Source: a virus
Length of the DNA stretch: 50,516 nt
Reading direction: 5' to 3' (one strand)
IMG/VR virus record: IMGVR_UViG_3300044834_000021
Span: 1-50,516 of that record
Shown: one piece after another, positions 1 through 50,516 of the stretch
Numbering within the stretch: position 1 is the stretch's first letter
How the letters are laid out: each line of letters starts with the position of its first letter
Position numbers and translations under genes: made by a program
The notes under the pieces: model-generated
Database searches by the model: none
Told to the model about the DNA's origin: nothing
Seen by the model: only the letters and a program-made list of their open reading frames with translations

Positions 1-602
1 ACGACCAACGGGTTGAGCCGGACCTTCGCGAGGATCGAGGACGGGAGGATGAGGGTGTTCGGGCGCTTGCCCGTGACCGACCTGATCTTCTCCTTGCCGT
101 TCTCGACATCGAGCATCGGGTCGCCGGTTGCGGTGTCCCAACGTGCGCCACCCGCGAGGGCGACGACGTTCGCGCCGGGGTAGGTGCCTGCCGTGACCGC
201 AAGGAGTGCGGCCTCGGCCTCGCGTCCGAGGAGGAGTGCGTCGGTCGCCGACTGCACGGCCTCGGTCTCGGGCTGCAAGGGGTCGGAGGCGTTCTCCTTC
301 TCACGGTCGTCCACGGCCGCTGCGATCGCGTGCTCCTCGGCCGCGTAGGACGCGCGCGTGTTGGCCCACTCCACGAGTGCGGCGCGCGCCCTCGGTGCGC
401 GGATGTCGTCATAGACGCGCATCCGGTCCTTGAGCGGGTCGATCGTGAAGTATTGCCCGGCTTCCTTCGCCACCGGGACGGCCGGGAAGAGACTCTCGGC
501 CACGAAGCCGGGATTCTCGTATGCGAGCGCGATGTTGGTCAGGATCGGGTCCACCCCTTGAAGGTCTTGAGGGGCGGCGTACTTGCGAACGATTCTCGTC
601 AT
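1..602 (-). CDS. Major capsid protein, N-terminal part (gene crosses the circular junction)
   Basis: ATG at 602 with GGAAAGGAAG upstream. The frame runs off the left edge and continues at 50389 down to 50038 because bases 1-127 equal 50390-50516. The joined gene has 318 codons (317 aa). This part holds about the first 200 residues, starting MTRIVRKYAAPQDL. The N-terminus has the pattern seen in phage coat proteins (a stretch about loading, 'ALAYENPGFVAESLFPAVPV', followed by an Ala/Glu-rich helical segment). It directly follows a decoration-protein gene and a protease/scaffold gene, the standard capsid order. The coat assignment rests on this context and general sequence character, not on a catalytic motif. 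Confidence 0.85.
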   Translation of the reverse strand, partial: MTRIVRKYAAPQDLQGVDPILTNIALAYENPGFVAESLFPAVPVAKEAGQYFTIDPLKDRMRVYDDIRAPRARAALVEWANTRASYAAEEHAIAAAVDDREKENASDPLQPETEAVQSATDALLLGREAEAALLAVTAGTYPGANVVALAGGARWDTATGDPMLDVENGKEKIRSVTGKRPNTLILPSSILAKVRLNPLV

Positions 603-624
603 GTGTTCTTCCTTTCCCTCAGAC

Positions 625-1005
625 CTATGAGAACTTCGTGCCGGGTGCGGTCATCCGCATCTCGACCACATCGTCGAGAGCCGCAGCGGCTTGAAGTGAA
701 ACGCCGACGACGTAGTTCGTCGCCGTCGCGGTGAGGACCCGGCCGTTCGCGTCGGCCATGAGCGGGATGTTGGCCGCGAACGCGGCGGCCGCGCGCACCT
801 CGGCGGTGCCCGAGATGATGATGCCGACGGCGGTGCCGACGGTCGCGCGGGGCTTGTTGTAGATCACGCCGAGCGGGACATCCGCGCCTGCGCCTGTCGT
901 GAGCGTGCAACCGTTGGAGGCGGTGGCCTTCACGACCTTGCGCGCGTGCGTGGAGAGGTCGATGTCGGCCTTGCGCGTGATGGTCAGAAGTGGACGGTGT
1001 GGCAT
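625..1005 (-). CDS. Capsid decoration (cement) protein
   Basis: 126 aa, small, Ala/Gly/Thr/Val-rich and without cysteine clusters or membrane segments. The pattern of short beta strands (LGVIYNKP, VGIIISGTAEVRAAAA, NYVVGVSLQ) is typical of phage head-decoration proteins of the DUF2190 or lambda gpD-like kind. It sits between the protease/scaffold gene (stop at 1017) and the coat gene (start at 602), exactly where such proteins are encoded. Role: probably binds the outer surface of the expanded capsid and stabilises it. The role is inferred from size, composition and position. Confidence 0.7.
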   Translation of the reverse strand: MPHRPLLTITRKADIDLSTHARKVVKATASNGCTLTTGAGADVPLGVIYNKPRATVGTAVGIIISGTAEVRAAAAFAANIPLMADANGRVLTATATNYVVGVSLQAAAALDDVVEMRMTAPGTKFS

Positions 1006-1016
1006 CTTCCTCTCCT

Positions 1017-2783
1017 CTAGTTCGTCGCTGCGCGGGCCGACGCGGCGGCCTTTGCAACGTCCGGGTTGTTTTGCGTGACGATCTTGAGCGCGCTCGGGTA
1101 GTCGAGATCGCCCTTCGACTCCTGCATCGCGTTGAGCGCGAGACGGTGGAGCGCAGCGCGCGCGTCACCATCGGGATCGGGCGGCGTGGCCTCGGTGCCC
1201 TTCGATCCGCCGAAGATCGCGGGAGTCGCCGCGAGGTACTCCTTGAAGCCCTCGGGGTTGGACTTCGCGAACTTGGTGGCCCACGCCTTCTGAGCGGGGG
1301 CGACCTTCTTCTCCGTGATCGCCTGCGTGACGAGTGCGGTCGCGCGCTCCGTGGCACGCTCGGCCTTGAGCGTGACCAACTCTTCGCGCATCGCGTAGTC
1401 GGACGGCATCTTGCACGAGCCGTCTTCCCACTTGCCGCCCTTGTCCTCGCACTCGGCCTGCGTGGTGAACTCGCTCGCCACGCTGACCTTCTTGAACTTG
1501 GTCGCGGCCTCGGTGTTCGCGACTACGGCGGCGAGGATGTCCGCTTCGCTTGCCGTCTCCGCGAGTCCGAGGGCTTTGGCGATGACCTTCGGTTCCATGT
1601 TTGCTCCCTTCGCGTATTCACCTACGCCGGTCGCGGAGGCGTGCTGATCGAGGTGCGCTTTGGCCGCGTGGTCGCCGGACTTGAGTGCTGCGCGGAGGCC
1701 GCCGAGGTGCAGGAACATCTCGTCACCGGACACCCAATGGTGCGGATGGACCCACTTGGTCTTGTCGTCATCGGTCGCCACGGCGAAAGCCTCGGCCGGG
1801 AGTTGATCCTTCTCGATCTCGCTCCACGGTGGCTCGCCGCCACGTGATGTGTCGGAGTGCTTGAGCGCGGTACGCGCGTGCGCAGCCGCGTTGCCCTTGA
1901 GGAGGCCGCGTAGCGCGGCCGCCGTCTCGGTGAGGAACGAGCGCATCCGGGGCGCGCCGATCTTGCCCTTCGTGCCGTCCTTCACCTTCGCCGCGAGCGC
2001 CTCGAACTCGTCGGCGATGTTGTCCGCGATCTGATCGGTGCTCGCCTCGGAGAGGTCGTGATCCTTCGACGTGAACTTGATGACCGCATCGGCCTTCTTG
2101 TCGGAGGCGTAGGTGAGCGCGCCACCGTGGCGGCCGAGCGTGGAGCCGTAGAGGCTCACGATGTCGTCGAGGGTGGCGACGGCGGGTATCTCCTCACCGA
2201 GGAACGCGATCGCCTTGAGGACGTGCTTGTACGACTTGCCGTTCGGAGCCTTGCCGAACGAGCGCCAAATCTCCGAGGAGATGTTGCCGTATGCCTTCGC
2301 CTTGATGAGCGCCGCGATCTTCGCGGGCACCCGCGCCACGTCGGCCATCACCTTGTCGCCGACGCGGTACAGGTTGGTCACCCACCCGGCGGCGGGGTAG
2401 CCCTCGCGTTCGAGGAACTCTTGGTCGTCCTTGTGCCCGATCTTCGCGGGCGGTTCGAGGAGGCCCTCGGCCGTCAACTCGTTCGTGTTCTTGATGAGGT
2501 CCGCGATCTGCTCATCGGTGTACGGCTCGCCGTTCCAATGGCCGACGCTGAAAATCTCGACGCCGAGGAGGTCCTCGGTCGGGAGCGATTGGCCGTTGAT
2601 CGTGAGGGCCGTGCCGTCGTGGAAGTGGCCGATCGCGTGCTTCTTCGTGTCGCTCGATCCATCGCCGCCGCCCGACGCGATCGCGGTGCAGATGGTGCGC
2701 GCGCCCTCGTCGGTGAGTTCGGGGTCGCGGGATCGCTGCGCCACCATGCACGCATTGAGATCGGGGTACGGTCCTACGCTCAC
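1017..2783 (-). CDS. Prohead protease fused to scaffold
   Basis: About 588 aa from GTG 2783 (594 aa if GTG 2801 is used). The N-terminal half matches the phage head-protease pattern: 'EIFSVGHWNGEPYTDEQIADL', then 'PPAKIGHKDDQEFL', 'GWVTNLYRVGDKVMADV', 'ISSEIW' and 'LKAIAFLGEEIPAV'. In this family it processes the scaffold and coat during head maturation. The C-terminal half is charged and helical (Ala/Lys/Glu-rich) and ends with 'KKVAPAQKAWATKFAKSNPEGF', like the scaffold part of Mu gpI-type proteins. Inserted segments include an HPHHWV...MFLHLGGLRAAL block and a short Cys pair (CEDKGGKWEDGSC). GTG 2783 is preferred because a TACGGT -10 box ends six bases upstream, the spacing of the leaderless genes here. 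A terminator lies just upstream. Confidence 0.82.
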   Translation of the reverse strand: MSVGPYPDLNACMVAQRSRDPELTDEGARTICTAIASGGGDGSSDTKKHAIGHFHDGTALTINGQSLPTEDLLGVEIFSVGHWNGEPYTDEQIADLIKNTNELTAEGLLEPPAKIGHKDDQEFLEREGYPAAGWVTNLYRVGDKVMADVARVPAKIAALIKAKAYGNISSEIWRSFGKAPNGKSYKHVLKAIAFLGEEIPAVATLDDIVSLYGSTLGRHGGALTYASDKKADAVIKFTSKDHDLSEASTDQIADNIADEFEALAAKVKDGTKGKIGAPRMRSFLTETAAALRGLLKGNAAAHARTALKHSDTSRGGEPPWSEIEKDQLPAEAFAVATDDDKTKWVHPHHWVSGDEMFLHLGGLRAALKSGDHAAKAHLDQHASATGVGEYAKGANMEPKVIAKALGLAETASEADILAAVVANTEAATKFKKVSVASEFTTQAECEDKGGKWEDGSCKMPSDYAMREELVTLKAERATERATALVTQAITEKKVAPAQKAWATKFAKSNPEGFKEYLAATPAIFGGSKGTEATPPDPDGDARAALHRLALNAMQESKGDLDYPSALKIVTQNNPDVAKAAASARAATN

Positions 2784-2789
2784 GCGCCG

Positions 2790-2797
2790 ACCGTATA
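2790..2797 (-). promoter_or_regulatory. Candidate -10 box of a leaderless late promoter
   Basis: On the minus strand TGCTATACGGT precedes the protease gene. Read as TACGGT (2795-2790), it ends six bases before GTG 2783, the same distance as in the three leaderless early genes. Read as TATACG (2797-2792), it is preceded by an extended TGn element. No TTGACG -35 and no TGACGAC repeat is present, so it would be a separate class, perhaps the late promoter for head and tail genes. The terminator at 2838-2872 implies that transcription restarts about here. Confidence 0.4.
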
Positions 2798-2837
2798 GCA
2801 CGCGAGTCCACGATAGGTAGCAGGGGTGCCAACAAAT

Positions 2838-2872
2838 AAGGCAGCGCCCCGGTCTGATCGGGACGCTGCCTT
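2838..2872 (-). terminator. Hairpin terminator ahead of the late operon
   Basis: AAGGCAGCG (2838-2846) pairs perfectly with CGCTGCCTT (2864-2872), and the interior adds CCCG/CGGG pairs. On the minus strand the stem is followed by ATTTGTT. It separates the small-gene unit ending at 2903 from the protease/capsid unit. The symmetric ends (AAGG...CCTT) mean it may also work in the other direction. Confidence 0.75.
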
Positions 2873-2902
2873 CGTGGGGAGGGGGAGGTGAGTCGGTCTA
2901 GT

Positions 2903-3055
2903 TCACGCCGCCGCCTGCCGGGTGAGGAGGGCGAGGAAGCATCGAGCGCAGAGGACCGAGATCGGGCCGTCGCGGATCACGCCGCGCCGGGTGCAGCCTC
3001 GGTGACATCGCTCGCCGTAGGGAACGAACTCTTCGATCGGCTCGTCGCCGTCCAT
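2903..3055 (-). CDS. Small Cys4 protein, 50 aa
   Basis: ATG 3055 to TGA 2903. The peptide MDGDEPIEEFVPYGERC... has C17, C21, C36 and C39 arranged as C-x3-C...C-x2-C, a likely zinc knuckle. There is no clear ribosome binding site. It is the last gene before the terminator at 2838-2872 and follows the 75-aa gene at 3117. Function unknown. It could be a DNA- or protein-binding adaptor like the other small zinc peptides of this genome. Confidence 0.5.
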   Translation of the reverse strand: MDGDEPIEEFVPYGERCHRGCTRRGVIRDGPISVLCARCFLALLTRQAAA

Positions 3056-3116
3056 GCCGCCACCATGAACGGGTGCAGACGGGGCGTCATGACGATTCGG
3101 TAATCCGCGTCGGGGC

Positions 3117-3344
3117 CTACGTGGCGGCGGGAACTCCCGCGAGCGCGAGCGCCTCGGCCTCGGTAATCTCGGTCGCGCCGATCTCGCCGTTGTACAGGTA
3201 TGCGGAAAGGGCCTCCGTGTCCTCGATCCACTTGCCCTGCGTCGGGTCGAAGCGTTCGAGGAAGAGGCCCTCTTCGGAGCGGCGCTCGCGAGCCACGTAG
3301 CGCAGCGCCCCCGCTAGATCGTCCACTCGGTAGTACCGGATCAT
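3117..3344 (-). CDS. Hypothetical protein, 75 aa
   Basis: MIRYYRVDDLAGALRYVARE..., acidic and soluble, ending ALALAGVPAAT. No motif recognised. It lies in the minus-strand run 5637-2903 of small early genes and is separated from its upstream neighbour by 46 bases. Coding status is supported by unidirectional context and a natural amino-acid composition. Confidence 0.6.
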   Translation of the reverse strand: MIRYYRVDDLAGALRYVARERRSEEGLFLERFDPTQGKWIEDTEALSAYLYNGEIGATEITEAEALALAGVPAAT

Positions 3345-3390
3345 TGAGGCGGAGTCTAGGCCCTACGCACCTCCGCCGGTTGGGTGATCT

Positions 3391-3606
3391 CTACGAGAGC
3401 CACCCGCCGACCTCGCCCGCGAGGAACTTGCGGCGGGCCTCCGCGATCGTGTCGGCCATCACCCACGCCCACTTGTCCACGCGGTCGATCCCGTTGCGGA
3501 CCTCGCGCTCGTTCGTCATGCCGTCGGCCGTGACCTCGACGATCTGCCGACCCATGTACGCGGGTCGCTTCGGGTACGCGATCTCGGCGAGATGGAAGCG
3601 CCTCAC
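3391..3606 (-). CDS. Hypothetical protein, 71 aa
   Basis: GTG 3606 overlaps the TGA of the upstream gene (GTGA), so it is translationally coupled to it. The sequence contains 'RPAYMGRQIVEVTADGMTNEREVRNGI' then 'DTIAEARRKFLAGE'. It looks like a small alpha/beta domain. No family recognised. Confidence 0.65.
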   Translation of the reverse strand: MRRFHLAEIAYPKRPAYMGRQIVEVTADGMTNEREVRNGIDRVDKWAWVMADTIAEARRKFLAGEVGGWLS

Positions 3607-4202
3607 GAGTGCGCCTTCACGATGAACTTCGCGAGCGCGGCCTTCGCCGCCGCGCGGACTTGCTTCGCCTCGTTGAACGCGAGGGCCGTCTTGGTGACTT
3701 CCTCCTCGGCCGCTTCGAGTTCCCGTTCGAGGTGCTCGCGCTCGGCCCCGCCGAGGACCTTGATCGCTTCGGGTGTCTTCACCCACTCGTTGAAGGCTCG
3801 CTCGATCTCGGCTCCGATCGCGAGCCTCGCGGACTTGCTCGCGTCGTCGTGTCCCTTCGTGCCGTCCCACGCCCTCGTCGCGTAGAGGTTGGAGGCGTTC
3901 TCCTGCCTCGCCTTCCATTGGTCAGGCCCGTGAAGCCGCGCTTCGAGTTGCTTGTTCGACTCGTTCACGCCGTCGAACACCTCGTAGTTGTACCCATAGC
4001 CCTCGTACTTGCCGATGTGCCACGTCCCGTCGGACCACGGGAAGAGGTGCGCGCTCACGTGGTACTCGATGCCCCTGATCGGCCCCATCATCTTCGCCGT
4101 CCCGTGCTCGTAGCCGGGGTGCGAGACGTGGACGTGCTTCGCGTCGGTCGCGGTGATCTCGCGTGTGCCGAACTTCGTTTCGAGGATCGCGGTCTTGAAC
4201 AT
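3603..4202 (-). CDS. Hypothetical protein with C-terminal coiled coil, 199 aa
   Basis: ATG 4202 with a strong AAGGAAGGGAG site at 4210-4220 and the direct-repeat promoter at 4225-4253 immediately upstream. The N-terminal part is beta-rich with many His, Tyr and Trp residues ('VHVSHPGYEHG', 'SAHLFPWSDGTWHIGKYEGYGYNY'). From about residue 145 it becomes a charged helix ('EREHLERELEAAEEEV') that could form a coiled coil. It is the first gene of a unit that continues through 3391, 3117 and 2903 to the terminator. Function unknown, probably an early host-directed protein. Confidence 0.75.
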   Translation of the reverse strand: MFKTAILETKFGTREITATDAKHVHVSHPGYEHGTAKMMGPIRGIEYHVSAHLFPWSDGTWHIGKYEGYGYNYEVFDGVNESNKQLEARLHGPDQWKARQENASNLYATRAWDGTKGHDDASKSARLAIGAEIERAFNEWVKTPEAIKVLGGAEREHLERELEAAEEEVTKTALAFNEAKQVRAAAKAALAKFIVKAHS

Positions 4203-4224
4203 CTCTAGTCTCCCTTCCTTCTTG

Positions 4225-4253
4225 ATCGTAGCCGTGTCGTCGCCTGTCGTCAA
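4225..4253 (-). promoter_or_regulatory. Direct-repeat promoter for the 4202 gene
   Basis: Minus strand: -35 TTGACG (4253-4248), 17-bp spacer, -10 TACGAT (4230-4225). Repeat units TGACGAC and CGACGAC lie 10 bp apart over the -35 and spacer. The predicted RNA start is near 4218, leaving a short leader that carries AAGGAAGGGAG before ATG 4202. The -35 overlaps the stop codon of the 4250-4429 gene. Confidence 0.85.
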
Positions 4254-4429
4254 CCGGGCGTGCCGCGCGCCCACGCCGTCAGGAGCCGAGCGCGCGTCTG
4301 CTCCCAAAACCGTGCCTGCGTCTCGTTCGGCGGCTTCGCGTATCGGAAGTCGGAGATGACCTGAGTGATCGCGGCGTCGATGTCGAGCGCGTCCTTCTTG
4401 GAGAGGATCACGCTGCGCAGTTCGTCCAT
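4250..4429 (-). CDS. Hypothetical protein, 59 aa
   Basis: ATG 4429 to TGA 4250, preceded by AAGGAG about 8 bases upstream. The start MDELRSVILSKKDALDIDAA suggests a small helical protein ending in ARGTPG. Its stop codon lies inside the -35 element of the next promoter, so the two units abut. No homologous family recognised. Confidence 0.65.
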   Translation of the reverse strand: MDELRSVILSKKDALDIDAAITQVISDFRYAKPPNETQARFWEQTRARLLTAWARGTPG

Positions 4430-4440
4430 CGGTCGGCTCC

Positions 4441-4797
4441 TTACGCTCCGGTCGCCAACGCGCGCTCGCGTGCGCCGGGTGTCTCGCGGAGGTACTTGTC
4501 TCGCGCCTTGCTCGCCGCCTTGAGGAACTTCGGTGCGCGCTCCACCGTGCCGTCAGGGTTGATGCGGAACGAGGCGACCTTGAACGCGGCGGTCTGCCCC
4601 TCGAAGTCGTTGATCCCGTGCTCGGCCATGCGGTAGATCGTGCCGGTGTACGCACCGTCATCGTTCTCGCGGCCGCGCTCGTAGAAGTACCGCGCGCCGC
4701 CCTCCATGAACGTGTTGGAGGAGCCGGTCTGCTCGCGGCACGCCTTCGTCCACAACTCCTCGGTCTTGCTCGCCGCCGCCGTCAATGAGTAGCCCAC
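4441..4797 (-). CDS. Hypothetical protein, 118 aa
   Basis: MGYSLTAAASKTEELW..., starting at 4797 and overlapping the stop of the upstream gene by one base. Contains 'GGARYFYERGRENDDGAYTGTIYRM' and a basic helical tail. No motif recognised. Co-transcribed with the 5132 gene from the promoter at 5156-5183. Confidence 0.72.
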   Translation of the reverse strand: MGYSLTAAASKTEELWTKACREQTGSSNTFMEGGARYFYERGRENDDGAYTGTIYRMAEHGINDFEGQTAAFKVASFRINPDGTVERAPKFLKAASKARDKYLRETPGARERALATGA

Positions 4798-5132
4798 TAG
4801 GTCCCGCCTTTCAGACCGAGGAGCGCGTCGAGCGCCTCGTCGGTCACGTACTTCTTCGCGATCTCATCCATGACGGCCTTCTGCGCGGGCGACGAGTCAC
4901 GGATGCCGGACCAATCGAAGCCCACGTCCGCGCCGTAGCCGAAGCCGTCCTGCTCGGCCCATATCTCCGCGATCGCCTCGGGGGCCACGTCCATCGCGGT
5001 CGTGATCCGCAGGAGGTTGCGCGAGCCGGTGAAGTTGTACCAACGACCCGCCTGCGCGTCCTCTTCGTTGAACGCGAACTCGCCCTTGTACTTGCCGGGA
5101 CCGATCACCTGCACGTTGCGGTACTTCTGCAT
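4797..5132 (-). CDS. Hypothetical protein, 111 aa
   Basis: ATG 5132 with GGAAGGGAG at 5141-5149. MQKYRNVQVIGPGKYKGEF... then 'YNFTGSRNLLRITTAMDV', an acidic middle and 'ALDALLGLKGGT' at the end. No catalytic motif seen. First gene of a unit driven by a direct-repeat promoter and coupled to the 4797 gene. Confidence 0.75.
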   Translation of the reverse strand: MQKYRNVQVIGPGKYKGEFAFNEEDAQAGRWYNFTGSRNLLRITTAMDVAPEAIAEIWAEQDGFGYGADVGFDWSGIRDSSPAQKAVMDEIAKKYVTDEALDALLGLKGGT

Positions 5133-5155
5133 CTGTCAGTCTCCCTTCCGATCTG

Positions 5156-5183
5156 AGTCTAGCACGTCGTCACCTGTCGTCAC
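5156..5183 (-). promoter_or_regulatory. Direct-repeat promoter for the 5132 gene
   Basis: Minus strand: -35 GTGACG (5183-5178), 16-bp spacer, -10 TAGACT (5161-5156), with two exact TGACGAC units 10 bp apart. TAGACT fits the actinobacterial TAnnnT -10. The leader contains GGAAGGGAG before ATG 5132. Confidence 0.8.
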
Positions 5184-5458
5184 CACGCGCCGCCCGTATT
5201 CTCCACGATCGCGACGATCCACTCGAAGATGTGCTGCTCGTGCATCTCCTCGACGCGGGCCTTGATCGCGCCGCCGGTCCTCGACTCCCACCCGCACTTG
5301 CAGGTGAGGTCGAAGCCGATCCCCTTCACGGAGACGCCCCACGGCTGCGTGTACCACTTGCCGCCGGTCGTCCACTTCCACGTGGCGCGGTGCCCGGCGC
5401 GCACGGCCTTGTAGTCGAGGCCCGCCTTCTTCGCGGCGCGCTCGGCGAGTCCGGTCAC
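5180..5458 (-). CDS. Hypothetical protein with C-x-C pair, 92 aa
   Basis: GTG 5458 overlaps the TGA of the leaderless gene (GTGA). The protein is basic and Trp-rich ('GHRATWKWTTGGKWYTQPWG') with 'FDLTCKCGWESRTGGAI', then a helix 'KARVEEMHEQHIF'. The CKC pair and the helix with two His residues could bind a metal. Its end lies next to the promoter at 5156-5183. Function unknown. Confidence 0.7.
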   Translation of the reverse strand: MTGLAERAAKKAGLDYKAVRAGHRATWKWTTGGKWYTQPWGVSVKGIGFDLTCKCGWESRTGGAIKARVEEMHEQHIFEWIVAIVENTGGAW

Positions 5459-5637
5459 TTCTGACCACCTTTCTTCGCGAGCGCCTTGAGCGCCTTCTCG
5501 ATCTTGGTGAAGCAGGGGTCGCACACCTCGCCCGTCACCCATCCCTTCCCCGGCACGAAGGCCATGTGCTTCGTCCGCCACGGGTGGTCGGGGCACCCCC
5601 CGTCGATCGCCCTGCCGGTCTGTCTCTTCTGTCTCAC
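5455..5637 (-). CDS. Leaderless small Cys/His protein, 60 aa
   Basis: GTG 5637 starts exactly six bases after the TACGCT -10 box (5649-5644), so transcription is predicted to start at the start codon itself. The peptide MRQKRQTGRAIDGGCPDHPW... has C15, H18 and a later C-x2-C (VCDPC), a possible zinc site, and a lysine-rich tail. It is the first gene of the unit that continues into 5180-5458. Function unknown. Confidence 0.72.
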   Translation of the reverse strand: MRQKRQTGRAIDGGCPDHPWRTKHMAFVPGKGWVTGEVCDPCFTKIEKALKALAKKGGQK

Positions 5638-5643
5638 GGTCGA

Positions 5644-5672
5644 AGCGTACTCCTGTCGTCACGTGTCGTCAA
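5644..5672 (-). promoter_or_regulatory. Direct-repeat promoter, leaderless, for the 5637 gene
   Basis: Minus strand: TTGACG (5672-5667), 17-bp spacer, TACGCT (5649-5644). Units TGACGAC lie 10 bp apart. GTG follows after six bases. It is back to back with the plus-strand promoter at 5738-5766, giving a divergent pair. Confidence 0.87.
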
Positions 5673-5737
5673 CACAGATCGCGCGCACGCCCGCCGGGCT
5701 GATACCGACCCGACGCCGCTACCTATCTCGGTCGCGC

Positions 5738-5766
5738 TTGACGACAGGTGACGACGCGAGTACGCT
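5738..5766 (+). promoter_or_regulatory. Direct-repeat promoter, leaderless, for the 5773 gene
   Basis: TTGACG (5738-5743), 17-bp spacer, TACGCT (5761-5766), with TGACGAC units 10 bp apart. The ATG at 5773 begins six bases after the -10 box, so the mRNA should lack a leader. No Shine-Dalgarno sequence is present. Confidence 0.88.
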
Positions 5767-5772
5767 TTGGGC

Positions 5773-6630
5773 ATGAAGGAACAGGCCACCACCACCCTCG
5801 CGATCGAGACCGACACGGCGCTCGCCGCCCTGTACTACAGGAAGGCGGCGCTCGGCGAGGACATCTCGGGCGACGTGAAGACGCTCGACTTCTACACGAA
5901 GAAGGCGGGGAAGGGCGCACTCGCGCCGTGGGACGCCGAGGCCGTGAAGAGGACCGAGGCCGGTCTCGCGATCAAGAGGGCGGAGATGGCCGAGATCAAG
6001 AAGGCGATGGAGCCGCTCGAAGCGATCTACGAGGCGCACAGGTGGACGAGGGCCTTCCTCGTGGTGCAGTCGCACAAGGGCCACGTGCACTCCTCGATGC
6101 ATTGCTCGACGTGCTACCCGACCACGGCCTTCGTGTGGCTCCCGAAATACTCCGGTGAGAGCGAGACGAAGATCGTGGCCGACGCGGGCGAGCGGGCGTG
6201 CACGATCTGCTACCCGAGCGCGCCGGTAGACGCGAAGGGCACGGTGATCTTCTCCGAGGACGAGATCGCCGCCGCGAAAAGGAAGGCCGAGAAGGCCGAG
6301 GCCAAGATCGCGAAGGACGCCAAGAAGGCAGCGGCCGCGCCCACCAAGAGCGGCGCTCCCCTGACGATCATCGAGGTGAGCACGGGTTGGGACGGCAAGA
6401 GCCACTCGTACAAGAGGAGCCTCGCGACCGAGATCACGGCCAAGAGCGAGTACGTGAGCATGGCTCAGTCGATCGCGTGGTCGAAGTGGCCGCAGGACAT
6501 CGAGGCGAAGAAGGTGGCGATGGCGCAGATCGCCGAGGCCCTCGCCGAGAAGCATGGCGTGACGATCGAGGAAGAGATCGCGGCCCTCGCGAAGAAGGTG
6601 GCCGCGAAGAACAGGAAGGACGGGGGATGA
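5773..6630 (+). CDS. Zinc-ribbon protein of an actinophage/actinobacterial type, 285 aa
   Basis: ATG 5773 is chosen over the in-frame TTG 5767 because it sits six bases after the -10 box, where transcription should begin. Residues 1-95 are helical. Residues 98-152 hold 'SHKGHVHSSMHCSTCYPTT' (C111, C114) and 'CTICYPSAP' (C143, C146), a paired C-x2-C unit with nearby histidines. Residues 160-190 form a lysine/alanine-rich charged linker, and the C-terminus is helical. The HSSMHCSTCYPTT pattern is familiar from proteins of actinobacterial phages and plasmids; its role is unknown. First gene of the plus-strand early unit that ends at the terminator at 7858. Confidence 0.85.
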   Translation: MKEQATTTLAIETDTALAALYYRKAALGEDISGDVKTLDFYTKKAGKGALAPWDAEAVKRTEAGLAIKRAEMAEIKKAMEPLEAIYEAHRWTRAFLVVQSHKGHVHSSMHCSTCYPTTAFVWLPKYSGESETKIVADAGERACTICYPSAPVDAKGTVIFSEDEIAAAKRKAEKAEAKIAKDAKKAAAAPTKSGAPLTIIEVSTGWDGKSHSYKRSLATEITAKSEYVSMAQSIAWSKWPQDIEAKKVAMAQIAEALAEKHGVTIEEEIAALAKKVAAKNRKDGG

Positions 6631-6749
6631 GAGGCCCGGAGGGATCGTTCTTCGGATGGACAGGCGGCGAGGTCGTGGTCGGCCTGATCGTGCTCGCGTT
6701 CTTTGTGATCGCGGTCCTGATCGCCATGCGGATCAAGCCCCCCGCTTGA
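6627..6749 (+). CDS. Small single-span membrane protein, 40 aa
   Basis: ATG 6627 overlaps the upstream TGA (ATGA), so it is translationally coupled. After a short N-terminus (MRGPEGSFFGWTGGE) there is one hydrophobic helix, about residues 16-34 (VVVGLIVLAFFVIAVLIAM), then RIKPPA, which predicts a basic tail inside the cell. Its stop overlaps the -35 of the next promoter. It could be a superinfection or membrane-modifying peptide or a lysis accessory; there is no direct evidence. Confidence 0.75.
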   Translation: MRGPEGSFFGWTGGEVVVGLIVLAFFVIAVLIAMRIKPPA

Positions 6750-6774
6750 CGACAGGTGACGACGATGGTACGCT
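6746..6774 (+). promoter_or_regulatory. Direct-repeat promoter for the 6803 gene
   Basis: TTGACG (6746-6751), 17-bp spacer, TACGCT (6769-6774), two TGACGAC units 10 bp apart. RNA start near 6781. The leader carries AAGGAAGGGAG before ATG 6803, so this copy gives a leadered mRNA. Confidence 0.87.
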
Positions 6775-6802
6775 TGGGGCAGCAAGGAAGGGAGACCAAC
6801 AG

Positions 6803-7216
6803 ATGAAGAACCCGTGGGGCAAGAGCATTCCGGTGGAGCCGAGGGCCACACTCGCCGATCGGGCTTACGCGGTCTACGAGGACCTCAGACTTCCCGGTTG
6901 GACGTGGTACGTGCTCAAGGTCAACCAAGCGCCCGGATCGAAGAAGGGCAAGTTCTCGTCGGCGTTCTGCCTCGTGACCTCGCCGATGACCGGCGGGTCG
7001 GGCGATCTCGGTGACACGTACCTGAGCGACATCGGCGGCACACTCATCAAGGGCGTGGACATCAAGGCCGGTGCGCCGATCGTGGAGGACCCGCTCGCGG
7101 ACATCCTCGACAAGCCGATCCCCGGCAAGCAGTACGCGCTCACCTCGTTCAAGAACGGCGGGCCGTCGATCGCGAACGGCAACACGTGGGCCGAGTCCGA
7201 AGTGAAGGAGGACTAG
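6803..7216 (+). CDS. Hypothetical protein, 137 aa
   Basis: ATG 6803 selected by the SD sequence and promoter just upstream; longer in-frame starts would read through the promoter. MKNPWGKSIPVEPRATL... contains 'GWTWYVLKVNQAPGSKKGKFSSAFCLVTSPMTGG' and 'DTYLSDIGGTLIKGVDI'. Probably a compact beta-rich soluble protein. No family recognised. Leads the block 6803-7828. Confidence 0.77.
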   Translation: MKNPWGKSIPVEPRATLADRAYAVYEDLRLPGWTWYVLKVNQAPGSKKGKFSSAFCLVTSPMTGGSGDLGDTYLSDIGGTLIKGVDIKAGAPIVEDPLADILDKPIPGKQYALTSFKNGGPSIANGNTWAESEVKED

Positions 7217-7426
7217 ATGGGCTACATGAGCGCAATGGGATCGTGCTTCGGGTGCGGGCGACTCTTCTCGTTCAATCCCGATCGCGTTCCCTCGGTGACG
7301 CCGCCGGGCGGCACACGGGAGCCGATCTGCCCCGAGTGCGTGAAGCGCGCGAACGTGGTGCGCGCGAAGAACGGCAAGGCCCTCATCGTCCCGATGCCGG
7401 GGGCCTACGAGCCGGAGGAGGTCTGA
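7217..7426 (+). CDS. Zinc-ribbon protein, 69 aa
   Basis: ATG 7217 follows the upstream stop directly. C-x2-C at 'CFGCGRLFSFNPD' and a second C-x2-C at 'PICPECVKRAN' form a classic four-cysteine zinc ribbon, with an ordinary hydrophobic C-terminus (GKALIVPMPGAYEPEEV). This type ('GSCFGCGRLFSFNPDRVPS') is common in actinobacterial phages. Function unknown, perhaps nucleic-acid or protein binding. Confidence 0.8.
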   Translation: MGYMSAMGSCFGCGRLFSFNPDRVPSVTPPGGTREPICPECVKRANVVRAKNGKALIVPMPGAYEPEEV

Positions 7427-7427
7427 G

Positions 7428-7703
7428 ATGCCACGCAGCACACGCCGCCCGTATTGGCCCCGGTACTTCCTCGTGCACGACTCGGGCTTCCCGGCTCACG
7501 CGAAGGACGCCGGGACGCTCAAGAGGGCGCGCGACATCTATCACGCAGCCGGGTGGCACACGACGATCATCGGCCCGGTCGGCTCGCGCGAGGAGGCGAT
7601 GAAGAGGGCGCGGCCGTGGTGGGACAAGTTGCGCGCGGCCGAGCGCGCGCTCGCCGATCGCGCCGAGGCCCTCATGGCGGCGAAGAAGGAGAGCGCGTCG
7701 TGA
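7428..7703 (+). CDS. Hypothetical basic protein, 91 aa
   Basis: MPRSTRRPYWPRYFLVHDSG..., basic N-terminus, 'RARDIYHAAGWHTTIIGPVGSREEAMKRA' and a helical Ala/Arg-rich tail. No motif recognised. Starts one base after the upstream stop and is coupled to the next gene by TGATG. Confidence 0.7.
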   Translation: MPRSTRRPYWPRYFLVHDSGFPAHAKDAGTLKRARDIYHAAGWHTTIIGPVGSREEAMKRARPWWDKLRAAERALADRAEALMAAKKESAS

Positions 7704-7828
7704 TGTGGCTCGACGAGGACAGGCGGCTCGGAGAGGCGCTCATCGAGCGCGCGGTCAACGGGGTCGAGGCCGCCGTGAGAGAGTGGGAACAAGAGATGAT
7801 CCGCGCGGACGAGGCTGTAGCCCGGTAA
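7703..7828 (+). CDS. Small acidic helical peptide, 41 aa
   Basis: ATG 7703 overlaps the upstream stop as TGATG. MWLDEDRRLGEALIERAVNG... is a single amphipathic, acidic helix. Last gene of the plus-strand unit, immediately before the terminator. Function unknown. Confidence 0.6.
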   Translation: MWLDEDRRLGEALIERAVNGVEAAVREWEQEMIRADEAVAR

Positions 7829-7857
7829 TTCCGGGGTGGGTAGCGAGCGGCGCGGAG

Positions 7858-7888
7858 CCGCCGGGTGAAAGCCCGGCGGTTTTCTTTT
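7858..7888 (+). terminator. Intrinsic terminator of the plus-strand early unit
   Basis: CCGCCGGG (7858-7865) and CCCGGCGG (7872-7879) form a perfect 8-bp stem with loop TGAAAG, followed by TTTTCTTTT. The U tract is only on the plus strand. It separates this unit from the convergent MuF gene ending at 7887. Confidence 0.92.
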
Positions 7889-9167
7889 ACGCCGCGAGGT
7901 CGAGGTCGAGCACGCCGTTGGGACGCGGCACGGTCTTCCATGCGTCCGCGATCTTGCGCTCGATCGCGAGGCGCTCCTTCGGATCGGTGCTCGCCTTGAG
8001 GAGGTCGTAGAGCGGGTGGCTGATCCGCTCCTTCACGTCGATCGAGAAGGGCGTGTGGAACTGCATCTCGAAGAGTTGCCCGTTCTGCGCGCGCCATACG
8101 GTGTTGATCCCCTGATAGCCGGTGGCCTCGGCCTGCCATGCGTTCTTGACCCGGACGAGCGTGAAGCCCTGCGCGCGCAGGCGCGCGATCACGGTCTTGG
8201 TCCCGGCCGCGTACTGCTCGGCGCGGAAGAGGGTCGTGTAGCGGATCGCGTCCTTGATCGAGTCCTGCACGGCGGGCGCGACGAGGAGGTGGACATCCGC
8301 CGCGATCTTGCGCTCGATCGAGGCCACCGTCTTGAGCCGGAACTCGAAGCCGCCGAGCGTGCCATTCGCGTCGTCGGCCGCCTGCGCCACCGCGCGCGAG
8401 ATCGCAGGCTCGCTCGCGGCCGCGCGCTCGCGCACCGCCACCGCGTACTCCTTCGGCGTGCCGGTGGCGGGCAGCGACTTGACCGGCGGCGGGACGAACT
8501 CGGGCTTCGGTGAGACGGTCGGGGCCGGGAGCGGAACGATCGGGGCCGGAGGCGAGACGATTGGGCGTTCCCACGGTACGGGCGTCCCACGAGACGGCAG
8601 GGGCCGCCACGGAGGACGCGGGCTGAGAGGGCGCAGCGGGATCGCGCCGGGCGGGGCCTCGGTCTTGAGCGTGAGCACGAACTGACACCGGCACCGGCCG
8701 CGCCCCTCGCAGTCCACGTAGGGCGGCAGGAGCGCGTTGTACTCGGCCGAGCCGAACACGACCTCGGTCCCGTCGGCGGCCGCGCAGGCATCGCAGGTGT
8801 TCTCGTCGAGGAGCGAGGTGTACGTCGCGACCTCGATCTCCTGCGCGAACACCGTCATCTCATCGTGCCGCCCGAGCGCGAGCGCCTCACTCGCGAGGTT
8901 GTCGGCCGCCTGCGAGAGGAGCGAGTCCGCGCGCCCGGTGAGGACCTCGATGAAGTGCTCGGTCGTGGCCGCGTCGAGGTTGGACGTGCGCATCTGCGCG
9001 AGCGCCTCTTCGAGTGAGGCGAAGCGCAGGCCGTCCGCGATCTGCACCGCCTGCGCCGTAGCGCGCCCGGTGAGGATCGAGTTCGAGCGTCGGAGATCGA
9101 TCACGAGGTTGCCCGAGCGGTATATGGGACTTTTCGCATTTGGCGTGGGGTCGATGCGCGAGTGCAT
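7887..9167 (-). CDS. MuF head protein fused to a RelA/SpoT-type synthetase domain
   Basis: 426 aa from ATG 9167. The start is uncertain: the open frame reaches 9260, but that end covers a repeat-type operator, and GTG 9104 is also possible. Residues 60-165 carry the MuF minor-head signature 'LLDENTCDACAAADGTEV' (C125, C128) followed by 'PYVDCEGRGRCRC' (C153, C159, C161). Residues 172-231 are a proline-rich linker. From about 274 the C-terminal domain shows all (p)ppGpp-synthetase landmarks in order: RLKTVAS (R277-x-K279-x3-S283, the RxKxxxS ATP-binding motif), KDAIRYT (D306, metal), GYQGIN (Y351, nucleotide stacking) and FEMQFHT (E367, catalytic Glu of the ExQ motif). It should transfer pyrophosphate from ATP to a nucleotide. 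Fusion to MuF suggests a virion-associated effector. No hydrolase domain or adjacent antitoxin is evident. Confidence 0.85.
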   Translation of the reverse strand: MHSRIDPTPNAKSPIYRSGNLVIDLRRSNSILTGRATAQAVQIADGLRFASLEEALAQMRTSNLDAATTEHFIEVLTGRADSLLSQAADNLASEALALGRHDEMTVFAQEIEVATYTSLLDENTCDACAAADGTEVVFGSAEYNALLPPYVDCEGRGRCRCQFVLTLKTEAPPGAIPLRPLSPRPPWRPLPSRGTPVPWERPIVSPPAPIVPLPAPTVSPKPEFVPPPVKSLPATGTPKEYAVAVRERAAASEPAISRAVAQAADDANGTLGGFEFRLKTVASIERKIAADVHLLVAPAVQDSIKDAIRYTTLFRAEQYAAGTKTVIARLRAQGFTLVRVKNAWQAEATGYQGINTVWRAQNGQLFEMQFHTPFSIDVKERISHPLYDLLKASTDPKERLAIERKIADAWKTVPRPNGVLDLDLAA

Positions 9168-9182
9168 TGAGGTCCATGCACT
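9161..9182. repeat. Inverted repeat at the MuF-RSH start
   Basis: AGTGCAT (9161-9167) and ATGCACT (9176-9182) are perfect 7-bp arms with an 8-base spacer, in an AT-richer patch that also has CATATACC nearby at 9119-9126. It overlaps the ATG at 9167. It could be an operator for the MuF-RSH gene, or a hairpin limiting its translation. Confidence 0.45.
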
Positions 9183-9240
9183 TTTGCATCGCTGCAAGGC
9201 CGCCAACTCAATGTCAAGGTCGATTTGCCGAGCACGACCC

Positions 9241-9258
9241 GTGACGACAAGTGACCAC
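9241..9258 (+). promoter_or_regulatory. Variant copy of the direct-repeat operator
   Basis: GTGACGACAAGTGACCAC matches the TGACGAC-3-TGACGAC operator with one change in the second unit, but no -10 box follows at 17 bp; TAGCCT lies 23 bases on. It sits between the divergent MuF-RSH and zinc-peptide genes. It probably binds the same regulator without being a standard promoter of this class. Confidence 0.55.
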
Positions 9259-9331
9259 AATCCCCTTTGTAGCCTGAGAGTTTACGGGTCCGCTTTTCAT
9301 ACTGAGGGTGTACCTCGGAAGGAGGACGCAG

Positions 9332-9481
9332 ATGAAGAAGTGTCGAGTGTGTTCCCGGTTCATGCGACCTCGATCCATCGCGCGCCCGAGCAAGGCGGAC
9401 CCGACCGTGTGTCAGGTGTGCTCCGACCTGACCTTCGCGCTTCACGGCAAGCGACCCGAGCAGAAGAGGAGGGCTGCCTAG
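9332..9481 (+). CDS. Small zinc-ribbon peptide, 49 aa
   Basis: ATG 9332 with GGAAGGAGG seven bases upstream; TAG ends at 9481, directly before the next ATG. MKKCRVCSRFMRPRS... has C4, C7, C27 and C30 as two C-x2-C pairs, with a basic tail (KRPEQKRRAA). Likely a zinc-stabilised nucleic-acid- or protein-binding peptide. It forms a two-gene unit with the metalloprotease-like gene. Confidence 0.72.
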   Translation: MKKCRVCSRFMRPRSIARPSKADPTVCQVCSDLTFALHGKRPEQKRRAA

Positions 9482-10048
9482 ATGAGGGTGGTCAACGAGA
9501 CCTCGTATCGCACCGACCATCTCCGCGCGATCGCCGCGCGGGTGGCGAAGGTCGAGATCGAAGACGCCGGGGCGCGCAAGCGCCTCGTCGTCGTGTTCTC
9601 GTATCGCAAGCGCAGGGGGTGGCTCGCCGCCGCTCATGACACCGGAGTATCCGGGCACGCCTCGATGGGGAGCAACCGCTTCCCCGGCCGGGCCACGATC
9701 CTCGTCACGCGCTCGGGCATCGACCACACCGATCTCGCCTTCGTGCTCGCGCACGAGTTGGCTCACACGAGGGGCATGGGCCACGCGCTCATGCGCGGCT
9801 CCTCGATCTACCGGCGGGAGGGCGAGTGGCGCGCTCGCTACGAGTGGGCGGAGGCCATGCCGATCGACCTCAAGCCGGTGAAGGGCAAGAAGGTCGTGAC
9901 CCCGGAGGTCGCGCTCGCCATGAGGATCGCGCTCGCGCGCAGGCGCGAGAAGGAGTGGACGACGCGCGCGCGCCGCGCGGCGACGGCACTCAAGAAGTAC
10001 AAGCGCACGATCACGCGGCTCGAACGCAAGGCCGCGATCTCGACCTAG
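9482..10048 (+). CDS. Metzincin-like zinc metalloprotease candidate, 188 aa
   Basis: ATG 9482 immediately after the upstream stop. Residues 91-101 read HELAHTRGMGH, an exact HExxHxxGxxH motif (H91, H95 and H101 as zinc ligands, E92 catalytic). M126 in 'EWAEAMPIDL' could serve as a Met-turn. The upstream strands (LVVVFSYRK, ATILVTRSG) fit an edge-strand arrangement. The C-terminal 50 residues are strongly basic and helical. There is no signal peptide, so it should act in the cytoplasm or inside the virion. SprT-like or minimal gluzincin proteases are alternatives. Expressed opposite to the neighbouring virion genes, next to the MuF-RSH gene. Confidence 0.72.
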   Translation: MRVVNETSYRTDHLRAIAARVAKVEIEDAGARKRLVVVFSYRKRRGWLAAAHDTGVSGHASMGSNRFPGRATILVTRSGIDHTDLAFVLAHELAHTRGMGHALMRGSSIYRREGEWRARYEWAEAMPIDLKPVKGKKVVTPEVALAMRIALARRREKEWTTRARRAATALKKYKRTITRLERKAAIST

Positions 10049-10053
10049 TGGAC

Positions 10054-10098
10054 GGCCCGGCCGGGGATCACCAACTGACACGGGCACCCGGCCGGGCC
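10054..10098. terminator. Perfect 12-bp inverted repeat between converging genes
   Basis: GGCCCGGCCGGG (10054-10065) and CCCGGCCGGGCC (10087-10098), loop 21 bases. It follows the stop of the protease-like gene and faces the stop at 10213. No T tract follows, so it may be a rho-independent-like stop of the high-GC type or a bidirectional insulator. The rest of 10049-10212 shows no gene. Confidence 0.65.
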
Positions 10099-10212
10099 TA
10101 GCCGTAACGCCCGCCCGCTCCGGGCAGTCTAGACACGAAGACACCTCGCCGGGGAGGACCGCAGCGACCCCGAGATCGACGGCGCTCCCGACGAGGTGCC
10201 TGAGTCACAAGC

Positions 10213-10683
10213 CTACGCGCGTCCCTTATCGGTGGCGGGCGGCGGCTTGCTCGTCACCTGCTCCACCTTGAGCGGCGCGAGTTCCTCCGCGCGCTTGACG
10301 ATCTCGACCGGGACCGGCCCCGGCTTGGACTCGCGCTTCGCGTCGGCGTCGGCTTCAAGACGACCCTCGGCCTTCGCGCTCGCCTTCGTGAGCGCGAGCA
10401 GTTCGGAGAGTCGGCCATCCACACGCTTGCCCAACTCGAACACGCCCTCCGAGGTCGAGATCATGATGGCGCGGCCTTCCTCGGCCGCCGTCTTCGCAGC
10501 CTCGGCGGCGGCGACTGCGGCGGCACCCTTCTCGGCGGCGATCACCTTCGCGGCCTCGGCGGCCACCTTCGCGTCGTTCGCCTTCTGCCCGTTGCGCAGC
10601 GTCACGACGAGCGCGCCGATCGCGGCGATGAGCGTCGTGATCGCCGTGATCGCGTTGGGTACGTCTTCCCAATTGAAGTCCAC
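10213..10683 (-). CDS. Membrane-anchored Ala-rich coiled-coil protein, 156 aa
   Basis: GTG 10683 with GAGGAGG just upstream. Residues 8-28 form a hydrophobic helix (PNAITAITTLIAAIGALVVTL), followed by about 90 residues of Ala/Lys/Glu-rich helix (a likely coiled coil) and a Pro-rich basic tail. The single N-terminal span plus helical tail resembles some phage holin-like or spanin-like membrane proteins, but position at the end of a virion block would also fit a membrane-contact or ejection protein. Last gene of this minus unit. Confidence 0.68.
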   Translation of the reverse strand: MDFNWEDVPNAITAITTLIAAIGALVVTLRNGQKANDAKVAAEAAKVIAAEKGAAAVAAAEAAKTAAEEGRAIMISTSEGVFELGKRVDGRLSELLALTKASAKAEGRLEADADAKRESKPGPVPVEIVKRAEELAPLKVEQVTSKPPPATDKGRA

Positions 10684-10696
10684 TAGTCCTCCTCGT

Positions 10697-10978
10697 TCAT
10701 GGTGTGAAGTTCGAGTCTCGCACACGGAGCACGCGCTCGGCCGCCGCCTCGATCGTGCCCGTGCCCTCGAAGCGGTAGTGCCATTCGCCCTCCGCGTTGA
10801 GCGAGAGGTCGTGCGTGTAGACGCCGACGCTCGGGTGGGTCGGCACGGGCGTCGTCACGGTCCCGGCCGGGTCCTTGATGCGCAGCACGACGGCGGTCGG
10901 ATCGCCGAGCACGTCGGCGTCGTAGAAGTTCGCCGTGAGCCGCGCGCGCCCGCCCTTGTCGTAGGTGTTGATCGGCAC
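10697..10978 (-). CDS. Beta-sandwich virion protein candidate, 93 aa
   Basis: MPINTYDKGGRARLTANFYD... with 'PTAVVLRIKDPAGTVTT' and 'GVYTHDLSLNAEGEWHYRFEGTGT', the alternating strand pattern of small Ig-like phage accessory proteins that decorate heads or fibres. Overlaps the upstream stop by one base. Assignment by pattern only. Confidence 0.65.
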   Translation of the reverse strand: MPINTYDKGGRARLTANFYDADVLGDPTAVVLRIKDPAGTVTTPVPTHPSVGVYTHDLSLNAEGEWHYRFEGTGTIEAAAERVLRVRDSNFTP

Positions 10979-11883
10979 TAGGCACCCACCGTGTCGAGGT
11001 AGTAGAGCGTGACCTCGACCACACCGCTGACCGGCGCGGTCGCCTGCCCGCCGATCTGTACAAGCGGATGAGTACCCGGCCCGAGGATGTAGTCACTCAC
11101 CGCCGCGTTGCCCGTGGACTTCTTGATCGAGTCGCCCGCGACCGCCCCCGCGAGGCCGTGGCCGACCACGGCATCATCCACGGCCGTCAGGAACACTCCG
11201 GCCTCGAACGCCTGCGTGATGTCGAGGACCGCGCCCACCGGGACCGCGCCGAGCGGCAAGGACCCGGCGAACGTGGCGCAGTAGTTGCCGTTGGGCGGGT
11301 CGATGTCCACGAAGTCGGCGAAGCCGAACGTCTCGATGATCTGTTTGAGTTCGGGCGCACCGGGGTCGATGTAGAAGATCGTGACCGCGATCTCGCCGTC
11401 GGTGGAGATGTCGGTGGACGTGTCCACCGTCGGGAACACGGGCGCGGTCGCGTCGAAGGTCCCGCCCTCCTGCGCGAGAGACGGGTATCGGCCGACCGCC
11501 TGCAACTGCGCAGAGGAGATGTTCCCGCACGGGGTCATGCCGAGCGCGGGTCTCACGAGTAGCGACTGCACGGGCGCGCCCATTGGCTCAAGCACCTCGA
11601 TGAGCGAGCCGAGCACGAGCGCGCCCGGAGGCAGGGGCGTGTCGAAGGTCGCGACCGAACTCCCGTCCACGTCGGCGAAGTCGGCATCGGTGAACGTCTG
11701 CTTGCGCGTGCGGATCATCGCGCCACCCGCCACGATCGCGCCCTCGACGCCCGCCTCGGGTCCGAGGAGGAGGTCGAGCAGGGTGACGGCCCCGAGCGGC
11801 GCATCGTCGAGCGCCACGTGGCCGACGCGCGCATCCTCGACCGTGATGCCGAGGACCGGCTCATCGGTGATCTCAAGCGTCAT
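10978..11883 (-). CDS. Duplicated-domain virion protein, 301 aa
   Basis: Acidic, beta-rich, no Cys cluster. Two similar halves are visible: one around 'TFTDADFADVDGSSVATFDTPLPPGALVLGSLIEV', the other around 'TFGFADFVDIDPPNGNYCATFAGSLPLGAVPVGAVLDI', each followed by a segment ending in 'YIDPG' or 'YLDTVG'. Internal duplication is common in phage appendage proteins. Overlaps the 12811 gene by 11 bases. Probably part of a fibre or head-associated structure. Confidence 0.68.
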   Translation of the reverse strand: MTLEITDEPVLGITVEDARVGHVALDDAPLGAVTLLDLLLGPEAGVEGAIVAGGAMIRTRKQTFTDADFADVDGSSVATFDTPLPPGALVLGSLIEVLEPMGAPVQSLLVRPALGMTPCGNISSAQLQAVGRYPSLAQEGGTFDATAPVFPTVDTSTDISTDGEIAVTIFYIDPGAPELKQIIETFGFADFVDIDPPNGNYCATFAGSLPLGAVPVGAVLDITQAFEAGVFLTAVDDAVVGHGLAGAVAGDSIKKSTGNAAVSDYILGPGTHPLVQIGGQATAPVSGVVEVTLYYLDTVGA

Positions 11884-12811
11884 CGATCGCGGCCATCATC
11901 ATCGCGAGGATCACCGGGTTGGCGTAGCGCGGGTCCGGCCACTTCTTCACACCCGCCACGTCCCACACCTTCACCTCGTCGCGGCCGCGCAAGCGCGCGA
12001 GCACGGCCGCATCGTCGAGCGCCTTCGCGCCTTCGCTGAGATCGGCGACCTGTCTGCGCCTGCGTGGCGACATCGGGCCGGTGCCGACGCTCGGGTACGA
12101 CGGGGTGGGGATCGACTCGTTGACCTCGGCCGCGTCCTCCGCGAAGGCATCGTCGGCCGCGTTGATCTCGACGAAGACCGTGACCTCGGCGGCATCGCTC
12201 GCCGTGGCGTCGTCGCTTGTCGTCGCGAGGGTGGCTGCGATCGCAAGGTCGTCCGAGACCGGGATGAGTTCATCGGCCGTGGCGGCCGCGCTGATCTGCG
12301 CGAGGTCGTCGCCCATGCCGGGATCATCCGGGTGCGCCTGCACGAGCAGGCTCGCCTCGTCGAGTCCACTTCCGGTATCGGCCGGGCTGACGATCGCGAG
12401 GACCGAGGTCGCATCCGCCCCCGTGGCCGTGTCGCCGCCCACAAGGAGCGCGGTCACGGTGCCCGTGTCGCCTCCTGTGGCTTGATCTGAGGCAGTCGCG
12501 AAGACGCCTACACCTGCGGTATCCCCGGCTGCGCCGAGGTCACTACCGTCGGGAGCCGCTAGGACGGCGGCGCTATCACTTCCGGTAGCGGGATCGTCGG
12601 CGCTGATCGAGACCGGCCCGCCGACCTGTGCCTCGTTGAACGCCATCTCGGCCGGAGACCAATAGGTCTCGGTCGTCCACGCGGGCTGCGCCGCGTTGAA
12701 CTGCATGGAGAGCGTGATCGGTGCCGTGTCGTGGAAGCCCCACGTGGTCGCGGTCGCGCCCGCCGCGAAGTCGTCGTAACTGAATGGAAGGTCCCACGTG
12801 AGTTTCGCCAC
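11873..12811 (-). CDS. Asp/Ala-rich repetitive virion protein, 312 aa
   Basis: GTG 12811. Residues 1-65 resemble a structural domain (MAKLTWDLPFSYDDFAAG, Trp/Tyr-rich). Residues 70-235 are a low-complexity region of about 20-residue imperfect repeats ('ATGSDSAAVL', 'ATGGDTGTVTAL', 'DTGSGLDEASLL'), very acidic and poor in lysine. Residues 240-312 return to ordinary composition with a basic stretch (PRRRRQV). The repetitive spacer suggests an extended, flexible fibre or linker. Confidence 0.68.
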   Translation of the reverse strand: MAKLTWDLPFSYDDFAAGATATTWGFHDTAPITLSMQFNAAQPAWTTETYWSPAEMAFNEAQVGGPVSISADDPATGSDSAAVLAAPDGSDLGAAGDTAGVGVFATASDQATGGDTGTVTALLVGGDTATGADATSVLAIVSPADTGSGLDEASLLVQAHPDDPGMGDDLAQISAAATADELIPVSDDLAIAATLATTSDDATASDAAEVTVFVEINAADDAFAEDAAEVNESIPTPSYPSVGTGPMSPRRRRQVADLSEGAKALDDAAVLARLRGRDEVKVWDVAGVKKWPDPRYANPVILAMMMAAIDDA

Positions 12812-12814
12812 CCG

Positions 12815-13285
12815 CTAGTGCTTCTTCGCCTTCGCCTTGAGTGCCTTGCCCATGCTCGCGTGCCTCTTGTCCGACGCGACGGTCGCGTTGGTCAGGAGCA
12901 CGATGCGCTCACCTTCGAGCCGCGCGATCGTGGCGAGTGTCGTGTCGCGCTTGGTCTTGAGATCGGTGGGCCACTTGTCCTCGGCCACGCCATCGAGCGC
13001 GCGGAGCACGGGCGCGATCTCGGTGTTGTACGTGTACTGCACCGCATCGCGCTCGGCCGCCTTCTCCATGATCTCCCGTTGGTGGGGTATCTGCTCCGTG
13101 AGTTGCGCCACGCACTCATCGAAGAGGACTTGCATCGCGTCGAGTTGGTGGGCCTCGCACGCATCCGCCTCTTCGGAGTGGCCGGTCGGCATCTCGGGCA
13201 AGACCACGTTGTCGATCTGCACGCCGACCACGACCCGGAACGCCGGGACCTCACCGCCCACGTCGCACTTCTTCTCGGTTGTCAC
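12815..13285 (-). CDS. Hypothetical helical protein, 156 aa
   Basis: GTG 13285 overlaps the upstream TGA (GTGA). MTTEKKCDVGGEVPAFRV... then a mostly helical, charged body ('LTEQIPHQREIMEKAAERDAVQ') and a lysine-rich end (KALKAKAKKH). Might be a head- or tail-associated accessory or chaperone within the appendage block. No motif recognised. Confidence 0.65.
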   Translation of the reverse strand: MTTEKKCDVGGEVPAFRVVVGVQIDNVVLPEMPTGHSEEADACEAHQLDAMQVLFDECVAQLTEQIPHQREIMEKAAERDAVQYTYNTEIAPVLRALDGVAEDKWPTDLKTKRDTTLATIARLEGERIVLLTNATVASDKRHASMGKALKAKAKKH

Positions 13286-13950
13286 TCGAACTCCTCCCAT
13301 GCCGGGTTGATGTAGAGACGGCGGTTGCCCGCCGTGACCGCGACCGCGTGCCACATCGAGACGCCCTCACCCGCCCGGTGCACCATCTCGGCCTGCTCGC
13401 TATCGGGATTCCACTCGGCCCGGTGCGGATTCCAATGGCCCGCGCCGCCGGTCACGAGGTCCATCGTGTTGTACTGCTCGCCGAAGATGACGCCCGTGAG
13501 CGTCACCGTGAGGCCCGTCGATGCGAGCCGGAGGTTGCCCTGCGCGGCCGCGTCGGTCGTGTCACGCTTCGCCGGAGTGACGAGCGTGCCCGATCCCGTG
13601 CCGGTGAAGGTGAATAGTTGGAAGCGCAGTTCGCCGCCGAGGAGATCGACCGCGAGCGCGATGAACTGCACGTTCCACGTGAGCCGCTTGAGCGCCATCT
13701 TGATCGTGGCCCCGACCGGGTTGTAGAGCCATGCGTACCCGGTGCTCGTGCCGTTCTGCACGGCGGCCGGGACGGTGAGGACACCCGTGCTCGCCTTGTA
13801 GCCGCCCGTGACGCCGCGCGCGGAGATCGGGATGAAGAAGTGCTCGTGGGTCGTGTCCGACCCGACGACGCGCGTCTGCGTGCGGTTCTTCTTGCCGGTG
13901 TTGCCGGTATCGACCGGCAGTTGAATGAAGGACGCGATCGGCGCGGCCAT
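13282..13950 (-). CDS. Beta-rich virion protein, 222 aa
   Basis: MAAPIASFIQLPVDTGNTGK... with many Thr, Gly and Val strands ('FTGTGSGTLVTPAKRDTTD', 'LRLASTGLTVTLTGVI') and 'GGAGHWNPHRAEWNPD'. Type and position fit a virion appendage protein. Coupled to its downstream neighbour by GTGA. Function inferred from composition only. Confidence 0.7.
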   Translation of the reverse strand: MAAPIASFIQLPVDTGNTGKKNRTQTRVVGSDTTHEHFFIPISARGVTGGYKASTGVLTVPAAVQNGTSTGYAWLYNPVGATIKMALKRLTWNVQFIALAVDLLGGELRFQLFTFTGTGSGTLVTPAKRDTTDAAAQGNLRLASTGLTVTLTGVIFGEQYNTMDLVTGGAGHWNPHRAEWNPDSEQAEMVHRAGEGVSMWHAVAVTAGNRRLYINPAWEEFE

Positions 13951-14541
13951 CTAGGAGAACGTAATCGTGGCCGTGATCTGCCACACGACGCCGACGATCT
14001 TGGTGCCGAACGCCTGCACGGCGCGGTTGAGCAGATCGCCCGCTCCCGCCGCCGCGTTGCGGATGCCCCACTCGTTCCATGCCTGATTGGCGTCACCGCT
14101 CGCGAAGGTCGAGCGCCACGTGACGATGTTCGAGCCGACGCCCGGCGCGCCCACGCTCGGGTACGTCGGGTCCATCGCGATGCAGACCTCGGCCGTGAGC
14201 GCGGTCGAGGTGTTCGGCACCGGGTTGGCGGTCGAGGATGTGCCGACGCAGATGCGCGCGTTCGCGTTGTTGAAGGCGGTCCCGCCGTTGCCCGAGATGA
14301 GTTGCCCGATCACGTGCGCGCCGTTGTCGCGCGTGAGCGAGTTGATGCTCATGCGCCGGAACAGGGGCTTGATGCCGCGCCGCGCGAGGAGGTCGCGCGC
14401 GATCCGGTCGGCCTCGATCGGCGAGTAGCCCGCGCGCGCCGCTTCCTTCTCCCACGCGAACTTGAGCGCGATGTCGCGCGGCCGCCACGCCTCGACGAGA
14501 CCGATGCCCTTGATCCGGCCGGGGTCTACCGAGTTGAGCAT
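13951..14541 (-). CDS. Virion protein of a common phage type, 196 aa
   Basis: The N-terminus is helical and basic ('ALKFAWEKEAARAGYSPIEADRI'). The C-terminal half has 'TWRSTFASGDANQAWNEWG', 'LLNRAVQAFGTK' and 'WQITATITFS', a pattern seen repeatedly in phage structural proteins of unknown precise role. It abuts the neighbouring genes without gaps. Likely a component of the appendage attached near the portal block. Confidence 0.7.
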   Translation of the reverse strand: MLNSVDPGRIKGIGLVEAWRPRDIALKFAWEKEAARAGYSPIEADRIARDLLARRGIKPLFRRMSINSLTRDNGAHVIGQLISGNGGTAFNNANARICVGTSSTANPVPNTSTALTAEVCIAMDPTYPSVGAPGVGSNIVTWRSTFASGDANQAWNEWGIRNAAAGAGDLLNRAVQAFGTKIVGVVWQITATITFS

Positions 14542-14829
14542 CTAGGCCACCGCCGAGACGCCGTGCACGAGGACCCACGCGATGTCGTTGAGTAGCGCGC
14601 CGTTGGTCAGGATGATGTTCGTGCTCGGCGCGACGGGCGACACGTTGAACGGCCCGGCCGCGTTCGGCGAGAAGACCGCCGTCGCCTTCGTGACCTTCTT
14701 GAAGTACCCGCCGACCTCAAGGGTGTCGAGGTCGTCCACGTCGCTGCACCGGAACAACATCACGCGCTCGCTCGCGCCGCCGTCGTCGGCGAGCACCCGG
14801 ACGTTGGGATGCACGAGCGCCTTAGCCAC
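14542..14829 (-). CDS. Small beta-rich virion protein, 95 aa
   Basis: MAKALVHPNVRVLADDGG..., then 'RCSDVDDLDTLEVGGYFKKVTKA', 'PVAPSTNIILTNGALLND'. Overlaps the 15169 gene by eight bases. No family recognised; context suggests a structural role. Confidence 0.62.
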   Translation of the reverse strand: MAKALVHPNVRVLADDGGASERVMLFRCSDVDDLDTLEVGGYFKKVTKATAVFSPNAAGPFNVSPVAPSTNIILTNGALLNDIAWVLVHGVSAVA

Positions 14830-15169
14830 GGCTCGGCACCCCGCGTCCCGCGTTCACGGCCTCGATCATCCGGTCGCGCGTCATCTTCACGAAGTCGCGG
14901 CCCCTCTTGGAGAGCGTGACCTCGGTGCGCCGACCGTTGCAGCCGCATTGCACCCACGGCGGCTCGTCGTTGGTCAACTGCATGACGTGATTGGGAGCGC
15001 CGCAGTTCGAGCAGGCCACGATCCCGTGCGCCGCCATCTCCTCGGCGTCGTCGGTCGCGATGTCCTTCGCTGCTCCCTCGATCGTGTTCACGCGCACGAA
15101 CTTCGGCGCGTCCTTCGCCTTGAAGATGAGGTGCGCTTCGCGACGTTCGGGCGATTTGCCCTCGGCCAT
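14822..15169 (-). CDS. Zinc-ribbon protein, 115 aa
   Basis: Middle segment 'VACSNCGAPNHVMQL' with C-x2-C and 'WVQCGCNGRRTEV' with C-x-C, giving a four-cysteine zinc site. Both ends are basic and charged. It starts four bases after the portal stop. Possibly a packaging or head-assembly accessory; function unknown. Confidence 0.68.
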   Translation of the reverse strand: MAEGKSPERREAHLIFKAKDAPKFVRVNTIEGAAKDIATDDAEEMAAHGIVACSNCGAPNHVMQLTNDEPPWVQCGCNGRRTEVTLSKRGRDFVKMTRDRMIEAVNAGRGVPSRG

Positions 15170-15173
15170 TTGC

Positions 15174-17534
15174 CTACTCCTCTACCGGCTCGATGCCGGT
15201 GACGACTCCGTGCTCATCGATCTTGGTCTTGTACGCCACGCGCTTCTTGCCGCCCTCAGTCTGCACCACGATCGGGCGTGAGGCCATCGCCTTGACGAGT
15301 TCGAGCACACGATCGCCGGTCTTCGCGTCCGCACTCGCGCGCGTGATCTCCTCGAAGGCGTGCCGATAGGTCTCGATGAGCGCGGCCTCGCGCGTCATCT
15401 GCGCCGCCTGCGTGCCGCGCACGTCCACGATCTGCTTCTTGATCTCGTCCCTCACGTGCAGCGCGCCCGTGCGGTAAAGGTCGTCGAGTTGCGTCTTGAG
15501 CGCGGCTTCGAGTTCGCCCGTGTCGAGGCCGAGCGCGTCGGCTTGCAGGATCGAGGGATCGCCCGCCTTGAGCGCACGCACCGCGCGCGCGGCGAGATCG
15601 CGAATGATCCGCTGCACCGGGGTCTCGGCCCCGTCCTTGATCTTGCCCTTCGCCTCCGCGAGGGTGCGGTCGAGCGCCTCGAAGTCCACGTAGGACTCGG
15701 GCTTGGTGAGCGCGCGCTTGGGCGACCACACGAACGGCATCGCCTCCTTCGGATAGGAGGTGTGGAGATCGCCCTGCGCGTCCTCGTTCATCGGCTCAAG
15801 CCCGCACATGAGGCAGCGCGGGTGCCCGTTGGCCGTGGTGAAGCGCGCGGAGTGGAAGGCGTGCGGGGCCTTCGCCTCGTCCATCGCGGCGTTGCGCGCG
15901 ATCTGCGCGTTCTCGCTCGCGTAGTCGGACGCGACCGTGAGGAGCGGCACGAGCGGGCCGGTCTCGGTCGCGGGATCGGGCACCTCATGCGCCGCCGGGC
16001 GGCCGTCGAGTTCCGCGTCGAGTTCGCTCCTGACCGCGTACCTGCGCGTGCGCCGCCTGTTGAGGCGCGCACCGGGCGGCGCGGGCGACATCGGCTGCCC
16101 CTTCGTGGCGCTCGGGTTGGTGGCGGCTCCGCTCGGTGGCTGACCGGGCGGCGTCGTCGCGCCTCCGAGTTGCGGCATCGTGTCTTGCACGCCGGGCGGC
16201 ATCATCCCGGCGGGCATCTCCGGCCGGATCACGTCGCCGTTCGCATCGCGCGGCAGGAGCGGGAGGCCGTTCATCTCGCGGAGGTCGTCCTCGATGTCGT
16301 CGTCGGGCGTGATGAGGCCCGCGTTCGCGGCGTTCGCGAGACCCGACAGGAGTTCGACCGCCTTGCGGGTCTCGATCTTGGTGACCTTGAGTTTTGGGTA
16401 CTCCTTTACGCCCGCGTAGTTGTAATCAACCCACCGAGGAATGAGGTGCCGGTTGATGATGTCGCACACGTAGTCGCCGATCGACTGCTCGACCATGAGG
16501 AAGAGGCCCGACTGATCGGCGCTGAGTGCCCACGACCCCACGTCGTTCGAGCCGAGCGTGAGGAATTGTTCGAGCATCGCGACCGCGATCATGCGGTCGT
16601 GGTGCTGAATCATCGGCAGGAGGTCCATCTGCTGCCCGCCGCCCTGCGAGGACGTGATGAGCGAGAAGAGATACCCGGCGGGCCACACGACGTAGCCGCG
16701 CTCATGCGCGCGCAGGCTCGCGAGGATGTTCTCCGCCTTGCGCACGTTGTCATCGTCGCTTTGATCCGGCGGTAGCGTGACGCTCGGGATGCCGACGCCC
16801 CACCGCTCGGCCGCCATCGCCTGAATGCGGTAGAGCGTGTCCTTGATCCACCAATGCTTGTACGCCGGGCGCAGGACGGAGAGACCCATCCAATCCGCGC
16901 CCTCCTTCTCGTTCACGAACACGAGCAGGCGGCCGATGTCGATGTCGATGTTCTCGAAGCCGCGCGATCCATACGTGGACTGCGTGACGGTTTCGAGGCC
17001 GCCGTCGTCGGCCGTGTTGAACTTGAGGATCGTCTTCTGCAAGCGCGGCGCGAGTTTGCGGAGCATGAACTTTTGCTCGCCGTCTACATCGCGCACCTCG
17101 AACACGGTCTCGAACACGCCGAAGCCGAAGGGCAGGAACGAGAGGATTTGCCTGAGCGTGTCCTGCCATGAGGTCGTGAGGCCCTCGAAGAGACCGTCCT
17201 CGATCTCTTCGCCGATCTCGGTGTTCTTCTCATCGTCGTCGGCGGGCACGATCTCCCACTCGGCGGAGAGGAGCGGCATCATGAGGCCGCGCAACACCGC
17301 CTTCACCATGCCGTCCGATCGGCGCATCTTGTCAAAGGTGCGCAGCCCGGAGAGGCCGGTGAGTTCCGGCACGTACTCGTCGGTGGCGATGAAGCCGTGG
17401 AAGGCTTGGGTGCCGGTGCGGCCGCGCTCGCCGAGTGGTGCGCTCGGACGCCGGACACTCTCCTGCATCGGGATCACCTTGCGGCCCTCGGGATCGCGCG
17501 CGATGTGCGCGGCGTTGATGTCGCGCACGGCCAC
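15174..17534 (-). CDS. Portal protein (Mu gp29-like) with long C-terminal extension, 786 aa
   Basis: Residues 50-455 follow the SPP1 gp6/Mu gp29 (DUF935) portal pattern: 'GMVKAVLRGLMMPLLSAEWEIVP', 'FGFGVFETVFEV', 'PAYKHWWIKDTLYRIQAMAAERWGVGIP', 'MIAVAMLEQFLTLGS' and 'DDLREMNGLPLLPRD'. It should form the dodecameric DNA channel at the head vertex. About 455-500 is Pro/Gly-rich. From 500 on comes an extension with a short Cys pair ('HPRCLMCGLEP') and a long helical part ('LKTQLDDLYRTGALHVRDEIKKQ') resembling the first half of MuF-type minor head proteins. Most portals of this type are 450-550 aa, so the extension is notable. It follows TerL by seven bases. Confidence 0.88.
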   Translation of the reverse strand: MAVRDINAAHIARDPEGRKVIPMQESVRRPSAPLGERGRTGTQAFHGFIATDEYVPELTGLSGLRTFDKMRRSDGMVKAVLRGLMMPLLSAEWEIVPADDDEKNTEIGEEIEDGLFEGLTTSWQDTLRQILSFLPFGFGVFETVFEVRDVDGEQKFMLRKLAPRLQKTILKFNTADDGGLETVTQSTYGSRGFENIDIDIGRLLVFVNEKEGADWMGLSVLRPAYKHWWIKDTLYRIQAMAAERWGVGIPSVTLPPDQSDDDNVRKAENILASLRAHERGYVVWPAGYLFSLITSSQGGGQQMDLLPMIQHHDRMIAVAMLEQFLTLGSNDVGSWALSADQSGLFLMVEQSIGDYVCDIINRHLIPRWVDYNYAGVKEYPKLKVTKIETRKAVELLSGLANAANAGLITPDDDIEDDLREMNGLPLLPRDANGDVIRPEMPAGMMPPGVQDTMPQLGGATTPPGQPPSGAATNPSATKGQPMSPAPPGARLNRRRTRRYAVRSELDAELDGRPAAHEVPDPATETGPLVPLLTVASDYASENAQIARNAAMDEAKAPHAFHSARFTTANGHPRCLMCGLEPMNEDAQGDLHTSYPKEAMPFVWSPKRALTKPESYVDFEALDRTLAEAKGKIKDGAETPVQRIIRDLAARAVRALKAGDPSILQADALGLDTGELEAALKTQLDDLYRTGALHVRDEIKKQIVDVRGTQAAQMTREAALIETYRHAFEEITRASADAKTGDRVLELVKAMASRPIVVQTEGGKKRVAYKTKIDEHGVVTGIEPVEE

Positions 17535-17541
17535 TAGCGGA

Positions 17542-19002
17542 TCACCATTGCTTCGTCAGGAGACCGGCGGTCTCGGGTCGGCTGCGATCGCGGCGTACCG
17601 ATGTGTCGCCTGCCGGTGCCCGCAGGGGTCGGGTCCGACCGAAGGCCGAGAGACCCATCGCGAGGTAGCGGAGAGCATCGGCTTCGTCGTCGTCCTTCTT
17701 CACCAACTGCTCCTTGCCGGTGCCTTCGGCCCATCGCGCGCGCTCGACGCCTGCTACCACTTTCGGGCAACGGCCTCGCAGGAAGAGTAGGCGACGTTGT
17801 TGCAGGCGTCCATAGACTTCTGCGACCCCGCCCTTTATGTCGTTGATCTTGATTTTCGCGAGGCCGGGGATGATCTTCGCGCTCGGCAGATCGTCGCCGG
17901 TCGTGACCGGCAGGCGATGCACGGTGCGCAACTCGTTGATGATCTGCGCCGCGCTCGGGTCCGCGAAGATGAGGCGCGGCCGCCGCGTGAGGATCACGCG
18001 CGCGACATCGCTCACGCTCATGCCGGACTCGACGTGCTCGCGGAAGATGTACAGGCGATTGGTCTCGGGACTCCATGCACCCCACACGATCGCGGTCGGG
18101 TGAGCCGACCCGAAGTCGAGACCCATGTACACGTGCCACCCCGGTAGCGGCTCGAACTCCTCGATCACGTGAACGTCCTCGTCGAAGTTCGGCCACGCCG
18201 CGCCCTCGGGCTTGGACAGGAGACCGAGGTAGAACATCGCGAAGCGCCACCACGGCTCGGTCTCCATGAGGCGCTCGAACTCCTTGCGCGGGTACATGGG
18301 ATTCATGACCGACGGGAAGTGAATGACCTCGATCTCGGGGTCGGCCTTGCGCCGGAAGTCCTGCACCACCTGCAACGTCCACCCCTCGCTCACATAGGGC
18401 GTGGTCGTGACGAGCAGATCGCCGAGGTGGAAGGCGAGACGACGCAGGACCGTGGAGTGCGTCTTGTCGTCGATCTGCCCGCCCTCATCCACCCACGCGG
18501 CGCGGTAGTGCACACCCTCGATCGAGCCGGGGTTGTCGAGCGAGCGGAAGCGGATGAGGATGCCGCCCTTGAGGTGCCACGTCTTCGTCGATCGCACGAA
18601 GCCGTCCTTGCCGTCGCCGTAGCGCGGATCGCCGAGACGGCGCAGCCACGGCGCGAGTTCGGCGTAGGCCGGGAACAGGAGGTCGGTGGTCGGAGCCGCG
18701 ACGAGGAAGTTGCGCGTGCGCAGCGGCCACCCCATCGCCTTCTTGATCCGTGGTAAGAGCCAATGCGGGCCGATCGTTGTCTTACCACCGCCGGAGCCTG
18801 CGAACAGGTACGTGCGGCGCGCTTTGGAAAGGAGCGCGCGCCGCTGCCCGTCGTGTATCCGCACCGGCACGATCTCGCGGTTGGGATCGCTGACTCGGTA
18901 GCCCTGCTTTTGGAGCGCGAGCCTGATCTCCTCATCGGAGTAGTCCTCCCATGAGAGCGCGCCGAGATCGACGGTCTTCTTCGTTCTAGGCACCGGCATC
19001 AC
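17542..19002 (-). CDS. terL: Terminase large subunit, 486 aa
   Basis: Motor ATPase: Walker A GSGGGKT (residues 69-75) and Walker B AAWVDE (168-173, catalytic E173). Nuclease: D295 in 'GLDFGSAHPTAIVW', D347 in 'IFADPSAA' and D441 in 'DDEADALRYLAMG', the three-acid RNase H-like arrangement. It pumps genomic DNA through the portal and cuts it. Length is normal for the family. GTG 19002 and ATG 18999 are adjacent starts; the gene overlaps the upstream one by 17 bases. Which packaging class (pac or cos) applies cannot be told from the sequence; the absence of fixed ends would fit headful packaging. Confidence 0.96.
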   Translation of the reverse strand: MMPVPRTKKTVDLGALSWEDYSDEEIRLALQKQGYRVSDPNREIVPVRIHDGQRRALLSKARRTYLFAGSGGGKTTIGPHWLLPRIKKAMGWPLRTRNFLVAAPTTDLLFPAYAELAPWLRRLGDPRYGDGKDGFVRSTKTWHLKGGILIRFRSLDNPGSIEGVHYRAAWVDEGGQIDDKTHSTVLRRLAFHLGDLLVTTTPYVSEGWTLQVVQDFRRKADPEIEVIHFPSVMNPMYPRKEFERLMETEPWWRFAMFYLGLLSKPEGAAWPNFDEDVHVIEEFEPLPGWHVYMGLDFGSAHPTAIVWGAWSPETNRLYIFREHVESGMSVSDVARVILTRRPRLIFADPSAAQIINELRTVHRLPVTTGDDLPSAKIIPGLAKIKINDIKGGVAEVYGRLQQRRLLFLRGRCPKVVAGVERARWAEGTGKEQLVKKDDDEADALRYLAMGLSAFGRTRPLRAPAGDTSVRRDRSRPETAGLLTKQW

Positions 19003-19207
19003 GCAGTCGCTTGCGCGCGGCCGCCTCGACCATCGCTTGAAGGAACTCGTTGGAGGGATCGCGCGGCTCGCTCCCGATGTCGATGTCCACGCAGCGCCAC
19101 CCGGCGGCTTCGAGTTCGCGCTCGTTGCGGTCGAACATCCACTCCGGGTAGACGCGCCCGGTCGGCGGGATGCGTTGATCGAACTCGCCGCCGGGCTTGA
19201 GGCTCAC
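18986..19207 (-). CDS. Hypothetical protein, 73 aa
   Basis: MSLKPGGEFDQRIPPTGRVY..., 'WMFDRNERELEAAGWRCVDIDIG', ending 'AAARKRLRDAGA'. Soluble, no motif. Overlaps both neighbours (the HNH gene by four bases, TerL by 17), so it belongs to the packaging operon. Confidence 0.65.
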   Translation of the reverse strand: MSLKPGGEFDQRIPPTGRVYPEWMFDRNERELEAAGWRCVDIDIGSEPRDPSNEFLQAMVEAAARKRLRDAGA

Positions 19208-19680
19208 AGGAGCGCGACCTGTCCCGACGCCTCCATGCGTGCCGTCTTCGCGATCGCGGCCCGCTCCTTCGCCTCGCGCGCGGTCTTGAGCGCGTGGCAG
19301 TCACGACACAGGAGTTGAAGATTGAAGGGGAGCCACCACTTGTGTTCGAGCCTCTCGGTCGCGCTCAGGCTCCACAGGGGCTTGACGTGTTCGAGTTCGA
19401 GCGGATAGATGAGGCCCTCGCCGCGCTTACGACACTCCCAACAAATGCGACCGTGCGCCTTGACCAAGAGCGAGATCGCGTTCTGCGGGAACGCGATGTA
19501 GTGCCACATCTCGACGCACGCGGGGTGCCACCATCCCCGCTTGCCGGGCGCGATCTCGCCACACATGGGGCAGACCTTCCGGCCGTCTCGATACGGCGCG
19601 GCCTCGAAGGGTGGTCGTGGGGGCCGCCGAGTCTCGGCCCGGAGTTCCGCGCGCCTGCGCAGTTCGGCGTAGTCGATCAC
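19204..19680 (-). CDS. HNH endonuclease, 158 aa
   Basis: GTG 19680 overlaps the upstream TGA. It has two zinc-type Cys pairs at 37/40 (VCPMCG) and 80/83 (CWEC) and the HNH core: 'LELEHVKPLW' (H98), N120 in 'WLPFNLQLLC' and H129 in 'CRDCHALKT' with C125/C128. HNH proteins next to TerL often act together with it in genome cutting. The fold is complete, not degenerate. A free-standing homing role is less likely because the gene is woven into the operon by overlaps at both ends. Confidence 0.9.
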   Translation of the reverse strand: MIDYAELRRRAELRAETRRPPRPPFEAAPYRDGRKVCPMCGEIAPGKRGWWHPACVEMWHYIAFPQNAISLLVKAHGRICWECRKRGEGLIYPLELEHVKPLWSLSATERLEHKWWLPFNLQLLCRDCHALKTAREAKERAAIAKTARMEASGQVALL

Positions 19681-19928
19681 GCGAGCACGCTGCCCGCTAC
19701 GTGCAGCGCCACCGCCTTCCGGTGGAGCCGCTCGCACTCGGCGCAGTAGGTCGCGAAGACGCGCGTGACGACGTAGGTCGTGATCCCCTCGAAGCCCGGC
19801 ATCGGCACCGCGACCCGCTCGCCCTCCTTGACGTGCTCCATCACGAGCGTCCGCGCACCTGCGAGTGGACCGTCGAGGAGCAGGATGCGCGTCTCGGGAG
19901 AGCATTCGAGACGCGGCATCGTGCTCAC
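19677..19928 (-). CDS. Hypothetical protein, 83 aa
   Basis: MSTMPRLECSPETRILLLDG..., 'PLAGARTLVMEHVKEGERVAVPMPG', then 'YCAECERLHRKAVALHVAG' with a C-x2-C. A second start at MPRLECS (19919) is possible. Beta-rich N-terminus. No family recognised. Coupled to the HNH gene by a four-base overlap. Confidence 0.65.
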   Translation of the reverse strand: MSTMPRLECSPETRILLLDGPLAGARTLVMEHVKEGERVAVPMPGFEGITTYVVTRVFATYCAECERLHRKAVALHVAGSVLA

Positions 19929-20308
19929 GGTCGGCTCGGTGTGGTGGTGACGGGCGGGATGAGAGGCGCAGTTCTAAGTATTGATGGCGATACTTGGAAA
20001 CTCGGGGCAGGCGCGATCGTGCTCGGGCCGCACCGCGCGAACAACGTGCCCACGATCACGATGAGGAGCAGGGCGTACACGAGCACGAACGCGCCGCACG
20101 AACGGTTGGCCTCGACCGTGACGCGCTTGATCGGCACGCCACTCGACGCGAAGCGTTGCCCATTCGAGATGCGCTGCGCGATCTGCGCGACCGAGAGGAG
20201 TTGCTCCTTGCGGATGCGATCGATGAGCGCGCGCGCCTCCACATAGGAGATGTCGTGCGAGGCCGCGATCGAGATGGCGAGGAGTTGCGTCTGCTCGTCG
20301 TCTCTCAT
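19925..20308 (-). CDS. Membrane protein with N-terminal helical domain, 127 aa
   Basis: ATG 20308. Residues 1-60 are helical and soluble (MRDDEQTQLLAISIAASHDI, 'VEARALIDRIRKEQLLSVAQIAQ'). Residues 73-91 (AFVLVYALLLIVIVGTLFA) form one membrane span, and the Pro/Thr-rich tail follows. Orientation is probably N-inside. It follows a 26-aa membrane peptide by ATGA coupling. Function unknown; the location in the packaging operon is unusual for a membrane protein. Confidence 0.7.
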   Translation of the reverse strand: MRDDEQTQLLAISIAASHDISYVEARALIDRIRKEQLLSVAQIAQRISNGQRFASSGVPIKRVTVEANRSCGAFVLVYALLLIVIVGTLFARCGPSTIAPAPSFQVSPSILRTAPLIPPVTTTPSRP

Positions 20309-20385
20309 GCGCGGCTCACGGCGTAGAGGACTAGGCCGATGACGACGGCGGTCCACGGCCGATCGAGAAGCCACCGCTCGATCAT
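20305..20385 (-). CDS. 26-aa membrane peptide
   Basis: ATG 20385 overlaps the TGA of the terminase-small-like gene and its own TGA overlaps the next ATG (ATGA at both ends). MIERWLLDRPWTAVVIGLVL... is one hydrophobic helix (about residues 12-23) with charged ends. Double coupling and a clean membrane helix support it despite its length. Possible lysis timing or membrane-tethering peptide; no direct evidence. Confidence 0.55.
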   Translation of the reverse strand: MIERWLLDRPWTAVVIGLVLYAVSRA

Positions 20386-20879
20386 GCCCGGCCCGCCCTT
20401 TCCTGCACCCGCTTCTCGATCTCGGCCATCTCCTTCGGGTCGCGGTTGCTCGCGAGGTACACGATCTCGAACTCGGTCGGCGCGATCTCGCCCTCGGCCG
20501 CCGCACCGGCCGGGCCTCCGCCGGTCTGCCGGAGGAACTCGTCGGGCACGAGCGACTCAAGCGCGCGCGAGGCCGCGATCCAATTGCCCGGCACGTGCTC
20601 CATGAGCGGCACCGGCTTGCCGTTCTTCTCCTCGAACATCGGGTTGCCCTGCTTGTCGCGCATGACGACCTCGTGCCCGAGCGCCGCGTCCTTGATCGTC
20701 GAGTACAACTTCGAGGCGAGGCGGCCGCGCGCCTTTTCTACGGCGTGCCACAAATGCCGGATATTGGGATGCGCCTTCTCGTCCTCACCCTGAGCGAGCC
20801 ACCTGTACCACGTGCGCTTCGGGACGCCGCAGGCGCGCGCGGCTGATAGCGGGAACGTGCCCTGCTCGATGAGGTTCAC
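20382..20879 (-). CDS. terS: Terminase small subunit-like DNA-binding protein
   Basis: 165 aa from GTG 20879. The HTH is visible at once: 'LIEQGTFPLSAARACGVPKRTWYRWLAQGED'. The same frame stays open upstream and encodes 'TRGRGRPPGPVDLSHELVAEI', which is the usual start of such small terminases, so the true start is probably near 20954, where only ATA is available. The C-terminal half has 'VPGNWIAASRALESLVPDEF', a helical region typical of the oligomerising part. It would recognise the packaging site and recruit TerL, encoded 1.4 kb downstream. Confidence 0.78.
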   Translation of the reverse strand: MNLIEQGTFPLSAARACGVPKRTWYRWLAQGEDEKAHPNIRHLWHAVEKARGRLASKLYSTIKDAALGHEVVMRDKQGNPMFEEKNGKPVPLMEHVPGNWIAASRALESLVPDEFLRQTGGGPAGAAAEGEIAPTEFEIVYLASNRDPKEMAEIEKRVQERAGRA

Positions 20880-20961
20880 GATCTCGGCGACGAGTTCATG
20901 GCTCAGATCGACGGGGCCGGGTGGCCTGCCACGGCCCCGTGTCGCGGTCGCTATGGCCGCG

Positions 20962-20967
20962 AGCGTA
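20962..20967 (-). promoter_or_regulatory. Candidate -10 box upstream of the small terminase frame
   Basis: TACGCT on the minus strand, seven bases before the in-frame ATA at 20954. A weak -35 (ACGACG, 20990-20985) lies 17 bp upstream. There is no TGACGAC pair. If used, the transcript would begin at or next to the ATA. Confidence 0.3.
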
Positions 20968-21108
20968 CTACGTGGGTGACGCCCCGTCGTGCGCGTCGAT
21001 CCACTTGATCCACGCGCGCTTGCGACCGGCGCACCCGCACCCCTCGGGCGATGGCACGCGGTCGAGCACCCATCGCGCGATCCTTAGCAGGAAGTACGGG
21101 CGCAGCAT
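20968..21108 (-). CDS. Small Cys-containing basic protein, 46 aa
   Basis: ATG 21108. MLRPYFLLRIARWVLDRVPS..., then 'GCGCAGRKRAWIKWIDAH'. The CGC-RKR-W pattern is familiar from small phage proteins of unknown role and may bind a metal. Overlaps the upstream gene by 25 bases. A longer start at 21222 would run over that gene and is not favoured. Confidence 0.55.
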   Translation of the reverse strand: MLRPYFLLRIARWVLDRVPSPEGCGCAGRKRAWIKWIDAHDGASPT

Positions 21109-21230
21109 CGCGTACAGCCGTAGATGTTCTTGTGGACGTTCGGCGCGCTCGGATACGAGCACGTGCCGAGGACCGTCGATCCCCAAGCGTGACCGAAGAC
21201 ACACATCCACCCGTTCCAACATGACCCCAT
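21084..21230 (-). CDS. Small Cys-rich protein, 48 aa
   Basis: ATG 21230 with AAGGAG about seven bases upstream decides the start. 'CVFGHAWGSTVLGTCSYPS' and 'YGCTRCCARTSC' give six cysteines and one histidine, with FGHAW and GCTRC as in small phage zinc peptides ('FGH.W...C..C'). Probably a zinc-binding peptide; function unknown. Confidence 0.6.
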   Translation of the reverse strand: MGSCWNGWMCVFGHAWGSTVLGTCSYPSAPNVHKNIYGCTRCCARTSC

Positions 21231-21307
21231 TGCTTGCTCCTTCTGCGCGCTGATCGCGCGCCGCTGCATGGAGCGTAGTCGCGCGGGCTAGATCGATGCG
21301 GTCTCGA

Positions 21308-21508
21308 TCACGGCGGGAAGTCGCGCGGGCCGGACTTGCCCCTCGCCTTGAGCGCGCTCACCGCTCGGTCGATCGCCGCGTCGGTCGCGACCACGCAGCC
21401 CGCCGCCCGGCATTGCGGCGTCTCGTCGTGGACGCGGAAGAGATCGCCCTCGACGCCGACCTCAAGCATCGCGCGCGGCTTCTTCTCGGTGCGCTCCATC
21501 GTCTTCAC
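21308..21508 (-). CDS. Hypothetical protein, 66 aa
   Basis: GTG 21508 overlaps the upstream TGA. MKTMERTEKKPRAMLEVGVE..., 'CRAAGCVVATDAAIDRAVSALKARG'. Small alpha/beta protein with a Cys pair separated by four residues. No family recognised. The 77 bases after it (21231-21307) hold no gene. Confidence 0.6.
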   Translation of the reverse strand: MKTMERTEKKPRAMLEVGVEGDLFRVHDETPQCRAAGCVVATDAAIDRAVSALKARGKSGPRDFPP

Positions 21509-21711
21509 GTCGTCGCCTCCGGCGGGAACGGGTGGCCGGTCGTCTTGCACCACTCCTCGTAGGTCATGCCGTCGATCTCCCTCACCATCTTCCCCTTCGC
21601 GTAGGTATCGCACACGCTGATCTTGGTCTTGTGCTCCTTGCAGCACGTGGCCCCGAAGATGTGGACCGCGCGCTTGGGCCGGTCGAAGTGCAGCCATGCC
21701 TCGTCTCTCAC
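21505..21711 (-). CDS. Hypothetical protein with Cys pair, 68 aa
   Basis: GTG 21711, GTGA overlap with the upstream gene. 'RAVHIFGATCCKEHKTKISVC', then 'GMTYEEWCKTTGHPFPPE'. Several Cys and His residues suggest metal binding. Function unknown. Confidence 0.6.
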   Translation of the reverse strand: MRDEAWLHFDRPKRAVHIFGATCCKEHKTKISVCDTYAKGKMVREIDGMTYEEWCKTTGHPFPPEATT

Positions 21712-21944
21712 GTCGGGAGCCGCTCGCCGCGCGCGAGCATCCGCGCCCGGTCCTCGGGGTCGTACCTGCGGCACGGCCGGTTGTCGAAGTAGTGCACGGT
21801 GATGGTCGCCGAGGCGGCGTCCTCATCGGGGGTCTTCGCGAGATCGAACGACCCCACCTGCCGGGGCGCGGGGATGCCCGGCTCGTCCTTCTTCTGCGCC
21901 ACCGCGAGCGCGCCGCACGTGCAGCGCCCCGTCGCTCCCGCCAC
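21708..21944 (-). CDS. Hypothetical protein, 78 aa
   Basis: GTG 21944 overlaps the upstream TAG (TAGTG). MVAGATGRCTCGALAVAQ-type start with C-x-C, then 'SATITVHYFDNRPCRRYDPED'. Small, mixed alpha/beta. No family recognised. Confidence 0.6.
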   Translation of the reverse strand: MAGATGRCTCGALAVAQKKDEPGIPAPRQVGSFDLAKTPDEDAASATITVHYFDNRPCRRYDPEDRARMLARGERLPT

Positions 21945-22141
21945 TACTTCACCACCGTCGGCTGCGTGTACCGCAGCGCGATCTCCGTGCCGTTGCACAT
22001 GAAGTCGCCGAGTTTGCGTGCAGGCTCACCGGGCACGCGGTCCAAGATCGCGAGGGTGTGGCACGAGCACCGCACCCATTGCTTCTCGGTGGTCACGAAC
22101 GTCTCGATGATCCGGTGGCCGACGCGCGGCTCATGCGACAC
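21944..22141 (-). CDS. Hypothetical protein with C-x-C-H motif, 65 aa
   Basis: MSHEPRVGHRIIETFVTTEK..., 'WVRCSCHTLAILD' and 'FMCNGTEIALRY'. The CSCH and later Cys could hold one metal. Overlaps the upstream gene by 11 bases. Function unknown. Confidence 0.6.
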   Translation of the reverse strand: MSHEPRVGHRIIETFVTTEKQWVRCSCHTLAILDRVPGEPARKLGDFMCNGTEIALRYTQPTVVK

Positions 22142-22406
22142 CGGCCCGCTCCTTCGCCTTCGCGAGCACCGTCATGCTCACGAGGGGCGTTGTGGGGATC
22201 ATCGGCCCACAGGCTTCGCCGAGTGCGTCCAGATTCCCCGGTCGGATGTGCGCTCGGATCGTCGTACCTCCGTAGGTCTTGGTCGTGACGAACTGCGTGT
22301 CGCAGATGAAGCGCCGCTCGCACGCCGCGCACTCCCACGCCTGCGTGTGATGTTGACGAAAGCAGGCCGGGCACGACCGCATCCCCTCACGCGCTTCGCC
22401 GCTCAT
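22131..22406 (-). CDS. Zinc-finger protein, 91 aa
   Basis: 'SCPACFRQHHTQAWECAACERRF' contains two C-x2-C pairs 11 residues apart, a compact zinc ribbon, followed by 'CDTQFVTTKTY'. The remaining part is helical. Likely a nucleic-acid- or protein-binding adaptor. The 42 bases between it and the upstream gene hold no feature. Confidence 0.68.
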   Translation of the reverse strand: MSGEAREGMRSCPACFRQHHTQAWECAACERRFICDTQFVTTKTYGGTTIRAHIRPGNLDALGEACGPMIPTTPLVSMTVLAKAKERAGVA

Positions 22407-22448
22407 GGCGCTACATCATGGAGCAGGCGAGCGAGCGTGTCACGACCC

Positions 22449-22847
22449 TCAGTCATGCTCCTCGGCCTGCGGCGCGAAGATGCCCGTGCGATCGAGCGCG
22501 TCCGTTTCGCGCACGGGCGGAGCCGGTGGACGGTCTTCGAGGAGCGCGGCGGCCGCATCGATCGCGGGTTGCAGGATGTAGGTCCGCAGGATCGTCGGGT
22601 TGCCTTCCGCCGCCTCGTCGTTGAACGCCTTGACGATCTCGACGAGCGCATCGCGCAGCCGCGCGCGCTCGGTCGGCACGGTCGCCTCGGGCACGAAGCA
22701 CGGTCGCCCCATCCGGTGCCCCGCCGCCGTGATCGCCTCGCGCCACACGTCGAGCGTGCGGATCGTCTGCTTGCCTCGGAGCGACATCTCGCCGCACCCG
22801 CACGCCGCCTCGGCGTCGAACGTGAACACGTCGTCCTTATCCCTCAT
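22449..22847 (-). CDS. Hypothetical protein, 132 aa
   Basis: ATG 22847 overlapping the upstream gene. 'EAACGCGEMSLRGKQTIRTLDVW' has a CGCG pair at the N-terminus, then a helical acidic body ('RARLRDALVEIVKAFNDEAAEG'), ending APQAEEHD. No family recognised. Confidence 0.65.
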   Translation of the reverse strand: MRDKDDVFTFDAEAACGCGEMSLRGKQTIRTLDVWREAITAAGHRMGRPCFVPEATVPTERARLRDALVEIVKAFNDEAAEGNPTILRTYILQPAIDAAAALLEDRPPAPPVRETDALDRTGIFAPQAEEHD

Positions 22848-23175
22848 CGCCCAACCTTTCCAACAGGCTCCGCACGAGCCGCCTCGCCTCTTGCCGGACC
22901 TTCGTGATGTGCTCGGCCTTGTCCGCGACCGCGATCCCGACCGGGGCCTCGACCGTGCTCCACCTCTTGCCGCACGCGCCGCACCCACGCCGCCGGTTGA
23001 CCACCACGCCGTCCTCGGCGACTCGACTGTTCGTCACGTGGACCGGGCTGCCCCCGCAGTACGGGCAGCGGCCGTTCGGCTCGCGCCTGCCGCCGTGCTC
23101 CTTGCGCTCGCGCGCGTCACGCCGGTCCATCTCCTGCGTGTCGAGGCCGTGAGACATCGGTTGCTCACGCGCCAC
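22837..23175 (-). CDS. NrdR-like zinc-ribbon protein without ATP-cone, 112 aa
   Basis: Residues 37-76: 'CPYCGGSPVHVTNSRVAEDG' then 'RRRGCGACGKRWSTVE' (C37, C40, C65, C68). This reproduces the zinc ribbon of NrdR (CPYC...DSR...EDG...RRR..C..C..R+.T.E), the repressor of ribonucleotide reductase genes. NrdR continues with an ATP-cone, which is missing here; instead there is a basic helical tail. It could bind NrdR boxes or similar DNA without nucleotide control. Generic zinc-ribbon transcription factors are the alternative. Confidence 0.7.
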   Translation of the reverse strand: MAREQPMSHGLDTQEMDRRDARERKEHGGRREPNGRCPYCGGSPVHVTNSRVAEDGVVVNRRRGCGACGKRWSTVEAPVGIAVADKAEHITKVRQEARRLVRSLLERLGDEG

Positions 23176-23532
23176 CTAGAGCGGCACATCGCGCAGGAGG
23201 CGGCGCGCGATCTGCTCGAAGTCGGCGGGCCACCACACGTAGACCTCAAGCGCGCCGCTCGATCCGCGCGCCACCATCCGGCCTGCGCTGATCCACTTGT
23301 CCTGCTCGGTCGTGGTCTTGCCGCCCTTCTTCTTGAGTTCGGCGTGAATCTCGACGCCGCCCCGGATCATCACGCAGTCGTAGAAGCCTGCCGACGAATG
23401 CCGGGAGTCATGCGTGTGATAGAACAGCCACCCGCCCTCGATCGCAAGACGGCGCACGTGGTCGGTGAAGTCGCGTTCGAGGATGTCGGGATCGAGGACG
23501 TAGACCGAGAAGTCGCGCGCGATCGCGCTCAC
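23176..23532 (-). CDS. VRR-NUC-type nuclease, 118 aa
   Basis: GTG 23532 (GTGA overlap). Core 'SSAGFYDCVMIRGGVEIHAELKKKGGKTT' followed by 'EQDKWI' matches the VRR-NUC/PD-(D/E)XK pattern: D52, then E65-x-K67, then Q77. The usual G-x-PD is GFYD here, keeping the Asp. Members resolve branched DNA or act in recombination and repair. Size is typical of stand-alone phage VRR-NUC proteins. Acts on DNA in the cytoplasm. Confidence 0.78.
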   Translation of the reverse strand: MSAIARDFSVYVLDPDILERDFTDHVRRLAIEGGWLFYHTHDSRHSSAGFYDCVMIRGGVEIHAELKKKGGKTTTEQDKWISAGRMVARGSSGALEVYVWWPADFEQIARRLLRDVPL

Positions 23533-23723
23533 GACAAGATGCTCGCCATATCGACGACCTCGAACGGGCCGGGCCAAATCGTCTTCGCGAACGCGATGAG
23601 CGTGGCCTCGTGCTCATCGCAGGCGACGACGCACACCTCGCCCCGGAAGAGGATGGCCTTCTTCGGGAGGGCGTGGCACTCGTCGGCCTCGCACGCGCCG
23701 TCGCGCCTCACGTCGCGCCTCAC
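23529..23723 (-). CDS. Cys-rich hypothetical protein, 64 aa
   Basis: MRRDVRRDGACEADECHALP..., 'AILFRGEVCVVACDEHEATLIAFAK', ending VVDMASILS. C11-x4-C16-H17 and C31...C35-D-E-H suggest a zinc site. Overlaps both neighbours by four bases. Function unknown. Confidence 0.62.
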   Translation of the reverse strand: MRRDVRRDGACEADECHALPKKAILFRGEVCVVACDEHEATLIAFAKTIWPGPFEVVDMASILS

Positions 23724-23968
23724 GCGAGACCACGCGGGTAGATCGGCACCGAGAGATCGCCATAGCCCTCGGGCACCTGCACCTCAACGCCGCAGTTCGA
23801 GCACCGGGCGTACCACAGGCTAGGCACGCCATACGCGCCCTTCGCCACCACCATGAGATCGCCGTGCCGCGTCGTACCGTCGAGGCACGTGATGCGTGGC
23901 TTCCCGTCCTCGATCACGATGTCCAACTCGCGCCCATTGACGAGGTACATGGCGCGGCCGCCGCGCAT
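23720..23968 (-). CDS. Hypothetical protein with C-x2-C, 82 aa
   Basis: ATG 23968 preferred, because GGTGAGG lies just upstream; ATG 23983 also possible. 'AMYLVNGRELDIVIEDGKPRITC' is beta-rich, and 'YARCSNCGVEVQVPEGYGD' carries a C-x2-C. Function unknown. Confidence 0.62.
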   Translation of the reverse strand: MRGGRAMYLVNGRELDIVIEDGKPRITCLDGTTRHGDLMVVAKGAYGVPSLWYARCSNCGVEVQVPEGYGDLSVPIYPRGLA

Positions 23969-23975
23969 CACGACC

Positions 23976-24479
23976 TCACCCATTCCGGTGCTCGATGTTC
24001 CACGCGATCGCGGCGTCGGCCACGCCACCGTCGAGCCACTCGCCCGAGAAGCCGGTGAGCGCCGCGATCGGGATGGCGACCATGACCTCCTGATCGTTCG
24101 CCGATCCGGGCCGGGGCTTGCGGCCGCCGATGTAGCGCGTCTCGACCCTGCGCACCTTCTCGACTTCGATCCACCACACGCTGCGATCGACGAGCATCAC
24201 GAACACGAGAACGCCCTTGACCCCGTAGCGTTGCGCGAGGTCTTCGAGCGCCCTGATCTTCTTCTCCGCGATCTCCACCGAGAGTGAGTCGAGGTACTTG
24301 CGCGTGCGGCCCTTGACCTCGACCACCATCTGCTCGCCGTCGCGCTTCTCGATCGCGTAGTCGGCGGCCTCGAACTCGGGGAGGCGACGGAAGCGGTCGA
24401 GGCCCCACGCGCGCCGCATGATCGAGAGGACCGCGTGCTCGGTCGCCTTGCTCGTCTCGTTCTCGAAGGTCGTCGTCAT
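23976..24479 (-). CDS. PD-(D/E)XK nuclease-like protein, 167 aa
   Basis: 'FEAADYAIEKRDGEQMVVEVKGR' gives D40 and E54-x-K56, the metal-binding core of restriction-like nucleases. An N-terminal helix ('TEHAVLSIMRRAW') precedes it. The following part ('YGVKGVLVFVMLVDRSVWWIEVEKV') supplies the central strands. Similar to phage proteins with a VRR- or Mrr-like fold that act in DNA processing. A role in recombination, or in degrading host DNA, is possible. Confidence 0.72.
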   Translation of the reverse strand: MTTTFENETSKATEHAVLSIMRRAWGLDRFRRLPEFEAADYAIEKRDGEQMVVEVKGRTRKYLDSLSVEIAEKKIRALEDLAQRYGVKGVLVFVMLVDRSVWWIEVEKVRRVETRYIGGRKPRPGSANDQEVMVAIPIAALTGFSGEWLDGGVADAAIAWNIEHRNG

Positions 24480-24868
24480 CGGCGTGACGCTAGGGCCATC
24501 GCGAGCGTCTCGGGTGTCGAGGTGCCGTTGTGATCCGATCCACCGATCTGCCGGGCACGTTCAAGGAAGCCGAAGGTCTCGATCTCGGTGAGCCACCGGG
24601 ACGGCGTGCAGCCGTGCGGGCAGCGCATGAGGCGCGTCAGACCCCACAGGCGGCAGATCATCGGCCGCTTCTCGTAGACGCTGCACTCGCCCTCGACCGT
24701 GAGGAGCGGACAGAGCGCGTCCTCGCCGACCGGGCCGGGCTTGCCGATCCGCTCGAACTCCCATCGCGACATCATGATCGGGCCGCACGCGAGGGTGCAC
24801 CTCTTCTTGCACTCGATCTCGGGGAGTTCGGCGTAGAGCGCCTCCATGCGAGTCGTGCGGTTAGGCAA
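24476..24868 (-). CDS. YkgJ-family cysteine-cluster protein, 130 aa
   Basis: Eight cysteines in the YkgJ/UPF0153 arrangement: C20, C24 and C28 ('CKKRCTLACGP'), C53 and C62 ('CPLLTVEGECSVYEKRPMIC', ending with C72), and C83/C87 ('CPHGC'). Family members are thought to bind iron-sulfur clusters or zinc; their biochemical role is unsettled. The 'CSVYEKRPMICRLWG' signature is exact. ATGA-type coupling to the nuclease-like gene downstream. Confidence 0.82.
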   Translation of the reverse strand: MPNRTTRMEALYAELPEIECKKRCTLACGPIMMSRWEFERIGKPGPVGEDALCPLLTVEGECSVYEKRPMICRLWGLTRLMRCPHGCTPSRWLTEIETFGFLERARQIGGSDHNGTSTPETLAMALASRR

Positions 24869-25199
24869 GAGGCTTGCCGTCCCACCCGAGGCGCTCGGCC
24901 TGCCACACGTTCTTCGGCGCGCCGCGCTTGCGCTTGTCCGCGATCGGCAGGATGGTGAGCGGACCCTCGACGCGCGCCGGGACCGCGACGGTCGGCTTGC
25001 GGTCGTGCAGGTTCCTCACCTTGCACACGTCCCGGTGCGTGAAGTACGCGCCGTACACGTCCCACGAGAAGTAGGCGGGCTGCCCGACCTTGATCGCCTT
25101 GCCGCACGAGTCGCAGCGATGCGCGGCCTCGGTCTGCACGAGGATCGTCGCCGTCTTGCGGCCCATCTCGCCCACGCTCATCGTGTTGAGGACGATCAC
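24861..25199 (-). CDS. Zinc-binding hypothetical protein, 112 aa
   Basis: 'HRCDSCGKAIKVGQPAYFSWD' holds a C-x2-C with His, followed by 'YFTHRDVCKVRN', giving further ligands (a LIM-like half site). Basic C-terminus 'KRKRGAPKNVWQAERLGWDG'. Function unknown; a small early zinc protein. Confidence 0.68.
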   Translation of the reverse strand: MIVLNTMSVGEMGRKTATILVQTEAAHRCDSCGKAIKVGQPAYFSWDVYGAYFTHRDVCKVRNLHDRKPTVAVPARVEGPLTILPIADKRKRGAPKNVWQAERLGWDGKPLA

Positions 25200-25429
25200 C
25201 CCTTGAGTTCCTCCGCGATCTCGACCGTGACCGTGCGCTTGATCCGCACGCGCTTCGAGGAGAGCGTGATGTGCTTGGCCTCGAAGATGTGATCCACGCC
25301 GACCCGCTCGGCCTTCGTCTGCGAGCCGTGATACTTGTTGCCGTTCTCGTCGGGGAGGTCCTTGCCGTGTTGCTCGCAGCGCACGATGTAGACCTTGCGG
25401 ACGCTCCCCTTGCCCTTCTTCTTATCCAT
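25196..25429 (-). CDS. Basic hypothetical protein, 77 aa
   Basis: ATG 25429. MDKKKGKGSVRKVYIVRCEQ..., 'HGKDLPDENGNKYHGSQTKAE', then 'HITLSSKRVRIKRTVTVEIAEELKG'. Beta-rich and basic; may bind nucleic acid. Overlaps both neighbours. Confidence 0.65.
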   Translation of the reverse strand: MDKKKGKGSVRKVYIVRCEQHGKDLPDENGNKYHGSQTKAERVGVDHIFEAKHITLSSKRVRIKRTVTVEIAEELKG

Positions 25430-26069
25430 TGCGGCGCGTCGTGTCGAGCACGGCCCTTTCGAGATCGGTGAGGTCCCACGTCGCGACGACGACGAAGAGG
25501 TCGGCCGTGATCTGCCGCAGGAGCGCCGGGTCGCGCGGCGCGCGCGGCGCTCCGGGCTGCGAGGTGATGTGCCACTTCTCCACCTCGAAGAGGACGTGGT
25601 GCTTGGTGAGGTCCTCGGGGCGAATGTCGGGCGGCACCACCGGCACGATCGCCGTGGCATCGACGGTGTGCCACGTCTGCGTGTTGCCGGAGTTGCGCCG
25701 GTTCCACTCGTTCCAATCGACAAGGCTTTGCGGCAGTCTCCCCGTGATCGTGCCCTCGCCGAAGGAGAAGTGCTCGCCCTTCTTCGATCCCGAGGACATC
25801 GCGATGGAGCCGCGCAGGTTGACGGTGCACGTGATCTTGCGCGCGTCCGCGCGCGCGATCGCGAGACGCGGCAGACCTTCGTTGTCGAGACCGGCGTCGG
25901 CCATGAGTTGCCGAAGCGAGACCACGCGCTTGCCGAGCGCGATCGCGCGGTAGCCCCTCGCGATCTGCTGATCCTCCGCGCTCGCGAGACCCTTCGCCTT
26001 GCTCGCCCGGTACATCTTGTACGCCTCGCGGGCCTCGTCCTTGTCCATCCCGATCGTCGAGAGTTTCAC
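25422..26069 (-). CDS. Hypothetical protein, 215 aa
   Basis: GTG 26069 (GTGA overlap). The N-terminal helical region ('KDEAREAYKMYRASKAKGLASAEDQQIARGYRAIALGK') is followed by a beta-rich part ('RKITCTVNLRGSIAMSS', 'HHVLFEVEKWHITSQPGAPRAPRDPALLRQI') and 'TADLFVVVATWDLTDLERAVLD'. The last part is typical of phage proteins with unassigned function. No catalytic motif seen. Confidence 0.72.
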   Translation of the reverse strand: MKLSTIGMDKDEAREAYKMYRASKAKGLASAEDQQIARGYRAIALGKRVVSLRQLMADAGLDNEGLPRLAIARADARKITCTVNLRGSIAMSSGSKKGEHFSFGEGTITGRLPQSLVDWNEWNRRNSGNTQTWHTVDATAIVPVVPPDIRPEDLTKHHVLFEVEKWHITSQPGAPRAPRDPALLRQITADLFVVVATWDLTDLERAVLDTTRRNG

Positions 26070-26296
26070 TTGGTCGCCTCCTCTTTTCTTCGCTCGTCTT
26101 CTTCCTTGACGAACTCCCACGGCCGCACGGTCGCGCCCGGCACCATCGCGCACGCGACCTTCCACTCATTCATCGCGTCGTCCCAACTCATCGGTGCGGA
26201 GTGCTCGCCGGGCGCGATCTCGACGACGTAGAGCGCGTTGGGATCGCGGCTCGGCGGCGCGATGATCTTGCGAGCGCGCGGGGGGTAGCGATTCAT
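26066..26296 (-). CDS. Hypothetical protein, 76 aa
   Basis: MNRYPPRARKIIAPPSRDPN..., 'ALYVVEIAPGEHSAPMSWDDAMNEW', charged lysine/glutamate tail. Clear protein-like composition. It overlaps 131 bases with the membrane-protein frame starting at 26408, so one of the two reading frames may end differently in vivo. Confidence 0.68.
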   Translation of the reverse strand: MNRYPPRARKIIAPPSRDPNALYVVEIAPGEHSAPMSWDDAMNEWKVACAMVPGATVRPWEFVKEEDERRKEEATK

Positions 26297-26408
26297 CCTT
26301 CGGCCACCGCATCGCGACGAGTTGGTCGAGGCCCACGAAGATCATCACCATGAGGAAGATGAAGGCGAGCCATTCGAGAGTCCCGGCGGATGACCACGAG
26401 AGGATCAA
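26166..26408 (-). CDS. Single-span membrane protein, overlapping frame
   Basis: TTG 26408 to stop 26166, 80 aa. MILSWSSAGTLEWLAFIFLM-type N-terminus has one hydrophobic helix (about residues 11-32), then MRWPKDES and a basic, arginine-rich tail encoded within the next gene. The membrane helix looks selected; the tail looks like a shadow. No SD; it would rely on coupling to the stop at 26405. Confidence 0.4.
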   Translation of the reverse strand: MILSWSSAGTLEWLAFIFLMVMIFVGLDQLVAMRWPKDESLPPARSQDHRAAEPRSQRALRRRDRARRALRTDELGRRDE

Positions 26409-26665
26409 GAGGCCGAGGTGGCGGCGGGTCCCGGCGAAAGCGTGACCTCGGAAGGGAGACCAACTCCGCTACCCGCCGCCGTTGCCCTCGGTTGCGCACC
26501 GAGTCTAAGAGACGAGGGTGCGCTCCGCTCACCCCGATCGCGAGCGTCGAGACCGGCTCCGCCGTTTCGCAGGGGAGGCAGGGTGCCTTTCGCTGCGCCG
26601 ACGCGAGTTCGTTGCACGTTCCACGTCGGAACGAGGGAGCCGGTCGCGACGAGCGCGATCGTCAT
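26405..26665 (-). CDS. Possible coupled ORF over the structured region
   Basis: ATG 26665 overlaps the TGA of the upstream gene (ATGA) and the stop overlaps a TTG (TTGA), so an 86-aa ORF (MTIALVATGSLVPTWNVQRT...) is possible. The sequence is low-complexity (Ser, Ala, Arg, Gly, Pro), without a recognisable domain, and lies on top of several long inverted repeats. The repeats, not the protein, may be what is selected. Confidence 0.3.
   Translation of the reverse strand: MTIALVATGSLVPTWNVQRTRVGAAKGTLPPLRNGGAGLDARDRGERSAPSSLRLGAQPRATAAGSGVGLPSEVTLSPGPAATSAS
26420..26661. ncRNA. Candidate structured RNA or DNA element, about 240 nt
   Basis: Three consecutive folding units on the plus strand. Unit 1: GGCGGCGGGT (26420-26429) pairs perfectly with ACCCGCCGCC (26471-26480). 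Unit 2: GCGCACC (26494-26500) with GGTGCGC (26517-26523), inner GTCT-AAG-AGAC, and a GA/GA internal loop. Unit 3: 26-nt arms 26535-26560 and 26636-26661 match at 23 of 26 positions and enclose two flush hairpins (26568-26597 and 26598-26629), a three-way junction. The three arm mismatches are all A-G or G-A on the plus strand, compatible with sheared pairs, and would be U-C on the minus strand. It also holds a GGAAGGGAGACCAAC segment like the phage leaders. Strand and function are undetermined. Confidence 0.5.
26535..26661. repeat. Long imperfect inverted repeat (26-nt arms)
   Basis: Arms 26535-26560 and 26636-26661, complementary as 8, 5 and 10 paired bases separated by a 2-base and a 1-base mismatch; loop 75 bases with internal hairpins CGCAG...CTGCG (26568-26597) and CCGACG...CGTCGG (26598-26629). 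The pairing is far beyond what base composition would give. Confidence 0.85.
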
Positions 26666-26820
26666 AGCGGGATCACTTGGAGGTGCAGGCCCATCGCGTC
26701 CGCGATGGTGAGGAGTCGCGTCACGTCCTTCTCGCAGATGATCGCCTCGTTCTTGCCCGGCCACGTGTAGCGGAACGCGCCCGGATTAGTGCAGCCGGTT
26801 TGATCGCAGTTTTTCGTCAT
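26662..26820 (-). CDS. Small zinc protein, 52 aa
   Basis: ATG 26820 overlaps the upstream TGA. MTKNCDQTGCTNPGAFRYTW... then 'IICEKDVTRLLTIADAMGLHLQVIPL'. C5, C10 and C29 plus the 'TWPGK...C' pattern and 'ADAMG' ending match a small protein family familiar from actinobacterial phages. Probable zinc binding; function unknown. Confidence 0.72.
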   Translation of the reverse strand: MTKNCDQTGCTNPGAFRYTWPGKNEAIICEKDVTRLLTIADAMGLHLQVIPL

Positions 26821-27050
26821 CGGCGTGGCTCGTCGTAGTCGCCGTTGCGCACCTTGTCCGCAAGATCGATGAGGCCCATCTCGCGGAGGTCGCGGTCGAG
26901 CGCGATCTTGGGTGTCGCGATCGTGGTCTCGAAGTCGTGATAGTGGCCGCGCTGCGCGCGCTTGAGGACCTCGGCCTTGTGATCGAGGTAGCGCAGCGGC
27001 ACGGATGCGGCCTTGAGATCGCGAACGAACTCAACCTTCGTGCTTCCCAT
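26817..27050 (-). CDS. Hypothetical protein, 77 aa
   Basis: MGSTKVEFVRDLKAASVPLR..., 'YLDHKAEVLKRAQRGHYHDFETTIATPKIALDRDL', 'LADKVRNGDYDEPRR'. Helical and basic. Overlaps the upstream gene by 20 bases and the downstream one by four. Function unknown; a structural resemblance to small DNA-binding or nuclease-inhibitor proteins cannot be judged by eye. Confidence 0.7.
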   Translation of the reverse strand: MGSTKVEFVRDLKAASVPLRYLDHKAEVLKRAQRGHYHDFETTIATPKIALDRDLREMGLIDLADKVRNGDYDEPRR

Positions 27051-27486
27051 GATCTCCTCCTTCCGAGTGTTCGCGCATTCTACGCTCCGTGATGAGCGCG
27101 ATCGAGGAGCGCAGATCGTGCAGCCCTTGCACGCTGCGCCGGGTGCCGAGGTCGATCACGTTGTCGCGCTCGGCCTTGCTGATCTCGCGCTCGACCTCGC
27201 CGATCTTCGCGCAGAACATCCGCGCGACCTCCTCGGTGAACGCGACCGCGTGGTACGGCGCGCTCGGGTGGCGATCGTCCTTCGCCTGCGCCGCGAAGGT
27301 CGCGACCGCGTAGTACAGGAGCGTGGGGTCCATGCCCTTCTCGTAGAAGAGACGCCATCGCTCGACCGCGATCCCGACCTCCTTCTTGAAGGGCGAGAGC
27401 GCAGCCCACGCGCCCGCGACCTCGTAGGAGAAGTCATCGCGCGGGTTGCTCGGTGCGGGCGCGATAGCGCGCTTACTCACGCGCAC
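27031..27486 (-). CDS. Helical hypothetical protein, 151 aa
   Basis: GTG 27486 or 27480. Contains 'YEVAGAWAALSPFKKEVGIAVERWR', 'LLYYAVATFAAQAKDDRHPSAPYHAVAFTEEVARMFC' and a coiled-coil-like region 'IGEVEREISKAERDNVIDL', then 'LRSSIALITERRMRE'. All-helical, soluble. Overlaps the 27477 gene by ten bases. No motif recognised. Confidence 0.7.
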   Translation of the reverse strand: MRVSKRAIAPAPSNPRDDFSYEVAGAWAALSPFKKEVGIAVERWRLFYEKGMDPTLLYYAVATFAAQAKDDRHPSAPYHAVAFTEEVARMFCAKIGEVEREISKAERDNVIDLGTRRSVQGLHDLRSSIALITERRMREHSEGGDHGKHEG

Positions 27487-27797
27487 GGATTCCTTCGACC
27501 GAGGCAGTCCCGTGAGTGCGTCTTGCAGACCGTGAGGTACACCCCGTCCTCTCTTCTGAGGAACTCGACCGCGTGGCCGACGATCTGTTCCGGCTCCTCA
27601 TCGGGCCAAAGCGTTGTCTGAATGGCGAGCCGCCGAGGCGGCTCAACCTCGTCCTTCGTCCTCTTGGTACGTTGGGTCGCTTGCGCACGCGGCGGTATCG
27701 TGCGCCGGGATAACTCGCGCTGCATCCCCAATGGCTCCACAATCTCGTCAACATCGCTTTGTGCTCGGGCGGCCGAGTTGTCCACACACTTCTCCAC
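27477..27797 (-). CDS. Hypothetical protein, start uncertain
   Basis: 106 aa if GTG 27797 is used, but that start lies within a pair of DnaA-like boxes and has no SD; ATG 27725 (MQRELSRRTIPPRAQATQRT) is a plausible alternative. The C-terminal half 'TTLWPDEEPEQIVGHAVEFLRREDGVYLTVCKTHSRDCLG' looks coding and includes C-T-H...C. Codon use is less GC-rich than in the neighbours, which could reflect overlap with an origin or recent acquisition. Confidence 0.5.
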   Translation of the reverse strand: MEKCVDNSAARAQSDVDEIVEPLGMQRELSRRTIPPRAQATQRTKRTKDEVEPPRRLAIQTTLWPDEEPEQIVGHAVEFLRREDGVYLTVCKTHSRDCLGRRNPCA

Positions 27798-27798
27798 A
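27733..27798. other. Cluster of DnaA-like boxes, candidate origin
   Basis: Plus strand TTGTCCACA (27778-27786) is the actinobacterial DnaA-box consensus. TTCTCCACA (27790-27798) differs by one base and follows after three bases. GGCTCCACA (27733-27741) is a weaker copy. The stretch is less GC-rich than its surroundings and lies just downstream (in the minus sense) of a terminator. No phage replisome genes were found, so host DnaA-driven initiation is plausible. Confidence 0.4.
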
Positions 27799-27857
27799 AT
27801 GTCGATAACTTCGGGCGGCGATTTCTGTCACCCCCGAGGTCGGCCGACCATAGCAAA

Positions 27858-27895
27858 GGGCCGGGGCGATACCGTTCTTCGGCGCACCCCGGCCC
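27858..27895 (-). terminator. Hairpin terminator within the minus-strand early region
   Basis: GGGCCGGGG (27858-27866) and CCCCGGCCC (27887-27895) are perfect 9-bp arms, loop 20 bases. On the minus strand the stem is followed by TTTGC. It lies after the stop at 27926 and divides the long run of genes into two parts. Confidence 0.7.
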
Positions 27896-27925
27896 CTGCC
27901 ACACAACCCTCTCCCCTAGCGCGGC

Positions 27926-28306
27926 TTAGTCGCTGCCCTTGTCGTCGTCGGTCGTCTTCTCGTCCTTGCCGGTCTCGTCCTCGACCTCGGTCGTCTTCTC
28001 CGAGGTCTTCTCGGTGGTCTTGCCGGTGATCCGCTCGCTCGGCTTCTCGGTCTCGGTGCCGGACTCGTTGGTGCCGGGCTGCGTGGTCTTCTTCTCCTGC
28101 ACGGTCTCTCCTCCTTCCTTCGGTGCTTCGGCGTAGATCGCATAACCCGCGACCGGGCAATGGGCGATGTAGCGCGCGAGGATCATGCGCCGCCGATCGC
28201 GCGGGTCCACCACCTCGCGCGGCGTGAGCAGTTCGCCGAGCGGCAGATCGACGTGATCCTGCCCGCACCGGCAGTTGCGAACGTCGAGGGTCGTGGTGGG
28301 ATTCAT
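27926..28306 (-). CDS. Protein with C-x-C site and Thr/Glu/Lys-rich tail, 126 aa
   Basis: ATG 28306 overlaps the upstream TGA. Residues 1-60 are folded (MNPTTTLDVRNCRCGQDHVD, 'RDRRRMILARYIAHCPVAGYAIY'). From about 65 on there is a disordered, highly charged tail of T/E/K/D ('TEKPSERITGKTTEKTSEK', 'DEKTTDDDKGSD'). The tail is like flexible linkers or DNA-mimic acidic tails. Function unknown. Last gene before the terminator. Confidence 0.68.
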   Translation of the reverse strand: MNPTTTLDVRNCRCGQDHVDLPLGELLTPREVVDPRDRRRMILARYIAHCPVAGYAIYAEAPKEGGETVQEKKTTQPGTNESGTETEKPSERITGKTTEKTSEKTTEVEDETGKDEKTTDDDKGSD

Positions 28307-28488
28307 CGCCGCCCCATCGGCAGGAGATCGGGCCGGTCCTCGATCGGGCGGCCGAGGTGCACGGTCTTGATGTGCTCGTCGAGACACACGCCCTTGTCGA
28401 AGTGCGAGACCTCGCCGAGGCTGCGCAGGCAGACGATGTTGTCGCGACCGACGGCAGGGATCGGGCTGCCGCAGAAGGAGCACGTCAT
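28303..28488 (-). CDS. Small zinc protein, 61 aa
   Basis: MTCSFCGSPIPAVGRDNIVC... has C3-x2-C6 and a later C20 and C35-x3-H (VCLDEH), as in small ribbon proteins. 'SHFDKGVCLDEHIKTVH' is reminiscent of treble-clef ends. Function unknown. Confidence 0.66.
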   Translation of the reverse strand: MTCSFCGSPIPAVGRDNIVCLRSLGEVSHFDKGVCLDEHIKTVHLGRPIEDRPDLLPMGRR

Positions 28489-28673
28489 ACGCGCTCCTCT
28501 CGCGCTGCGTGCGTGCCGAGGATCATCGCGAGCACGACCGCGATCGCGATGAGTGCGGCGATGAGGTACTCGTCGGCGACGAGGAGCGCCGTGTCGATGA
28601 ACAACGCGACCGCGATCCCCACGGTGAAGACCATGACGAGCAGGGCGAGGATGCCGCCGAACGCCTTACTCAT
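28485..28673 (-). CDS. Two-span membrane protein, 62 aa
   Basis: ATG 28673 chosen (overlaps the upstream stop by eight bases; 28688 also possible). Two hydrophobic helices, about residues 5-25 (FGGILALLVMVFTVGIAVAL) and 36-55 (EYLIAALIAIAVVLAMILGT), with a short loop and a basic tail. The architecture is compatible with a class II holin, but it lies among early genes; superinfection exclusion is an alternative. Confidence 0.7.
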   Translation of the reverse strand: MSKAFGGILALLVMVFTVGIAVALFIDTALLVADEYLIAALIAIAVVLAMILGTHAAREERV

Positions 28674-28869
28674 CGTCCTCTTCGTCACTCTTGTCCGCGC
28701 CCTCCATCGGACGCTCCTTGTCGGCGTCGAGGACCCAATCGAGCGCGGCCTGCACGCCGTCCTCGTATGACATCCCCGGCCAATTCGATCCGCCCTCGTC
28801 CTGCTTCTTGACCGCGAGATTGATCTCCTCGCCGATCTCGTCGTCGGTCGGTCTCTTATTCGCCATCAT
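28666..28869 (-). CDS. Acidic hypothetical protein, 67 aa
   Basis: MMANKRPTDDEIGEEINLAV..., 'GGSNWPGMSYEDGVQAALDWVLD', ending with an acidic tail KSDEEDDE. 'YEDGVQAALDWVLG' is typical of small phage proteins that carry one helix-turn-helix-like segment, but no function is known. Confidence 0.66.
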   Translation of the reverse strand: MMANKRPTDDEIGEEINLAVKKQDEGGSNWPGMSYEDGVQAALDWVLDADKERPMEGADKSDEEDDE

Positions 28870-29584
28870 CGACCTCCTCGCCGTTGACCGGCACGAGGCC
28901 GGACTCTACCTGCTCGGGCGTGGGATCGAGGTGCTCGACCTTGACCGGCGTGAGTCCGCGCTTCACGAGCGCCTCAAGTTCCTCCTCGGTCTCATCGCCC
29001 TTCACCACGTACTCGATGCGCTCGGGCTTGAACACCCGGAAGATGCCGGGCGTGAACTTGACCTCGCCGCGCCCGAGTTCCTTGTTGTCCACGATCGCCA
29101 TGATCGCCTTCCGGTGACCGAGGAAGACCCACGTCTTGCCGACCTCGAAGTCGCGAGGCACCTGCGAGATGCGGCGGCTCACGCCCATGCGCGCCGCCTC
29201 CTCGGTGAAGTGCGCGACCGTCGGGTAGAACTTCTCGCCGATCCACAGGAGGCCGACCTTCGTGAGGTCCTTGCCGTCGTCATCGAGGACCGTGCGGACG
29301 TAGCCCTCGCCCTTGATCTCGGTCGAGCGGCGCGATCCGAGCGGGCAGCGCCGGTCGTGTTGCTCGGTGCCGTGCTTGACGTGGCCGAAGAACTCCTCGC
29401 CGTCGATCCACGCGAAGCCGCGCGCGGGCTTGATCCCGCGCCTGCACGTCGGGCACTCCACCACGGGCAGCGGTAGCCGCTCACACGGCTCGCCTAGCCC
29501 GCCGCTCATGAGATAGAGGCCCCCGCCCTTCCTGTACCCGCAACCCCGTGGACCCTCTTGTAGGACCTGTACCTCGACCGCCAT
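28856..29584 (-). CDS. Conserved phage protein with zinc site, 242 aa
   Basis: ATG 29584. 'LYLMSGGLGEPCERLPLPVVECPTCRRGIKPARG' with C-x2-C, then a cysteine in 'DRRCPLGS', and later 'VGLLWIGEKFYPTVAHFTEEAARMGVSRRI' and 'KTWVFLGHRKAIM'. This combination recurs in many phage genomes as an unassigned protein; the Cys residues suggest a zinc-bound N-terminal domain. The C-terminal tail is acidic. Overlaps the next gene by 14 bases. Confidence 0.78.
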   Translation of the reverse strand: MAVEVQVLQEGPRGCGYRKGGGLYLMSGGLGEPCERLPLPVVECPTCRRGIKPARGFAWIDGEEFFGHVKHGTEQHDRRCPLGSRRSTEIKGEGYVRTVLDDDGKDLTKVGLLWIGEKFYPTVAHFTEEAARMGVSRRISQVPRDFEVGKTWVFLGHRKAIMAIVDNKELGRGEVKFTPGIFRVFKPERIEYVVKGDETEEELEALVKRGLTPVKVEHLDPTPEQVESGLVPVNGEEVDDGE

Positions 29585-29844
29585 TACCCTGCCTCCTCTT
29601 CGATTACGCGGAACGTGATGCGACCTTCGAGCGAGGTCGTGCGCACGATGCACGTCGTGTCCTTGTCCAACCGCTCGAATACGAGCGGCGAGATCGTGAC
29701 CGGCCCGGTCACCTTGAGGATCGCCGCGAGCATGAGGCGCATCTCGCTCGCGTTGCGAAGAAGATCGCCCACGACCCCCGACGCCTCGTCGAGCGTGCCC
29801 TCGGCGGCCTCGGCCCGGAGTCTCCATATCTCCGACGCGCGCAT
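29584..29844 (-). CDS. Hypothetical protein, 86 aa
   Basis: ATG 29844 overlaps the upstream stop (TGATG). MRASEIWRLRAEAAEGTLDE..., 'MLAAILKVTGPVTISPLVFERLDKDTTCIV'. Small alpha/beta protein. No family recognised. Confidence 0.66.
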   Translation of the reverse strand: MRASEIWRLRAEAAEGTLDEASGVVGDLLRNASEMRLMLAAILKVTGPVTISPLVFERLDKDTTCIVRTTSLEGRITFRVIEEEAG

Positions 29845-30044
29845 CACGGCGCGGTCACCTGATCGAGATACTCCCACGCGGCCGCCTCGAACTCGGCTTG
29901 CGTTGCCGGGTGTCGTCCGCGCACCCACTTGAGCCAATCGCAGAAGACCCACTCGAACGCGCCGCGACAGAACACGACGAGCGCGGAGTCACCCTCGACG
30001 AAGCGGTAGCCCAACTCGCGGACCTCGAAGCGTTGCCGCCTCAC
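29844..30044 (-). CDS. Hypothetical protein, 66 aa
   Basis: GTG 30044 (GTGA overlap). MRRQRFEVRELGYRFVEGDS..., 'FEWVFCDWLKWVRGRHPATQAEF', aromatic-rich. No motif recognised. Confidence 0.64.
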   Translation of the reverse strand: MRRQRFEVRELGYRFVEGDSALVVFCRGAFEWVFCDWLKWVRGRHPATQAEFEAAAWEYLDQVTAP

Positions 30045-31036
30045 TTCTTCTCCTCGGGGAAGAGGGCCTCGGTCTTCTTGCCGTTGCCGTTCTTCGGCTC
30101 CTCGAACTCCGGCGGCTTCTCGATCCCGATGGCGATGCGGATGGCCTGCACGTCGTCGGCTCCGCGCGAGGCGAAGTCGGCCCATAGGTCCTTCGCCGCC
30201 GTGCCCCGATAGCCGAGACCACGGAGCACCTTCTTGACATCATCGATCGTCTTCTTCGCGGCCGGGTCCTCCGCATCGACGAGCATCTTCCACGCCTTCG
30301 AGATCGGTTCGAGTTGCTCGGTCTTCACCGGATCGCCGTTGTCGGGCGGGCCTTGCTCGGCGACCTCTTCGGCGGGCGTCGGCGAGTGACCACCGAGGAC
30401 CGCGACCCATGAGTAGTTGAGGCGCGCGACCTTCGAGCCTGCGCGCGTCTGCGCCATTGAGCGCAGTTGGAAGAGAGGCACGGGGTCGGTGCCGATGAGC
30501 ACCTTCGCGCGCTTGCGGCGCTCGCCCTTGTCCTCGAACGTGGAGCGCCGATCGACAGGCCGCCCCGCGATCGCCTCGGGCGTGTCGTCCACCCACTCGT
30601 ACTTGTTCTTCTCGCGCCACTTCGGCTCGTCGGTGAGGCACGTCATCGAGGCGGAGATGTCGGTGCGCCTGCCCGTGCGGATGTCCACGAGGTACGCCAC
30701 GGCCTCGTAGCCGTACACGTGGACGGGCTTGCCGGGCACGATCTCGATGGTGCCGAGGTCGATGAAGCGCGTCTCGTCGATCGGTGTCGCGATCGCGCGG
30801 CCGAAGAACGTGGTGACGAGCGACCAATCCTCGAACTCTAGGTAGCGTTCGTTGTTCATCATCACCCGCTCCTTGAGCGGCTTGCGGTCCATGACCGCGT
30901 TGAGCGCCTTCGCGGCGCGCTCGCCGTCGCGGATGATGAGGTCGGGGTCGCGCGCGATCTGCGTGAACTGTCCCTCGATGATCGCGAGCGCGCTTTCCCT
31001 GCGCTCACTATCGGTTTCGCGTTCCTCTATCGCCAT
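30041..31036 (-). CDS. Conserved phage protein, possible recombination-associated, 331 aa
   Basis: ATG 31036 with AGGAG 8 bases upstream. Segments 'NNERYLEFEDWSLVTTFFGRAIATP', 'VHVYGYEAVAYLVDIRTGRR' and 'FQLRSMAQTRAGSKVARLN...TPAEEV' follow a widespread phage family ('EGW..LG...SMAQTRA.SKA.R'), often found near recombination genes. The C-terminal half (about 230-331) is charged and helical. Function is not established; a DNA-annealing or accessory role is an inference. Confidence 0.72.
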   Translation of the reverse strand: MAIEERETDSERRESALAIIEGQFTQIARDPDLIIRDGERAAKALNAVMDRKPLKERVMMNNERYLEFEDWSLVTTFFGRAIATPIDETRFIDLGTIEIVPGKPVHVYGYEAVAYLVDIRTGRRTDISASMTCLTDEPKWREKNKYEWVDDTPEAIAGRPVDRRSTFEDKGERRKRAKVLIGTDPVPLFQLRSMAQTRAGSKVARLNYSWVAVLGGHSPTPAEEVAEQGPPDNGDPVKTEQLEPISKAWKMLVDAEDPAAKKTIDDVKKVLRGLGYRGTAAKDLWADFASRGADDVQAIRIAIGIEKPPEFEEPKNGNGKKTEALFPEEKK

Positions 31037-31069
31037 CGTTGGTCTCCTATCCTTCCGAGTCCGCAGACT

Positions 31070-31633
31070 CTAGCGCGTCTTGATCTCGACCGTTGGCTCG
31101 GCCCTGCGGCGGAGCGTGTCGATCTTCTCCTTGACCTCTTTGCGCGCGACCTTGTAGATCGCGTTGATGCCGGTGTGATTCACGACGAGGCGCACCGGGG
31201 GCTTGCCGCACTTCGGGCAGGCCGGGAACGCCATCCACTCGTGGCCGTCGTGCGAGCACTTGAGCGCGAACTCGACCGCCGTGTCCGCGATCGCCTTGTC
31301 GAGTTGCTCCTGCGTGAAGTCGTCGCCGACGTAGGTCGTGAGGAACTTGAGGAGCGCGCGGGCTTCCCACTCTTCCATCTGCCACGCGCCATCCTTGAGG
31401 CCGTACACGGTCGCGCCGTACACGCGCTGCCTGCCCTCGCGGTCCTTGAGGTGCGCGCGGACCATCATCTCGCCGAGGCCCTTGATCTCCATGAGCCGCC
31501 GGATGCGACGATGCACCTCGGGCAGGATCGCGAGCGAGACTTCGAGATCGATGAGCGGCGACACGACCTTGACCTCGGGGTCGAGGAGGAGGTCCACCTC
31601 TTTGTCGGGCGTGGTCGCGAGTCCTCGCTTCAC
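31070..31633 (-). CDS. Hypothetical protein, 187 aa
   Basis: MKRGLATTPDKEVDLLLDPE..., 'ILPEVHRRIRRLMEIKGLGEMMVRAHLKDREGRQRVYGATV', then 'FPACPKCGKPPVRL' with C-x2-C and a helical basic tail 'KEVKEKIDTLRRRA'. Probably zinc-binding at the C-terminal part. No family recognised. Coupled to the LuxR-type gene upstream by a four-base overlap. Confidence 0.7.
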   Translation of the reverse strand: MKRGLATTPDKEVDLLLDPEVKVVSPLIDLEVSLAILPEVHRRIRRLMEIKGLGEMMVRAHLKDREGRQRVYGATVYGLKDGAWQMEEWEARALLKFLTTYVGDDFTQEQLDKAIADTAVEFALKCSHDGHEWMAFPACPKCGKPPVRLVVNHTGINAIYKVARKEVKEKIDTLRRRAEPTVEIKTR

Positions 31634-31998
31634 CTGAGCCTCCCCGAGCGGAAGGCGTGCGCGACGAGCGCCGCGCGCGAGTCCACCCCGGCCGCCTCGA
31701 AGAGTGCGTCGAGGGTGTTCTTCACGTAGTCAGTCGAGTAGCCGAGCGCCTCGGCGATCTCGGGGTTGGTGCGCCCGTCGGCGACGAGATCGAGGATGTG
31801 CTGCCCGAGCATCGCCTGCGAGTGCACGATCCCGCGCTGCACGAGGAGCCGCTCGATCGAGACGATCTCGGCGGTCATGAGGTTGGCGCGCTTCTGCCAC
31901 GTCTCCACGCGGCCGCGCGCCTTCGTGCGTTGCTTCGCGAGCCAATCGCGGCGGTCCACAAGGTCCTGCGTGGAACGCTCCTCGTTAGTCGCGATCAT
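31630..31998 (-). CDS. LuxR-type HTH regulator with coiled coil, 122 aa
   Basis: Residues 65-120 'HILDLVADGRTNPEIAEALGYSTDYVKNTLDALFEAAGVDSRAALVAHAF' follow the GerE/LuxR pattern (LvA-G-tN-EIA--LG-S--tVKn-l--lf---GV-sRa-lva-A). Residues 10-60 are a charged helix likely to dimerise it. There is no receiver or autoinducer domain. LuxR-type dimers often bind palindromes, so the inverted repeat at 32432-32450 upstream is a candidate target for autoregulation. Confidence 0.85.
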   Translation of the reverse strand: MIATNEERSTQDLVDRRDWLAKQRTKARGRVETWQKRANLMTAEIVSIERLLVQRGIVHSQAMLGQHILDLVADGRTNPEIAEALGYSTDYVKNTLDALFEAAGVDSRAALVAHAFRSGRLR

Positions 31999-32404
31999 CG
32001 CCGCCCTCCCATCCCGGCATCGCGTTGTGCGAGGTCGTGGACTTGAGCCACCGCTCCATGAGACGGCCGCGCTCGATGATCTCGGCCTGCGTCAACTCGA
32101 CCGTGATCTGCTTGGGCAGCGCGTGCTCCCACCCCCTGAGCGTGGACTCGCGCACGATCGAGAACTCGCAGATGCCGCACACGGATCGGAGCGGCTTCAC
32201 CTCGGGCGGCAGGACGGCTTCGACGTACTCCTGCGCGTTCCTCGGCGCGCGGTCGCGGCCGCACTTGCAGAAGCCGTCCGGCTGCGTCGGGTCCATGAAG
32301 AAGCACGGGCGCTCGCCCCACTCGATCGTGTGATGGTCGAGGTGCTTACAGTCGGGGCAGCGCCGGGGTCGCTCGTTGTGGAACAGTCCGACGAGATGCT
32401 TCAC
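31985..32404 (-). CDS. Zinc-cluster protein, 139 aa
   Basis: GTG 32404 with GGAAGGGAGG upstream. 'RRCPDCKHLDHHTIEW' (C-x2-C plus His), 'DGFCKCGRDRAP' (C-x-C) and 'RSVCGICEFSIVRES' (C-x2-C) provide three cysteine pairs. The C-terminus is helical. Probably holds two zinc ions. First gene of a unit controlled by the palindrome-bearing promoter at 32432-32459. Function unknown. Confidence 0.72.
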   Translation of the reverse strand: MKHLVGLFHNERPRRCPDCKHLDHHTIEWGERPCFFMDPTQPDGFCKCGRDRAPRNAQEYVEAVLPPEVKPLRSVCGICEFSIVRESTLRGWEHALPKQITVELTQAEIIERGRLMERWLKSTTSHNAMPGWEGGDDRD

Positions 32405-32431
32405 GCCCTGCCTCCCTTCCGAGTTGCGAGA

Positions 32432-32459
32432 AGTATATGGCTCATATACTCGTCGTCAA
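32432..32459 (-). promoter_or_regulatory. Promoter with a 19-bp palindrome replacing the second repeat
   Basis: Minus strand: -35 TTGACG (32459-32454) and -10 TATACT (32437-32432), spacer 16. The first repeat unit TGACGAC is present, but instead of the second there is a perfect inverted repeat AGTATATG (32432-32439), 3-base spacer, CATATACT (32443-32450). The palindrome covers the -10 and most of the spacer, so binding there would block transcription. Confidence 0.72.
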
Positions 32460-33457
32460 CTGTCGTCGCCGTCCGCGAGTTCCATGAGCCGGTCGGCCTC
32501 CTCGTCCTCGGCCTTGCGCTCGGCCGTGCCCTCCTCGATCTCCTCCTCCACGCGGTCCTCGTCGAGCGTCGAGGCGATGTCGCCCCATTGCTCGGCCGCC
32601 ACGCGGAGCCGGGCGCGCGCGTCCTCTTCCTTCGTGACCGCCTCATCCCACGCATCCTGATCGCGCAGTTCGAGCACCTCGCGCCGGACGAGACCGACGA
32701 GCACGTTGGGGTCGAGGGCGTCCAACTCCCACGACTCATCGCCGTACTCGCGCTCATACGCCTCGAAGCGCGAGTCGGTCACCTTCGCGGGGTTGGGCGG
32801 CGGGTTGTACCGCTCGATCTGATCGGTGTTGAGCGCAAGCCTGCGGAAGTCGAGCGCCCGCACCCCGAAGATGCCGAGGCGGTTCTCGATGTCGCGGCTC
32901 ATATCCATGCCGCTCGGATCGTGGTCGCCGAAGTGCAGGATCGTGACCTTCTGCCCGGCACGCTCGAAGGCGCGGAGCCGGATCGATGCGCCCCACATCT
33001 CGGACTGCGACACGTAGCCCCGGCAGGACAGGTACGGCACGTCGAGCGGAACGCAGGCGCGCTCCATGATCCCGGCGAGGGCCTCCTTCTCGACCCACAC
33101 CTCGATGCGCTTGCCCTGCTCGGCCCACTTGTCGATGCGGAACGAGGACGCCGCCGACTTCACCACGTCGGCCGGATCGTCCCAATGCGAGACCTTCTCA
33201 AGTTCGCGCGTGCGGTCCACGATCGCGTCCCAATCGATGAGACCCGCCATGCGGCCATCGTCGATGATGCCGCCGAGCCGCTTGTATTCCTGCACGCGGT
33301 TGGGGATGAGATCGCGCGCGACGAATTGGTAGTAAATCTGCCGGAGCGTGAGCGTGAAGCCCTGCGCTTGGTACTCGCGGATGATCGCGTTTGCCTGCGC
33401 GATGATCTTCGCCTTGACCGGCGAGACGACCTGATCTGAATACCTGATCTTCGGCAT
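32456..33457 (-). CDS. Spo11/TopVI-A-like TOPRIM protein, 333 aa
   Basis: Residues 35-55 'TLTLRQIYYQFVARDLIPN' form a winged-helix segment with a Tyr pair (Y42/Y43) where Spo11/TopVI-A has its catalytic tyrosine (RDIYY). A TOPRIM domain follows: E124 in 'IEVWVEKEAL' and D178/D180 in 'LHFGDHDPSGMDMS' (GDHDPSG). The C-terminal 100 residues are acidic and helical. It should bind Mg2+ and could cleave or nick DNA through a tyrosine. Similar single proteins occur in many phages without a TopVI-B partner. Role in phage DNA processing or interference is unproven. Directly follows the SAM-fold gene. Confidence 0.78.
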   Translation of the reverse strand: MPKIRYSDQVVSPVKAKIIAQANAIIREYQAQGFTLTLRQIYYQFVARDLIPNRVQEYKRLGGIIDDGRMAGLIDWDAIVDRTRELEKVSHWDDPADVVKSAASSFRIDKWAEQGKRIEVWVEKEALAGIMERACVPLDVPYLSCRGYVSQSEMWGASIRLRAFERAGQKVTILHFGDHDPSGMDMSRDIENRLGIFGVRALDFRRLALNTDQIERYNPPPNPAKVTDSRFEAYEREYGDESWELDALDPNVLVGLVRREVLELRDQDAWDEAVTKEEDARARLRVAAEQWGDIASTLDEDRVEEEIEEGTAERKAEDEEADRLMELADGDDS

Positions 33458-34111
33458 CTAAACCGCCACGCCCCGGCGACCGACCCGGCTCGTGCGACCC
33501 GTCGGCGTCCTCCACTTGATCGGACTGCTGCCCCACGCGCCGATCGCGCCACCCTTGCGGAGCCACTTCTTGTAGCGCACCTTGAGCCGCTTGATCTCGG
33601 GGTCCTCTTCCTTCGTCGAGTTCTCCCATATGTCCATGTAGATCGTGTCGAAGAACTCGAACTCGCCGGGCTGCCACTTGAACACGTCGCCCTCGACGAT
33701 CTTCGCATCGAGGCGCACCGTCGGCGCGACGAGCGCGATCACGTCGGGATTCTTCTCGATCACCGTGACCGAGCGCACATCCTCGCGGCCGCGCAGTTCT
33801 TCGAGGATGAGACCGAGGCCGAGACCGCCGATGAGCACGTCGCCCTTCACGTGGTCGAGGAACGGCAGGTTGGTGATGAACTCCATGTTGGTCGAGGACA
33901 TCATCAATGCCCCGTCGATCTCAAGTTTCACGTACTTGCCCGGAGGCGTGTACGCGAGTTGCCGCTCCGTGTGGGACTTCGCGCGGATCGCGCCCCACTC
34001 GATGTCGTGCCGAGTCACCTCGTAGAGCACGATCTCGGCGCTGCCCTGCTTCTTGATCGGGTAGCGCGCGAACAACTCCTCGCCGTTCGGCTGCCACATT
34101 GGCTTGTTCAA
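33458..34111 (-). CDS. Class I SAM-fold protein, spermidine-synthase-like, 217 aa
   Basis: TTG 34111 is chosen because GGAAGGGG lies seven bases upstream and the promoter at 34136 fits; ATG 34099 is the alternative. Motif I 'VLIGGLGLGLILEEL' (92-106), acidic residue E119 ('VTVIEKNPDVI') and 'VEGDVF' (139-144) then 'IYMDIWE' (157-163) define the nucleotide-binding Rossmann fold of methyltransferases and aminopropyltransferases. Substrate cannot be told. Ends one base before the TOPRIM gene. Confidence 0.78.
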   Translation of the reverse strand: MNKPMWQPNGEELFARYPIKKQGSAEIVLYEVTRHDIEWGAIRAKSHTERQLAYTPPGKYVKLEIDGALMMSSTNMEFITNLPFLDHVKGDVLIGGLGLGLILEELRGREDVRSVTVIEKNPDVIALVAPTVRLDAKIVEGDVFKWQPGEFEFFDTIYMDIWENSTKEEDPEIKRLKVRYKKWLRKGGAIGAWGSSPIKWRTPTGRTSRVGRRGVAV

Positions 34112-35430
34112 TTGGTCACCCCTTCCGTTGCGCCCACCGTAGCCGTGTCGTCGCCTGTCGTCAAGAGGGCGACGAACGCGCCCCGCGTGACGAGCGTTTG
34201 TTTCATCCCGTTCCATTCCTCGTGAGCCTTCACCGTGGCCTTGATCTTCACCACGTCGCCCTGCGCGATGCCCCGCTCCATCGGCACCTTCTTCTCGTCG
34301 TCGTGGAACTCGCCGGTCGGGACCCGCAGGCCGCTCGACGAAAACCACTTCGCCACGTTGCCCTTCTCGTCCTCGAACGTGTAGAGGAGCGAGTCGCCGA
34401 AGTCGCTCGGGATCACCTTCGGCTCCCTCACCAACTTGAGCGTCATCACTTGCCGCTTGCCGATCTCGCCGATCCACTCGGTCGGGTGCTCGGCCTTCGC
34501 CTTCTCGATCGCGTGCGCCTTCTCCTCGGCCCGGCCCTTCGCGCTCGGGATCGAGGCGAAGATGCCCCACGTGCGCTGCTCGATGTACTCCATGCCCGAG
34601 ACCACGCCGACGTTGTACCGATAGTCCTCGGTGCTCGGGTCCGCGTCCTCGCCCCACGCCCGCGCCCACTCGATGATCTCCCGAGCCTTCGCCCGTTCGT
34701 CCTCGGTCACCGCGATCCGTGTCGAGCCGCCGATGATCTCGCTGATCCGCTGCACCGTCGAGGGCGTCTTCGGCGGGTTGGCCTTCGCCTTCGAGATGAA
34801 GCCCTCGGCCGCGATGATCCGCAGCGCGAGCGCCATGAAGTCCTCGGCGTTCACCCGGTAGTAGCCGTGGCCGGTCGGCCGATCTCCGCCGTCCTCGTCC
34901 TCGGCATACCCGCCGAAGTCGAGCGAGGTGAGGAACTCGGCCTGCGCCGCGAGCGTCTCGGGCGATGTCGTGCGGATGAAGTCCGCGAGGCAGTTCCGGC
35001 CCACGAGCGCCGTCCGGCCGTCCTCGTGTTGCACCACGAAGGCGGCGAGCCTGCGCCTGATCTTGTGGCAATGGTCGCAGTCGTCGGGCGAAGCCTTGAG
35101 GTACGGCGCGGGGAGCGTGGCCCCCTCGGCGACCTTGATGAGCACTTGCCCTTCCACGTGCTTGAGCGCCGCGATGAAGTGCCACCCGGCGAGTACCGGC
35201 GTGGTGCCCTCGATCTTCGTGATGGCGTACCGGAACTCCTCCCGCACGCCGTCGGTCTCGATCACCTTGATCTCGGTGCGCAGCACCGTGACCACGATCG
35301 GCGGGAGCGCGAGCCGCTTCGCCCGCTTGTTGAGCCGCTCCACGTCGTACCGCAGTCGCGCGAGGTTGCCCTCGGGAATGCGATACTCCGCCTTCGGCTC
35401 CTGCTCGGGGGTGGTCTCGATCTCTTGCAC
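34108..35430 (-). CDS. Leaderless conserved phage/plasmid protein, 440 aa
   Basis: GTG 35430 begins six bases after the -10 box, so the mRNA has no leader. Residues 15-110 are an N-terminal beta-rich part. Residues 114-160 'CDHCHKIRRRLAAFVVQHE...ALVGRNCLADFIR' form a zinc-site motif (C-x2-C...C) that recurs in proteins of phages and mobile plasmids. The middle is helical ('SKAKANPPKTPSTVQRI'), and the C-terminal 100 residues form strands ('GDSLLYTFEDEKGNVAKWFSS', 'IAQGDVVKIKATVKAHEEWNG') like an OB fold. Function unknown; single-strand nucleic-acid binding is possible. Confidence 0.78.
   Translation of the reverse strand: MQEIETTPEQEPKAEYRIPEGNLARLRYDVERLNKRAKRLALPPIVVTVLRTEIKVIETDGVREEFRYAITKIEGTTPVLAGWHFIAALKHVEGQVLIKVAEGATLPAPYLKASPDDCDHCHKIRRRLAAFVVQHEDGRTALVGRNCLADFIRTTSPETLAAQAEFLTSLDFGGYAEDEDGGDRPTGHGYYRVNAEDFMALALRIIAAEGFISKAKANPPKTPSTVQRISEIIGGSTRIAVTEDERAKAREIIEWARAWGEDADPSTEDYRYNVGVVSGMEYIEQRTWGIFASIPSAKGRAEEKAHAIEKAKAEHPTEWIGEIGKRQVMTLKLVREPKVIPSDFGDSLLYTFEDEKGNVAKWFSSSGLRVPTGEFHDDEKKVPMERGIAQGDVVKIKATVKAHEEWNGMKQTLVTRGAFVALLTTGDDTATVGATEGVTN
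34136..34164 (-). promoter_or_regulatory. Direct-repeat promoter for the SAM-fold/TOPRIM unit
   Basis: Minus strand: TTGACG (34164-34159), 17-bp spacer, TACGGT (34141-34136), repeat units TGACGAC and CGACGAC 10 bp apart. It lies in the 3' end of the upstream gene. A leader with GGAAGGGG precedes TTG 34111. Confidence 0.85.
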
Positions 35431-35436
35431 GGGCCT

Positions 35437-35465
35437 AGCGTACCCGCGTCGTCACCTGTCGTCAA
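35437..35465 (-). promoter_or_regulatory. Direct-repeat promoter, leaderless, for the 35430 gene
   Basis: Minus strand: TTGACG (35465-35460), 17-bp spacer, TACGCT (35442-35437), two TGACGAC units 10 bp apart. GTG 35430 follows after six bases. Divergent partner of the promoter at 35500-35528, with 34 bases between the two -35 elements. Confidence 0.88.
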
Positions 35466-35499
35466 GTGCCACCGTTCTCGGGTGCGCGGCCGCCGGGGC

Positions 35500-35528
35500 T
35501 TGACGACACCGGACGACGGGTGTACGGT
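35500..35528 (+). promoter_or_regulatory. Direct-repeat promoter for the 35556 gene
   Basis: TTGACG (35500-35505), 17-bp spacer, TACGGT (35523-35528). Units TGACGAC and GGACGAC lie 10 bp apart; the linker is ACC-like rather than AGG. RNA start near 35535. The leader carries GAGGAGG before ATG 35556. Confidence 0.84.
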
Positions 35529-35555
35529 TCGGCGAAACAACGAGGAGGCGCACCA

Positions 35556-35825
35556 ATGCGCGCGACCAAGAAGGGGAGCAAGGCCACGCGGGATCGTAAG
35601 AACGATCTCTACGCGCGCGGCGTGCCCTCGGCGACGACCATCAAGGAGATCAAGCACCTCGCGGCCGTGAAGCGCACGACCGTCGGCGACATCATCCACC
35701 GGGAGCACGCGGTCGTCCGCGATCTGCGCACGCTCCTGAGCACGAGCGCCGAGGCCGAGCCGTTCGATCGCGCCGCGATCGAGGACTCGCTCACGAAGCA
35801 CGGCCTCGCGGCGGAGACGGTGTGA
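35556..35825 (+). CDS. Small putative DNA-binding regulator, 89 aa
   Basis: ATG 35556 with GAGGAGG upstream; longer in-frame starts would read through the promoter. Very basic N-terminus (MRATKKGSKATRDRKNDLYA). 'ATTIKEIKHLAAVKRTTVGDIIHREH' has the strand-helix-turn-helix look of ribbon-helix-helix or HTH proteins. RHH proteins typically bind direct repeats with about 10-bp spacing, and this gene is driven by one copy of such a repeat, so it is the best candidate for the regulator of the eight-promoter set. The assignment is inferred. Confidence 0.6.
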   Translation: MRATKKGSKATRDRKNDLYARGVPSATTIKEIKHLAAVKRTTVGDIIHREHAVVRDLRTLLSTSAEAEPFDRAAIEDSLTKHGLAAETV

Positions 35826-36007
35826 CGCCGATCGAGCGCGCGATCGCGGCGTCGAGCCGCATCACCGAGGCGCGCATCGAGATCGGCAAGTTGCAGCGTG
35901 CCGAGGCCGAGCAACACAAGATCATCAACCTCGCGCACGCCGAGGTGGACACCTTCCTCGCGTTGATCCGCGACGGCGCGATCGCGGCGGAGGGATCGCC
36001 CTTCTAA
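35822..36007 (+). CDS. Small helical protein, 61 aa
   Basis: GTG 35822 overlaps the upstream TGA (GTGA). MTPIERAIAASSRITEARIE..., 'LQRAEAEQHKIINLAHAEVDTFLALIRDG', a single helical hairpin. Could partner the upstream regulator. The terminator follows within four bases. Confidence 0.65.
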   Translation: MTPIERAIAASSRITEARIEIGKLQRAEAEQHKIINLAHAEVDTFLALIRDGAIAAEGSPF

Positions 36008-36010
36008 CGA

Positions 36011-36040
36011 ACGGCCCGGCCGTGAGAGCGGTCGGGCCGT
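36011..36040 (+). terminator. Hairpin terminator after the 35556-36007 unit
   Basis: ACGGCCCGGCCG (36011-36022) and CGGTCGGGCCGT (36029-36040) form a 12-bp stem with one G-U pair, loop TGAGAG, followed by CGTCTTCC. Insulates against the convergent lysis genes. Confidence 0.82.
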
Positions 36041-36113
36041 CGTCTTCCTCCGTGATGAGGCGAGTGATCTACGCGGCTTTGAGCCTCCCGGCTACCCGCG
36101 CATGGGACACCTC

Positions 36114-36132
36114 CGGCGTCGTCTTGACGCCG
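36114..36132. repeat. Short hairpin between converging units
   Basis: CGGCGTC (36114-36120), loop GTCTT, GACGCCG (36126-36132), then ATTGTTT on the plus strand. May act as a second terminator for the plus unit. The remaining part of 36041-36167 holds no gene; it contains ACGTGTG...CACACGT repeats of uncertain meaning. Confidence 0.45.
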
Positions 36133-36167
36133 ATTGTTTCACGTGTGTCAGAGCACACAGGCACACG

Positions 36168-36695
36168 TCACCATCCGAGCCGGGCCGGGTAAGCGAACTG
36201 CACCCGGCGGCGGCCATCGAAGGTCAGGATCGCCTCCATCTTCGCGAGCACCTTCTCGCCGTACTCGGGAGAGGGTGCCCAACGTCCTGAGCCGCCTAGC
36301 GTGGCGATCTCCGGCGAAGTGGCCCGATGCTCGGCTCCGAAGTGTCGCGGGTCCCACGGCTGCCCACACAGGGCGTTGACGTGCTTCGGGACGGCGTACC
36401 ACGCAAGGTGAGCCGCCTGCGCGATGCACCCGAGGAAGGGCGACTCGAACTTCGCGATCGCGGTGGTCTCGGTGTTCTTGATCCCGGCGTAGTTGTTGAA
36501 CTCGGGGCAGCCCGAGAAGACCGAGGTCCCGCATCCGCCGTAGGCGTACAGGCCGGTCTCGTGGAGTTGTTGCGCGAGGATGACCTCGGCCCGGATGCCG
36601 AACGTCGCCGCGACGAACGCGATCCGCTCCGCGTGACCGGGTGGCGCGAGCGGTGCGAACGCGGCGATGTATCCCGCGAGTCCCTCGGCGCTCAC
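36168..36695 (-). CDS. Glucosaminidase-like endolysin (GH73-type), 175 aa
   Basis: GTG 36695. 'AEVILAQQLHETGLYAYGG' carries the catalytic glutamate E46, and 'NNYAGIKN' (67-74) is the second typical element of GH73-like N-acetylglucosaminidases ('NNFAGIK'). The domain fills nearly the whole protein; no wall-binding domain and no signal peptide. It would cut the glycan strands of peptidoglycan. With the amidase at 37046 it gives two different lytic activities in one cassette. Confidence 0.8.
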   Translation of the reverse strand: MSAEGLAGYIAAFAPLAPPGHAERIAFVAATFGIRAEVILAQQLHETGLYAYGGCGTSVFSGCPEFNNYAGIKNTETTAIAKFESPFLGCIAQAAHLAWYAVPKHVNALCGQPWDPRHFGAEHRATSPEIATLGGSGRWAPSPEYGEKVLAKMEAILTFDGRRRVQFAYPARLGW

Positions 36696-36721
36696 CTGCG
36701 AGCGACCCGCGATGAGTTCGG

Positions 36722-36961
36722 TTACCGCCCGGCCTTCGCCGCCTCGGCACGCCGAGCGCGCAGCATGGCAGCCTCACGTCCGGCCGCGAGCGTTGCGCCG
36801 ATGTTCACGGTGAAGACCCCGAGGCCGCCGACGAGCAGACCGCCCCGGAGCACCGGGTCGATGTTGAGCGGCGGGTTGGTGAGCGATGACGCGGTGAAAA
36901 GTGCGATCGCGATTGCGCCACCGATGACCTTGAGTACGAACGCGCGAGTGTCAGGGTCCAT
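36722..36961 (-). CDS. Holin candidate, 79 aa
   Basis: Two hydrophobic helices: about residues 10-27 (VLKVIGGAIAIALFTASS) and 39-60 (LRGGLLVGGLGVFTVNIGATL), followed by a basic tail 'REAAMLRARRAEAAKAGR'. Short size, two spans, charged C-terminus and position between two lytic enzymes match a class II-like holin that would control release of the amidase and glucosaminidase. Confidence 0.75.
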   Translation of the reverse strand: MDPDTRAFVLKVIGGAIAIALFTASSLTNPPLNIDPVLRGGLLVGGLGVFTVNIGATLAAGREAAMLRARRAEAAKAGR

Positions 36962-37039
36962 CTACTTCTTCTCCTTGTCGCTTGTCTTCTTCACGACCCG
37001 CGTCTTGCGGACCATCTTCTTCACCGTGCCTGTCGGCAT
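36962..37039 (-). CDS. Small basic peptide, 25 aa
   Basis: ATG 37039 preceded by GGAAGGGGG, TAG 36962 touching the next ATG. MPTGTVKKMVRKTRVVKKTS..., almost only Lys, Arg, Val and Thr. It fits exactly between the amidase and holin genes with its own SD, which supports translation. Could interact with DNA, membrane or holin. Confidence 0.5.
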   Translation of the reverse strand: MPTGTVKKMVRKTRVVKKTSDKEKK

Positions 37040-37045
37040 CTGTCG

Positions 37046-37834
37046 TCACCCCCTTCCATGACCGCTGCGAACGGCCGAGTCGCTCGGCGCTCCGCGCGGA
37101 CGAGATCGCGCGGTGCGCTTGGGAGCCGAGAGGATGAGACCCTTCGGCGGCCGCGCGCTCAACTCGATCAAGCGCGTGAGCCGCTTCACCTTCCCGGCCG
37201 GGAGACCGGGCGCTCCGGCCGCCCACTTCGCGAGCGGGTTGAGAAGTTCCTTGACCGCATCGAAGGACCATCCCACCTGCTCGACGTACTTGTTGAACTT
37301 GTCGAGATCGACCATGCCCGCTTCTCCCTTCGCGATCGCGAGTATGCGCTCGATGTCGAGGCCGCTCGGGCACGCGGTCGCGTTGTACCAACGGTGCGGC
37401 CCGCAGTTCTCTAGCGTGAGATCGAAACCGTATTCGGATGCAAGCGCCCGGTGGAGCGCAGCCGAGGCGAGGTACATCTCGGGCGTGCGCTCGGAGTCCC
37501 AATGCCGACCCTCGTCCTCGTGCTCGATGCCGACGCGCTCGACGTTGATCGGCCAATTGCCCGCGTGATACGCGATGTGCCATACGCGCACCCACATCAC
37601 GATCCTGCCCGAGAGACCGATGCCGAAGTGCGCGCTCACGTTCGAGGTCGGATTCTTGAAGCGCGCCTCGGCGCTCGCGATCGTGCCGACCATCGAGTGA
37701 TTGACCGTGCCGAGCACGGCGCGGAACGTGTTGTCGAAGTTCGAGGAGGGCAGCGGGCCGCGCCACTCGTTCGCCGGTAGCGCAGCCCGAAGCCTCTCGA
37801 CCGCGATCTTGGACGGTGGCGCGAGGACGAGCAC
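37046..37834 (-). CDS. N-acetylmuramoyl-L-alanine amidase (amidase_2/PGRP), 262 aa
   Basis: 'FRAVLGTVNHSMVGTIASAEARF' contributes zinc ligand H46, 'WHIAYHAGNWPINVERVGIEHE' the substrate-groove residues including H90 and E104, and 'HRWYNATACPSG' the ligands H147 and C155. It cleaves the bond between muramic acid and the stem peptide. Residues 175-262 form a helical then basic, arginine-rich tail that may bind the wall. The first gene of the lysis cassette in transcription order. No signal peptide, so it depends on the holin. Confidence 0.88.
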   Translation of the reverse strand: MLVLAPPSKIAVERLRAALPANEWRGPLPSSNFDNTFRAVLGTVNHSMVGTIASAEARFKNPTSNVSAHFGIGLSGRIVMWVRVWHIAYHAGNWPINVERVGIEHEDEGRHWDSERTPEMYLASAALHRALASEYGFDLTLENCGPHRWYNATACPSGLDIERILAIAKGEAGMVDLDKFNKYVEQVGWSFDAVKELLNPLAKWAAGAPGLPAGKVKRLTRLIELSARPPKGLILSAPKRTARSRPRGAPSDSAVRSGHGRG

Positions 37835-38664
37835 TACTTGTTGCGCATCGCTTCGAGATCGGCCATGAGACCGGCGAGGTCGAGACCGCTCACGGTCTTG
37901 CCGGTGTTCTCACGCACGAACTCGGGATCGATGTAGGTCCAAGCCTCGTCCATGTACCGGGCCTGCCACTCCTCGCTCATCTCCTGCTCCGCGCCCCACG
38001 TGACGCAGCGCCGCGACTTGGTGGTGATCCGCCCGGTGTAGATCGCGTGCCCGCCCCACGACCACGGCTCCGAGCCGGGGCCGACAACCGTGCTCCACGT
38101 CTTGCCCTTGCCGGTCTCCTTCTGCGCGCTCACGGGCAGCCCGACGCCCGTGTAGAGCACGCCGAAGAGGAAGAGGCACGCGACCATCTGCCGCTCGTCG
38201 AGCGGGTCCACGGCGAGGTAAGGACCGATCGTGTCGGTGCCGTCGCCGCCGAGGCCCTTGTGCTGCGCGTACTTGAGGACATCGAGCAGATAGACGCCGT
38301 TGTCGTTCGCGCCCGTGTTCGGGTCGTAGCCCGAGATCGCGGAGTAGTTGCGGATCGCGCGCGCCTCGCGGTCCACCTCTTCGATCGCGGGGTGCAGGCC
38401 CCACGTCTCGGCCGTGATGTCGGCGTGCTCGATCGACGCGAGGCCGCAGTCGCCGAGCCGGTTGTTGGCGAGCATCGGGAACGGGACGCCCTTCACCTTC
38501 TTGGTGCCCTTCGTGACGCGGCTCATGCGATCGACGACCTTCGGGATGTGCGGCAACTTGCGCGGGTTGATGTAGTGCGCGGCGCGGAACGTGCGAGGGT
38601 CGAACTTCGGCGGCAGTTTTCCTAGCCGACGACCCTCGACGACGAGTGTCTCCTGAGTCTCCAA
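37834..38664 (-). CDS. Papain-like cysteine peptidase candidate, 276 aa
   Basis: TTG 38664 with GGGAGGGTGACC upstream. 'LANNRLGDCGLASIEHA' has C73 preceded by Gln/Asn-like N68; 'WSWGGHAIYTG' gives H206; and 'CVTWGAEQEMSEEW' (220-233) takes the position of the NSWG segment but with Thr in place of Asn. The order Cys, His, then TWG after about 15 residues is that of papain-fold peptidases. Similar proteins appear in actinophage genomes next to lysis or tail genes. It might cut the peptide cross-links or act on host surface proteins. There is no signal peptide. Confidence 0.7.
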   Translation of the reverse strand: METQETLVVEGRRLGKLPPKFDPRTFRAAHYINPRKLPHIPKVVDRMSRVTKGTKKVKGVPFPMLANNRLGDCGLASIEHADITAETWGLHPAIEEVDREARAIRNYSAISGYDPNTGANDNGVYLLDVLKYAQHKGLGGDGTDTIGPYLAVDPLDERQMVACLFLFGVLYTGVGLPVSAQKETGKGKTWSTVVGPGSEPWSWGGHAIYTGRITTKSRRCVTWGAEQEMSEEWQARYMDEAWTYIDPEFVRENTGKTVSGLDLAGLMADLEAMRNK

Positions 38665-38709
38665 CGGTCACCCTCCCGATCTTGTTCGGGCAGTTGTACC
38701 ACGCCCGCC

Positions 38710-38955
38710 CTAGCCGAGGATGTAGGCGTAGTCGGTGCCCTTCGGGAGTTGAATCGCGACCTGAATGACCATCTGCGTGAGTCGAACGCGCTGCGAGGTC
38801 GGCAGGAGCGTCATCTGCGTCACGAACTGCGTGGCCCGCAACTGCTGCGAAGTCGGCACGGTCGCCATCTGCGCCACGAACTGCGTGAGCCGCGCGAGTT
38901 CCGATGCTGAGAACAAGGCCATTTGGACCGGGGCTTGAGAGACACGGGTGCCCAC
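38710..38955 (-). CDS. Repeat-containing tail-associated protein, 81 aa
   Basis: GTG 38955 overlaps the upstream TAG. Three copies of an approximately 18-residue unit: 'LTQFVAQMATVPTSQQLR', 'ATQFVTQMTLLPTSQRVR', 'LTQMVIQVAIQLP'. The repeats look like short coiled or beta-helical turns. Positioned after tail appendage genes. Function unknown. Confidence 0.68.
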   Translation of the reverse strand: MGTRVSQAPVQMALFSASELARLTQFVAQMATVPTSQQLRATQFVTQMTLLPTSQRVRLTQMVIQVAIQLPKGTDYAYILG

Positions 38956-39998
38956 TAGGCCACGACCTTCACGCCGAACTCGTCGGCGTTGATCTCGGAG
39001 AGGGTCCAATCGTTCGTGGTCGCGGGATTCTTGCGGTAATACTCGGAGACGTAGACGTATGAGGTGCCGATGTTTTGATTGGCACCGAGATAGTTCACGC
39101 CGCCCTCGCGCACCACGGGCGCGATCGTGCGCACACCCGCGTCGTCCTTGCGCGCGAAGAGGTGAATGCCGACCGCCTTGACCGTGCCGCTCGTCGGGGT
39201 CGCGTTCTGCATCGCATACGTGTCGATGTCGCCGGGCGTGGCGCTGCCCACGTAGTCGGTATCCGAGTTCGGCGTGGCCTCATCGACGAGCAGGTAGTTG
39301 TCCACGCTGTTGCCGTCGCTCCCGACGAACGCGCTCGTCGCGCCGTTGCCGTTCGGCAGGCGACCCTCGACTCGCACGTCGCCCCAATCCTCGTAGTCGT
39401 TCCACCAAAAGTCATCCCAATCGAGGATCGTGTCGCCGTTGTAGGCCGCGTCGTTCGCGAGCATCCCGCGATTGGCGTAGGCGTTCGCGGTGATCTTCGT
39501 GTCCTGCGCCGAGATGTTGATGTCGGTGACGCCGTTGACGGTGACGACGAACTCGCCCACGGTGTCGGAGATCACGACCTTGCAGGTGATGTACCGCTCG
39601 ACGCCGTTGCTCATGATCGCGGTCCCGGTCGCGAGGAGCACGCCGCCGCCCCCGGTGATCGGGGTGCTGCGCCACACTTCAAGTTTCTGATTCACGCCGT
39701 TGAGGTAGAGGCCGCATTGCACACCGGCCGCGCCCGCCGTGCCGGTGTCCACGAAGACGAAGATCGGATGCCGGGCACCGATGAGCGTCGTCGTTTTCAT
39801 CGAGACGCCCATGTAGTGCGTGGCGAAGCCGTTGGCGATGTCCTTCCAACACCCGTTGACCGAGTTGCCGGTGCGCAGCCCCGGAGTGCCGTTGCGTCCG
39901 AAGGCCCCGATGGTCGCGCTGTTGTTGCCGGTCCAATGGAGAAGGTTCTGCGCGCTCGCGTAGAAGTCGAAGCCGTCCATGTGATGCACCGTTGGCAT
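38955..39998 (-). CDS. Appendage protein with lectin-like fold, 347 aa
   Basis: MPTVHHMDGFDFYASAQNLL..., rich in Asn, Gly, Thr and aromatic residues. The stretch around 'VDTGTAGAAGVQCGLYLNG', 'CKVVISDTVGEFVVTVNGV' and 'LDWDDFWWNDYEDWGDV' is like concanavalin-type carbohydrate-binding beta sandwiches. The C-terminal part 'IAPVVREGGVNYLGANQN' looks like a tail appendage. Likely contacts the host envelope. Confidence 0.72.
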   Translation of the reverse strand: MPTVHHMDGFDFYASAQNLLHWTGNNSATIGAFGRNGTPGLRTGNSVNGCWKDIANGFATHYMGVSMKTTTLIGARHPIFVFVDTGTAGAAGVQCGLYLNGVNQKLEVWRSTPITGGGGVLLATGTAIMSNGVERYITCKVVISDTVGEFVVTVNGVTDINISAQDTKITANAYANRGMLANDAAYNGDTILDWDDFWWNDYEDWGDVRVEGRLPNGNGATSAFVGSDGNSVDNYLLVDEATPNSDTDYVGSATPGDIDTYAMQNATPTSGTVKAVGIHLFARKDDAGVRTIAPVVREGGVNYLGANQNIGTSYVYVSEYYRKNPATTNDWTLSEINADEFGVKVVA

Positions 39999-40001
39999 TC
40001 G

Positions 40002-40505
40002 CTAGTCCCTTCTCACCTTGACGACAAGGAGCGCGCGCTGCGCAAGATCGTTCGTGTCCACGTTCACGCGGATGGTCTCGCCCGCCACGATGGTCTTCTT
40101 CGTCCACGCGCTCGGGCTGCCTACGGCCTTGAGCGCCGCCACGGTCTGCGGCCGGTTGCCCGACGCGCCCGGCATCGTATCGCCCGCGACCGGCGGATAG
40201 TTCCCGTAGGTGTCCTTCCACAGATCGATGCGCATGGTCGCCGCGATGTCGAGGAGCATCGTCCACCCGATCACCGTGCAGTCGAAGTCCACGACGAGAT
40301 CGAGTTTGATCCCGACCGAGATGAGCGCGCCGCCGCCGATGCAGAAGACGAGATCGGCCATCGGCTTCTGCACGTTGGTCGCATCACTCGCCTCGTTCTC
40401 GCCGGGGATCACGCTCGCCGCCGGAGCGAGCGCCGCGACCGCCTCGCGCCGACCCTCGCGGCCGCGCAGGAGTTGGGCGATGTTCTTGGGGTGGCGAGAG
40501 ATCAC
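40002..40505 (-). CDS. Minor tail/appendage protein, 167 aa
   Basis: GTG 40505 overlaps the TGA of the hub gene (GTGA). 'SVGIKLDLVVDFDCTVIGWTMLLD' and 'GETIRVNVDTNDLAQRALLVVKVRRD' are strand-rich, typical of phage baseplate-side proteins. Function from position and pattern. Confidence 0.68.
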   Translation of the reverse strand: MISRHPKNIAQLLRGREGRREAVAALAPAASVIPGENEASDATNVQKPMADLVFCIGGGALISVGIKLDLVVDFDCTVIGWTMLLDIAATMRIDLWKDTYGNYPPVAGDTMPGASGNRPQTVAALKAVGSPSAWTKKTIVAGETIRVNVDTNDLAQRALLVVKVRRD

Positions 40506-43489
40506 GGCGCACCACTCGGCACGGCTCCCACGTAAAGCGGAATGAGGACCAAGACCATAAGGTACGCCCCGCCGCGCGGCTCCTGATCGCTGCGCGAGCC
40601 GACCACGATCCAATCGCTATCGACGCCCGCGCCCGGCGTGGTGATGGTCACGCGGTCGTTGATCTGAATGCCGGGGTTGCCGAGCACGCCGACGGTGATG
40701 TGTCGGGAGTATTCGCCGAGCCTGCGCATCTGCGCCTCGGCCATCGACTTCGCGACCGCCTTGTCGGTGACCGCGAGATCGGTGACGCGCGCGAGCCGCA
40801 CCTCGCCGATGAGCGCGCGTTCGAGTTCGACGTTCACGGCCTCGGCGTAGATCGCGGTCTCGACCCCGGTCGGCGTCACGGGCACGTACTTGATGATCTC
40901 GTTCGCGTCCTTGAAGACCTCGTAGACCGCGCCGAAGTCGAAGGCCGCCGGGTCGTCCACGGTCGCGATCTCGTTGGCGTTGATCCGGGGCTGCTTGATG
41001 AGGTTCACGGTGTTGCCCGCGAAGTCGCATTGGAGGAAGTCGGCCGCGTCCCACCCCGAGACGTACAGGCCGCCGCCCGTGTCGGTGTCGAGCGCGGTGG
41101 GCATCGTCACTTGCGCGACCACGCTTGAGATCGTCGCGCCCGTGGTCGAGTTCATCGTGTAAATCTTGCCCGTGGTGAAGGTCGTCATCTTGATCTTGAT
41201 GGTGCCCGCGTCGTTCCACGCCCACAGATCGCAATGGTCGCCGTCCGGGTTGGTGAACGGGCCGAGCATGAGCGCGCGCGTGCCTCGGTTGATCTTCTTG
41301 AACTTCCGATTCACGTTGTTGCCGACGCTCGCGTTGAAGCCGTCGCTGATCCACAGGTGATTGTCGAGCGGGTCCACCGTGATCCCGTCGGGGTAGCCGA
41401 GGCCGAGCGCGTGCGGTCCCTCGATGATCGTCATGGGATTGGTGGTCGGGCTGAGACGGTAGAGGTCGGAGTTCTGATCGAGATACCACAGGTGCCCGGT
41501 GGTCTTGTCGTATGCGATCCCGGCGGGCGCACCGAGGCCCGGCCACTTGAACTGCTCCTCTAGGTACTTCGCGCCCTCGTTGGCCTTGCCGTAGATGCGC
41601 ACGCGCGTCTTGAGCGCGTCGTCGTCCACGTCGGGGTCGAGGACGATGATGTCCTCCTTCGAGCGGAACGTGTACTGCGAGGTGGCCGGGACGTGCGCGA
41701 TCGCGCGTGTGCGGATAAGGCCGTCCTCGTCGGCCCACAGATCGAAGCCCGCGATGTCGCAGCATCGCTTGAGGAAGTCGATGAGCCGTTGGCCGTCGCT
41801 GCCCCTGATCTCACGGAAGAGGAAGTTCGAGGGCGCGAGATCGCGTGCGTATCCGGGGATGCCCGCGTAATCGAGGATGAAGTCGATGACATCGTTGAGC
41901 CGCTTGTCGAGGAAGACGAAGTTCGAGGTGTCGCGGATGTAGTTGACCGCGCCCTCCTTGTCCACGGAGTCGATGTCCTGCGGCCCGAGGAGCCTGATCT
42001 CCTGCGTGAGCAGTTTCTTGTTCCGGTCGCGCCCCGAGAACACGACCGAGCGCGGGTCGTCGTGCTGCCTCGCCGAGTCGGTGATCCCGTAGAAGGTGCG
42101 CTCGGCGTTCGCCACGACGCCGTGCCATTGCTCGATCTCCACGTACACGTTGGGCTTCGCGAACTTCGTGAGCGCCCCCGAGCCGTCCTCGGCGTTGACG
42201 TTGAACGCGCCGTCCTCGTTGTGCAGTTCGAGGTTGAAGGTGTCGGAGTCCATCTCCTTCGACTTGTCGAGTGAGATCGAGATGACGCGATCGCTCACGT
42301 CGATCGTCTCACCCACGGCGGCGACGTTCGCGCCGCCCGCGCCGAGGAGGATGTGAATGTTCGGCTCCGCGACGTTCATCTTCACCACGCGGATCGAGGT
42401 CTCTAGCGGATCGCTCGCCCACACGTACTCGCCGAAGGTGTGCGCGGGCACGTACATCCCGAAGCCCGGCCCAACGCCGTAGACGTTCCCGCCCGCCGGG
42501 AAGGGCGTGGGTATCTGCGTGCTCATCGGGAAGACGGTGATCCACGTGAGGCCGGAGTCGAGCGAGTACCACATCCCCATGCCGGTGCCGTCGCACTCGA
42601 AGGCGTAGGCCATGAGGTCGCCGTTGCGATCGCGGAAGATGTTGCCGAGCGAGCCGGTGAAACCCGAGAGGCCGCCGCCGTAGCCGTCGTTGAGTCGCCG
42701 CGTCCACGCGCCGCCGAGCGTGCCGGTGTAGATCGCCTTCGAGCCGTGCCAATCGCCGTCGTCACTCATCGCGACCATAGCCCACGTGCCCGGCGTCTTG
42801 GTCTCGCAGATCGCGAACGAGCGCGAGGTGTCCTGATTGATGCCCGCCGTCCCGCCATAGTTGCGGCCCGGCCCGGTGATCGCCATGCCGATCGACGCCT
42901 CGCCGCTCCATCCCGTCGTCGGGTCGTCATTGGTCGTCGTGCGATAGACGACGTGCTTGTCCGAGTCGCGCAAGTAGAAGAGATACAGGGTGTCGCCCGC
43001 CTTGTTGGTCATGAGTTGGAGGGCCACGTAGCCGTCGCGGCCGTCGTACTCGACCTCCTGATCCGTGAAGGCGGTCGCCATGAGGTCGGCCTCCGCGCTC
43101 CACGTGAGGCCCTCATCGGTCGAGATGCGCGTGCGCAGCCGTGCCGAAGCCTGATCGAACGCGACCGCGACGATCTTGCCCCGCCAATTCGCGATGGTCA
43201 GGTTGAGCGTGTTCTCGTCGAACAACTTGATCGGCTCGCGCTGCGCGCCCTCGTTGATGTACGCCATGAAGTAGGTGTGGAAGTCGCCGCCGCCATAGGG
43301 AGCCTCCTGCGCATTGAAGAGGAGGCAGGGCTGCCCGTTGTTCATGAGGCAGCCCTCGGGGTAGCAGAGATTTTGCAACTCGAACTCGGGCGTGTACGCG
43401 GTCATGAGCACGCGCTGCGAGTGCCCCTGCGGTCCCGACTGCCACTTGTCCTTGAGGATCGCGAGTTCGTTCGCGGTGAGCGCCCGCAC
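40502..43489 (-). CDS. Tail hub protein carrying two beta-propellers, 995 aa
   Basis: GTG 43489 overlaps the upstream TAG. Residues 20-375 form a sialidase/BNR-type propeller with Asp boxes STDEGLTW (123-130) and SLDSGLTW (309-316). Residues 395-640 resemble a gp27/Mu gpP-type hub ('ITDSARQHDDPRSVVFSGRD', 'LNDVIDFILDYAGIPG', 'FLKRCCDIAGFDLWAD'). Residues 645-870 are a second, NHL/SMP-30-like propeller ('GAPAGIAYDKTTGHLWYLD', 'YPDGITVDPLDNHLWISD'), inserted within the hub. The hub continues at 880-985 ('YSRHITVGVLGNPGIQINDRVTITTPG'). The propellers likely give receptor or glycan binding at the tail tip. Confidence 0.8.
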   Translation of the reverse strand: MRALTANELAILKDKWQSGPQGHSQRVLMTAYTPEFELQNLCYPEGCLMNNGQPCLLFNAQEAPYGGGDFHTYFMAYINEGAQREPIKLFDENTLNLTIANWRGKIVAVAFDQASARLRTRISTDEGLTWSAEADLMATAFTDQEVEYDGRDGYVALQLMTNKAGDTLYLFYLRDSDKHVVYRTTTNDDPTTGWSGEASIGMAITGPGRNYGGTAGINQDTSRSFAICETKTPGTWAMVAMSDDGDWHGSKAIYTGTLGGAWTRRLNDGYGGGLSGFTGSLGNIFRDRNGDLMAYAFECDGTGMGMWYSLDSGLTWITVFPMSTQIPTPFPAGGNVYGVGPGFGMYVPAHTFGEYVWASDPLETSIRVVKMNVAEPNIHILLGAGGANVAAVGETIDVSDRVISISLDKSKEMDSDTFNLELHNEDGAFNVNAEDGSGALTKFAKPNVYVEIEQWHGVVANAERTFYGITDSARQHDDPRSVVFSGRDRNKKLLTQEIRLLGPQDIDSVDKEGAVNYIRDTSNFVFLDKRLNDVIDFILDYAGIPGYARDLAPSNFLFREIRGSDGQRLIDFLKRCCDIAGFDLWADEDGLIRTRAIAHVPATSQYTFRSKEDIIVLDPDVDDDALKTRVRIYGKANEGAKYLEEQFKWPGLGAPAGIAYDKTTGHLWYLDQNSDLYRLSPTTNPMTIIEGPHALGLGYPDGITVDPLDNHLWISDGFNASVGNNVNRKFKKINRGTRALMLGPFTNPDGDHCDLWAWNDAGTIKIKMTTFTTGKIYTMNSTTGATISSVVAQVTMPTALDTDTGGGLYVSGWDAADFLQCDFAGNTVNLIKQPRINANEIATVDDPAAFDFGAVYEVFKDANEIIKYVPVTPTGVETAIYAEAVNVELERALIGEVRLARVTDLAVTDKAVAKSMAEAQMRRLGEYSRHITVGVLGNPGIQINDRVTITTPGAGVDSDWIVVGSRSDQEPRGGAYLMVLVLIPLYVGAVPSGAP

Positions 43490-43875
43490 TAGACCGTCTC
43501 GCGGAAGTTGAAGGCCACGATCCAAATGGGCAGCCCACCGGCCCACACCCAAATGTGCGGCCGCGCGCTCATGACGATGACCGTGTGATCGGCCGCCTCC
43601 ACGCCGTCGTTGTGGAGAACCTTCTTGTACAGGAGCGCGACGAACGCATCGCGGATCGCGAGCGAGTCGGCGTAGACCTCAAGCGATGCCGAGCGCGCGC
43701 CCTTCGAGGAGGACTGAATGACCTCGTTCTTGTCGGCGAGCGCCGGGTCTTTGCCGAGCAACTTCTGCACGCTCGCTTGATCCTCGTAGCCGTACCCGGT
43801 GTACGAGTCGCGCACGGCGCGGTAGGCGATCGTGGCCTCGGCGGCGTACTTGAGTGAGAACGGAGCGAGAGGCAT
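43489..43875 (-). CDS. Distal tail-like protein, 128 aa
   Basis: MPLAPFSLKYAAEATIAYRA..., 'ARSASLEVYADSLAIRDAFVALLY', ending 'GGLPIWIVAFNFRETV'. Located between the tape measure and the hub, the usual place of the distal tail adaptor, although it is short for that family. One-base overlaps with both neighbours. Confidence 0.66.
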   Translation of the reverse strand: MPLAPFSLKYAAEATIAYRAVRDSYTGYGYEDQASVQKLLGKDPALADKNEVIQSSSKGARSASLEVYADSLAIRDAFVALLYKKVLHNDGVEAADHTVIVMSARPHIWVWAGGLPIWIVAFNFRETV

Positions 43876-45968
43876 TAGGTGGCGAAGGGCGACGAGCGGT
43901 CGCCGAGCCTGCGCTGCCCCTGCCGGATCGCCTCGGTGACCTGATCCACCACGTCGGCTGCGAGACGCGCGGCCGCCGCCTTGTCGGCCGAGCCGCCGTA
44001 GACGAGCGTGATGCCGCCGGGCGCGATCGTGACCCCGCCGCCGCCCATCCCGCCCCGGCCGCCGACCCCCTCGGGCGTCACGGTGACGCGCTCACGGGTG
44101 CCCTGCTCGCCCACTTGGAGCCACGTGGGGCGCGAGACGGTGGTATCGAGGCCCAACTGCCCTTGCAGCCCGCCCAAGCGCCGGTTGACGATCGGCGTGG
44201 AGCCGCCGCGCGCGATCGCGCCGAGTTGGGCGAGCCGATCCGCGCCGGTCGTCGCGCTGCCTCCGATGTACGAGACCCCCGTGTTGCCCGCGCGCGTGAG
44301 GTTGAGCGAGTTGTACGCGGCCTGCACCTCGAACACCGAGTCCTTCTCAAGCATGAGGAGGTTCTTCTGCTTCGCGTGGAACTCTTGGACCGCCTTCGCC
44401 TGCGCGGCCGCGCCCCGGTCGATGAGGCCCTTCACCTCGGCGTCGATCTCACCGGCTCGCGTCTGCGCGTCCTTGAACTCCTTTTGGAAAGCCTTGAGCG
44501 CGTCGGCGACCGAGATGCCGTGCTCGCCCGCGTATGCCTTGAGCGCGGCCGCGCGCTCGGGGCCGCCCTTGTCGAGTTCCTCTTGAATGGCGACGAGCGG
44601 CGCGATGAGTTCGCCCTGCACCTTGTCGTGCACGCGCTTGTACAACTGATCGCCGAGTTCGCGGTAGCGCGCCTCGGGCGTGGCACCGATCACGTTGTTG
44701 AGGATGTCCTCGATCTTCGCGAACGCCGGGTCGTCGAGTGCGATCCCGCCCTCACCACCGAACGTGTCGCGCAGTTCCTTCCCGATCGACTCCGCGATCC
44801 CGCCCGCGCGCGCGAGACCGCCGCCGCCCTTGCCGCTCATCTTGCCGCTGATCCTGTCGATGATGTCCGGGTACTTCCCGAGCGCGATGCGCAGCCGGTC
44901 GATCGCCTGCGTGGAGGTCTCGGCCGGTTGGCGGATGCCGAGTATCTCGTCCTTGAGCAGACCGAGCGCGCCGACAAATCCCTTCTTCTCCATGATCTTG
45001 AGGAAGAGGTCCATCGACCCCGTGCCTTCCTTGTTGGAGAACTGATCGAGGAACGGGATGCCCGCTTGACCACCGGCCTCGGCGAGTTTCAGGATGCCGA
45101 AGAACTCGCCCGCGAGGAGCGCCGCCGTGCCGAAGCCGCGCGCGAGTTGAGGCAGCATCCCGACCACGCCCTTCGTGACACCGGAGAAGCGCGTCATCTG
45201 CGTGCCGCCGATGTCCACGGTCTGCGTGAAGAACTTGACCGCGCCGGTCGCGCCGCCGACGAGCATCGGTAGCCCCTGCATCGTGGTCGAGAGGTTCGCG
45301 ATCGGCCCGAGCACTTGCCCGATCTTCGCCTCCGCGTCGTGCCATGCGTTCGCCATCTTGTCGGCCGCGCCCGCCTGCGAGTCTCCGTAGCGTTCGGCCG
45401 CGCCCGACACGCGCGACTGCACGACCGCGAGCGCCTCGGTCTCGGTCGCGCCCTTCTCGATCGCGAAGCCCATGCGCTGCAAGCCCGCCACGTTCTCGTC
45501 GTTGACCCGGCCGAGGAGCCGGGACGCGGTGACGAGATCGACGTTCATCGCGCGCGAGAGGTCCATCGCGAGGAGTTGCCGCTGCTGCGCCTTCTCGTAG
45601 GAGCCGGTCTCGATCGTCAGGATCGAGAGCGAGTCCATGAGTTGATTGTCGGAAAAGGCGAGACGCTTGCGCGCGTCGATGACCTTCTCGATCTCGACCT
45701 GTTGACGCTTCCACGATCCGCCGCCCTGATCGACCGCGTTCGCGAGGCGCAGCGTGGAGACCTCCTGATCGCGCGCGGCCTGCCCGAAGGTCTGCAACGC
45801 GCGAGCCGCGCCGCCGACCATGAGGCCGGTGAAGATCGAGGACGCCGCGCCCGCGAGATCGAGACCCTGCTTGGTGGCGGCGAGGTTCTTGTTGAGCGAG
45901 GAGAAGCCCGGCCCGGACTCGTCGCGGGCCTTGATGAGCAGGTTGATCGCGGCGTCGTAGTCGTTCAT
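43875..45968 (-). CDS. Tape measure protein, 697 aa
   Basis: N-terminal 'ESGPGFSSLNKNLAATKQGLDL', helical throughout, with a central hydrophobic region of helices ('GAVKFFTQTVDIGGTQM', 'LARGFGTAALLAGEFFGILKLAEAG') and many Ala/Lys/Glu helices afterwards. Length, helicity and position directly after the frameshifted chaperones identify it. By the usual rule of about 1.5 angstrom per residue it implies a tail of roughly 100 nm. Confidence 0.92.
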   Translation of the reverse strand: MNDYDAAINLLIKARDESGPGFSSLNKNLAATKQGLDLAGAASSIFTGLMVGGAARALQTFGQAARDQEVSTLRLANAVDQGGGSWKRQQVEIEKVIDARKRLAFSDNQLMDSLSILTIETGSYEKAQQRQLLAMDLSRAMNVDLVTASRLLGRVNDENVAGLQRMGFAIEKGATETEALAVVQSRVSGAAERYGDSQAGAADKMANAWHDAEAKIGQVLGPIANLSTTMQGLPMLVGGATGAVKFFTQTVDIGGTQMTRFSGVTKGVVGMLPQLARGFGTAALLAGEFFGILKLAEAGGQAGIPFLDQFSNKEGTGSMDLFLKIMEKKGFVGALGLLKDEILGIRQPAETSTQAIDRLRIALGKYPDIIDRISGKMSGKGGGGLARAGGIAESIGKELRDTFGGEGGIALDDPAFAKIEDILNNVIGATPEARYRELGDQLYKRVHDKVQGELIAPLVAIQEELDKGGPERAAALKAYAGEHGISVADALKAFQKEFKDAQTRAGEIDAEVKGLIDRGAAAQAKAVQEFHAKQKNLLMLEKDSVFEVQAAYNSLNLTRAGNTGVSYIGGSATTGADRLAQLGAIARGGSTPIVNRRLGGLQGQLGLDTTVSRPTWLQVGEQGTRERVTVTPEGVGGRGGMGGGGVTIAPGGITLVYGGSADKAAAARLAADVVDQVTEAIRQGQRRLGDRSSPFAT

Positions 45969-46217
45969 CTAGTTCGGCTTCGTCTCCAAGTGCTTGAGCC
46001 GCTCATCGTTCATCGACTCCGCGTCGAGGTACGCCTCGAACGCGAAGATCACGTGGTCGGGGAGGTCGAGGAACTCTCTCCATGAGGTGTGCCCTCCGGT
46101 GTGGGTGTTCCATCGCTTGAGGAGATACCACTCGTAGATGAAGGGAGGGATGCTCGCGCCTTCTTCACCTTCGCCTCCACGTCCGATGAGGAAGGCGAGG
46201 TATCTTGAGGCAAGAGG
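45969..46217 (-). CDS. Frameshift extension of the tail assembly chaperone (T part)
   Basis: Read only after a -1 shift at the slippery site 46217-46223. It adds 82 residues (PLASRYLAFLIGRGGEGEEG..., 'PPFIYEWYLLKRWNTHTGGHTSWREF', 'VIFAFEAYLDAESMNDERLKHLETKPN') to the 136 residues of the first frame, giving a 218-aa fusion. No independent start is evident. The stop is directly before the tape measure ATG. Confidence 0.88.
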   Translation of the reverse strand, partial: PLASRYLAFLIGRGGEGEEGASIPPFIYEWYLLKRWNTHTGGHTSWREFLDLPDHVIFAFEAYLDAESMNDERLKHLETKPN

Positions 46218-46624
46218 AAAGGGTCGCCGCTCGCGCGGAACTTGTCCTCCCTCGCATCGACGACGCGAAGCAGAACGTCGCCGGTCTCGTCGAGACCAAG
46301 CACCGTCTCCTCGGTGATCGCCCATGCCTTGCAGTCGTTCGCGTGCGGGCCGGTGTTGCGCGAGCATCGGCATCCCGCGTTGCACGTGCAGCCGAAGCCC
46401 GGCCCACCCCACGCCACGATCGCGCGTTGCAGCATGACGATGTTGCCCGCTTCGAGGCGCGAGGCGTTCGGATCGTCGCGTGTGGCCTCGACCATCGCGC
46501 CCGTGATCGCCTGCCGGTCGCCGAAGTTGAGGATGCGCAGATCGGCCCAATCGCCCTCGTCGTTGAGTTCGATGTGCTCGATCTCGCGCGATGCCTTACG
46601 GAGCCGCCCCGCTAGTCGCGTCAT
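46049..46624 (-). CDS. Tail assembly chaperone (G part), 191 aa
   Basis: ATG 46624 with a strong AAGGAGG site. Residues 1-75 are the folded domain ('EIEHIELNDEGDWADLRILNFGDRQAITGAMVEATRDD'). Residues 78-98 hold a Cys cluster ('FGCTCNAGCRCSRNTGPHANDC', six cysteines) unusual for this family. The in-frame end is Ser/Thr-rich and probably disordered. It should coat the tape measure protein during tail assembly with the frameshifted form. Confidence 0.85.
   Translation of the reverse strand: MTRLAGRLRKASREIEHIELNDEGDWADLRILNFGDRQAITGAMVEATRDDPNASRLEAGNIVMLQRAIVAWGGPGFGCTCNAGCRCSRNTGPHANDCKAWAITEETVLGLDETGDVLLRVVDAREDKFRASGDPFLLPQDTSPSSSDVEAKVKKARASLPSSTSGISSSDGTPTPEGTPHGESSSTSPTT
46217..46223 (-). 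other. Programmed -1 ribosomal frameshift site
   Basis: Minus strand C CCT TTC (CCCTTTC) is a canonical X XXY YYZ heptamer in the frame of the chaperone (codons 135-136). Slipping back one base re-pairs both tRNAs on CCC TTT and joins the frame that runs to 45969. The order G, GT, tape measure is typical of siphovirus tails. Confidence 0.9.
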
Positions 46625-46656
46625 GTGGTGCCTCCTTGCTGCGTTGCCTCCTTACC

Positions 46657-47658
46657 CTAGACGAGCGGGTCGGCGATGCCGTTGACCGAGACCATGCGGA
46701 ACTGCTTGGCGAAGGTCACGTCGTAGATGCCGCGCAGTTTCATGGTGAAGATGCGGTTCGAGGTCCGCGACGAAAGCGCCCACCCGTCCCAAATGCCGGG
46801 CATGACGAGCCGCAACTTCTTCTTGACCGGGCCGGTCGAGCCTGCGATGTCGGACCCGAGGGCCTCGATCGCGACCACGCGCGGCGTGTTGGTCGTCCAA
46901 TTGACGCGCTCGGCGAGCGAGGAGGCGTTCTCCTCGAAGGTGAAGTCGCACTCGATCTCGCGGTGCTCGCGGCCGACGCCGCCCATCGCGTCGGAGCCGT
47001 CGCCGAAGAACTTGCGCCGGAAGTTGTTGCGGATGAGCAGGCGGAAGTCGATGAACGTGCCGGTCACCTGACCGGCGGGGTCCGAGCCGATCGCGCCGAT
47101 GTACAACTTCGAGTGCCCCATGCGCACGGTCTCACGACCGAGGCGCGCACCGGGATCGGTGAACGCTGCGACCGGAACGAGATCGCTCCCGAGGATCGTC
47201 GCGCGCAGCGACCACGGCTGCCCGACCGCCCCGGTGATCTCCAACTCGTCAACGAGACCGAAGGGCATCCGCCACGCCTGCGTCTCGTCCTGCTGCCAAA
47301 AGGTCGCGGCCTTGAGGTTGTCCACGGTCTCGTGCGGATCGAAGGTGCGCGTGTACGCGGTGACCGCTGAGAGGACGGCGGCCACGTCGCCACGCAGGGC
47401 GAGCAGGCCCCACCACGGGATGTCCTCGTAGGTCACGTTCTCGTTGTGCGTGCCGCCCGCTTCGAGCGGCCCGAGGACCGCGCCCTCCGCGCCGATGATC
47501 TGCGAGAACTGTCCAACGTCCTCGTCACGGATGACGAGCGGTTGGGTCTTGGTCAGATCGGTGGTGCCGTAGATGCGCCGCCCCGGAGGCGGTGCCTCGG
47601 CCGTGCCGCGAACGGCCTCGAACTTCGCGGCCGTGATGGTGAGTACACGCTCGCCCAT
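46657..47658 (-). CDS. Major tail protein, 333 aa
   Basis: 'GERVLTITAAKFEAVRGTAEAPPPGRRIYGTTDL', 'NENVTYEDIPWWGLLALRGD', 'YTRTFDPHETVDNLKAATFWQQD' and 'GRLLIRNNFRRKFFGDGS'-type strands are typical of tail-tube monomers in phages of the P2/HK97-like type. It lies directly before the chaperone pair. It polymerises into the tube under control of the tape measure protein. Length is in the upper normal range. Confidence 0.85.
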   Translation of the reverse strand: MGERVLTITAAKFEAVRGTAEAPPPGRRIYGTTDLTKTQPLVIRDEDVGQFSQIIGAEGAVLGPLEAGGTHNENVTYEDIPWWGLLALRGDVAAVLSAVTAYTRTFDPHETVDNLKAATFWQQDETQAWRMPFGLVDELEITGAVGQPWSLRATILGSDLVPVAAFTDPGARLGRETVRMGHSKLYIGAIGSDPAGQVTGTFIDFRLLIRNNFRRKFFGDGSDAMGGVGREHREIECDFTFEENASSLAERVNWTTNTPRVVAIEALGSDIAGSTGPVKKKLRLVMPGIWDGWALSSRTSNRIFTMKLRGIYDVTFAKQFRMVSVNGIADPLV

Positions 47659-47955
47659 CTAGGACTCCTTCTCCGAGTTGGCCGCGTCGGCCTTCTCCTT
47701 CTTCGTCCGCTCCTGCTCGGCCTTGTACAACTCCGAGTGCCCGAGTGGCGACTTGAACTTGTACATCGGGGTCTCGCGCTCGGCGTCCTGCCGGAGGCGC
47801 TCCATCGTGTGCTCGTCCATCTCCTTGAGATCGTCGTCGGTGAGATCGCGAGCCGGGACGCCGGGGAGATACCCGCCGCCCTCGTACTTCGCGACGGTCG
47901 GAGCCTTCTTCTCCTCGGCCTTGTCGGTCTTCTTGGTCTCGTCAGGCTTGGTCAT
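47659..47955 (-). CDS. Charged helical protein, 98 aa
   Basis: ATG 47955 overlaps the upstream TGA (ATGA). Lys/Glu/Asp-rich ends (MTKPDETKKTDKAEEKKAPT and 'ERTKKEKADAANSEKES') flank a middle segment 'KYEGGGYLPGVPARDLTDDDLKEM'. The middle segment is frequent in phage head-tail regions. Probably a head-tail accessory with disordered termini. Confidence 0.7.
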   Translation of the reverse strand: MTKPDETKKTDKAEEKKAPTVAKYEGGGYLPGVPARDLTDDDLKEMDEHTMERLRQDAERETPMYKFKSPLGHSELYKAEQERTKKEKADAANSEKES

Positions 47956-48479
47956 GTTCGACCCTCCTCGATCGTGCAAATTGTGGGAATGAAGATGTCG
48001 CGCGCGAAGAGATCGTCTGCGATGAATCGGACAGGCGAGTAGTCGATGAGTTCCGCTTGCAGATCGAGGCCGAAGCCGATGCCGCCCGCGACGAAGGTCC
48101 CGGCCGAGCGTGCGGCCATGAGCGCGTCGATGACGGCGCGCTCGTAGCGCCACACGAGAAGCGTGAGGTCCTCCTCCGGGTCGGCGGTCTGCGTGGGTGC
48201 GACGGGTGCGGTGACGATCGCCACGATCGCCACGGTGAAGATCGATTTCATGTAGTCGATCGCATCGGTCTCGACCGTGTGCTGCACGGCCTCGATCTCG
48301 ATGGCCGGATAGGCGGCGTGATTGGAGTGCGTGCCGAGCACGACGGCGGCCGGGTCCGCGAGCGCGTTGGCCGGAAGGCCGAGGTCGGACTCCACCCGGC
48401 GCAGGGCGGCCGGAACGCGCGCGATGAGTTGCTCCTGCACGCATCTCGCGATCGGCTCGACGAGTGCGATCGTGGTCAT
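47952..48479 (-). CDS. Tail terminator/neck protein candidate, 175 aa
   Basis: ATG 48479. MTTIALVEPIARCVQEQLIA..., 'AAVVLGTHSNHAAYPAIEIEAVQHTVET', 'MKSIFTVAIVAIV', 'LTLLVWRYERAVIDALMA'. The strand-helix pattern and the order completion protein, this gene, then tail tube suit a tail terminator. Inference by position. Confidence 0.7.
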   Translation of the reverse strand: MTTIALVEPIARCVQEQLIARVPAALRRVESDLGLPANALADPAAVVLGTHSNHAAYPAIEIEAVQHTVETDAIDYMKSIFTVAIVAIVTAPVAPTQTADPEEDLTLLVWRYERAVIDALMAARSAGTFVAGGIGFGLDLQAELIDYSPVRFIADDLFARDIFIPTICTIEEGRT

Positions 48480-49006
48480 CCCATGCTCGCTTTGGCGTTG
48501 ATCGCGGCGGCGGCTTCCTTCGCCGCCTCGTTCAAGCGCCTCGCGATGATCCGCTCCCACGACCGCTTCTGATCCTGCGTGACAACGAGCCACGGCCGGG
48601 CGGGCATCCGCCGGGTGCCGGTTTGGTGGAGCCGCGCGCGCAGGCCGACGGCGCTGCGCTCGTCGATGCCCATGCGCATCTGCATCGGCTTGATGTCGAG
48701 GACCGCGCCCGCACTCTTATCGCCCGTGGCCGCGTGGAACATCTGATCCGTGCGCCGGAGGATGCCCTTGTTCGGGAAGTTGCGCGCCTTCCATGCGGCG
48801 TAGCGAGGTGAGAGGGGTGCCCATTGCCCGGTCGCGGCCGAGCCGGAGGACTCGAACTGCGCGCGCTCACCGATGTAGAAGGAAGTCGCGATCTCCCTGA
48901 ACGCATCGCTGAGATCGGAGATGTCCTTCGTGAAGCGCGTGAAGACGCGATCGAAGAACGGTGCGTCGGGGTTGAACGCGAATGTGACGCGAAGGCCACC
49001 GGCCAT
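48476..49006 (-). CDS. Tail completion/virion morphogenesis protein (Mu gpG/P2 gpS-like), 176 aa
   Basis: 'EIATSFYIGERAQFESSGSAATGQWAPLSPRYAAWKARN' and 'GILRRTDQMFHAAT', then 'LHQTGTRRMPARPWLVVTQD', reproduce the Phage_tail_S (virion morphogenesis) pattern. Such proteins are needed to join the tail to the head. Overlaps the downstream gene by four bases. Confidence 0.85.
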   Translation of the reverse strand: MAGGLRVTFAFNPDAPFFDRVFTRFTKDISDLSDAFREIATSFYIGERAQFESSGSAATGQWAPLSPRYAAWKARNFPNKGILRRTDQMFHAATGDKSAGAVLDIKPMQMRMGIDERSAVGLRARLHQTGTRRMPARPWLVVTQDQKRSWERIIARRLNEAAKEAAAAINAKASMG

Positions 49007-49009
49007 CGC

Positions 49010-49519
49010 CTACCACTCAGTCGTGCGTGTGAAGATCGGGTCGCCCGTGGTGCCGAGGGCGACCGCCTCCGAGTCAACATTGCCGTCGGTCCAAAGCGAG
49101 CGAGGCTCGCCCGGCGCGACTCCACCCGTGACGATGATGATGTTGTCGGGGATGAGGTTCTCGCCGTCGGTGAGTTGCTTGAGAAGCGAGCGGTACTCGC
49201 GCGTCTTGTCGTCACCGAGGTTGGAGGACGCAGGCCCGGCCGCGTGCGGGAACATCCCTTGAAGCACGACCCCGGCCGTGCCGAGCGCGTTGAGCCGCTT
49301 GAGGAAGCCCTCGACCCATGAGGTGAGGCTGACCGGGTTCGGCGGCACGGCGACCGGAACTTGAACGCTCCGGGCCGCGAGTACGCCGTCGATCTCCGCT
49401 GCGATGTCGTCGATGATCTCCCCGGCCTGCGTGAGGTTAGGCACGGAGGTCGCGGTGAGGTTGGGGCCGTACCGACCCATCTCCCGCTTCACATCGGCGA
49501 TCTCGCAGTACCCGGACAT
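49010..49519 (-). CDS. Head-tail connector protein, 169 aa
   Basis: 'YCEIADVKREMGRYGPNLTATSVPNLTQAGEIIDDIAAEIDGVLAAR', 'LTSWVEGFLKRLNALGTAGVVLQ', then 'YRSLLKQLTDGENLIP' match the gp6-like connector or DUF1320-type helical bundle arrangement (helical bundle, then loop with strand). Order and size agree. Confidence 0.78.
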   Translation of the reverse strand: MSGYCEIADVKREMGRYGPNLTATSVPNLTQAGEIIDDIAAEIDGVLAARSVQVPVAVPPNPVSLTSWVEGFLKRLNALGTAGVVLQGMFPHAAGPASSNLGDDKTREYRSLLKQLTDGENLIPDNIIIVTGGVAPGEPRSLWTDGNVDSEAVALGTTGDPIFTRTTEW

Positions 49520-49960
49520 CTACTTCTTCTTCGTCGTCTCGGTCTTGGTCTCGGTCTTGGTCTCGCCGTCCTCGCTCCGCTTGCCCTTCTTCTTCTGAGC
49601 CTCGGCAACGAGGGCCTCTTCGCGCTCCTGCGCGGCAAGGTGAGCGTTCGAGGTGATGGCGGCGGAGTCACCCTCCTGCGCCTTCTTCTCGATCTCGTGC
49701 TCGGCGATCTCATCGCGCATCCGGGCCACCTTGTCCTCGGCGGTCTCCTTCGCGCTTTGCTCCGCCTTGTAGTCGGCGGGGCTGAGTGCGGAGCCTGCGA
49801 GGATGAGTTCCTCGGCGGTGTCCGAGTCGATCTCGAACTCTTCGCCCGGTGCGACGAGTGTCGCCTCTTCCGTGCGGATCATGCCGAGGCCGAGCGGGGC
49901 GCGCTCCGCCTTGCCGCCGAACTTGACGTTGGTCTTCGCTACGAGTTTCACGTTGCCCAT
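49520..49960 (-). CDS. Head accessory protein with Lys/Glu/Thr tail, 146 aa
   Basis: ATG 49960 chosen; TTG 49972 is too close to the AAGGGGG site. N-terminal strands 'VKLVAKTNVKFGGKAERAP' and 'GEEFEIDSDTAEELILAGSALSP' resemble small capsid accessory or fibre-anchor domains. The rest is a long charged helix and a repetitive 'TKTETKTETTKKK' end. Located right after the coat gene. Function unknown. Confidence 0.7.
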   Translation of the reverse strand: MGNVKLVAKTNVKFGGKAERAPLGLGMIRTEEATLVAPGEEFEIDSDTAEELILAGSALSPADYKAEQSAKETAEDKVARMRDEIAEHEIEKKAQEGDSAAITSNAHLAAQEREEALVAEAQKKKGKRSEDGETKTETKTETTKKK

Positions 49961-49993
49961 GTGTGCTTTCAATGCCCCCTTCTATTTGGCGAA

Positions 49994-50022
49994 GGGGCGG
50001 GGGTGGCCTTTACCCCCGCCCC
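49994..50022 (-). terminator. Stem-loop after the major capsid gene
   Basis: GGGGCGGGGGT (49994-50004) and ACCCCCGCCCC (50012-50022) are perfect 11-bp arms with a 7-base loop. On the minus strand it is followed by TTCGCCAAATAG, not a full U tract. It may partly stop transcription or protect the 3' end of the capsid mRNA so that coat protein exceeds the downstream products. Confidence 0.65.
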
Positions 50023-50037
50023 GCATCGCCGCGTTCG

Positions 50038-50516
50038 CTAAGAGATAACGGTCTGCAAGAGATACCCGCAGATGTTCGCGACGACGTTCGTCGCCCTGAT
50101 CTGCGAGGTCTCGTAGTAGTCCGAGTGCTCGGCCTCTTCGCGCCATCTGCGTGCCCGCTCCTCGGGACCGACCATGAACGTGTAGCCGAACGACAACTGC
50201 CGGATCGCCGGGCGCGGGTTGACGTAGGCGAGGATCACGTTCTTGCCCCACAGATCGCCGATGACCGGGTTTTGTCCGAGGGCCGCCGTGTTCTGCACGG
50301 CGTCGGCGATGACGACGTTCTCGATGTCCCACATCGCCTTGAGCAGTTCCACGGTCGCGATGCCGATGGCCGTGTACTGAATGCGCGCCACGACCAACGG
50401 GTTGAGCCGGACCTTCGCGAGGATCGAGGACGGGAGGATGAGGGTGTTCGGGCGCTTGCCCGTGACCGACCTGATCTTCTCCTTGCCGTTCTCGACATCG
50501 AGCATCGGGTCGCCGG
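50038..50516 (-). CDS. Major capsid protein, C-terminal part
   Basis: The frame enters from the right edge (50516 equals position 127 of the circular sequence) and ends at TAG 50038. It provides about the last 158 residues, including 'ILPSSILAKVRLNPLVVARIQYTA', 'KNVILAYVNPRPAIRQLSFGYTF', 'RRWREEAEHSDYYETSQIRA' and 'NICGYLLQTVIS', consistent with the P-domain/A-domain end of HK97-fold coat proteins. Joined to 1-602 it makes 317 aa. Confidence 0.88.
   Translation of the reverse strand, partial: GDPMLDVENGKEKIRSVTGKRPNTLILPSSILAKVRLNPLVVARIQYTAIGIATVELLKAMWDIENVVIADAVQNTAALGQNPVIGDLWGKNVILAYVNPRPAIRQLSFGYTFMVGPEERARRWREEAEHSDYYETSQIRATNVVANICGYLLQTVIS
50390..50516. repeat. Terminal 127-bp direct repeat (same as 1-127)
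   Basis: The last 127 bases are identical to the first 127. An odd-sized exact overlap inside the capsid gene is what assembly of a circular or circularly permuted genome produces, not a biological terminal repeat. The true unit is 50389 bp. Confidence 0.93.

What the first reader, a model, noticed from the sequence alone, without database searches (positions are those of the whole stretch)
7887..9167. MuF head protein fused to a RelA/SpoT-type pyrophosphokinase domain
Seen: a MuF cysteine signature (CDAC...C...C-x-C), a proline-rich linker, then RxKxxxS, KDAIRY, GYQGIN and FEMQFHT, i.e. every landmark of the (p)ppGpp synthetase fold in the right order. Known: MuF proteins sit at the portal inside phage heads and, in some temperate phages, carry C-terminal polymorphic toxins; RelA-fold toxins can make (p)ppGpp or (p)ppApp. 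Inferred: an alarmone-making effector packaged in the virion and delivered with DNA, perhaps to arrest the host or a competitor. No adjacent immunity or hydrolase gene is visible, and the gene lies apart from the other head genes.
Basis: partly seen in the sequence, partly recalled or inferred. Interest (0 to 1): 0.88.

Follow-up and report, generated by a model that had tools for sequence, protein, structure and literature searches.

The report
Phage head protein carrying alarmone-making enzyme
A phage gene fuses a head-protein tag (MuF) to an enzyme domain that makes the bacterial alarm nucleotides (p)ppApp or (p)ppGpp, so the phage probably injects the enzyme with its DNA; this kind of fusion is already known, but this copy lacks the usual immunity genes and sits outside the described family.

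Summary
The gene at 7887-9167 (-) encodes a divergent MuF domain, a disordered proline-rich linker and a complete RelA/SpoT-type synthetase (SYNTH) domain. The C-terminal model is very confident (pLDDT 93). Its best solved match is the exported alarmone synthetase SaEAS (8vx3; Foldseek E 2.6e-15, TM 0.86; phmmer 6e-21). Catalytic residues are intact and nearly invariant in 61 relatives.

The idea is not new: MuF-RelA fusions were catalogued in 2017, and MuF-Apk2 toxins of temperate phages make (p)ppApp.

What differs here:
- No IapK, Aph1 or HD-hydrolase gene was found; no co-oriented neighbour lies within 2 kb downstream.
- No tyrosine or serine integrase was found in this complete circular genome.
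- The synthetase domain is rejected from the Apk2 clade (AU p=0.0002).
- A relative phage (portal 51% identical) keeps the head module but lacks this gene, so it is accessory cargo.

Most relatives outside the Apk2 clade also lack these immunity genes and sit in head modules on several carriers (MuF, portal, head protease, short tags).

Best reading: a virion-packaged alarmone synthetase injected to shut down or reprogramme the host. Product, packaging and effect are untested.

The parts
7887..9167 (-). MuF-linker-SYNTH gene, 426 aa from ATG 9167 (alternative TTG at 9260 adds 31 aa)
8649..9014 (-). Divergent MuF (SPP1 gp7-like) domain with CDAC...C...CRC; Pfam core 8679-8912
8472..8666 (-). 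Proline-rich linker, predicted disordered (pLDDT below 50)
7887..8459 (-). SYNTH domain (RelA/SpoT-type nucleotide pyrophosphokinase), residues 237-426
8319..8339 (-). syn1-like motif RLKTVAS (R277, K279, S283)
8235..8252 (-). syn2 motif D306-AIR309-Y-T (catalytic Asp; RYT signature)
8103..8120 (-). syn3 motif GYQGIN (GxN signature, N355)
8052..8072 (-). syn4 motif FEMQFHT (E367, Q369)
15174..17534 (-). Portal protein (Portal_Mu); no MuF domain detected in it
17542..18999 (-). Terminase large subunit
1017..2747 (-). Head maturation protease
9482..10048 (+). Divergent neighbour with HELAHTxGxxH metallopeptidase motif (weak family hits); relation to the finding unknown
5773..7828 (+). Convergent small genes downstream of the fusion gene; none matches a known immunity family

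Best explanation
The gene encodes a virion-carried alarmone synthetase. The N-terminal MuF domain docks the protein in the head near the portal, so a few copies leave with the DNA. In the newly infected cell the C-terminal SYNTH domain transfers pyrophosphate from ATP to the 3'-OH of ATP/ADP (perhaps also GTP/GDP), making (p)ppApp and/or (p)ppGpp, draining ATP and shutting down or redirecting host transcription, translation and growth. It is optional cargo of this phage rather than a core head protein. No immunity gene is needed because it is made late in a cell that is about to lyse. Shown: fold, intact active site, MuF relationship, accessory status, absence of known immunity genes. Inferred: packaging, ejection, product, effect, and why immunity is missing.
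For: Fold and active site: phmmer to SaEAS 6e-21; profile to SaEAS 3e-59 and Tas1 1e-7; model pLDDT 93.4; Foldseek TM 0.86 to 8vx3, then SAS1, Tas1, RelP, CapRel, Rel; catalytic residues invariant in 61 relatives. Head tag. Head-module relatives: pneumococcal and Pasteurellaceae MuF-Apk2 proteins; environmental relatives on MuF, portal or head protease, or beside terminase or portal. Accessory status: relative L172 (portal 51% identical) has portal, the intermediate genes and protease without this gene. No Aph1/IapK/HD_4 and no tyrosine or serine integrase. Biochemical precedent: Apk2 domains are toxic in E. coli and make (p)ppApp (PMC12226406); SaEAS makes both alarmones and EAS enzymes are toxic in the cytoplasm (PMC12691689).
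Against: No direct evidence of packaging, ejection or activity. The MuF match is below Pfam's cut-off and the N-terminal half of the model is poor. The gene is not adjacent to the portal, and its co-transcription with head genes is unproven: it lies between opposite-strand genes and no consensus promoter was found. No close homologue exists in the collections searched, so selection on the active site could not be measured within the lineage.
Confidence: 0.66

Rival explanations
1. A conventional MuF polymorphic toxin of a temperate phage: the same enzyme, but used by lysogens against competitors, with an immunity protein of an unrecognised family.
For: Characterised MuF-Apk2 relatives are in phages or prophages with iapK and aph1 next door (PMC12226406; PMC5576092). 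IapK proteins diverge fast (35-38% identity, PMC12226406), so an unknown one could be missed. Small unassigned genes lie nearby on the other strand.
Against: No co-oriented gene follows for 2 kb; no Aph1, IapK or HD_4 match; no tyrosine or serine integrase; domain rejected from the Apk2 clade (AU p=0.0002).
Confidence: 0.2
2. An anti-competitor or superinfection device: the injected enzyme arrests secondarily infected or non-host cells, or trips a dormancy response, rather than helping take over the primary host.
For: Alarmone overproduction arrests or kills cells (PMC12226406, PMC12691689). It would be compatible with every sequence feature found here.
Against: No specific sequence evidence; delivery into a cell always comes with a phage genome.
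Confidence: 0.08
3. A structural MuF protein whose SYNTH domain is inactive or merely structural.
For: One Pasteurella phage relative (L005) carries a Gly at the usual Asp, so inactive versions may exist in the family.
Against: All catalytic residues are intact in the window and invariant in 61 relatives; a relative phage does without the gene, so it is not an essential head part.
Confidence: 0.04
4. Another nucleotidyl- or ADP-ribosyltransferase-type toxin resembling RelA by chance, or a tRNA pyrophosphokinase.
For: ART domains are common on MuF proteins (PMC5576092); some SYNTH-fold toxins modify tRNA (reference list in PMC12691689); CapRel is among the structural hits.
Against: Structure and profiles point to SaEAS first, well ahead of CapRel.
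Confidence: 0.03

Closest known systems
Apk2 (MuF-adenosine 3'-pyrophosphokinase toxins; S. pneumoniae, M. haemolytica, P. multocida, B. caccae prophages)
   Same: MuF N-terminus plus C-terminal SYNTH domain with RYT and GxN signatures; about 30-38% identity over the domain (PMC12226406).
   Different: No iapK or aph1, not adjacent to portal, no integrase found, QFHT instead of QYHT at syn4, outside the Apk2 clade.
Exported alarmone synthetases (EAS; SaEAS 8vx3, AaEAS, VpEAS)
   Same: Closest solved structure and best PDB sequence match; conserved active site; several EAS genes also lack immunity genes (PMC12691689).
   Different: Delivered by Sec, T7SS, T3SS etc., not a phage head; grouping with Streptomyces EAS also disfavoured (AU p=0.015).
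RelA/SpoT domains in phage polyvalent and MuF proteins (Iyer et al. 2017)
   Same: The published idea that phages deploy a RelA/SpoT domain, also fused to MuF, to shut down or alter host expression (PMC5512222).
   Different: That survey gives the domain class, not this phage; the separate placement from the Apk2 clade, the missing immunity genes and the accessory status in this lineage were worked out here.
Tas1/Apk1 (T6SS (p)ppApp synthetase, 6ox6)
   Same: SYNTH fold and catalytic residues.
   Different: PAAR/T6SS delivery with a cognate immunity protein; more distant.

Membership tests
SYNTH-fold alarmone synthetases (RSH/SAS superfamily) | Predicted fold matches solved synthetases | tested here: met
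   Foldseek TM 0.86 to 8vx3 and E<=1e-5 to SAS1, Tas1
SYNTH-fold alarmone synthetases (RSH/SAS superfamily) | Catalytic residues (SaEAS D121, R124, N169, E182, Q184) | tested here: met
   D306, R309, N355, E367, Q369 present; four of them invariant in 61 relatives, N at least 90%
SYNTH-fold alarmone synthetases (RSH/SAS superfamily) | Makes (p)ppGpp or (p)ppApp | not testable with these tools
   needs in vitro assay
MuF polymorphic toxins | N-terminal MuF domain | tested here: met
   Weak but consistent: 2.9e-5 below cut-off, portal-MuF homologue 2e-5, profile-profile 90%, E 1.4e-6
MuF polymorphic toxins | Gene immediately downstream of portal | tested here: not met
   about 6 kb away with several genes between
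MuF polymorphic toxins | Short immunity-type ORF directly downstream | tested here: not met
   Next co-oriented gene more than 2 kb away; intervening genes on the other strand
MuF polymorphic toxins | Encoded by a temperate phage | tested here: inconclusive
   No tyrosine or serine integrase in a circular genome; other lysogeny modes not excluded
Apk2 | IapK and Aph1 immunity pair | tested here: not met
   HMMs for both and Pfam HD_4 find nothing
Apk2 | Toxin domain belongs to the Apk2 clade | tested here: not met
   AU p=0.00017
Apk2 | Product exclusively (p)ppApp | not testable with these tools
   RYT and GxN signatures fit, but SaEAS has the same signatures and makes both alarmones (PMC12691689)
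EAS | SYNTH domain with an export-associated N-terminal domain | tested here: met
   MuF counted among EAS delivery domains (PMC12691689)
EAS | Groups with the Streptomyces EAS clade | tested here: not met
   AU p=0.015
Canonical Pfam RelA_SpoT (PF04607) | Match to the Pfam model | tested here: not met
   no match at E<=0.001

The most novel reading that the evidence does not exclude
Lytic or non-integrating phages inject immunity-free alarmone synthetases as host-takeover enzymes, mounted on interchangeable head carriers (MuF, portal, head protease, short tags); the temperate, immunity-paired Apk2 toxins would be only one specialised branch.
Probability: 0.35. Interest if true: 0.65.

Novelty: new variant of a known kind. 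Interest (0 to 1): 0.42.

Why it matters
The physiological role of MuF-borne alarmone synthetases is stated in the literature to be unknown (PMC12226406). An accessory, immunity-free version in a phage without a detectable integrase points to a role during infection itself rather than in competition between lysogens, and that can be tested. The wider set suggests that phage heads deliver this enzyme repeatedly, on several carriers.

Tried and rejected
Single-sequence scans of viral contigs with the full protein, the SYNTH domain, terminase and protease found no relatives. A nine-sequence alignment was too diverse to scan with; the four-sequence alignment worked.

One PDB search used an out-of-frame slice of the gene (window:7887-8550): its only hit was chance, and it is disregarded.

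Considered and rejected: an ADP-ribosyltransferase (structure says otherwise); the portal carrying its own MuF domain; an HD hydrolase elsewhere in the genome. The promoter and terminator scan gave nothing. Host assignment failed: terminase and portal hits are remote and mixed.

Full report
What is there. The window is one IMG/VR virus record. Its ends share an exact 127-base repeat, and the major capsid frame runs across the join, so it is a complete circular genome of about 50.4 kb. The reported gene is on the minus strand, ATG 9167 to stop 7887, 426 aa, and is chosen by codon usage.

The enzyme domain. Residues 237-426 match the crystal structure of the exported alarmone synthetase SaEAS of Streptomyces albidoflavus by sequence (8vx3, E 6e-21). 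A 61-sequence profile reaches SaEAS at 3e-59 and Tas1 at 1e-7. The AlphaFold2 model has pLDDT 93.4 and pTM 0.89. Foldseek ranks SaEAS first (TM 0.86 and 0.84), then SAS1, Tas1, RelP, CapRel and Rel. Pfam's own RelA_SpoT model does not detect the domain.

The head tag. PF04233 matches weakly. The MuF part is 38% identical to the C-terminus of a portal protein from a spring-water phage over the aligned stretch, and profile comparison with bona fide MuF domains gives 90% probability, E 1.4e-6. The linker is predicted disordered. MuF is therefore accepted, with moderate confidence.

Neighbourhood. On the circular map the minus-strand late order is terminase, portal, several genes (10213-15169), the fusion gene, a block of small genes on both strands, head protease, a scaffold-like gene, capsid, then tail. 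The fusion gene is flanked by plus-strand genes on both sides. No Aph1 or IapK (HMMs built from five reference phages) and no HD_4 domain were found in the genome, nor a tyrosine or serine integrase. L172 is a relative whose portal is 51% identical and whose terminase, protease, scaffold-like protein and capsid also match. In it portal and protease are only about 3.6 kb apart, and neither MuF nor SYNTH lies between them. The gene is thus accessory in this lineage.

Relatives. 186 viral-contig stretches encode relatives, of which 80 were kept, and 152 from bacterial genomes, of which 80 were kept. Reference phages of Streptococcus and Pasteurellaceae show portal, muf-apk2, iapK and usually aph1 in a row. 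In the careful tree these and their kin form a clade with 99/98 support. Forcing the window into the classical Apk2 set is rejected (AU p=0.00017), and grouping with Streptomyces EAS is also disfavoured (p=0.015). The window falls with L013, L019 and L021, at weak support (84/81). Of 31 non-redundant viral relatives, 23 have neither Aph1 nor IapK in the stretch held; some of those stretches are short, and other immunity families could exist.

Carriers. The same enzyme domain sits on MuF type 1 (L021, L054, L058, L048), MuF type 2 (L043), a portal (L019), a fusion with the head protease XkdF-like domain (L039, L040), a LigT-SYNTH-MuF protein (L013), and short proteins with repeated tags next to terminase or head genes (L087, L014, L011, L020, L030).

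How it works. Most likely a few copies are held at the portal by MuF and ejected with DNA; the enzyme makes (p)ppApp and/or (p)ppGpp and drains ATP, shutting down or redirecting the host. Fold, active site and accessory status are shown; packaging, product and effect are inferred from Apk2 (PMC12226406) and EAS (PMC12691689). RYT and GxN signatures have been linked to adenosine specificity (PMC12226406), but SaEAS carries the same signatures and makes both alarmones (PMC12691689), so the product stays open.

Known or new. The fusion class and the idea of host shut-off were published in 2017 (PMC5512222, PMC5576092) and the biochemistry since then. This gene fails three tested features of Apk2 (immunity pair, clade, portal adjacency) but works like it: a new variant of a known kind.

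Noticed in passing
window 1-127 and 50390-50516: Exact 127-base end repeat; the record is a circular complete phage genome with the capsid gene split across the ends.
   Followed up: yes
L002 1584-3986 (also L023, L026, L028, L107): The MuF-Apk2 protein of phage Aaphi23 and kin is 800 aa and appears to carry an intein-like insert between the MuF cysteine motif and the toxin domain.
   Followed up: no
L005 2589-4028: Pasteurella phage Pmp4 Apk2 has Gly at the normally invariant syn2 Asp (RGVIRYT), so this natural copy may be inactive.
   Followed up: no
L087 7797-10504: Three neighbouring genes near the terminase gene share the N-terminal tag SYQTLxRxxAxxAHGTxGRPSYxxYH followed by different domains (SYNTH, an ART-like domain judged by eye, DUF7178): looks like a virion-cargo tag.
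   Followed up: partly
L011 6432-8483: One 684-aa frame directly after portal combines what looks by eye like an ART domain with a SYNTH domain; terminase lies just upstream.
   Followed up: partly
L030 483-1310, 2549-4465, 6225-6791: SYNTH protein and two nearby proteins share the HYGxxGMKWG motif (DUF7211 matched in the two that were scanned), another possible head-cargo tag.
   Followed up: partly
window 9482-10048 (+): Divergent neighbour with HELAHTRGMGH, a metzincin-type zinc site; a peptidase beside a multidomain head cargo could process it.
   Followed up: no
window 32456-33457 (-): Very strong match (1.6e-113) to a phage family annotated as DNA topoisomerase, 333 aa.
   Followed up: no
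window 9168-9189: Inverted repeat ATGCA-AAAG-TGCAT just upstream of the fusion gene's ATG, operator-like; not tested.
   Followed up: no
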